A stretch of 29,524 nt of DNA, from positions 1 to 29,524 of the IMG/VR virus record IMGVR_UViG_3300042988_000398; one strand, given 5' to 3'. The notes under the pieces were generated by a model, which did no database searches, was not told where the DNA came from, and was given only the letters and a program-made list of their open reading frames with translations. Shown here piece after piece: positions 1 through 29,524 of the stretch. Numbering within the stretch: the first letter of the stretch is position 1; each line of letters opens with the position of its first letter. The stretch is from a virus. A program made the position numbers and the translations under genes.

Positions 1-80
1 GAAAAAAGGCGGATGAGATTTTTAAGGACGTGCAGATTATGGAATATGCTGCACTTCCAGAACTAAACGCCAAAAAGTAG
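1..80 (+). CDS. C-terminal end of a gene upstream of the tape measure gene (partial)
   Basis: An open frame runs in from the left edge and stops at TAG (78-80). It gives 25 residues ending MEYAALPELNAKK. It lies 8 bp before the tape measure start. In long-tailed phages the gene directly upstream of the tape measure gene is usually a tail assembly chaperone, often with a -1 frameshift product. That role is inferred from position only; the fragment is too short to recognise and any slippery site would lie outside the window. Confidence 0.6.
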   Translation, partial: KKADEIFKDVQIMEYAALPELNAKK

Positions 81-88
81 GTATCCGT

Positions 89-3000
89 ATGACAGACATG
101 GGACTCCAAATTAAAATATCCGCCGATGGCAAACAAGCGTCGGCGGAACTTTCTAATCTAAACAATCAAGTCAATAAGCTTGATTCGAATCTAAACAGTT
201 CAAGCGTTTCCGCTAACAAACAATCTGCATCGCTTGCGTCACTAGCACGTAATGCAGCGGCAGCTGCTGCAGCTTATGTAACCGTTACTACTGCACTGGT
301 AGCTGTTAAAGCTGCAGTAGAGGCAAGCGACCGCTTTGCCATGCTGGAGGGCAGGCTAAAGCTTGCAACGTCGAGCGCGCAGCAGTTCACAGCTGTTTAT
401 GGCGAACTATACAGAATCAGCCAGAACACAGCATCCGACCTGGAAGCGAACGTATCGCTCTATAACCGAATGGCGCGCGCTTTTGAAGGCACAGGGCGCA
501 GTGCAAGCGACATGCTAGCCATCGTAAAGGTTATGGCTCAATCGCTCCGTATATCGGGCGCTAGCACGCAAGAAGCACAATCCGCAATCCTTCAGTTCTC
601 GCAAGCGATGGCTTCAGGGAAACTGCAAGGCGAAGAATTCCGTTCGTTGATGGAATCAACGCCAAACCTGATGTATGCCATCGCTAAGGCGGCAGGTATA
701 CCGCGTGAAGAATTCAAGCAGTTGGCGAGCGAGGGAAAGCTAACAGCAAAGGTCATAGCCGACGCAATGGTGCAGATGCGCGAGACGTTTGACCAGCAAG
801 CGAACGCGTTGCCGTCCACCTTTGGCCAAGCCTTCCAGCGTTTACAAACAAGCCTACAGGCGTGGATGGCTGAAGTTGCAAAGGCAAGCGGGCTAGTGAC
901 TGAATTAGCCACTGCGATGAATAGCCTTTCTGGCTTCTTCGACCGCTGGCGCACGACCGGAACTACGTCTTCCATAAAAGAACAGCAAGAACTCGTTAAC
1001 CAACTTGGCGAAAAGCTTGTAACGCTCAAAGCGCGCGGTGCGGGTATTGGCGATGTCAACTACGCACAACGCCAGTTCGATGAAGCCGACACGCAATTGC
1101 AAAACATGATTGCTGCGGAACGTGATGCGCTGAAGGTTACAGAAGAACTCGGGAAAGGATTCGGAGACGTTGGATACAAGATCGAGAACGTTGGAAAGAA
1201 AGCAGAAGACACCATAGCAGCAGTCGCACAAGCCGCGCGCAGTGCTGGCATACCTGAAAGCTTCGCGGTCACGATTGCAAAGCTAGAGTCAGGATTTCAG
1301 CAAAGCGCGGTATCCAATAAAGGCGCGACCGGAGTTATGCAGCTTATGCCGCAATACTTCGGAAAGAAAGGCGACATTAACAACGCAATGGAGAATATCC
1401 GCATAGGCGTTGAGGAACTGGCGCGACTCTATAAGAAGTACGATGGCGACCTCGTTAAGGTCATGGCCGCATACAATGGCGGCGAAGGAAACCTCGCTCG
1501 CTACGGGACCGGCGCTAAGTACGTGCAGGAGTATATCGCGGCATACGACAAAGCCGCGCAGTCGCTAAAGTCGAAGTATCCGAACGGATTGCTTTCGGAG
1601 ATCATGACGCCGAAGCAACAGGCGGAAATGGTTGGCAGTCAAAAAGACTTATTCACCGCACAACTAGAGCGAAACGAAGCAGCTGCTAAAGCGTTCATGG
1701 ATCGAATGAACCAGAACATTGATGGGCAGATCGCACAACAAAAGGCAAAGATACAAGAGTTCCAGAACGCACGAAATGATACCGCTGGCGAACTAACAGG
1801 CGCGAACAAAGTTGCCTATGAGCAGCAAGCGGCAGAGCAGCAAAAGAAACTAGCAGCAGAACTCAATCAGCTTGAGTTGGCGAAGATTGCCAACGAGGAA
1901 CGATATGCACAAGTCAAGCTTGCAAACATTAACGCCATTATCGCGAAGTCGGACCAGTTCAAGCTAACTGAACAGCAACGCCTTGCGCTTGACGGTCAAC
2001 GACTGCAAGCCGAAAGCGCATTGTCTCAGGTATCTTCGCAGCGGCAACAGCTTGAACTCGAAAGCGGGCAACGCGCATCAGACGCGGCAGATCGCATAGC
2101 CAACGCACAACGTGAACAGACCGCTGCAGAGGTTCAGAAAGCAACGGCTATCGCTGAATACTTACAGCAACTAGACGACCAGATTGCAAAGCTACAAGAC
2201 CAGAACAACGTGCTTGGTGACGAAGCTAAGAAGCGCGAGTTGCTTGTAGGTTTAACGAATGAACAGGCTGATGCAGTAGAGCGGGAAATCAGCATACGCG
2301 AAAGCAAGATAAAAACACTGGAAGACGCCAACAAAAAACAGGCAGACGAAGCGAAGTCAGTCAAAGACGACGTATTGCGCATGTCGCAGTACTACCAAGC
2401 TATGACGCGCCAAGCACAGCAAGCAGCGCAAGGAATGGCGGAAGCATTCGGAAAGACAGGCGCGGCGATTGGGCAGGTTATTACCGGATTGGCTCAGTAC
2501 CAAGAGTCGATGTATCAAATCGAACAGCGTAAAAACGCACTGCTAGAAAGCAATTCCAAGAACGGTAACGATCCGGCAAAAGCCGCACAGATCGAACAGC
2601 AAGCCATGATGGAAGGCTTGTCCGCTCAAACGCATCAATACGGCAACCTAACCCAAGCCGCGCAAAGTTTCTTCAAGGAAGGGACCGCAGGCTATAACGC
2701 GATGGCGTCCGCGACCAAGGCGTTCCGCATGATGGAAATGGCGCTGACGCTTTCGAATTACGCGAAGATGGCGGCAGAGGGCATTTCGTACACAGCAACA
2801 GCCATAGGCAATCTGTTCCAAGAGGGGCAGGCAACCGCGACGGTAGCAGTAGCCAATCAAGGTAAAGGAGATCCATACACGGCTTTTGCGCGTATCGCGG
2901 CCATGGCGGCACTCATGGCGGCAATTGGATTCGGCGTCATGGGCGCGAACTCATCTGGCGGCGCACAAGGTGCTGCGGCTAGCGTTACGCCAGTAAACGG

Positions 3001-6000
3001 CGGGACCGTTCTCGGTGATGAAAACGCAAAGAGCGCAAGCCTAGCGAATAGCCTTGAAATACTGAAGAAGAATAGTAGCGCGGACCTTGACTACAGTTCA
3101 AAGATGACGCGCAGCCTTGAGAATATCGAGAACGCTATCGCTGGCGTAACGAATAGCCTACTCATCAATGTCAACGCTCTAACAGCATTACAAGGTCAGT
3201 CCGTTAAGTGGGTTAACAACAACAAAGGTATCTTTGGCGAACCTACTCTGTTCATGAATACGCGGAGCAAGATATCCGACTTCGGAATCGGCACTGCACC
3301 GTGGAATCCGCAATTGCTGTCTGACATTCTGAAGAACGGGCTTGAACTGAAAAGCTACACGGACGTCACGACGACGACAAAATTGTTCGGAATGACGATG
3401 AGTTCCAAGACGAAAACGTACCTTGGAGAAGTTGCGAAAGAAACAGAAAATGCGTTTACGCGGGTTATTCGTAGCCTTGCGGACGCCGTCAAGGAAGGAG
3501 CGAAAGCATTTGGCATTAGTTCAGTCGAGTTCGAAAAGCGCCTTGCAGAGTTCACGGTATCGATTGATCCGGTATCGCTGAAAGGCGAGGATGGCAAGAA
3601 ACTTACCGGCACTGCACTACAGGAAGCCTTGAGCGCGCAGTTTAGCTCCATAGCGGACCGTATGGCACAGGCATTGAACATCGATCAACTACAGAGCTTC
3701 CAGCGTGCTTCTGAGGGTCTTTTCGAAACACTCGTCAGGGTATCTAGCGGAATCAATGAGGCAAACGGAGCGCTTGGCGAACTCAACATCAAGTCTGCAA
3801 GCTACCTGGATGTTGTCAACCGTCAAGCTGAAGACGTTGGCGCCGAGATCGTTCGGCAGTCGATTATCGCCAAGGAAAACGGAACGGCGGTAGGCCAGTT
3901 CTTCGAAGATGTTACCGGTTCTGTTTCCGACATGATTGACACGTATAAGAATCTGGTTGCAATCCGTGACCTGTTCACTGGTATGGGCTTTGATACCGAA
4001 AGCCTCACGCGCGCAATGACAGAAGCAGTCGGCGGCGTGCAGAAGCTACGTGACGCAATGGAATCCTTCAATTCCAACTTCTTCACGGATGGTGAACAAC
4101 TTGGAAACCAACTCGTGACGCTCGGTCGTCAGTTCGGGGAACTCGGTCAGACGCTTCCACAAAGCAAGGACGAATTCCGCGCACTGGTAGAGAGCATTGA
4201 TACCAGTACGGAAGCAGGGCAAAAGCTATTTGCGCGACTTGTCGCACTGTCCGGCGCGTTCGCAGATGCAGCCGACGCAGCCGATGCACTCCAAAAGAAA
4301 TACGAGGATTATACAAACCCGCGTGGGCAGTACACTACGAAGCTTGAGGCGATTATCAAAGACTTCGAATCTATTTTAGATGCGAAGCTCGGACAGATTG
4401 AAGCGACGTACGCCAACAAGGCAGCGCTTGAGAAGCAGCAAGCAAACGCGCCACTACAGGATCAGGTTGACTACTTGACGCAATACAGGAGCGTACGGCA
4501 AAGCGAAATCGAACGTAACTTCGGATTCCTAAATACGACGCTTTCCGAGATACAAAAGTATCAAGACTTGATCGCGCGATGGGAAGGTGTACCAAAAGCG
4601 GCTGCATATGTAGCCTCTTGGAGAACAGCAATGTCTGGCATGCAGGAACAAGCCGACATTCTGCGCGGAGACTTGGCGGCTAAGAAAGCCGAGATTGACA
4701 AGATCAACGCACAGATTCAGTCGTTGCTTGACCAGATGGCGGCTAACAACTCGTCAATAGACGCGGCGGCAACTGCCGAGAAAATCAAGGCACTTGACGC
4801 AGAGAAGAAGCTTATCTTGCGGCAGGAAGGCGAGGTGCTGTTGAGTTCGTTGCGCGACTTCTGGGACCAGATGATGAGCGGCATTGAAGACTTGCAAAAG
4901 TCGATAGCAAGGAAGATCGCAGAGTTGCAAGGTGGTAATGCGATCGACAGGCTCAACCGCAGCACTATGCGCGACTCTAATGCAAACTGGCGTGAGTTCA
5001 AAAAGTCCGGTGCTGAAGATCCGGAGAAAGCCGCTCGCCTGATACAAGACATGATCGACTCGGTTATGTCGGTGTATGAATCCGGAATGAGCAGGATACA
5101 AAAGCAGATCGACCGCCAGACGAACGAAATCAACCGGCAATTAGAAAAGGACATCAATGCGATAAACAGAAGGCGTGACCGTCAGTTATCGCGAGTTGAC
5201 AACCAGGAACAGCGCCTTACGGAAGAAGCTCAAAGGAAAGGCGAGGAAGCCATTAAGCGGATAAACGAACAGCTTGATATCGCGATGGAAAAGCTTGACG
5301 AGAAGCACCTCGCGGAAACGCGTGCGCTACAAGACGAACAGGAAGCAAGGCGCGAAGCAATCCAAAAGACGCATGATGCAGAACTTGAGGCATTGCAGGA
5401 ACAGTTAAACACGGCAAACCAACTCAAAGCTGCTATCGAGCAAATCGCACAATACGCAAAGCAGTTAAAGACTGGTTCGTATTCTTCGCTATCCCCAGAG
5501 GATAAGCTTGCAGAGGCCCAGCGGCAATATCAGGAATTACTAGCAAAGGCACAAGCAGGGGACGCAGACGCGGCCAGCAAGCTTACGGGAAGTGCCGACA
5601 CGCTGTTACAACTGCTACAGCAATACTATGGCAGCAATCCGGCCTATGCTGAGCTATTTGACGCCATTCAAAAGCAACTGGAAGGTCTTGGCGGGCAGAC
5701 GGTCACTGATCCCAACTCTGTGCAATCAAAGATTGATGCTCTGCGCGAAGAACAAGCGAAGGAAATGAAGGAGCTAAGCCGAACGTTTGAGAACGAAAGC
5801 CGAGCGCTTTCAAAACAACAAAGCAAGGAATCAGAAGCATTGCGCGCAACATTCCAAGCTCGCATCGATGCCGTTAATGAGCGCACGAACAAGAACATCG
5901 AGCGCATACAAAGGCAGATGGACGAACAGCGGGATGCTATCAATAAGGCGGCAGACAAGCAGATTAGACAGCTAGAGCGTGAAGCATCAAGAGCAATCAA

Positions 6001-6511
6001 GGATTTGTCAGACCCAGACAAGAACGAAGCTATTAAGGCTTTGCGTGATCGGACCATTAAACGTCTCGAAAGAATGAATGAGTTGCTAGAGGCTGAGAAG
6101 GAAAAGGCAAAGGAGCAGATGAGGCTGTTGATTAACGAGGTTAAAAACCTTGGGATACTTAGTTCGAAGCAGCTTCGACAGTTAAACAAGATGGCTGAGA
6201 ATTGGGGCATTCCAACTGTACCAGCCGCTGCTGCCGGTGGTTACTTCGGTCGCGGCCCTGTTCTAGTTGGAGAGAATGGACCGGAACTTGTTAACTTCTC
6301 AAATCCTGCGCGCATTATAGACAACAACACAACGAACGGCTTGCTTAATGGAAACAGCGACAAAATCGCTAAAGCAATCGAGAATCTAAAGGAAGAGATT
6401 AAAGCGGTAGTTAATACCCAAAGCGCAGCGAATCCGATTATAGTGGATAAGCTGAGTAAGATAGATGAGAAACTAGCAAGCGTCGAGCGTACTGCTAGAT
6501 TGTCCGCATAG
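89..6511 (+). CDS. Tail tape measure protein with embedded lytic transglycosylase domain
   Basis: This 2140-residue protein sets tail length and threads the tail tube. Residues about 80-260 look like the N-terminal domain of phage tape measure proteins (ASDRFAMLEGRLKLAT ... GEEFRSLMESTPNLMYAIAKAAG). Residues about 385-475 form an SLT-type peptidoglycan-cleaving domain: catalytic Glu about 400 in AKLESGF, then GATGVMQLMP and AAYNGGEGN. This probably opens the cell wall at DNA entry. A hydrophobic Ala-rich stretch lies near 870-930. Two highly charged coiled coils lie at about 1670-1795 and 1885-1975. The C-terminal motif GPVLVGENGPELV is common in tape measure proteins. The ATG is preceded by AGG. 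At the usual rule of thumb of about 0.15 nm per residue, the length implies a tail near 300 nm (inference). Confidence 0.95.
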   Translation: MTDMGLQIKISADGKQASAELSNLNNQVNKLDSNLNSSSVSANKQSASLASLARNAAAAAAAYVTVTTALVAVKAAVEASDRFAMLEGRLKLATSSAQQFTAVYGELYRISQNTASDLEANVSLYNRMARAFEGTGRSASDMLAIVKVMAQSLRISGASTQEAQSAILQFSQAMASGKLQGEEFRSLMESTPNLMYAIAKAAGIPREEFKQLASEGKLTAKVIADAMVQMRETFDQQANALPSTFGQAFQRLQTSLQAWMAEVAKASGLVTELATAMNSLSGFFDRWRTTGTTSSIKEQQELVNQLGEKLVTLKARGAGIGDVNYAQRQFDEADTQLQNMIAAERDALKVTEELGKGFGDVGYKIENVGKKAEDTIAAVAQAARSAGIPESFAVTIAKLESGFQQSAVSNKGATGVMQLMPQYFGKKGDINNAMENIRIGVEELARLYKKYDGDLVKVMAAYNGGEGNLARYGTGAKYVQEYIAAYDKAAQSLKSKYPNGLLSEIMTPKQQAEMVGSQKDLFTAQLERNEAAAKAFMDRMNQNIDGQIAQQKAKIQEFQNARNDTAGELTGANKVAYEQQAAEQQKKLAAELNQLELAKIANEERYAQVKLANINAIIAKSDQFKLTEQQRLALDGQRLQAESALSQVSSQRQQLELESGQRASDAADRIANAQREQTAAEVQKATAIAEYLQQLDDQIAKLQDQNNVLGDEAKKRELLVGLTNEQADAVEREISIRESKIKTLEDANKKQADEAKSVKDDVLRMSQYYQAMTRQAQQAAQGMAEAFGKTGAAIGQVITGLAQYQESMYQIEQRKNALLESNSKNGNDPAKAAQIEQQAMMEGLSAQTHQYGNLTQAAQSFFKEGTAGYNAMASATKAFRMMEMALTLSNYAKMAAEGISYTATAIGNLFQEGQATATVAVANQGKGDPYTAFARIAAMAALMAAIGFGVMGANSSGGAQGAAASVTPVNGGTVLGDENAKSASLANSLEILKKNSSADLDYSSKMTRSLENIENAIAGVTNSLLINVNALTALQGQSVKWVNNNKGIFGEPTLFMNTRSKISDFGIGTAPWNPQLLSDILKNGLELKSYTDVTTTTKLFGMTMSSKTKTYLGEVAKETENAFTRVIRSLADAVKEGAKAFGISSVEFEKRLAEFTVSIDPVSLKGEDGKKLTGTALQEALSAQFSSIADRMAQALNIDQLQSFQRASEGLFETLVRVSSGINEANGALGELNIKSASYLDVVNRQAEDVGAEIVRQSIIAKENGTAVGQFFEDVTGSVSDMIDTYKNLVAIRDLFTGMGFDTESLTRAMTEAVGGVQKLRDAMESFNSNFFTDGEQLGNQLVTLGRQFGELGQTLPQSKDEFRALVESIDTSTEAGQKLFARLVALSGAFADAADAADALQKKYEDYTNPRGQYTTKLEAIIKDFESILDAKLGQIEATYANKAALEKQQANAPLQDQVDYLTQYRSVRQSEIERNFGFLNTTLSEIQKYQDLIARWEGVPKAAAYVASWRTAMSGMQEQADILRGDLAAKKAEIDKINAQIQSLLDQMAANNSSIDAAATAEKIKALDAEKKLILRQEGEVLLSSLRDFWDQMMSGIEDLQKSIARKIAELQGGNAIDRLNRSTMRDSNANWREFKKSGAEDPEKAARLIQDMIDSVMSVYESGMSRIQKQIDRQTNEINRQLEKDINAINRRRDRQLSRVDNQEQRLTEEAQRKGEEAIKRINEQLDIAMEKLDEKHLAETRALQDEQEARREAIQKTHDAELEALQEQLNTANQLKAAIEQIAQYAKQLKTGSYSSLSPEDKLAEAQRQYQELLAKAQAGDADAASKLTGSADTLLQLLQQYYGSNPAYAELFDAIQKQLEGLGGQTVTDPNSVQSKIDALREEQAKEMKELSRTFENESRALSKQQSKESEALRATFQARIDAVNERTNKNIERIQRQMDEQRDAINKAADKQIRQLEREASRAIKDLSDPDKNEAIKALRDRTIKRLERMNELLEAEKEKAKEQMRLLINEVKNLGILSSKQLRQLNKMAENWGIPTVPAAAAGGYFGRGPVLVGENGPELVNFSNPARIIDNNTTNGLLNGNSDKIAKAIENLKEEIKAVVNTQSAANPIIVDKLSKIDEKLASVERTARLSA

Positions 6512-6551
6512 TATAGTATAATGTAGGAAGGCACACAAAGAGGTTTCATAA

Positions 6552-6986
6552 ATGACGGCATTCACTAATTATATGGAAAATAAGGTAGTAGATCATTTGT
6601 TTAGAACTACTACATATACTCCAAGTACAAGTTATATCGCGCTGTTCACTGCAGCCCCGTCCGATACTGGCGTAGGGACCGAAGTAACTGGCGGATCGTA
6701 TGCACGCGTATCGGTATCAAAAGGCGATGCGTACTGGAATGGGACACACGGAACAACTACCGGGAACTCTAGCGGAACAAGCGGAACTACTTCCAATGCT
6801 TCCAACATTTCATTTCCTGCGCCTACAGCCAATTGGGGCACAGTTACACACTTTGGAATTTTTGATGCGTTATCAGGAGGGAACTTATTGATATGGAGCG
6901 CTTTAACAACTCCTAAGACTGTTAATAATGGCGATCCTGCGCCAATGTTCCAGGCCGGAGCGCTTCAGATCACGTTAGATAACTAA
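6552..6986 (+). CDS. Small conserved phage structural protein (minor tail type)
   Basis: A 144-residue protein starting MTAFTNYMENKVVDHLF, with the motif YIALFTAAPSDTGVGTEVTGG then YARV. This belongs to a recurrent family of small phage virion proteins found beside tail genes. The beginning is predicted helical and the rest beta-rich, with a Thr/Ser/Gly-rich stretch (GTSGTTSNASN). An AGAGG ribosome site lies 8 bp before the ATG. It sits between the tape measure gene and the beta-helix/hub gene, so a role in the tail tip or as a decoration protein is likely but not shown by the sequence. No catalytic residues were recognised. Confidence 0.75.
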   Translation: MTAFTNYMENKVVDHLFRTTTYTPSTSYIALFTAAPSDTGVGTEVTGGSYARVSVSKGDAYWNGTHGTTTGNSSGTSGTTSNASNISFPAPTANWGTVTHFGIFDALSGGNLLIWSALTTPKTVNNGDPAPMFQAGALQITLDN

Positions 6987-6992
6987 TACCAA

Positions 6993-9900
6993 GTGACTAC
7001 CTATTACGCATCACCAACAGGCAGCGACGGTAATAACGGTCTATCGACTGGTTCGCCGAAAACGCTAAACGGCGGGTATGCGGTGTGCAATCCTGGGGAT
7101 ACTCTGAGGCTCCTCCCAGGTACGTATCAGCAAAAGTTCACTATGAACCGTTCAGGGACGAACGGAAGCCCGATCACAGTCACTTCGCACGACACAAACA
7201 ATAAGGCCATTTTTACCGGAGGCGGTACGAATGTCCTTGCGACGAATCTTGAAGACCAGATCATCTATATTTCAGGAGACTGGAACGTACTAGACGCAGT
7301 AGAAATCAAGGATTTCGTATATTACTCCGCAACAGGGTGGAGCGGACAGCCTGCATGGGGCGGAAAGGGAATAACCATTGAGGCTACCGCTGACGACAAT
7401 GTAATTCGCAACTGCGTAATACACAACGTAGGTGCGTTTTTTATTGTCGCGTGCGGCAATCGTCCTATTATTGAGTACAACACGCTTTATGATCTTGGCC
7501 TAGGTATCTATTACTACATCGGAATATATCCACCGAACGTTCCAACGTGGGGATCTGGAATAAGCCTGCAGACAAGGTATGACTTGTCGCAAACGACATG
7601 GAGTACAAACAAGAACAATGGCGGGACGATCCGTTACAATTCACTCAAGACTGTCTACGGTGAAGGCATCATCGCCATGCGCCAGACAGGAGCTACGAAC
7701 CGCATTCAGATCTACGGAAACACCGTGCAGGATTGCATGGCTCCGCATCTGTACATCACGAACAGCGATAACGTCGACATGTTCGACAATATCTGTTCGG
7801 CCCCGAATTATGCGACCCTGTTCGGCACAGTACGTGGCCCGGGCCGTGGTCTGTCGATCGGCAACGAGTACCCCAGCACACAGAACGCTGACGGGTGCCG
7901 ATACCTAAACGTCTACAATAACCTAGTTTACGGCACGGCCAACCCTTTCACCTATTTTATTCAGTCTGGTACAGGCGGTTTCGCACAGCTTGCCGACACG
8001 GTTATTGCATTCAACCACTTCCTTGATGGGAAGCAGGGAGGCGGCGGCTACGGCAACACGGCGACAACGGTCAACTTCACGACCAGCAACATCTCCAACG
8101 TCCAGTTCCGGAACAACGTCGTCACGCAAACGAATGCCAGCTACTCGATCGCGGCCTTCAATACGACCACCGGCATCACGTTCAGCCACAACCGGTGGGG
8201 CAAGACCCCCGGCTACACGCTGGGCACGGGCGACTCTGTTGGCGACCCTCAGATTGCGCTAGCCGGATCAACCAACCCTATTACGAAAGAATATTTCCGG
8301 CCACTGAGTGGATCTGTCCTAATCGGTGCTGGTGTCGCGGTGTCTGGCATTACGACCGACTACGAGGGAACTACGCGACCAAATCCTCCCACTATTGGAG
8401 GACTGGAAGGTGGGACATCTGACTACGAACCAACCGGCTTGCCTTGGACCGTAGGCAGCATCGGATCACCGCCAACAACTGGCACAGACGAATACAGCCC
8501 AAGCCTTGACACATACAGCCAAGTCGGGTATGGCTTGGATATGTGGGACGTTACCGATGCGGCAGGTTATACATACCAAATACTTACCGGTGACTTCTCA
8601 TTTACGTATCGTGTTGTTTCATCGACTGGCGGGGGTGCGTATTCTAAGGCTGGATCTGATGTACGCGTATCGCTTGCAGCTAACTCGCGACACATAACGA
8701 TAAATCAAATCCAGTCCGGACTGATACAACGGCTTATCCGCACAACTGATGGCGGAACAACTGGATACGCTAACGGTGCGACAGGGCCAAAATACCAGCG
8801 TGTAGTACGTAGCGGTAACACAATCACAACCGCTTATTCCACTGATGGCGTTACATGGACAACGCTATCAACTGATGACGTAACCGGCTGGGGAACTCAG
8901 TTATACGTTGGTCGCATTGCGTGTGCGAATGATGCTTCCGCATCGGTGTCTGTTATTTATGACAACGTCTCTCTTTTAATTCCAGTTTACTTAACGGCAA
9001 CAGCAAGCGCCACAGCCTCTGCATCGGGCGTAATAACTACGCAGGTATACTTCGACGGAATAGCAGATGTTGGCCCATATGCCTCTGCTATTCTTACAAG
9101 TCTTTCTGTACTAGTATCAACAAGACCGCCTACAGCGTCAGAAAACGACACAACTATTGGCGATGTGCCATGGACTAATACATCGAATGCTTATTCGTCT
9201 AATAGTGCCTACGCATACGCATACAACAATAATGCAACATCAAGACAAACTAATTACCTAAAGGTAAACGGGTTCGGTTTTGCGATTCCTTATGACACTC
9301 TTATATCAGGCGTATCGGTATCGATTGAAAGAAATAAAAACGGTTCATATTCAGTTCAGGACTATAGTATAAAGTTAGCTATAACATCTGCTCCAACGTT
9401 CTCGTCATCTGATTATGCAAAGCCTGATGTATGGAGTAGTCCGCTTGATCAAACAGTGGTGTATGGTGGTCCGTCAGACACATGGGGCGAGACTCTAACT
9501 CCGACTATCGTAAATAGCGCTGATTTTGGCGTAGCAATATCAGCAAATTGCGCCGCATACGGGTACCCTAGAGTAGACGCAGTCACTGTAACCGTGTATT
9601 ACGTGTTGCAGGTATTGCTAGATACTAATGCGTCGTCTGTTGCTTCTGTATCGGCTAACTTATCTACAACCATATTGCTTGCCGGTGTTCCTTCTTCTAT
9701 TGCTTCCAGTAGCGCAAGCCTAACGACTTCCATAACGTTTGGTTGTTCCGCTGCTCTAGATATAAGTGTTGCAGCAAGCCTTACAAGCTCTCCGACGTTT
9801 ATTGACGGAATTGCAATATCTACTGTTAGCTCAAGCTCTAATTTAACGACATCGATCAGATTCGCAAGCGTTGCTAGCGGAGTTGTATCGTCATCTGCGA

Positions 9901-11465
9901 TTCTTTACCTGCCCATAACACCATCAACTGATTTTGCAGTAGGCATATTCCTGGCTGAAGTGCAAGCGTATGACCCTACGACAAACGCGGTTGTCACACA
10001 TCGGTTTTCGTCAGGACAAGGATACGACAACGCAGGTACGTTCTATCTACCACGGGTAGAGCAGCCAGCAACGTACCGCCGTGAAGCCGGCGGTTCGACT
10101 GTAGGCGGAAGGCAACAATCATCGGTTGGCGAGCTTACGCTAATTAACAGCGATGGCGCGCTATCGTACATGGCAGACGACTTTTACGACGGCCGTACGC
10201 TAACCATCAAGTGGGGCAACAGGAACGCCGCATACGTCGATTTTACGACAGTTCTCGTGGCTACCATTGACTCGATAAGCTTTGAACGGCAACGCGTCTC
10301 TGTGCGGATAAAAGACCGCTCTAACACGCTAGACAAACCATTTTCGTCAGTTAAGTACGCTGGCGATAACATCCTACCGCTAGGCTTAGAAGGAACTCCT
10401 GACAACCTGAAAGGGCAAAACAAGCCGCGCATCTTCGGGCGCGTTGCTCTCATGCAGCCGCAACTTGTAAATACGTCGCATCTTATCTACCAAGTTACGG
10501 ATAAGGCGATAACAGGAAACGTGCTAAACGTTTTCGATGCAGGAGCGCTTTTATTCAGGCAAACTCCTGATTACACAGATATCAATACGTTACAGGCTGC
10601 AGGGCAGGCCCCATCGGCCGGATATTACAAGTGTTTCTCATCATCTGCAGGAACGTATTTCAGACTTGGCTCGTCGCCTTACGGAACAATTTCATGCTCT
10701 GTCGTAGAAGATTGGGATTACTTAGACTGTTCGGCGTCTGGGATCATTAAAAAGATACTCACTGAACTTGGATTTGTTTCTGGTGCAGATTGGGTCGAGT
10801 CGGACTTTACCGCGCTTAATCAGGTTTGCGCTGGATCACTTGGCGTAATTGTTAACGCTGAAGAAACGACTTCAAGCATTATAGATCGTATCTGCGCAAC
10901 AATCGGCGCGTATTGGGGATTTGACAATCTAAACAGATTTAGGATCGCTCGCATTGACGCACCAAGCGGAACGCCGGTAGCCACATTTACTGAAGATAAT
11001 ACCGTATCGCTCGAAAAGCGTGCAGACTCGGAATATCCTGCATGGCAAATAACCATGGGGGCTGATGTCAACTATGCGGTACAGGATAAATCATCACTCG
11101 CAGGAGTCGTAAGTGTTGAACGCTCTGCATGGTTTTCAGAAGCATCCAGAAACCAAGTAAGCGCAAGTAGTTCAATAAAGACTTCTAGATTGTTAGCCGA
11201 GGATCGCAAGTACGAACAATCGTTGTGGTCGAGTATTTCTCAAGCCGATGCTGAAGCAGACCGCAGGCTTTCTGTGTTCGGTGTAAGACGCGACTCTGTA
11301 ACTCTAACAGTCGCTGACCCTCTAAGTTACTATAATTCCGTAGATATCGGAAGCGTAGTATCCGTGACTAATTCGCGCATCGGATATGATGGTAAACTAT
11401 TCACAGTAACAGGCGTTTATATAGACTATCAACGTGGCCTGCTTGACTTGATTTTATACGGGTAA
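6993..11465 (+). CDS. Beta-helix adsorption module fused to a tail-hub domain
   Basis: A 1490-residue multidomain tail protein. Residues about 1-450 form a right-handed parallel beta-helix (opening YYASPTGSDGNNG, PGDTLRLLPGTY, many NNG/N-rich turns), as in phage receptor-binding or polysaccharide-degrading tailspikes. Residues about 465-665 resemble a LamG/concanavalin-like sandwich (DFSFTYRV, Y-x-R, DGVTWTTL). Residues about 715-870 form another beta domain (NYLKVNGFGFAIPYDTLISGVSVSIER ... TVTVYYV). Residues about 872-980 are Ser/Ala/Thr-rich repeats (SASLTTSI, SNLTTSI). Residues about 980-1490 have the look of a siphovirus baseplate-hub protein (ITMGADVNY, DPLSYYNSVDIGSVVSVTNS). The start is GTG 6 bp after the previous stop with no strong ribosome site, suggesting coupled translation. 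Host recognition is inferred; no hydrolase site was identified. Confidence 0.85.
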   Translation: MTTYYASPTGSDGNNGLSTGSPKTLNGGYAVCNPGDTLRLLPGTYQQKFTMNRSGTNGSPITVTSHDTNNKAIFTGGGTNVLATNLEDQIIYISGDWNVLDAVEIKDFVYYSATGWSGQPAWGGKGITIEATADDNVIRNCVIHNVGAFFIVACGNRPIIEYNTLYDLGLGIYYYIGIYPPNVPTWGSGISLQTRYDLSQTTWSTNKNNGGTIRYNSLKTVYGEGIIAMRQTGATNRIQIYGNTVQDCMAPHLYITNSDNVDMFDNICSAPNYATLFGTVRGPGRGLSIGNEYPSTQNADGCRYLNVYNNLVYGTANPFTYFIQSGTGGFAQLADTVIAFNHFLDGKQGGGGYGNTATTVNFTTSNISNVQFRNNVVTQTNASYSIAAFNTTTGITFSHNRWGKTPGYTLGTGDSVGDPQIALAGSTNPITKEYFRPLSGSVLIGAGVAVSGITTDYEGTTRPNPPTIGGLEGGTSDYEPTGLPWTVGSIGSPPTTGTDEYSPSLDTYSQVGYGLDMWDVTDAAGYTYQILTGDFSFTYRVVSSTGGGAYSKAGSDVRVSLAANSRHITINQIQSGLIQRLIRTTDGGTTGYANGATGPKYQRVVRSGNTITTAYSTDGVTWTTLSTDDVTGWGTQLYVGRIACANDASASVSVIYDNVSLLIPVYLTATASATASASGVITTQVYFDGIADVGPYASAILTSLSVLVSTRPPTASENDTTIGDVPWTNTSNAYSSNSAYAYAYNNNATSRQTNYLKVNGFGFAIPYDTLISGVSVSIERNKNGSYSVQDYSIKLAITSAPTFSSSDYAKPDVWSSPLDQTVVYGGPSDTWGETLTPTIVNSADFGVAISANCAAYGYPRVDAVTVTVYYVLQVLLDTNASSVASVSANLSTTILLAGVPSSIASSSASLTTSITFGCSAALDISVAASLTSSPTFIDGIAISTVSSSSNLTTSIRFASVASGVVSSSAILYLPITPSTDFAVGIFLAEVQAYDPTTNAVVTHRFSSGQGYDNAGTFYLPRVEQPATYRREAGGSTVGGRQQSSVGELTLINSDGALSYMADDFYDGRTLTIKWGNRNAAYVDFTTVLVATIDSISFERQRVSVRIKDRSNTLDKPFSSVKYAGDNILPLGLEGTPDNLKGQNKPRIFGRVALMQPQLVNTSHLIYQVTDKAITGNVLNVFDAGALLFRQTPDYTDINTLQAAGQAPSAGYYKCFSSSAGTYFRLGSSPYGTISCSVVEDWDYLDCSASGIIKKILTELGFVSGADWVESDFTALNQVCAGSLGVIVNAEETTSSIIDRICATIGAYWGFDNLNRFRIARIDAPSGTPVATFTEDNTVSLEKRADSEYPAWQITMGADVNYAVQDKSSLAGVVSVERSAWFSEASRNQVSASSSIKTSRLLAEDRKYEQSLWSSISQADAEADRRLSVFGVRRDSVTLTVADPLSYYNSVDIGSVVSVTNSRIGYDGKLFTVTGVYIDYQRGLLDLILYG

Positions 11466-11469
11466 AAAA

Positions 11470-12219
11470 ATGCTAGTACTAGGCGCATACAATCAAGCAG
11501 ACACAGCATCATTATCTGGCGGGACTTGGAACGCATCGTATCCACTCGCTAATGTAAAGACGCGATACCTGTACCAGCAAGCACGTAGCACGACCAATAC
11601 CGCAGTCGTGATAGTGGACCTTGGAACGCCAATGAATATAGGATGTTGCGGAGTAATCGCAACAAACGCAACAACTAGTACATATCTTACTATTGATGCG
11701 TCCGACACTTTAGCGTTTACTATTGTTCGTTATACATCCGGTGCTATCCAGGGGTACGGAGGAACAGACATTGTAAAAAGCTTTACTGAGCAAGCATTCA
11801 GGTATTGGAAATTTACAGTAACCGACGCGAACCTGTCTTATATTTCCATAGGGCGCATTTTCGTTGGGCGTGCGATTCGCTTTGCAACAAACGTTGAGTA
11901 TGGCTGCTCATTTGGAGTCGAGTCAACGACAGTAGTAACGCCAGCTTTAAGCGGAACAGAATACTTCGAAGAACACGACAACAGGCGCGTTACGTCGGTT
12001 AAGTTCTCATGGCTTACTGATTCTGAAGCGTTATCGACTATGCTGCCCTTGCTAAGAAGCCACGATATTAGCAAAGAGGTTTACCTTGTATTTAATGACG
12101 AAGACACAATATACCGTGCGACACGTAATTACCTTGCAAGGCTAAAACAGATTGATGCTCTATCTAATCCGTATGTTGGGGTTAACTCTGTCGGTCTTCA
12201 GTTGATAGAGATTATCTGA
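11470..12219 (+). CDS. Tail-tip/hub-associated protein
   Basis: A 249-residue protein starting MLVLGAYNQADTASLSGGTW. The N-terminal half, with AVVIVDLGTPMNIGCCGVIATNATTS and FRYWKFTVTDANLSYISIGRIFVG, resembles a discoidin/galactose-binding beta sandwich. The C-terminal half (RRVTSVKFSWLTDSEALSTMLPLLRSH) looks like a conserved siphovirus tail-tip protein that accompanies the hub. It begins 4 bp after the hub gene ends and stops just before the next start, consistent with stoichiometric assembly in the tail tip. The exact role is not known from sequence. Confidence 0.75.
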   Translation: MLVLGAYNQADTASLSGGTWNASYPLANVKTRYLYQQARSTTNTAVVIVDLGTPMNIGCCGVIATNATTSTYLTIDASDTLAFTIVRYTSGAIQGYGGTDIVKSFTEQAFRYWKFTVTDANLSYISIGRIFVGRAIRFATNVEYGCSFGVESTTVVTPALSGTEYFEEHDNRRVTSVKFSWLTDSEALSTMLPLLRSHDISKEVYLVFNDEDTIYRATRNYLARLKQIDALSNPYVGVNSVGLQLIEII

Positions 12220-12220
12220 T

Positions 12221-13627
12221 ATGGCGCTATATCGGCAAAACTCTACCGGGTTTCTATGCGAGTTCGCGTCTAATCCTGGCGCAGGGTATACCGCAGTGTC
12301 TTCCATGCCTGTAGACACGATAACCAATAAGGTTAACTGGTACAGGGCGTTAGATACGTACGGTCAAACTAGTTCTTGGCATCCTTCATTACAAAGCACA
12401 GACTCATATCCGGACGTACCACTTCCACCGGGGCTAAGTGGTAGCGGCGTCAACATTGCAGCATCAAGGTACCAGACGTTTGAAGAATCAGGGCTTCCTC
12501 CGCTAAGCCTTGCTAGTGTTAGCGTTTTGCAGCAATCCGGCGGGTATCACGGGTCGAAGTGTATAAAGCTTACCGCAACTCTTGCAAATGGAACGATATG
12601 GTTTGGAACTTCATCAACTGCGTATAACGTAAAGCTTACTCCAAATAAAAGGTGGATACTTTCACTATACTGCACTACGCCAACAGCAATACAACGTTCG
12701 TTTTCTGTATTGCTTCAAACCGCCACAACGCAATATAGCGTTACTTTTACAACATCAGGGATAGCTAACACATGGCAGAGGGTATCTACTCCTATTGACT
12801 TGCGAGGAGACGCGGCATCTGGTGGAACAATCGGGATTAAGATAATCCCAACAGGCGCCGACTTGCTTGTTGACGCAATAATGCTAGAAGAGAGAATAGG
12901 GGACGGATCAGAACCAAGTGCCTATTCTGGTGAATCAGGCGCGGTAGATGGGGATCAGGTACTTGACGCTACTCTATCCGTAGATAAGTTAGCAGCGGGC
13001 ACGATTGGCGCGCAGACGATAAACCTTAATGGTTCCGGGTCAATCATTCAATCCAGCAACTACGCAGTTGGGTCAGCAGGATGGCAGATTGAAGGCGATG
13101 GAAGTGCGGAGTTCGCTAATGTCACAGTACGTGGAACTCTGAACGCAGCGGATCTAAAAGCCGGAACTATTTTAGCTGCAAGGTACGGAAACGATACAAT
13201 AGGAACAGGTCCTATCGTTAACGAGTCAATTTCGTATGTACGAGGTTCGTATACAACACAAACTATTTCTTCTACTTCTGGTACTGTAAGCCTTCAGTTG
13301 TCATTAACTGTACCCGCAGCAACATACCGTGGCGGTATAGCTATTTTTGCAAGCATGGCCTCAAATACAGCTTTTGCTTTAGATACTGGTCAGACAGCAT
13401 GGGTCGGTGTTGCAATAGTTAAGTCTGGATCTTCTCTTAGCTTTGGCAATACGATGGGTAAAGACATCACAGCATTTGCATTTAAGCCGACGGCTATTGC
13501 ATTCGCATACGACTCAGCGCCAGGAACTGGCGCAATAACATATGACATCTATGCTGGACAATATAATCAGCCAGGGACGACATACTCGTTTAAAACATCA
13601 ATTCTTATTCTTGAGTTGAAGCGATGA
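12221..13627 (+). CDS. Tail fibre/tip protein with carbohydrate-binding-like domain
   Basis: A 468-residue protein. Residues about 80-230 resemble a carbohydrate-binding module (YQTFEESGLPPLSLASVSV ... LLVDAIMLEE). A short region with VLDATLSVDKLAAGTIGAQTINLNG follows, then GWQIEGDGSAEFANVTVRGTLNA at about 285-310. This last motif is typical of phage tail-tip proteins at the point where a fibre or tip leaves the baseplate. The C-terminal part is beta-rich and probably receptor-facing. The ATG lies 1 bp after the preceding stop; its own stop overlaps the next start as ATGA (13624-13627). Confidence 0.75.
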   Translation: MALYRQNSTGFLCEFASNPGAGYTAVSSMPVDTITNKVNWYRALDTYGQTSSWHPSLQSTDSYPDVPLPPGLSGSGVNIAASRYQTFEESGLPPLSLASVSVLQQSGGYHGSKCIKLTATLANGTIWFGTSSTAYNVKLTPNKRWILSLYCTTPTAIQRSFSVLLQTATTQYSVTFTTSGIANTWQRVSTPIDLRGDAASGGTIGIKIIPTGADLLVDAIMLEERIGDGSEPSAYSGESGAVDGDQVLDATLSVDKLAAGTIGAQTINLNGSGSIIQSSNYAVGSAGWQIEGDGSAEFANVTVRGTLNAADLKAGTILAARYGNDTIGTGPIVNESISYVRGSYTTQTISSTSGTVSLQLSLTVPAATYRGGIAIFASMASNTAFALDTGQTAWVGVAIVKSGSSLSFGNTMGKDITAFAFKPTAIAFAYDSAPGTGAITYDIYAGQYNQPGTTYSFKTSILILELKR

Positions 13628-14034
13628 AGTACAACGCTGTTTATGATGTAGAAAGCGGACGTGTAATAAAGCACATCGCTCAAGTAGAAGACGAGGCATT
13701 TAATGCGCTTAACGTTCCTGACGGATGTGCAATATACGGCGGTGAGCTTGATCCAGAAAAGTATTTTGTATCTGACGGTGAGCCAGTAGAGCGAGCATCA
13801 ATGGGATGCAGTGCGGATAAGCTAGAAATAAAAGCTAATGGCAATGACATGATAACCGTTGAAGGAGTTATAGTCGGTTCATCTATAGTAATTAGCGGAC
13901 CAACAGGTCAAGAAACGCACACAAAAGACGACGACGACGTTCTAGAAATATCGTCGTCAGTTCCGGGAGATTATACTATGACTATCGAGCTATTCCCGTT
14001 CATTACAGAAACGGTTCGTTATCGTGCGTATTAA
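13624..14034 (+). CDS. Putative tail fibre accessory protein
   Basis: A 136-residue protein (MKYNAVYDVESGRVIKHIAQV ...) with no recognised domain. The opening resembles small phage proteins that restate a feature and its N-terminal beta strands, as found beside fibre genes. Residues about 70-136 (LEIKANGNDMITVEGVIVGSSIVISG ... GDYTMTIELFPF) read as an Ig-like beta sandwich. It overlaps the upstream fibre gene by 4 bp and the downstream gene by 11 bp, so translation is probably coupled. A structural or chaperone role at the fibre is inferred from position. Confidence 0.65.
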   Translation: MKYNAVYDVESGRVIKHIAQVEDEAFNALNVPDGCAIYGGELDPEKYFVSDGEPVERASMGCSADKLEIKANGNDMITVEGVIVGSSIVISGPTGQETHTKDDDDVLEISSSVPGDYTMTIELFPFITETVRYRAY

Positions 14035-14392
14035 CATCACAACATCGCTAGATGCACGTAGGGTATTGTTATGTTCTTACGTCAACGAAATAAGGAAAAC
14101 GAAACTTCGCGAACCATTAGAGTTTGATGGTTACACGTACGACACAGACGAAACAAGCATATCCGATCTAAGCTCAGTAATATCTGCCATTAGCGCAGGA
14201 ATTGCTCCAGCAACTATCACATGGCGAACTGCCGATAACATCAGCGTACAGCACACGCAAGACTCATTAAAAGCGCTTGCAGAATCGATGTTGTTTAGAC
14301 AACAATTTGTTTACGTCACAAGCTTCGCGCTTAAAGACGCAATCAATTCAACAGAACAACCGGAGGCTATAGACATTCACTCTGGATGGTGA
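14024..14392 (+). CDS. DUF4376-like phage protein next to tail fibre genes
   Basis: A 122-residue protein starting at GTG inside the end of the previous gene. The segment RRVLLCSYVNEIRKTKLREPLEFDGYTYDTDETSISDLSSVISA, followed by ITWRTADNISVQHTQDSLKALAESM, matches the pattern of the DUF4376 family: an (E)FxGYxFDxD core, then WRTADN and a helical end. This family recurs beside phage tail fibre genes and is thought to act in fibre assembly, but its biochemical role is unknown. An 11-bp overlap suggests coupled expression. Confidence 0.7.
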   Translation: MRINITTSLDARRVLLCSYVNEIRKTKLREPLEFDGYTYDTDETSISDLSSVISAISAGIAPATITWRTADNISVQHTQDSLKALAESMLFRQQFVYVTSFALKDAINSTEQPEAIDIHSGW

Positions 14393-14420
14393 CACTACGT
14401 AATAACTAACAGGAACTAAC

Positions 14421-15170
14421 ATGGCCAAGCAACGCACGCGGGCGCAGAAACAAGATGATAACTGCGAGGTTGAATTCCAGTACCCACCATGCGGCAAGCA
14501 GCTTAAGCCGCTAAACAGGGCTCAGGGAAACCATCTAGCGGCGCTTAAATCCCAAACGTGTGTGTTTTCTACCGGACCTGCAGGGACCGGAAAGACTTTC
14601 CTTACAGCGGCCTATGCTGCCCAACAATTGCGCGACCATGAGATTAGCCATATTGTAGTCACAAGACCAACAGTCGAAGCAGGTTCGCGCGGACTTGGGT
14701 ATCTACCTGGAGACCTTCACGAGAAATATGCCGTTTGGATTGCGCCATTCCTGAAAGGATTCAACTATATTCTAGGGAAAAGCTATTACGAATACCTGTA
14801 CAAGATAGAGCGCATTATTCCTTGTCCGCTTCAGTACTGCCAGGGTTTGTCTTTCGGCGGAGAAGACGACGCCACGATTGTTCTAGCCGATGAATTCGAA
14901 AACGCCAGCTTGCAGGAACTAAAGATGCTGCTTACGCGAGTTGGGGATAACACCAAGATATTCCTAGGCGGCGATACCCAGCAAATCATGACGACAAACA
15001 GCGGGTTTAGTGACGCAATCGGATTGCTGCGTAACGTTCCAAGCGTATCGCATATCCAGTACACACGTGACGATATCGTTCGTTCTAACTTCGTGCGCCA
15101 TGTACTCGACGCGTTCGAGGGAGTTAGTTACGCAGACCGCCGGCTTGGAGGAGTGTTCGCGCCTACTTAA
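14421..15170 (+). CDS. phoH: PhoH-like ATPase
   Basis: A 249-residue P-loop NTPase of the PhoH family. Walker A is GPAGTGKT (residues 52-59). A PhoH-type block TRPTVEAGSRGLGYLPGDLHEK follows, then Walker B with TIVLADEFENASLQELKMLLTRVG, and the sensor-like FLGGDTQQI. An AGGA ribosome site precedes the ATG. PhoH proteins are common in tailed phages and probably act in RNA or phosphate-stress metabolism, but the phage role is unsettled. This is the last + strand gene. Its stop overlaps the integrase stop on the other strand, leaving no space for a terminator between the convergent genes. Confidence 0.92.
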   Translation: MAKQRTRAQKQDDNCEVEFQYPPCGKQLKPLNRAQGNHLAALKSQTCVFSTGPAGTGKTFLTAAYAAQQLRDHEISHIVVTRPTVEAGSRGLGYLPGDLHEKYAVWIAPFLKGFNYILGKSYYEYLYKIERIIPCPLQYCQGLSFGGEDDATIVLADEFENASLQELKMLLTRVGDNTKIFLGGDTQQIMTTNSGFSDAIGLLRNVPSVSHIQYTRDDIVRSNFVRHVLDAFEGVSYADRRLGGVFAPT

Positions 15171-16134
15171 GTTTCTTCGCAATGTTCTCCGCGCTTTCTC
15201 GATAGTAGATCATGAGCGAGCGCGGATCGCGATGTCCGACCATTCGCGCAAGCTCTAGCACGTCGAGTTGCTTTGATAGTCTCGTAAGTGCTAGTGCGCG
15301 GGAGTCGTGAAAGTGCAGGCCGGTAACGCCAGCGGCTTGCATAGCGCGCCGAAACGTCGTATCCCTGTTGTTCTCGCTTGTCGTGAACACGCGCGCGGCA
15401 TCAAGTCCGCGCAGCTTGCTAATCAACTCGACCGCTCGGTTGGTCAGAGGAACGTCGCGCGGATCTCCGTTTTTAGTTCTCGGCAAGTGCGCGACTCTGC
15501 GCGCCAGGTCCACATGCCGCCATTCCAGCGACAGGATTTCGCCAGATCTCATAGCCGTCTCGGCTGACAACATGAACGCGATGGCAATCTGTTGCTTGCA
15601 CGTCTCGACGGGTTCATCCTCGTCATAACCCAGCGCGATGCAGATTCGCTCAATCTCGTCATCGGTCGGCAGTCGTGTACGCGGGCGAGGTTGCTTCGGC
15701 TTGCGCACGTCCTTAACCGGATTGATCGCAACCAGGCGCAACTCCCGTCGTGCGTACTCGAAAACAGCCGACAGCAGGCATAAGTAGCGTAGTGTAGACG
15801 CCGGGCCGACATTGAACGCATCGCGCAACTGTGACACGATTTCGGGCGTTACAGAGGCAACCGTCATAGCGGCTATTGGATGTTTCGCAAACAGCGCGAG
15901 CGTTTGCGACTCCCAGCGCGAGGTGATCTTTTTGCTACCGACGTCTCGGTAGTAGCCGTCAAACAATGATTGCATCGTCTTGCCGGTCGGCAGTGAGCCG
16001 GTTTCGATGCTTCGCTCAGTCTCTAGCGCCCATGCGCTAGCCTCAGACTTGAGGCGAAATGATGCCGACCTACGGATGCCTAGCTTAAAGACATCCGCTC
16101 GCCATGTCGTTCCCCTCTTGCGTATCGTTGCCAC
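15163..16134 (-). CDS. int: Tyrosine recombinase (phage integrase)
   Basis: A site-specific recombinase of 323 residues. The N-terminal opening ATIRKRGTTWRADVFKLGIRRSASF matches the arm/core-binding region of phage integrases. The C-terminal catalytic domain shows Arg in AMRSGEILSLEWRHVDL, Lys in TKNGD, HxxR in FHDSRAL, His in GHRD and the nucleophile Tyr in MIYYRES. The frame stays open to a GTG at 16251, but the GTG at 16134 has AGGCGGG 4-5 bp upstream and gives the usual MATIRKRG-type start, so I chose it. The region is GC-richer than the flanks. It implies a temperate or formerly temperate phage, but no repressor is visible here. Confidence 0.88.
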   Translation of the reverse strand: MATIRKRGTTWRADVFKLGIRRSASFRLKSEASAWALETERSIETGSLPTGKTMQSLFDGYYRDVGSKKITSRWESQTLALFAKHPIAAMTVASVTPEIVSQLRDAFNVGPASTLRYLCLLSAVFEYARRELRLVAINPVKDVRKPKQPRPRTRLPTDDEIERICIALGYDEDEPVETCKQQIAIAFMLSAETAMRSGEILSLEWRHVDLARRVAHLPRTKNGDPRDVPLTNRAVELISKLRGLDAARVFTTSENNRDTTFRRAMQAAGVTGLHFHDSRALALTRLSKQLDVLELARMVGHRDPRSLMIYYRESAENIAKKLK

Positions 16135-16313
16135 TGTCCCGCCTGGCGTAATTTCTGGCGTGAAAGTGTGGATCGTTGCGGACGATTGCGCAAGTCTACG
16201 GAATGCCGTTAGCCTGTTAGCGACTGATCCTATTGCGGTTTGAGCGTTCACGGAGTCATCCGTACAATACCGGAATGCTATTAGATTTCATCCTTTAGGA
16301 ACCGACAAAGCGC
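16135..16313. promoter_or_regulatory. Non-coding gap before int; candidate attP/control region
   Basis: This 179-bp gap separates the likely integrase start from the stop of the next upstream small gene. It contains CTGGCGTAA (16143-16151) and CTGGCGTGA (16155-16163), matching a second pair at 16338-16359. It also holds a 5-bp inverted repeat ACGGA/TCCGT around 16250-16263. An attachment site or integrase control region is an inference from these repeats next to int. No host-matching core can be tested here. Confidence 0.35.
16143..16163 (+). repeat. CTGGCGTRA motif pair (candidate integrase arm sites)
   Basis: Two copies, CTGGCGTAA at 16143-16151 and CTGGCGTGA at 16155-16163, are 12 bp apart start to start, close to one helical turn. 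They lie just upstream of the chosen integrase start. If the longer GTG start at 16251 were used they would be inside the gene. Confidence 0.45.
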
Positions 16314-16586
16314 CTACTCCGCGCTCTGCGCGTCGTCCTGGCGTGATGCTGGCGTGATCGTCTCCCGTATTTTTTCTGCAACGTATGATGCCGGTTCAAT
16401 ATCTCCAATTGACTCAACGATTGCCGCGCATTCCTCGCGGGCATTCCTGTCCGCAGCTTCGATGTCCGGTTGCATCGCGTCGATTGCGGCTTGTGCTTGA
16501 GGCGTGAAGCATGTCCAATCGTGATTATTATCGTCGTATCGGCTAGCCTTACATATCGCCCGCGCGACTCGCTCAAGTCTGTCCAC
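16314..16586 (-). CDS. Small phage protein, paralogue 4 of a tandem family
   Basis: A 90-residue protein starting at GTG with GGAG about 8 bp upstream. It opens MDRLERVARAICKASRYDDNN. The centre carries the family motif NAREECAAIVESIG at about 48-61, followed by YVAEKIRETI. The motif recurs in the two upstream neighbours. The role is unknown. The GTG overlaps the end of the previous gene by 14 bp, so translation is probably coupled. Its 3' end contains the CTGGCGTGAT repeats. Confidence 0.7.
   Translation of the reverse strand: MDRLERVARAICKASRYDDNNHDWTCFTPQAQAAIDAMQPDIEAADRNAREECAAIVESIGDIEPASYVAEKIRETITPASRQDDAQSAE
16338..16359 (+). repeat. Tandem CTGGCGTGAT pair
   Basis: CTGGCGTGAT occurs at 16338-16347 and again at 16349-16358, 11 bp apart start to start. 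The pair lies in the 3' end of the neighbouring small gene, where it also encodes its C-terminal ITPASRQDDAQ. The same core occurs at 16143-16163, about 195 bp away. Confidence 0.45.
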
Positions 16587-16830
16587 TTATAGTCTCCATG
16601 ATTGCCCGTTCGCATCGTTTCGCTGAGTGGACTCCAGTCATCCACTCTTGCCCGGTGTTTTCATAGGACTCCGCAATTTTGTCGCAAATCGCCGCGCATT
16701 CCTCGCGGGCCGCTCTGTTGCAGGCGTTCCATGCGTTGTGTGCAGCGTTTATCTGTTCCTCGTCCATCGCTTCGCGCCATGTGTGGTCGTCTCGAGGGAT
16801 TATTGAGTCGAGCCATTCATCAAACGTCAT
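16573..16830 (-). CDS. Small phage protein, paralogue 3 of a tandem family
   Basis: An 85-residue protein starting MTFDEWLDSIIPRDDHTWREAMDEEQINAAHNAWNACNRAAREECAAICDKIAESYENT. The start ATG overlaps the stop of the upstream gene as ATGA (16827-16830) and has GGAG upstream; the frame is open further upstream, but that part overlaps the previous gene. It shares the MTFDEW/F opening and the AAREECAAI core with its neighbours. The function is unknown; the acidic, helical make-up is typical of small phage early proteins. Confidence 0.72.
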   Translation of the reverse strand: MTFDEWLDSIIPRDDHTWREAMDEEQINAAHNAWNACNRAAREECAAICDKIAESYENTGQEWMTGVHSAKRCERAIMETISGQT

Positions 16831-17051
16831 TTCATCGTCTCCCGAATTTCGTCTGCGATTCCTGCAACCACACCGGAAACGTCCATTTGCGCGTGCTCCC
16901 ACGATTCCGCAATCCTCGCGCATTCCTCGCGCGCCGCTCGGTCCTGGTTCATTATTTCGTGGTACAACTTCTCGATACCGTCATACCGAGCATCACAAGT
17001 AGCCCTCCATGCGGCATCCTTTAACTTTTCCGTGAATTCATCGAATGTCAT
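16827..17051 (-). CDS. Small phage protein, paralogue 2 of a tandem family
   Basis: A 74-residue protein, MTFDEFTEKLKDAAWRATCDARYDGIEKLYHEIM then NQDRAAREECARIAESWEH. AGGAG lies 7 bp before the ATG. It shares the MTFDEF opening, the DRAAREECA core and the ending IRETM with its neighbours, which marks a local duplication. The function is unknown. The stop overlaps the next start by 4 bp. Confidence 0.75.
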   Translation of the reverse strand: MTFDEFTEKLKDAAWRATCDARYDGIEKLYHEIMNQDRAAREECARIAESWEHAQMDVSGVVAGIADEIRETMK

Positions 17052-17084
17052 TGCATTTCTCCTGTTGGGTTGGCAAGTCCTGGC

Positions 17085-17333
17085 TTAAATCCCGATTGAC
17101 TCGATTGCGAGTCTCGCAGCCAGCTTCAGAATTTCTTCCTTGCATTCGCGTATCACAAGCCGTTCAGCCTGTGCTACATACTCGGCTCGCCTGACCGCGT
17201 CTGCTGAATTGTCGCAGGCATGGCCCCATCGCAAGTGTTTAGATTCATTGTGATAATCAGTAGCTCGCAATATCTCGGCTGCGTCTGATACTGCATTGCC
17301 CGCCTTTTTCTTGAATTCATCGAACAGAGTCAT
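17085..17333 (-). CDS. Small phage protein, divergent paralogue 1
   Basis: An 82-residue protein, MTLFDEFKKKAGNAVSDAAEILRATDYHNESKHL ... AERLVIRECKEEILKLAARLAIESIGI. The MTLFDEF opening and the IRECKEEI core resemble the three downstream genes but weakly. A GGGGAAGG ribosome site precedes the ATG. It starts only 15 bp after the last tRNA-like element of the array, so an array transcript could also serve as its mRNA leader. The function is unknown. Confidence 0.72.
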   Translation of the reverse strand: MTLFDEFKKKAGNAVSDAAEILRATDYHNESKHLRWGHACDNSADAVRRAEYVAQAERLVIRECKEEILKLAARLAIESIGI

Positions 17334-17348
17334 TGCCTTCCCCGTTTG

Positions 17349-17422
17349 TGGTGGACCCGTGCCGGAATCTCACCGGCTCGACGTATCAGTGCGCCGCAAA
17401 CTCCAGGTATCGTCGCTGGTCC
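17349..17422 (-). ncRNA. tRNA-like element A (74 nt, encoded CCA)
   Basis: Read on the - strand, the element starts GGACCAG and ends CGGGTCC-ACCA, a 7-bp acceptor-like stem with one mismatch. A T-arm-like hairpin follows the pattern GCCGG, 7-nt loop TGAGATT, CCGGC. An inner hairpin is possible, CGGCG with CGTCG and an 8-nt loop CACTGATA. The length equals that of a normal tRNA, but a proper D-stem, a 7-nt anticodon loop and the TTCRANY T-loop are missing. It is preceded by TTAC. It may be a degenerate tRNA or a tRNA mimic. Confidence 0.5.
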
Positions 17423-17426
17423 GTAA

Positions 17427-17479
17427 TGGTGGAGCGGTGCAGGCTCGAACTGCACGCGGCCCAAATCTGCCGCCGCTCC
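17427..17479 (-). ncRNA. tRNA-like element B (53 nt, no room for a D-arm)
   Basis: On the - strand it runs from GGAGCGG to CCGCTCC-ACCA with a perfect 7-bp acceptor-like stem. A good T-arm (TGCAG, loop TTCGAGC, CTGCA) abuts the acceptor 3' strand exactly as in tRNA. Only 18 nt lie between the acceptor 5' strand and the T-arm, enough for one small hairpin (CGGC, 8-nt loop, GCCG). It is a 'minihelix' acceptor-T half plus one arm. The leader is TTTAC; the trailing CCA is followed directly by the TTAC leader of element A. Confidence 0.6.
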
Positions 17480-17484
17480 GTAAA

Positions 17485-17557
17485 TGGTGGCCGCCGAGTC
17501 GGCCCGTAGCAAGCTACGCGGGTGCGCGATGCAATCTCGGTTTCATCACGTCCGATT
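17485..17557 (-). ncRNA. Array unit X ending in ACCA, structure unclear
   Basis: The 73 nt between elements C and B end in GGCGGCC-ACCA, immediately followed by the TTTAC leader of B, so the 3' end follows the array pattern. A GTAGC/GCTAC hairpin with a very short loop and a GGCCG/CGGCC hairpin are visible. No 5' strand pairs with the 3' end as an acceptor, and there is no T-loop motif. It may be a decayed unit or a structured spacer. Confidence 0.35.
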
Positions 17558-17773
17558 TGGTGGAGCGGGTCGGGAATTGCACCCGACTGTGGCACATAAG
17601 ATGGTGGCGATATAACCGGGATGCCACCTACCGCCAGAAGCCCGTTAAGCCGTTAAAACGCAGCCCTTATCTGCTAGGCACTGACCGATCCTCTCGTCAC
17701 CGAGAGCGTCAGCTTGGACCCTTTGCCGTGTCTGGCACGTATACACTCGCGTCACTGTCCGCGATGCCGCTCC
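17558..17773 (-). ncRNA. tRNA-like element C (216 nt, structured insert)
   Basis: The ends are GGAGCGG and CCGCTCC-ACCA, a perfect 7-bp acceptor-like stem. A T-arm-like hairpin (GTCGGG, loop TGCAATT, CCCGAC) abuts the 3' strand. The interior holds several hairpins: TCGCG/CGCGA, TGCC/GGCA, a long CTGAC-CTCTCG stem closed by a GTGA (GNRA) tetraloop, and GGTGGC/GCCACC. tRNA-like ends around a long structured core recall tmRNA architecture, but I see no tag reading frame and no G3-U70 pair. A composite of two units cannot be excluded. Confidence 0.5.
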
Positions 17774-17779
17774 GTAAAA

Positions 17780-17834
17780 GGTGGAACCGTGTCACCAGAT
17801 GCGCGCTGACAGAATCGAACTGTCGCACGGTTCC
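17780..17834 (-). ncRNA. tRNA-like element D (55 nt, T-arm on the 5' side)
   Basis: On the - strand a perfect 9-bp stem (GGAACCGTG with CACGGTTCC) is followed by ACC and then the TTTTAC leader of element C. Inside lies a canonical-looking T-arm (GACAG, loop TTCGATT, CTGTC), but it follows the 5' acceptor strand instead of preceding the 3' strand. The remaining 16 nt (AGCGCGCATCTGGTGA) have no clear arm. The order is permuted compared with a tRNA. Confidence 0.5.
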
Positions 17835-17844
17835 GTAAATCAGT

Positions 17845-17875
17845 GCCGGTTACGTTATCCGGCGACCTTTCGGCC
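17845..17875 (-). ncRNA. Two hairpins in the spacer between elements E and D
   Basis: On the - strand GGCC-GAAA-GGTC (GNRA tetraloop, 17864-17875) is followed at once by GCCGG, 9-nt loop, CCGGC (17845-17863). They occupy most of the spacer before the CTGATTTAC leader of D. They are probably part of the array transcript; no function is inferred. Confidence 0.4.
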
Positions 17876-17880
17876 CGTTG

Positions 17881-17963
17881 GGAGCGAGACCGGGAGTCGA
17901 ACCCGGCAGGCGTAAGGTTGCGACCCTTTTACCGCTTACGGCGTGTCCGCACGCTGCCGCTCC
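17881..17963 (-). tRNA. tRNA-like element E, nearest to a tRNA (about 83 nt)
   Basis: The acceptor-like stem pairs GGAGCGG with TCGCTCC. The T-arm is textbook: CCGGG, loop TTCGACT, CCCGG. A GCGTG/CACGC hairpin could be the D-arm, and a longer CGTAAG/CTTACG stem takes the anticodon-arm place. A 4-bp AAGG/CCTT arm with loop GTCGCAA would show anticodon CGC (Ala), but then the D-arm does not fit. Two extra bases lie between T-arm and acceptor, and CCA is not encoded in the usual place. It may be a divergent or decaying tRNA; decoding function is doubtful. Confidence 0.4.
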
Positions 17964-17968
17964 GTAAA

Positions 17969-18018
17969 TCAGCGCCCATTATTACGACCGGGCCAGTCGT
18001 CCGCATCTGTCGCGGATT
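17969..18018 (-). ncRNA. Spacer between elements F and E with two 7-nt-loop hairpins
   Basis: On the - strand TCCGC, loop GACAGAT, GCGGA (18000-18016) is followed by ACGAC, loop TGGCCCG, GTCGT (about 17984-18000, sharing one base). Both have the 5-bp stem and 7-nt loop size of anticodon arms, although neither loop has the U33 context. CCCA and TGGG could close the pair. It ends in the GCTGATTTAC leader of element E. Confidence 0.35.
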
Positions 18019-18019
18019 G

Positions 18020-18120
18020 GGTGGAGCGGGCGCCCGTTAGGGCGCTGGCACTTCGCGCCGTCTGGCCAAGACGGATCGGATAGCCCCGTCGTCACGTTGT
18101 GCCTATCCTCGCGCCGCTCC
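18020..18120 (-). ncRNA. tRNA-like element F (101 nt), first unit of the array
   Basis: The ends GGAGCGG and CCGCTCC-ACC form a perfect 7-bp stem. From 5' to 3' there are a GGATAG/CTATCC hairpin, a CCGTC-TTGGCCA-GACGG arm (5-bp stem, 7-nt loop, U33 followed by GGC, an Ala-like anticodon) and a GCGCCC/GGGCGC hairpin in the T-arm place with loop TAAC instead of TTCRANY. GGCAC inside the first hairpin could pair with GTGCC in the linker, a possible pseudoknot. The leader is TTTTAC. It starts 10 bp after the preceding micro-gene. Confidence 0.5.
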
Positions 18121-18129
18121 GTAAAACTA

Positions 18130-18198
18130 TTACCTAACTGCCACAAACAACCAGAAGGCGGCTAGGCATAACAACAATAAAGGCATTTGTTCAATCAT
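18130..18198 (-). CDS. Possible 22-residue membrane micro-protein
   Basis: Just 1 bp after the clamp stop an ATG opens MIEQMPLLLLCLAAFWLFVAVR, almost entirely one membrane span with a positive C-terminus. There is no clear ribosome site of its own, so expression would depend on translational coupling to the clamp gene. It fills the gap before the tRNA-like array. The coding status is uncertain; it could be chance. Confidence 0.35.
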   Translation of the reverse strand: MIEQMPLLLLCLAAFWLFVAVR

Positions 18199-18199
18199 A

Positions 18200-19294
18200 T
18201 CAGACTCGCATCGGCATAATTACTGTCTTCCAGAACGGAAAGTTCTCTGAGCTTATTACAACAGTTCCTTTGTCGCTAACCATTAGCTTAACGTTCTCGC
18301 ACGCAACTGAACTTATCGCTTGGATAAGGTAGTTAACGTTAAACCCTACGCGTTCAATTTGTTCTCCGAACAACGCAACTACATCAACAGACTCGCTAGC
18401 GCTTTCGTCAGAACTGTTCGCTGATGTAATGCTTATGGCTTCCTGGTTAGCCGATAGCACAATTGCTCCGGTACGCTCCTCGGATAGGATAGAAGCACGC
18501 TTTAGTGCGTCAACGAACGAGCGCCGGTTAACCTCTACTTCAGCGACAAAAGAATTCGGTGCAGGAATAACGCGGTTAAAGTCAGGAAACTTTCCTTCGA
18601 TTAGCTTTGCCTCAAGGTTTTCTGATTCCGTGCTTACTGCAATCGACCGTTCCCCGACGGACAACGTAATCGTTGAACCGTTCGCGGTCTTCTTTATAGA
18701 TGCTACTGCGTTACTCGGAACAATAGCCGAAAACGGTTCACACACAACTTCGATTTCGTTCTTAGCGAGACGGTGACCATTACTCGCTACTGCCGTGATT
18801 GTTCCACCATTGGAAGTCAGGAAAACTCCATTCAGGTAGTACCGAACGTCGTCTTTAGCTGACGCGAAGTCAACGCTATCAATCAAGTAGCGCAGCACGT
18901 CAGAATCGAGTTCAACAGATACTAGCTTCGCTCCAGTGTCGAAAACTGGAAAGTTTGACGGGTCAATAGTAGCGAGAGAGAAACGCGAACGACCTGCTTT
19001 GACGATAAGCTTTCCATCTTTCTCGGATGCGCTAATCGTTGCGTCATCTGGAAGCGACTTAACGACGTCGTATAGCTTCTTAGCTGATACGCATGCGCAT
19101 CCTTGTTCTACTACGTCAACCTCGCTTGATGAAACTATCTGCGTTTCCAAATCCGTTGCGGTGATTTTTAGTCCGTGTTCGCTAGACTCAAGCAAGACAT
19201 TCGAAAGCGTCTGGATAGGCGACTTACTCGGCGCAACGGATGCTGCGCGCTGTATAGCGCTAAGAACAGAGTGTTTCGCAAACCGTACATTCAT
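18200..19294 (-). CDS. dnaN: DNA polymerase III beta subunit (sliding clamp)
   Basis: A 364-residue protein, the length of bacterial DnaN (about 366 in E. coli). The opening MNVRFAKHSVLSAIQRAASVAPSKSPIQTLSNVLLES, the block KITATDLETQIVSS, SRFSLATIDPSNFPVF, ISSENFPFWKTVIMPMRV at the end and three repeated alpha/beta modules are typical. As a ring around DNA it would tether a replicative polymerase. A phage-encoded clamp suggests replication partly independent of host loading specificity, though no clamp loader is in view. The start overlaps the stop of the upstream membrane-protein gene as ATGA. Confidence 0.95.
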   Translation of the reverse strand: MNVRFAKHSVLSAIQRAASVAPSKSPIQTLSNVLLESSEHGLKITATDLETQIVSSSEVDVVEQGCACVSAKKLYDVVKSLPDDATISASEKDGKLIVKAGRSRFSLATIDPSNFPVFDTGAKLVSVELDSDVLRYLIDSVDFASAKDDVRYYLNGVFLTSNGGTITAVASNGHRLAKNEIEVVCEPFSAIVPSNAVASIKKTANGSTITLSVGERSIAVSTESENLEAKLIEGKFPDFNRVIPAPNSFVAEVEVNRRSFVDALKRASILSEERTGAIVLSANQEAISITSANSSDESASESVDVVALFGEQIERVGFNVNYLIQAISSVACENVKLMVSDKGTVVISSENFPFWKTVIMPMRV

Positions 19295-19611
19295 GACAAG
19301 ATAATTCCAATGTTACTAGTTACCGCGTACCCGTATACCGCCACTAGAGCGGCTAGGGCCGTCATTCTTACAGAAGAAACAGCAAACATTTCGCGCATGC
19401 CGTACAGCATACCACACATCGCGAGACATGCAAGCTTAAAAATTACGATTGCCCAATAGACTCCAACAAGCTTCATGGTTGCGCTTACGAGCGGGTTAGC
19501 CTCTGACGCAATGCCAGTACTAAACCCGTAAAGTGTTGTCACTCCGTCCGCTACCATAAGAAGTGCCAGGAATATAATCCCAGTGTTGATTATTGCCAGA
19601 CGTTGATTCAT
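19291..19611 (-). CDS. DUF5658-like small integral membrane protein
   Basis: A 106-residue protein read from ATG at 19611 (MNQRLAIINTGIIFLALLMVADGVTTLYGF). The pattern LLMVADGVTTLYGFSTGIASEANPLVSATM matches DUF5658-type membrane proteins (D-x-x-T-T followed by EANPL). Hydrophobic stretches at about 8-27, 50-72 and 80-100 give three to four spans. An in-frame TTG at 19638 would add nine residues but has no ribosome site. The function is unknown. It lies in an operon with the STAS-domain gene and the clamp. Confidence 0.75.
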   Translation of the reverse strand: MNQRLAIINTGIIFLALLMVADGVTTLYGFSTGIASEANPLVSATMKLVGVYWAIVIFKLACLAMCGMLYGMREMFAVSSVRMTALAALVAVYGYAVTSNIGIILS

Positions 19612-19729
19612 GGTGTTCAACTCTCGATATCGCTTCAAGAACTAGCCAATACGCGCCTGATTCGCGACCGTCTGCACTGTCCAACGCACGAAGCGCGCCC
19701 AGAAGATGGCGAATTACACTCATCGTCAT
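19520..19729 (-). CDS. Possible 69-residue overlapping gene
   Basis: It starts MTMSVIRHLLGALRALDSADGRESGAYWLVLEAISRVEHHES, 1 bp after the STAS-gene stop. The first 40 codons fill an otherwise empty gap of about 120 bp and read like an amphipathic helical protein. The last 30 residues overlap the DUF5658-like gene in another frame and look low in information (GTSYGSGRSDN). There is no own ribosome site, so coupling would be needed. Confidence 0.45.
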   Translation of the reverse strand: MTMSVIRHLLGALRALDSADGRESGAYWLVLEAISRVEHHESTSGNNQHWDYIPGTSYGSGRSDNTLRV

Positions 19730-19730
19730 A

Positions 19731-20123
19731 TTAGTCGAAACCGTTGAAAAACGCGTATATCATCAGCACAACATACACGCAGAATAGTGCTGTCATCAGA
19801 GTCATTACAATCGGAGACTCGCTCTCCTGTTCTTGTTTCTCAGCTTGTTGGATGAACGGCAACAAATAATCGATGCGTGTCAACTCGATAATTGCCTGCG
19901 CGTTCTTCGACGGTTCTACAATCTTAAGTTCTACGTTCTTGTGCGTCGCAAGAACTGAGCAGTTCACAAGCTCACGCAGTCCTGTTGCGTCGATTGCTTC
20001 TACGTGGCGCATGTCGATTGATACGCTGTACCCTCCATACAATGCGTTCCGAACGCATCCGCAAAAGTATGTGGCTGCCTTTGTAGTCATGAACCTAGGG
20101 GCCTCAATCGTTTTAGTAATCAC
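19731..20123 (-). CDS. STAS-domain protein with C-terminal membrane anchor
   Basis: A 130-residue protein. Residues about 30-100 (GYSVSIDMRHVEAIDATGLRELVNCSVLATHKNVELKIVEPSKNAQAIIELTRIDYLLPF) match the STAS fold of anti-sigma-factor antagonists and MlaB-like proteins. The IDATGL turn corresponds to the DSSGL loop whose second Ser is phosphorylated in SpoIIAA-type proteins; here it is Thr. Residues about 107-127 (IVMTLMTALFCVYVVLMIYAFF) form one membrane span. The GTG start overlaps the upstream TGA as GTGA, with AAGGGGA about 10 bp before it. A partner (anti-sigma or transporter) is not visible. A regulatory or membrane-lipid role is inference. Confidence 0.75.
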   Translation of the reverse strand: MITKTIEAPRFMTTKAATYFCGCVRNALYGGYSVSIDMRHVEAIDATGLRELVNCSVLATHKNVELKIVEPSKNAQAIIELTRIDYLLPFIQQAEKQEQESESPIVMTLMTALFCVYVVLMIYAFFNGFD

Positions 20124-20572
20124 AATGCAAATTCCCCTTCGAACATATCGACTTGTACGGAGCAAGGAAACAACTCTGTAATTGACCGATGTTCCACAAA
20201 TTGATTGGAGGAAGATGCGTCAACCAGAAGTCCGCTATAGTTTTCTGGGCGTACGAACCGTGGAGTGGTTCTCTCACTAACGGAGTCAAGGTGTCGCCTG
20301 ATGTATTCATGGTCTAATCCGAACATATTGCAGAGTTGAACAAACGAAAACGGCGTGTTGTCCTCAGAAAGGAACCAATCAACCGAGTCGTGCGTTTCTT
20401 CTATGACACCCTGAAAGTAGTCGAACTTGTCACGAAACCTGTTTCCGACTGGAGCTGTACTGCTTTCCGAGTAGTAATCACGTAGCGTCTCGGCGTTTTG
20501 CAAGCATACGTAATCGTCAAACGCTTGCATTAGAACAGCGCGACCGACTCGTTTTAGCGTTGAATCATCCAT
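20120..20572 (-). CDS. Probable helix-turn-helix phage protein
   Basis: A 150-residue acidic protein starting MDDSTLKRVGRAVLMQAFDDYVCLQ. Residues about 68-93 (WFLSEDNTPFSFVQLCNMFGLDHEYIRRHLDSV) resemble the FSFxxICxxLGLDxxYIR helix-turn-helix seen in small bacterial and phage DNA-binding proteins. The rest is unrecognised. AGAGGA lies about 10 bp before the ATG. Its stop overlaps the GTG start of the STAS gene by 4 bp, so the two are probably made together. A transcription-regulator role is likely but not proven. Confidence 0.65.
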   Translation of the reverse strand: MDDSTLKRVGRAVLMQAFDDYVCLQNAETLRDYYSESSTAPVGNRFRDKFDYFQGVIEETHDSVDWFLSEDNTPFSFVQLCNMFGLDHEYIRRHLDSVSERTTPRFVRPENYSGLLVDASSSNQFVEHRSITELFPCSVQVDMFEGEFAL

Positions 20573-20645
20573 TTATGTCGTATCCTCTGCCCGCTACTTT
20601 GTCGATTTCCGATTCTTCTTCAAGCGTCCAAGTCGTCGTCTTCAC
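20565..20645 (-). CDS. Possible 26-residue micro-protein
   Basis: A GTG with GGGAAAA just upstream opens MKTTTWTLEEESEIDKVAGRGYDING, a plausible soluble acidic peptide. Its stop overlaps the start of the HTH gene (ATGGATGA), the arrangement expected for coupling. It also overlaps the end of the 31-residue membrane peptide gene by 26 bp in another frame. Coding status uncertain. Confidence 0.35.
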   Translation of the reverse strand: MKTTTWTLEEESEIDKVAGRGYDING

Positions 20646-20715
20646 AGTCTTTTCCCAAGTCGTAGTTAATCCAAATCAGTACAATCAAAATTGTGACTAC
20701 TGTCGTCAGGTCCAT
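20620..20715 (-). CDS. 31-residue membrane micro-protein
   Basis: A good ribosome site (AAAGGAAAGGA) precedes ATG at 20715. The product MDLTTVVTILIVLIWINYDL-GKDCEDDDLDA has one membrane span (about residues 4-17) followed by a strongly acidic tail. It overlaps the end of the upstream gene by 50 bp. Such single-span peptides are common in phage early regions, for example as inhibitors or lysis modulators, but no specific role can be named. Confidence 0.6.
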   Translation of the reverse strand: MDLTTVVTILIVLIWINYDLGKDCEDDDLDA

Positions 20716-20851
20716 CGTCCTTTCCTTTTAACCATCCGAAAATATCTGGCGGAGTTGTAGGCTGCGGTCTGCACGTCATCGACTCAACGAGAGCTTGCCA
20801 GTTGATGTGTTCGTGGTTTGCGTTCATGTCCGAATCGTGGTTAGCGCGCAT
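20666..20851 (-). CDS. Small acidic protein of unknown function
   Basis: About 61 residues, MRANHDSDMNANHEHINWQALVESM then TCRPQPTTPPDIFGWLKGK and the acidic end DDGPDDSSHNFDCTDLD. The frame is open further upstream into thyX, but ATGs at 20851 or 20827 avoid that overlap. Neither has a strong ribosome site, and the first lies inside a 9-bp hairpin. WQALVESM and PPDIFGWLKGK look like real protein sequence. The function is unknown. Confidence 0.55.
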   Translation of the reverse strand: MRANHDSDMNANHEHINWQALVESMTCRPQPTTPPDIFGWLKGKDDGPDDSSHNFDCTDLD

Positions 20852-20868
20852 GGGTGTAGCATGCGCGC
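20844..20868 (-). promoter_or_regulatory. Perfect 9-bp inverted repeat at a start codon
   Basis: GCGCGCATG at 20844-20852 and CATGCGCGC at 20860-20868 form a perfect stem with a 7-nt loop. There is no T-run, so it is not an intrinsic terminator. On the - strand one arm contains the candidate ATG (20849-20851) of the next gene, so the mRNA hairpin would hide that start. A translation switch or RNA-stability element is an inference. Confidence 0.5.
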
Positions 20869-20882
20869 CTTGGCGATACTTG

Positions 20883-21545
20883 TCAACCACAATTTGCGAA
20901 ACGTTCGAACAGTGCGCAGTGTGGCGCAAGTACGGCGGCACAGTCCGTTGCTACCTGTCTGTGTTCCTTTTGCGTTTCTGGTCCGGTACGAAGCTCGCAA
21001 TAGTGCAGCCAGGACCGCAGCGTAGCCGACATATAGAGGCGCGAAGAGGTTAACCCTTCTGGTAGTACAGACCTAGCCACTTCCTTGGCTATTCCGGCGT
21101 TTATAGCCCAATCGTAGGCATAGTGGGACTCGTTGATAACGTGGTCTTGCATTGCGGTCCAATCATCCTTAATGCGTTCGTCGTCAGTCTCTAGCGAGTT
21201 CTGGCGGTTCTGTTTGTCTTGCATTCTTGCTTCGCGCATTGTGAATCCGAGTTGCGTCGGGTCCGAGTATCGCGCGCTAAACTCTTGAAACGAACAACTT
21301 CGGTGCCGCAGGATTTGCCGCGCAATGTCGCGCGTCGTTGTGATTTCGATAGTAGCCGACACCATTTCAAACGGCGACCAATGCTTGTGCTTTATCATGT
21401 AATCGACAAGAGCGGCACTTTCCTTGTTCTCCTGGTTCGACGGATTAGACACGCGCGCACAGTAGGCAATGACACCTTGCAGGTCCAATCCGTCGAGTTC
21501 CGGCGCCACCGGCTGAGTAATGGCGATGAGTCGCGCTGTGCTCAT
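20883..21545 (-). CDS. thyX: Flavin-dependent thymidylate synthase ThyX
   Basis: A 220-residue protein that makes dTMP from dUMP using methylene-tetrahydrofolate, with FAD and NADPH. The ThyX signature RHR-x7-S is exact at residues 80-90 (RHRSCSFQEFS), followed by ARYS. The C-terminal block ARSVLPEGLTSSRLYMSATLRSWLHYCELR, ending ...QKEHRQVA, is also typical. The start ATG overlaps the MazG-fusion stop by 1 bp (TAATG), so translation is coupled. Together with the reductase and MazG-like gene it forms a DNA-precursor set. Confidence 0.96.
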   Translation of the reverse strand: MSTARLIAITQPVAPELDGLDLQGVIAYCARVSNPSNQENKESAALVDYMIKHKHWSPFEMVSATIEITTTRDIARQILRHRSCSFQEFSARYSDPTQLGFTMREARMQDKQNRQNSLETDDERIKDDWTAMQDHVINESHYAYDWAINAGIAKEVARSVLPEGLTSSRLYMSATLRSWLHYCELRTGPETQKEHRQVATDCAAVLAPHCALFERFANCG

Positions 21546-21982
21546 TACCGGCTATCCCCGCTCCCACTAAGAACGCCACGCTGTTGGCGGTCTCGTAGCT
21601 TCTTAATGTTCATTTCGGCAACCTCCTGCATGCTAATACCCAAGTCGCCTAGGACTGCGGCGAGTTGCCATAGGATGTCGCCGCCTTCTTTTTTGATGTC
21701 GTACAGTCTTCCTTCGTTGATATAGCCACGATGGTCTCGCTTTGCTTTGGCAATCTTTCCGAGTAGCTCGCCGACTTCTTCGGCAAGCGCAAGCCGTGGA
21801 TAGTCGATGTCATCGTAAATGGCAGTAGTGCGCGCTTCTTTCTGGTAGTCGTCAAAGTTCATAGGTTTTTCCATGATTCGTTTATGGTTTCCGGATTCAA
21901 TGATATCTTCTATTGTTCGCCCGCATCCGGCACAGTGGGTACGGGCTTGGTTAAGTTTGCACTTATAGACGCATTGGGTCAT
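21545..21982 (-). CDS. DUF1289-like Cys motif fused to a MazG-like NTP pyrophosphohydrolase
   Basis: A 145-residue protein with two parts in one frame. Residues 1-36 (MTQCVYKCKLNQARTHCAGCGRTIEDIIESG) carry the C-x3-C-x9-C-x2-C-GRT pattern of DUF1289, a small metal-binding-like motif. Residues about 41-145 are MazG-like: LALAEEVGELLGKIAK and IKKEGGDILWQLAAVLGDLG supply the ExxE and ExxD acidic residues that bind Mg2+ for (d)NTP hydrolysis. The ATG overlaps the reductase stop as ATGA, which supports the long form; an internal ATG at 21862 would give a MazG-only protein. The fusion is unusual. Confidence 0.82.
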   Translation of the reverse strand: MTQCVYKCKLNQARTHCAGCGRTIEDIIESGNHKRIMEKPMNFDDYQKEARTTAIYDDIDYPRLALAEEVGELLGKIAKAKRDHRGYINEGRLYDIKKEGGDILWQLAAVLGDLGISMQEVAEMNIKKLRDRQQRGVLSGSGDSR

Positions 21983-23865
21983 ATCTCACAGTGACCGCTA
22001 GTACATGCAAGCGTTTGCATTGCTTCCGTGTTGTCGTCTTTCTCGTACTCTCCAAGGTTTAGCCAATCAAGATTTGGCATCGCTGCAACTGCTTTGTTGT
22101 ATTCGTCTTCAGTGCACTCCTGATACGGGGCTTGGCGGTACGTATGGTCAGAGTGCGGCAGGAACGATATACCTGACACGATGTCAAAGTTGTCGTATAC
22201 CCACGCGCCGACGTTAAGCCATTCGTGCTCCTTCACGTAAACCGTAATGCTTGGCTTGTGTTCGCAGTAATTGAGCTGATATTGCTTCCATAGTTCTAAC
22301 TGCTCTAACGCGGTCCTATCATCACGCATCACGCTTCCTTCTGGCGCTTTTACCGGAAAGCTAAATACGTACGTCGAGTCTGGGCGCATCACGTCGTCTT
22401 CGCACAGAACACCAGCATCGCGCATCATGATAGCGAGCGGGTCCTTCTTGTCCGCGCGTACTGTTCGAATGTAATACGGCGAATAGCGCGGATGGATGCC
22501 GCTAGCTGAATCAACTAATTGCGACACCGTGCCAGAAGGCTTCACGCATGTTATGGAAGCGGACTTGTTAATGCCGAGTGTTTCGGACCACTGAGCATTG
22601 ACAACTTTTGAATACTCGCGCATTCCGCGTAGCCAGCCTTCGGCTTCATTAGATACAGTGCTTAGTACGGGATGGTCGCATATCCCGGTAAGGCTTACGC
22701 CAAGCAGCCGTTCTTCTTCGCAATTCTCCTTCCACTTGCGGTTAACATATTTGAAGTTGGTCAGAGTCGATTGAAGCGTACCGAGTATGGTTGCAATCTC
22801 AATTTTGTCTAACAGCGTATCAAGCGTGTCGTCTTTGCGTATTACGACTTCGGTTAGGTTACACAGTTGATTGCTGCGTAAAACGATTTCGGAGCAAGGG
22901 TTGGTTCCGTACCCATACGCATATGGTTCACGCCTTTCAGGCGTCAAGTTCTCTGCCGCCTTACGGTTGAAAATTCCGCGCTCGCCAGACTTTGACCGAT
23001 ACAGCGAAAGCCACTCCGACATAAAGATGCCGATGTCTGGCTTTTCGGTGTATGCAACCGAGTTGTTCGCAAGGCTTCGCTCCGTGTGGTCGTTCCACCA
23101 TTGACCAGACTTCGCATTGCGCATGCGCTCGTCTGACAGGTTTGACAGACTGATTAGCGCGCTGCGCCTGACGCCACCAACGACAACGCATTCTGCAATC
23201 TTGCACACTAGGTCATGACACTCAATAGACGAAAGCTTTCGGCCTTTCGCGCCGGTAATCATGGCAACCGTGTACTTAAAAACATCATCAAGCGGAGCAG
23301 GTCCTGACGCACGACCGCCGAAGGTTTTCAGTCTAGCTCCAGCTGGACGCACCTTTGACAAGTCCCAAGATGGAATCTGACCGCTAAACAGTAGCGCGAT
23401 GAGTTCCTTGAGAGCCGTTGCCCATCCACGCTTCGAGTCTGCGACAACAATACAGGTATCCGTCTTTCTAAATTCGTCCGGTACTTCAGGCAACTGCGTA
23501 ATGTACTGACGCTCTACAGAGAAGCCGACTCCTACTCCGTTCATCAGAACGAACAAAACTTCATCAAAAGAGCGGATACTGTCGATTGCCAGATAGGAGC
23601 AGTTATATCCGGCAAGCTCTGACAGTTCTAGAGCCTTTCCGGCTGTCATAATGGCGCGCATAGATGGCATTACGTCAAGCGAAACAATCGCATTTCGCGC
23701 CTTGTCTAGTGTCTTTTGCGGTATTTCTGGGAATCTCTTTGAGAAGAAATCAATGTATCGGTCAACTGTTTCCGGCCAATACTCGCGCCTGTTTTTTTCT
23801 GGTATCCATCTGGCGTACCTGGATAGCGCGATATACTCCTGATACGGAGTAGGGAGTGATGTCAT
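21979..23865 (-). CDS. nrdJ: Adenosylcobalamin-dependent (class II) ribonucleotide reductase
   Basis: A 628-residue monomeric reductase of the Lactobacillus RTPR type, reducing ribonucleotides to deoxyribonucleotides by a B12-generated thiyl radical. The five functional cysteines fit: Cys89 (GYNCSY), Cys324 in NPCSEI and Cys335 in NQLCNL, 11 apart as in RTPR Cys408/Cys419, and a C-terminal CTSGHC pair (621/626) with the same spacing as RTPR 731/736. The specificity region is shorter than in the 739-residue RTPR. It overlaps the nuclease stop by 4 bp, with GGAG before the ATG. It works with or without oxygen but needs host B12. Confidence 0.93.
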   Translation of the reverse strand: MTSLPTPYQEYIALSRYARWIPEKNRREYWPETVDRYIDFFSKRFPEIPQKTLDKARNAIVSLDVMPSMRAIMTAGKALELSELAGYNCSYLAIDSIRSFDEVLFVLMNGVGVGFSVERQYITQLPEVPDEFRKTDTCIVVADSKRGWATALKELIALLFSGQIPSWDLSKVRPAGARLKTFGGRASGPAPLDDVFKYTVAMITGAKGRKLSSIECHDLVCKIAECVVVGGVRRSALISLSNLSDERMRNAKSGQWWNDHTERSLANNSVAYTEKPDIGIFMSEWLSLYRSKSGERGIFNRKAAENLTPERREPYAYGYGTNPCSEIVLRSNQLCNLTEVVIRKDDTLDTLLDKIEIATILGTLQSTLTNFKYVNRKWKENCEEERLLGVSLTGICDHPVLSTVSNEAEGWLRGMREYSKVVNAQWSETLGINKSASITCVKPSGTVSQLVDSASGIHPRYSPYYIRTVRADKKDPLAIMMRDAGVLCEDDVMRPDSTYVFSFPVKAPEGSVMRDDRTALEQLELWKQYQLNYCEHKPSITVYVKEHEWLNVGAWVYDNFDIVSGISFLPHSDHTYRQAPYQECTEDEYNKAVAAMPNLDWLNLGEYEKDDNTEAMQTLACTSGHCEI

Positions 23866-24929
23866 TGTGCTTGTTCTCCAATAATTTGCGCGTCAAATTC
23901 CGTGCGGATGGCTTGTAGTTCTTCGTCTTGAATCCGATAACCAAGCAAACCGCCAATAGACATTGCTGCTAGTTCTTTTGATGTAAATGCGTTGTGATGT
24001 ATCGCGCCAGTATGTTCCGTATTCCAAAATACGGTCTTATCGTCCTTTGTTTCGTACTCTACATAGTCATGCGCAACTTTGCGCAACGTCGCAGGCACAA
24101 GTGACGGTATGAAGTTATGCGACGGACATCCTTGGCTTTGCTGTTCGAAATCAAGCGAACATTCTTTTATTTTACACTGCCATTTTCCGGACTCTGTGTC
24201 TGGTGCTGCGTGCCGACAGTTCCGGCAATGAACCTGTTGCGGTAGTTGGATACCCCAATAGATAGCAGCGCCTTCGTTGCCTAGCCATCGCGACTCGTAG
24301 TACGTTTCATCAGGCCAAGTAGATTCCGGAGCATCGGGAGCGGTAATAATCCGTTCGGCCTTGGCAACGAGAGAAAGGAAAAGCCGTTCGTCTAGTTCAA
24401 CGAACTCGATATAAAGCTCGCTATCGTCCTTACAGTACGCGATGAATACGGCATGCTTTAGGCCGGCGCTTCCGACGTAACAATGGAGTTGTGCCCAATA
24501 CTCTGACGACCATTCTCTGACGCCTTTCTTTTTCAGTTCCTTGAACCGCTTTGACGACACGCTCTTGCATTCGCCAATAATCCATTCATCTGGAAACTCA
24601 GGAATGCCTAGTGCAACGAAGTCGCACGAACCGCAGAACAATCCGCCAAGGTGCCTAAATCCGAATTGCTTGCCGGATTCTGGGTCTACTTCGTGAATGG
24701 TGACGCCTGGAATGTTGCGCAACAGTTTGATAATCTCTGTTTCGATGGCGTTACCGAGTGAAAAGATGCGCTTGGTTAGCGGGCTAAATCGTGGCGGAAG
24801 GCACCAACGGTACGACATCCAAAGCAACCGATGGTCTTTCGCGCCAATCTGCGACATACCGAAATGACTGCGCCAACTTTCGGTAGGCTGCGATTCTTCG
24901 ATTGCCTCAAGCAAAGTCTGGAATTTCAT
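23862..24929 (-). CDS. RecB/Cas4-like PD-(D/E)XK nuclease with Cys cluster
   Basis: A 355-residue nuclease. The active site is Asp103 (GSCDFVALG), Glu120 and Lys122 (IIGECKSV), with Glu63 (GNAIE) in the first motif and the RecB-family QxxxY at 147-151 (AQLHCY). Between about residues 230 and 265 a cysteine cluster (CRNCRHAAP ... WQCKIKECSL ... QGC) could hold zinc or an iron-sulphur cluster, as in Cas4/AddB-type exonucleases. It overlaps the helicase gene by 23 bp, so the pair may act together in end resection for recombination or replication. Confidence 0.88.
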   Translation of the reverse strand: MKFQTLLEAIEESQPTESWRSHFGMSQIGAKDHRLLWMSYRWCLPPRFSPLTKRIFSLGNAIETEIIKLLRNIPGVTIHEVDPESGKQFGFRHLGGLFCGSCDFVALGIPEFPDEWIIGECKSVSSKRFKELKKKGVREWSSEYWAQLHCYVGSAGLKHAVFIAYCKDDSELYIEFVELDERLFLSLVAKAERIITAPDAPESTWPDETYYESRWLGNEGAAIYWGIQLPQQVHCRNCRHAAPDTESGKWQCKIKECSLDFEQQSQGCPSHNFIPSLVPATLRKVAHDYVEYETKDDKTVFWNTEHTGAIHHNAFTSKELAAMSIGGLLGYRIQDEELQAIRTEFDAQIIGEQAQ

Positions 24930-26532
24930 AAGTAACGCTCTTGATTTCTGGATAACGCTTCGCTACGTCAACTGTAACAGACGCAACGCGGCGCAACTGT
25001 ACCACACTCTCTTGCAACAGGCGATAGGCTTCGCCAGCGTTTCGCGGGTACTCGCTGGCGTCCGTGTACTGTCTCCATCTCGTTTCCGCCATGTGGCCCG
25101 CAAAACCGTGCGCGCCAATCATCAGGCAGTCCGTGACGCGCTCGCATCCACAGTGGAAGACAATCTGCAAGTAATCGTTGCCGGATGCTGAACGCTTCGG
25201 AAAGCATAGCATTCTGTCAACTGTCCATTCTTTAATGTCCGGCTGTCCGTTGCTCAGTATCGGCGCGTTTGATGCGCGCGTGTTGACCTTGGATACAGGG
25301 CGGGTAAACACTTGGCCGCAACAATGGCAATTCGTGGCCGCTATTGGGTTCACAGCGCCGCAGTTGTCGCAGACCTTAGTGGTTACGTTAGCTTGTACGT
25401 TGTCGCGCCTCTCAGGGGCTTTCCTGCCCTTAATCTGGTCAATTGGTCCTAGCCGCTGAATGGTGTCAGTAAAGTCGGCAAACACGCAGTTTTCCTTTCC
25501 AGGCGCAAGGCGCATGCCGCGACCGGCAATCTGAACGGCTAACACTGGTGATCGCGTGTTTCGAACGAGCGCGATGTAATCGAGTTCCGGAACATCAAAG
25601 CCGGTTGTCAGACACGCTACATTCGATATGCACCGAATCCGACCGGCACGGAATGCCTTGATGATTGACTCGCGTTCTTTCTTTGGAGTCTCTCCTGTAA
25701 TCAGTTCACAGGACACGCCAAACGAGCGGATGGCGTCTCGCAAATGCGTTGCATGCTTGCGCGTTACACCGTACACAAGCCAACGATTACGCGTTTGTCC
25801 TATCCGCACGATTTCTTCGGATATCGTCTCGTTGATTCCTGGCTGGTCGATACGCGCCGCCAAGTCTGAAATCACGTAGTCGCCAGCCGATATGCGCAAT
25901 CCGTCGCCAGATATGTGCGTTCCTGTTTCCGCATTGACTAATGGTGACAGGTAGCCATCGTCAAGCAATTCGCGCATCGTAAGGCGCGCTGCGATGTCCG
26001 TAAACAGCCTATCTTTGCCGTCAGTTAGCCAGATTCCGTTTCCACGGTACGGCGTTCCTGTAAACCCAATCACGCGTAAATGGGCGTTTATTTGGGTTAG
26101 CGTGTTTATCAGTTGGCGGTAAACGCCTGAGTTTTCCCTAGAAATCAAATGGCACTCATCAACTATGACAAGCTCAAACTTGCCAAGCTTTGCGCCGCGC
26201 CGTGATAGCGTGCCAATGGTTCCGATAATCACGTCCGTATCTGCGTACGTTTCATCGCGGCCTAGCGATGCGGAGCAGACACCAATAACAAGTTCCGCCG
26301 CTAACACTTCGAGCTTTGATAAGTTCTGTTCGCACAGTTCCTTAGACGGAACTATCATCAGTACGCGGCTGTTTGTGTCGAAACCAAAGGCCGCGTCTTT
26401 GCAGAGTTGTGCGATGAGAACGGATTTCCCAGATGCCACACAAGCATCAACAACAGGATTGCCCTCTGCATTGCAACGGAACCAGTCATAGAGTTTTGTG
26501 AGCGTACGTTTCTGGTTGTTTCTTAGAATCAT
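24907..26532 (-). CDS. Superfamily 2 DEAD/DEAH-type helicase with zinc motif
   Basis: A 541-residue helicase of the SSL2/ResIII type. Walker A-like ACVASGKSVLIA is at 30-41, DECH at 125-128 (LVIVDECHLIS), motif III-like GFTGTPYRGNG follows, and motif VI is QIAGRGMRLAPGKEN. A four-Cys motif (CDNCGAVNPIAATNCHCCGQ) lies after the helicase core at about 375-395. Phage relatives act in recombination or branch migration. The start overlaps the upstream small gene by 47 bp and has a poor ribosome site, so coupling is likely. It is grouped with the nuclease. Confidence 0.92.
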   Translation of the reverse strand: MILRNNQKRTLTKLYDWFRCNAEGNPVVDACVASGKSVLIAQLCKDAAFGFDTNSRVLMIVPSKELCEQNLSKLEVLAAELVIGVCSASLGRDETYADTDVIIGTIGTLSRRGAKLGKFELVIVDECHLISRENSGVYRQLINTLTQINAHLRVIGFTGTPYRGNGIWLTDGKDRLFTDIAARLTMRELLDDGYLSPLVNAETGTHISGDGLRISAGDYVISDLAARIDQPGINETISEEIVRIGQTRNRWLVYGVTRKHATHLRDAIRSFGVSCELITGETPKKERESIIKAFRAGRIRCISNVACLTTGFDVPELDYIALVRNTRSPVLAVQIAGRGMRLAPGKENCVFADFTDTIQRLGPIDQIKGRKAPERRDNVQANVTTKVCDNCGAVNPIAATNCHCCGQVFTRPVSKVNTRASNAPILSNGQPDIKEWTVDRMLCFPKRSASGNDYLQIVFHCGCERVTDCLMIGAHGFAGHMAETRWRQYTDASEYPRNAGEAYRLLQESVVQLRRVASVTVDVAKRYPEIKSVTYEIPDFA

Positions 26533-26698
26533 CGGAGTGATGTATAAACCAACCTTTTATCGAGTAGCGCGCGCGCCAGATGTACGCGCCTGCTGATATG
26601 TGCAGGAACTTTATAGCGTCTCCTTTTGTGCGGAATGTTTTGAGTTCACCAGTTGTTTCGTGACGCAGAGTGATAGGCGTGCTTTTTCGTGGAATCAT
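26486..26698 (-). CDS. NUMOD1-like small DNA-binding protein
   Basis: A 70-residue basic protein, MIPRKSTPITLRHETTGELKTFRTKGDAIKFLHISAGAYIWRARYSIKGWFIHH. The pattern (T-G-E ... F-x-T-K-x-D-A-I-x-F-L-x-I ... I-x-R-A ... GW) resembles NUMOD1, the DNA-binding module of homing endonucleases, here without a nuclease domain. It may be a remnant or a stand-alone binder. No ribosome site is clear; the ATG begins only 9 bp after the T-run of the upstream terminator. It overlaps the helicase start. Confidence 0.6.
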   Translation of the reverse strand: MIPRKSTPITLRHETTGELKTFRTKGDAIKFLHISAGAYIWRARYSIKGWFIHHSDDSKKQPETYAHKTL

Positions 26699-26707
26699 TT
26701 TCGTAGT

Positions 26708-26737
26708 AAAAAAAGCCTGCGGGGTTAGCCGCAGGCT
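26708..26737 (-). terminator. Intrinsic (Rho-independent) terminator
   Basis: On the - strand AGCCTGCGG and CCGCAGGCT form a perfect 9-bp GC-rich stem with a 6-nt loop, followed by a run of seven T (26714-26708). It lies 21 bp past the stop of the DUF669 gene and ends the recombination operon. Genes beyond it need read-through, antitermination or a promoter that I cannot see. Confidence 0.92.
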
Positions 26738-26757
26738 AAGTTCCAGCTAATTAACGT

Positions 26758-27276
26758 TTACCGTTCCCAAGGGCGCTTCCCACCGTCTGCCGTTGCGCTC
26801 GCTTGCGCTACGTTGTTCGTAGCTACAGCGACTTTCGGAGCGCTCTCATCGGTCGCATAAAACGTCCTGATTTCGTTCGATGCCTTGTACCCGTTCGACG
26901 CTGCACGTACCGCAACCTTTGCGATAACCTCTCTACCAATGCCAGCATCAAGCGTATCGCGCATCGGCGCTTCTGGCGGATATCCCCACGCGTTGAACAA
27001 GGAAGACAACAAGCGGCGCGAGATTTCCTGCGCCTTCTCGCTCTTGTTAACGATGTTGGCGTTAACCCAAAGAACGCGACCGGCGTACTTTCCTTCCGTT
27101 ACGTCAAACCGCAAGGCGATAATCAATCCGTCATTAGCCTTTGTCGCCTTCTGTTCGTGCGAAATCAGAACTATTTTGTATACTCCTTCCGGCAACGGTT
27201 CGAAGTCACCTTGCGGAGCGGGCGGAGTGTCTGCAAGGTTGATTTGGTTAATGTCATATTCTGCCCAATTCGTCAT
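26758..27276 (-). CDS. DUF669-type single-stranded DNA-binding-like protein
   Basis: A 172-residue protein from ATG at 27276 (MTNWAEYDINQINLADTPPAPQGDFEPLPEGVYKIVLISHEQKATKAND). The LPEGVYKxxLxxxExKxTK opening, the FDVTEGKYAGRVLWVNANIVNKS block and the LFNAWGYPPEAP helix match DUF669, a phage family next to Sak4-like ATPases and thought to act as an SSB-like partner. The tail (about 140-172) is low-complexity and ends GGKRPWER. The longer frame upstream overlaps the Sak4 gene and was rejected. Confidence 0.85.
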   Translation of the reverse strand: MTNWAEYDINQINLADTPPAPQGDFEPLPEGVYKIVLISHEQKATKANDGLIIALRFDVTEGKYAGRVLWVNANIVNKSEKAQEISRRLLSSLFNAWGYPPEAPMRDTLDAGIGREVIAKVAVRAASNGYKASNEIRTFYATDESAPKVAVATNNVAQASATADGGKRPWER

Positions 27277-27304
27277 CTTTTTAATGCCTCTGTCTACTTG
27301 GAAA

Positions 27305-28054
27305 CTATGCGATTGCGTCAAGGTATGCTTTGTAAAACTCGTTAAAGTCGAGCGGCATCTTTGCTGGCAATCCAAACCTATTTTTGGCGTCGAATGCTGC
27401 GGAGCGTTCCAGGTGAAGCAATCGCTTGCCATACGAAACCGCGCGCTTTACTGTTGCTAGTCCGTCTTTCGATTCGCGAACGATGGTGTCGAAGTTGCAA
27501 AAGCCGACGATATCCGACCACTCTCTGAGTTTCGGTTCGTTCTTTTTGTCGAGCTTCAGCGTAAAACGGTCGTACCGCTCGGCAACTGTCGGGTCGTCTG
27601 TTGCTACTTTGTCGCTGTGCGCGATGAGGATGATGTTGTAACCTTTCATCCATAGCGCATCTAAGCCAATGAGCATTTCGTCAAACTTCTCGCGAACATA
27701 AACCCATCCACGTCCATATCCGCAGCTTTCAATGCTAGGAACATTCTGCTCCGAACATACGGAGCGGCGCATTAACGATTCTGCAAAATCCACTGAATCA
27801 AGTACAACGGTCTTAAAGTCGTTTTGCTCATCGTATAAAACACCTATCGCATCCATGATGTCTTTGTGCGATTCAAGCACTGGAAATCGCGGAACATCAT
27901 AGTTATGCGCACCGTCTTCGGTGCAGAGAAAAATTGGTTTTTCGGATTTTGTAGCAAAATAAGTCTTTCCTACAGAATCAACGCCGTACAAAACCATTCG
28001 TATCGGACGCTTCTCGCGCTTGCTTACGATACTGTTAAGACTAATGGTTGCCAT
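27305..28054 (-). CDS. Sak4-like RecA-family ATPase (single-strand annealing helper)
   Basis: A 249-residue ATPase with Walker A GVDSVGKT (24-31), preceded by RMVLYG, and Walker B FKTVVLDSVDFAESL at about 80-92. The IILIAHSDK and TLKLDKK blocks follow the phage AAA_24/Sak4 pattern. Sak4 proteins support homologous recombination with an SSB partner; the DUF669 gene 28 bp downstream fits. The substrate would be single-stranded phage DNA in the cytoplasm. No second recombinase (Erf, Beta) is in view. Confidence 0.88.
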   Translation of the reverse strand: MATISLNSIVSKREKRPIRMVLYGVDSVGKTYFATKSEKPIFLCTEDGAHNYDVPRFPVLESHKDIMDAIGVLYDEQNDFKTVVLDSVDFAESLMRRSVCSEQNVPSIESCGYGRGWVYVREKFDEMLIGLDALWMKGYNIILIAHSDKVATDDPTVAERYDRFTLKLDKKNEPKLREWSDIVGFCNFDTIVRESKDGLATVKRAVSYGKRLLHLERSAAFDAKNRFGLPAKMPLDFNEFYKAYLDAIA

Positions 28055-28075
28055 GCTCTATGTGTTCTCTCTGTT

Positions 28076-28627
28076 CTAGGTTGAAGATTTGGGACGCCTG
28101 TTTAACGCCTGCTCGCTGCAAGTTGACCACTTACAATTCCCTGGTTCGTAATTTCCGTCGTTGTTAATACGGTCTAATGAGTATGACTTTGATGGCCTGC
28201 TTCCCATGTCTTCTATGAAGCTAGAGAAAGAATCCCATCTTTCGCACACTTTAATTCCTCTACCGCCGTACCCGTGCCAATCCTGGCTTTTTGGATTGCT
28301 GCACCGCTGCCTCATTGATTTCCATATCGCGTATTCGTTTTTATACTGACCTGTTCCAAGAGCTTGTCCGTGCTTTGTTTTCGATGCGCGCACCTTTTCG
28401 GCACCTTTTTTCCCGTTTTCCGCTCCAATTTCCGGCTTCTTACACCCGCAACTCATACGTATGTGGTTTGTGTAATTTTTTGCAAGTTCTGACTGGCTTT
28501 TAACAACCATTTCGCCGCATTCGCACACACAAACCCATAGCGTCTGCTTATGCTTGTTCTTTCCTATATTTTCAAGCGCGGTTAGGTGCCCAAACGACAT
28601 TTTGGTTAGGTCTGCAAATTTTGGCAC
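28076..28627 (-). CDS. HNH-type (homing-like) endonuclease
   Basis: A 183-residue protein. The C-terminal part ([33 protein letters not shown] ... [11 protein letters not shown] ... [29 protein letters not shown]) is the widespread phage HNH/AP2-linked homing endonuclease domain. N-terminal cysteines (CVCECGEMV ... SCGC) make a probable zinc finger. The GTG start has AGAGG 7 bp upstream. It is probably a free-standing mobile gene placed in the recombination operon; cleavage specificity is unknown. Confidence 0.85.
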
Positions 28628-28629
28628 CG

Positions 28630-29010
28630 CTATACCTCTGCGGTGATTTGAATGGTTTTGATGTATTGCGCTTTCCCTGAAACAGTTAAATCCTTTGCTT
28701 CCAATGCTGTCGCTTCAGAATCCCAGACGGCACCAACAGAAACCCTGTTGTTAACCACAAACACGTTGACCCACCCTGGCTTGATATCAGGAACAAGACG
28801 CAAGTCTCGGTCTTCCATCGTCTCGTAAATGTTGCGTCCTTCCATGTCCCACGCGGAAGCCGTCCTTGCGCCGTCAATAACTCCGTGTATGACTCCAGGC
28901 GTTGATGAGAACTCGTACAGTTCGTGAACCTGGATTCCGTCTTTCGTTACGACTTTGTAACCGCCAGCGCGGTACGTTTCGAGCTTAAACGGTAACTTCT
29001 TCATCGTCAT
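28630..29010 (-). CDS. Hypothetical phage protein
   Basis: A 126-residue protein, [63 protein letters not shown]. The small alternating beta pattern and the second block [26 protein letters not shown] suggest a small alpha/beta protein; many phages carry similar short proteins in the early region. No function is recognised. The start overlaps the upstream 59-residue gene by 26 bp. Confidence 0.72.
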
Positions 29011-29164
29011 GATTGTGCAATACCTCTACTGTGAATCCGTACCTTGAGCAAGCTAGCCCTTTAGAAACTGCGACATCATAGAACTCGTCAGCATCGCGCC
29101 TGCTGTTGAAATGAAAGAACAAAATGCCGCAGTGTTCATGCACCAACCGTTCACCGTCTTCCAT
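28985..29164 (-). CDS. 59-residue phage protein
   Basis: ATG at 29164 with AGGAAA 7 bp upstream opens MEDGERLVHEHCGILFFHFNSRRDADEFYDVAVSKGLACSRYGF, ending [13 protein letters not shown]. It reads as one compact soluble domain (FFHFNSRRDADEFYDVAVSKG is a typical strand-helix). It is the first gene after the promoter at 29193-29220. The function is unknown. Confidence 0.7.
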   Translation of the reverse strand: MEDGERLVHEHCGILFFHFNSRRDADEFYDVAVSKGLACSRYGFTVEVLHNHDDEEVTV

Positions 29165-29192
29165 TTGCGTTTCCTGTAGGCAAGTAACGCAC

Positions 29193-29220
29193 AGTATAGC
29201 ACGCTACACCTTTTCGTCAA
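29193..29220 (-). promoter_or_regulatory. Sigma70-type promoter with extended -10
   Basis: On the - strand TTGACG (29220-29215) is followed after 16 bp by TATACT (29198-29193), preceded by TG one base away (TGC-TATACT). Transcription would begin about 29186 and drive the 59-residue gene and the recombination operon, so an early or middle class promoter using host polymerase is likely. The -35 lies in the end of the upstream gene. Confidence 0.7.
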
Positions 29221-29497
29221 CAAGGAAATCGCTCAACAGGTAGTTAAACAATCGGTGCGCTCGCTCCGAAAAATCAAGCAGCGCGTCAGCTTCTGAGACC
29301 GCATACGGATCGCCTTGCGAGTAGCCAAGCGTGAAGACTTCGGAACTGTACAGTTCATCGTCGGCGCTAACGAGTAGCGCGAACGCTGCTTGTAGTCGTT
29401 TTGTCCAATCCTTTGATGCTGGCTTGAATTTGCGCACGTCTGCTAGTACTCCATCGATTCTTTTAGCGTCATGAAGAAGTGTATTCCGGCTGCGCAT
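29204..29497 (-). CDS. Hypothetical phage protein
   Basis: Up to 97 residues from ATG at 29497 (MRSRNTLLHDAKRIDGVL), or 77 from GTG at 29437 (RKFKPASKDWTKRLQAAFALLVSADDELYSSE). The longer form overlaps the previous gene by 55 bp; the shorter begins 6 bp after its stop. The helical body ends LFNYLLSDFLVDEKV. The function is unknown. Confidence 0.6.
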   Translation of the reverse strand: MRSRNTLLHDAKRIDGVLADVRKFKPASKDWTKRLQAAFALLVSADDELYSSEVFTLGYSQGDPYAVSEADALLDFSERAHRLFNYLLSDFLVDEKV

Positions 29498-29524
29498 TCG
29501 ACGCGAATGTCGTCATCAAAACCG
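29443..29524 (-). CDS. C-terminal end of a gene cut by the right window edge
   Basis: An open frame enters from the right edge and stops at TAG (29445-29443), giving GFDDDIRVECAAGIHFFMTLKESMEY. The block R-V-E-C-A-x-GIHFF followed by an acidic-aromatic end resembles the C-terminus of phage DUF5758/pentapeptide-type proteins. The identification is tentative since only 26 residues are visible. Confidence 0.55.
   Translation of the reverse strand, partial: GFDDDIRVECAAGIHFFMTLKESMEY

Follow-up and report, generated by a model that had tools for sequence, protein, structure and literature searches.

The question raised by the gene at positions 6993..11465 (+ strand) of the virus record IMGVR_UViG_3300042988_000398, analysed here over the whole window of 29,524 nucleotides, is how a tail hub comes to share one polypeptide with a large beta-helix-like module, and what such a chain would do at the tail tip. 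The original prediction, drawn from the sequence alone, had placed a helix, two beta sandwiches, Ser/Thr/Ala repeats and a hub in a single product, and would have failed had a frame error split the gene. No such error was found: the gene is one open frame of 1490 codons with a GTG start and zero internal stops, it holds the helix-like part, the repeats and the hub together, and the sequence comparison detected homology in frame on both sides of the helix/hub joint. The module belongs to a long-tailed phage, since it includes a tape measure protein of 2140 aa (89..6511, +) carrying a transglycosylase domain (PF20155, E 7.3e-55; PF01464 SLT, E 3.1e-20).

Concerning the C-terminal part, the hub (aa 982-1490; 9936..11462, +) is solidly predicted from both profile and structure. 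The family phrog_8917 matches aa 986-1481 in the profile search (E 4.2e-78), and the predicted structure superimposes on the T5 protein pb3 (7zqp_b) with a Z-score of 17.4 over 451 residues at 4.4 A, including the hdI to hdIV superfold; gp27, GTA, Mu and VgrG are also among its structural matches. The similarity to hub proteins on which the original prediction depended was thus recovered, and the boundary it had drawn at residue 980 agrees with that of about 982 from the structure match. Within the tail module, a single small gene separates the hub from the tape measure gene upstream. Its stand-alone relatives share 50-53% identity with aa 982-1490 and, as had been supposed, the hub is usually a protein of its own in the 29 other records examined, none of which (0/29) carries a beta-helix on it. 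Two scans of bacterial genomes found no relatives of the hub.

The N-terminal part (aa 1 to ~473; 6993..8411, +) appears to be a beta-helix-like domain, putatively an adhesin or depolymerase, as judged mainly from its relatives. The 1490-aa protein itself matches no Pfam helix model, but relatives that are 61-74% identical to its N-terminal ~660 aa—from the contigs L031, L032 and L034—match PF13229 Beta_helix with E-values from 3.9e-7 to 1.4e-6, and its N-cap matches the pectate lyase Pel9A (1ru4; E 2.2e-6, or 2.6e-7 as a profile) over only ~115 residues (profile positions 3-118). A structure prediction for aa 1-985 made from a four-row alignment reached a mean pLDDT of 33.5 and was discarded. 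The helix begins at residue 3 and is not preceded by the head-binding domain of P22-type tailspikes; no head-binding family was matched in the 1490-aa protein by Pfam at E 0.1. The helix of the original prediction has sequence support through its relatives; a trimeric spike is not supported, the nearest relatives found being fusions to podoviral adaptors and not separate spikes.

It is possible, albeit the less probable course, that this helix is mainly a polysaccharide-degrading enzyme clearing capsule or slime, with receptor binding left to another protein of the tip. The pectate lyase is the sole PDB match of the N-terminus, a match of the DUF1349-like region that follows the helix also lies beside a 'pectate lyase' encoded by a Halocatena plasmid, and a tail-tip fibre protein of 468 aa, a distinct central-fibre candidate, is encoded further downstream (12221..13627, +; PF09327, E 8.2e-6). 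The lyase match, however, spans the N-cap and not a catalytic site. It should be noted that an enzymatic role and an adhesin fused to the hub are compatible with each other, not exclusive.

Between the helix and the hub lie two further domains and the repeats. The DUF1349-like domain (aa 486-665; 8448..8987, +) is assigned from a weak match of aa 508-660 to PF07081 (E 0.002, below the curated cut-off) and is 40-42% identical to the same position in L031, L032 and L034; a search found no phage record for it, and aa 480-971 used as the query found no relative among viral contigs. The second domain (aa 706-874; 9108..9614, +), described as sandwich-like in the original prediction, is related to the N-terminal portion of 'tail tubular protein A' from podoviruses (E 4e-8 and 6e-8). 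The Ser/Thr/Ala-rich repeats—seen by eye at aa 666-705 (8988..9107, +) and found by self-alignment at aa 873-985 (9609..9947, +)—were tested as one stretch, aa 656-985, where a 20-residue period gave a self-alignment score of 78, reached by 0/1000 shuffles (the best one scoring 77), and S+T+A amount to 50%, vs 30% overall; the predicted repeats are thus borne out.

These repeats are of low complexity and modelled as unstructured, which would suit a single chain working as two, either cleaved in the repeats or supplemented by an extra internal start at the hub, so that the helix would be released or present in fewer copies. The siblings make the hub alone, and GTG and TTG codons are present ahead of it. 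Such a division is nevertheless unlikely, given that no in-frame ATG occurs from aa 518 to 1059 and that the alternative codons have no Shine-Dalgarno-like sequence, although the gene's own GTG start has none either. The copy number fixed by the hub, as originally proposed, holds only if the chain stays uncleaved and the hub has no additional internal start.

As for the origin of the helix, the N-terminal ~660 aa are 61-74% identical to large proteins encoded in five podovirus-like contigs (L031-L035), where the same module is fused to the N-terminus of a P22 gp4-like head-to-tail adaptor. These contigs carry a P22-type coat and a gp10-like closure protein; the adaptor alone measures 234-236 aa in three named podoviruses. 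When viral contigs were scanned with the helix profile, none beyond these five was returned. At the DNA level, the helix is 82.6% identical to L031 over positions 7002-8320, with 160 of the 198 changed codons being synonymous, and the high identity is limited to the helix, with sharp ends at the start codon and close to codon 475, so that this part of the gene reads as a recently exchanged unit. The third-position GC is 0.62 in the helix and 0.64 in the podoviral helix, whereas the remainder of the gene has 0.34-0.45. No DNA direct repeat of at least 40 bases was found at the insertion borders. From the shared ~660 aa and the sharply bordered DNA identity, one adhesin-like module appears to be attached to an adaptor in podoviruses and to the hub in this siphovirus. 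This suggests that virions of very different build can exchange such adhesins. An artefactual joint, assembled from a podoviral and a siphoviral contig, is very improbable: the record is metagenomic and the helix-hub fusion is present in this record only, the searches of viral contigs having found no second one, but a divergence of 17%, mostly synonymous, separates the helix from that of L031, the DUF1349-like part shares only 40-42% identity with the podoviral contigs, aa 706-874 resembles neither parent, and the frame is kept across all borders.

The genes around the fusion define a slot. Its constant left flank is a Gp80-like protein of 144 aa (6552..6986, +; PF23140, E 2.3e-46; 8jou, E 4.7e-13), which is related to the fibril protein of phage GP4 and is 60% identical to sibling siphoviruses and 27-29% to the podoviral copies; not every member of the hub family has this flank, since neither gp76 of EBPR siphovirus 2 nor the 141 aa gene of L021 has a Gp80 match in Pfam. 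The hub is followed by a protein of 249 aa (11470..12219, +; phrog_8610, E 1.3e-26), possibly the distal tail protein, whose family always adjoins the hub in the relatives and is conserved after it in at least 16 loci; its relative in L005 contains a galactose-binding-like domain (E 2.9e-5, below the cut-off). Between the Gp80-like and hub genes, the siblings have either a diversity-generating retroelement or a separate gene. The retroelement, whose variable protein is of the FGE type (C-type-lectin-like), occupies the slot in 5/9 sibling contigs, and that of L005 is active, the reverse transcriptase, the template/variable repeats and the changes at template adenines being all present. The slots of L016 and L019 contain ORFs of 519 and 604 aa without a Pfam match, and no repeat pair was found in them. 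Since the place can be filled by a separate gene, by a protein that a retroelement diversifies or, here, by a fused helix, the slot before the hub is probably an adsorption locus.

The hub in L022 is read as a fusion with the tape measure protein (2000 aa); as a natural precedent this candidate was rejected, its run of A being longer than in L010 and L011, both of which have at that place a stop overlapping the hub start. An N-terminus lying inside the tail or exposed only on ejection, in the manner of a tape measure, is scarcely to be expected: an inward hub N-terminus is possible because hdI is a tube domain lining the tube in T5 (PMC10038345), and L022 reads as such a fusion, but the latter probably reflects a one-base error, 980 beta-rich residues would hardly fit the tube, and the sibling slots carry adhesin-like genes.

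The protein is, in our opinion, quite likely a single-chain siphoviral adhesin-hub made by recombination, with its helix tethered at the tail tip to bind or cut surface glycan. A podoviral-type helix adhesin or depolymerase would have entered the slot flanked by the Gp80-like and hub genes, becoming joined in frame to the hub N-terminus via the DUF1349-like domain, the 20-residue repeats and the second domain. Like T5 pb3, the hub would presumably form a trimer that seals the tail tube, and we infer from this three tethered helices per tail, displayed outside it, beside the tip. They would bind or cut surface glycan and so bring the tip to the envelope, while the irreversible step may fall to the separately encoded tip fibre of 468 aa.

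More tentatively, and with slightly less than even confidence, the helix, its DUF1349-like partner and the repeat linker might form an adhesin cassette indifferent to its anchor, working on the N-termini of core rings of different symmetry—by analogy, the 12-fold podoviral head-to-tail adaptor and the 3-fold siphoviral tail hub. In that case the helix need not form a spike trimer to work, a single in-frame recombination could carry an adhesin from one tail type to another, and core rings displaying adhesins at their N-termini would be a general alternative to N-anchored tailspikes. The locus is a natural example of a single adhesin-like module occurring on two distinct core rings of the virion, and the borders of the exchange can be read from the DNA; whether such helices have to be trimeric, and in what position a siphoviral hub has its N-terminus, can now be tested.

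Among known systems, P22-type tailspikes are common to podo-, sipho- and myophages, their receptor-binding helix having moved between tail types; they are, however, separate proteins with an N-terminal anchor, whereas the present chain has its anchor, a ring protein, at the opposite, C-terminal end. The proteins of L031-L035 share the ~660 aa N-terminus, a repeat linker and a C-terminal virion ring protein with the 1490-aa chain, differing in the anchor, which is the adaptor instead of the hub. The T5 baseplate hub pb3 (7zqp, 7zhj) is likewise a single-chain hdI to hdIV hub, but its central fibre is added after hdIV (PMC10038345), whereas the present chain ends at hdIV and has its additions at the N-terminus. 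PMC13243795 describes siphoviral hubs with appended putative antireceptors in LSH1 and Jersey; these resemble the present case but are small, the Jersey addition being N-terminal with ambiguous placement, and the LSH1 domains C-terminal, with the beta-helix protein gp34 separate from the hub. A hub with an appended adhesin is thus already known as a kind; no beta-helix fused N-terminally to a siphoviral hub, or to an adaptor, is reported in the literature searched (titles and abstract openings, with few subscription papers), and the N-terminal helix-hub fusion may be new. Finally, gp72 of EBPR siphovirus 2 and gp038 of Caulobacter phage Sansa belong to the same hub family as the 1490-aa chain, the latter adjoining the tape measure without any extension and the former carrying 396 aa of repeats without a helix.

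The left portion of the plus strand in this 29.5 kb virus record encodes a siphoviral tail module, where the tape measure gene (PF20155, E 7.3e-55) is followed by those for a protein resembling Gp80 (PF23140, E 2.3e-46), the fused protein, a protein of 249 aa, a fibre protein of the tail tip (PF09327, E 8.2e-6) and a protein with DUF4376. The fused gene begins with GTG at position 6993 and stays in an uninterrupted frame to the stop at 11465, so that the 1490 aa, in which the original prediction saw a beta-helix joined to a tail hub, belong to a single gene and a frame error is ruled out. Further to the right, the stretch 14421-28054 encodes PhoH, an integrase, the DNA polymerase beta clamp, ThyX, MazG, a ribonucleotide reductase and a helicase.

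Concerning the C-terminus, aa 986-1481 match phrog_8917, a family of unknown function (E 4.2e-78). The structure predicted for aa 870-1490, from an alignment with 16 other rows, reaches pLDDT 70-90 over most of the hub, is weaker at model residues 477-541 and leaves the linker preceding the hub unstructured. T5 pb3 is the first-ranked Foldseek match of this model (E 2.9e-17), and in VIA-align the part of the model that starts at residue 113 (aa 982) and reaches its C-terminal end superposes on pb3 18-710 with 451 residues aligned (Z 17.4, 4.4 Å), which upholds the hub-like character originally assigned to this end. The hubs of GTA, Mu, pyocin, T4 (gp27), VgrG and lambda come next (Z ~13 to 17), the T5-type hubs (T5, DT57C) being those among the matches listed with ~450 residues aligned. 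Because the top rows are nearly tied, aa 982-1490 are claimed, on the basis of the model, just as a predicted hub of the T5 pb3/gp27-type superfold. The T5 hub chain is described as running on past hdIV into the central fibre (PMC10038345), whereas in the window protein hdIV forms the chain end.

Relatives of the hub were collected from 22 distinct IMG/VR contigs, Sansa included, and from seven further records, i.e. EBPR siphovirus 2, Azospirillum phage Cd, Microcystis phage yong1 and four plasmids (Halomonas, Skermanella, Rhizobium and Pseudomonas juntendi); Microcystis phage Me-ZS1 and three Azospirillum plasmids are left out of this set. A helix is attached to the hub in none of these 29 other records, many of which are close copies of one another. 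Ahead of the hub, the sibling group has ~62 aa and contig L021 has 146 aa, EBPR siphovirus 2 and contig L009 have 396 aa made up of repeats, and the remaining records range from 0 to 88 aa. An apparent 2000 aa fusion of tape measure and hub (L022:4621-10623) was discounted, since it probably reflects a difference of one base within a stretch of As. The hub of the P. juntendi plasmid (L049:2611-4863, 750 aa) bears its added sequence within the hub, not before it, the hub interior being thus another site where the family gains material. In the Halomonas phage-like plasmid, a reverse transcriptase gene lies 3' of the hub (L046:10268-11326).

Searching with aa 1-479 matched five contigs, and a further scan with the helix profile returned the same five; each of them encodes a large protein that begins with the matching region, to which 661 to 680 window residues are 61-74% identical. 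The contig L031 is podovirus-like, encoding a coat protein of the P22 type (E 8.7e-42), a Gp80-like protein (E 2.2e-14) and a head-closure Hc3 protein (phrog_578, E 5.8e-48); its Gp80-like gene is preceded by a second adhesin-like gene (L031:3385-5133), whose 582 aa product matches a lipase-like PHROG (E 7.1e-20). In the scan made on this one of the five contigs, the C-terminus of the helix protein matched phrog_12985 (E 1.7e-30) and, weakly, the adaptor Ad3. The helix proteins of L032 and L034 align with it along the full length, and L035 ends short of the protein end. Although phrog_12985 has no function label, its stand-alone members (234-236 aa) also match Ad3 and lie before a gp10-like gene in EBPR podovirus 1, phage DSL-LC05 (annotated there as 'tail adaptor') and Rhodoferax phage P26218, for which reason the podoviral C-terminus is called a putative adaptor. 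Stand-alone hubs and stand-alone adaptors being found, each anchor is usually a separate protein, yet both share here the same N-terminal extension. The podoviral adaptors with the ~660 aa beta-helix plus DUF1349-like N-terminus are located at L031:5600-8503, L032:6001-8907 and L034:6001-8922.

Between position 7002, which is the tenth base of the gene, and position 8320, the DNA of the window is 82.6% identical to that of L031; 160 of the 198 codons changed within the first 442 alignment columns are synonymous. In blocks of 60 codons the identity amounts to 73-88% up to ~codon 480 and drops to 39-49% thereafter, so that the DUF1349-like domain (40-42% identical to its podoviral counterparts) is an older relative than the helix. 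The Gp80-like gene lies outside the exchange, since its product in the window is closer to those of the siphoviral siblings (60%) than to the podoviral ones (27-29%). The third-position GC of the window helix (0.62) resembles that of the podoviral helix (0.64) and differs from the values for the Gp80 gene (0.40) and the remainder of the fused gene (0.34-0.47), though the tape measure reaches 0.54; a transfer from the podoviral side is suggested by this. Over codons 61-300 the identity of L031 is 74-88% with the window but 51-64% with the podoviral L032, which shows this stretch of the helix to be exchanged as an allele. Two very different alleles of it occur among the otherwise close podoviral contigs L031, L032 and L034.

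The slot between the Gp80-like and hub genes varies in content among the sibling siphoviruses. In L005 it encodes a reverse transcriptase (E 4.2e-16) as well as a protein of 357 aa that gives an FGE-type match (E 2.7e-5), and it contains a repeat pair, of whose 21 mismatches 19 fall on template adenines. This diversity-generating retroelement (L005:3620-6434) is also present in L004, L006, L014 and L018, the reverse transcriptase occurring in five of the nine sibling contigs; L016 and L019 have instead a gene of 519 or 604 aa. The sibling retroelement looks active, since near-identical contigs differ almost exclusively at those positions of the variable repeat where the template has an adenine: all 10 differences in 4086 bases between L004 and L005, and 20 of the 23 variable-repeat differences (28 in total) between L006 and L005. 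As the retroelement diversifies a locus beside the hub gene, the slot, with the window helix within it, is best read from the sequences as an adsorption locus. The window Gp80-like protein matches chain 8jou_a (E 4.7e-13); in phage GP4, according to a published description, 8JOU_g is a fibril that connects an adhesin with the collar of the tail nozzle (PMC13243795).

A helix that is shared, exchanged and located in this slot would be an adhesin displayed outside the tail, its putative beta-helix fold resting on the sequence matches of its relatives. Most likely, the hub would assemble as in T5, three helices would be tethered at the hub N-termini and these would bind or trim a surface glycan, the trimer and the fixed copy number in the original prediction being hypothetical. 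Siphoviral hubs with appended antireceptors are described as an established theme (PMC13243795), and therefore the helix on the hub N-terminus represents a variation on that theme rather than a novel class.

The second domain, aa 706-874, would be a second tie to podoviral adaptors: among phages, the closest sequences to it (37% and 32% identical, E 4e-8 and 6e-8) lie in the N-terminal part of proteins of 652 and 753 aa that carry the annotation 'tail tubular protein A' and come from two Manatee Spring podoviruses, both proteins matching phrog_394 at the C-terminus. Additions to adaptor rings may recur, given these extensions and the lectin-binding, outward-facing insertion described for the phage DEV adaptor (PMC10925440). 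The tail tubular proteins A at L039:3345-5303 and L040:3360-5621 carry an N-terminal extension of 420-520 aa, which holds the relative of aa 706-874.
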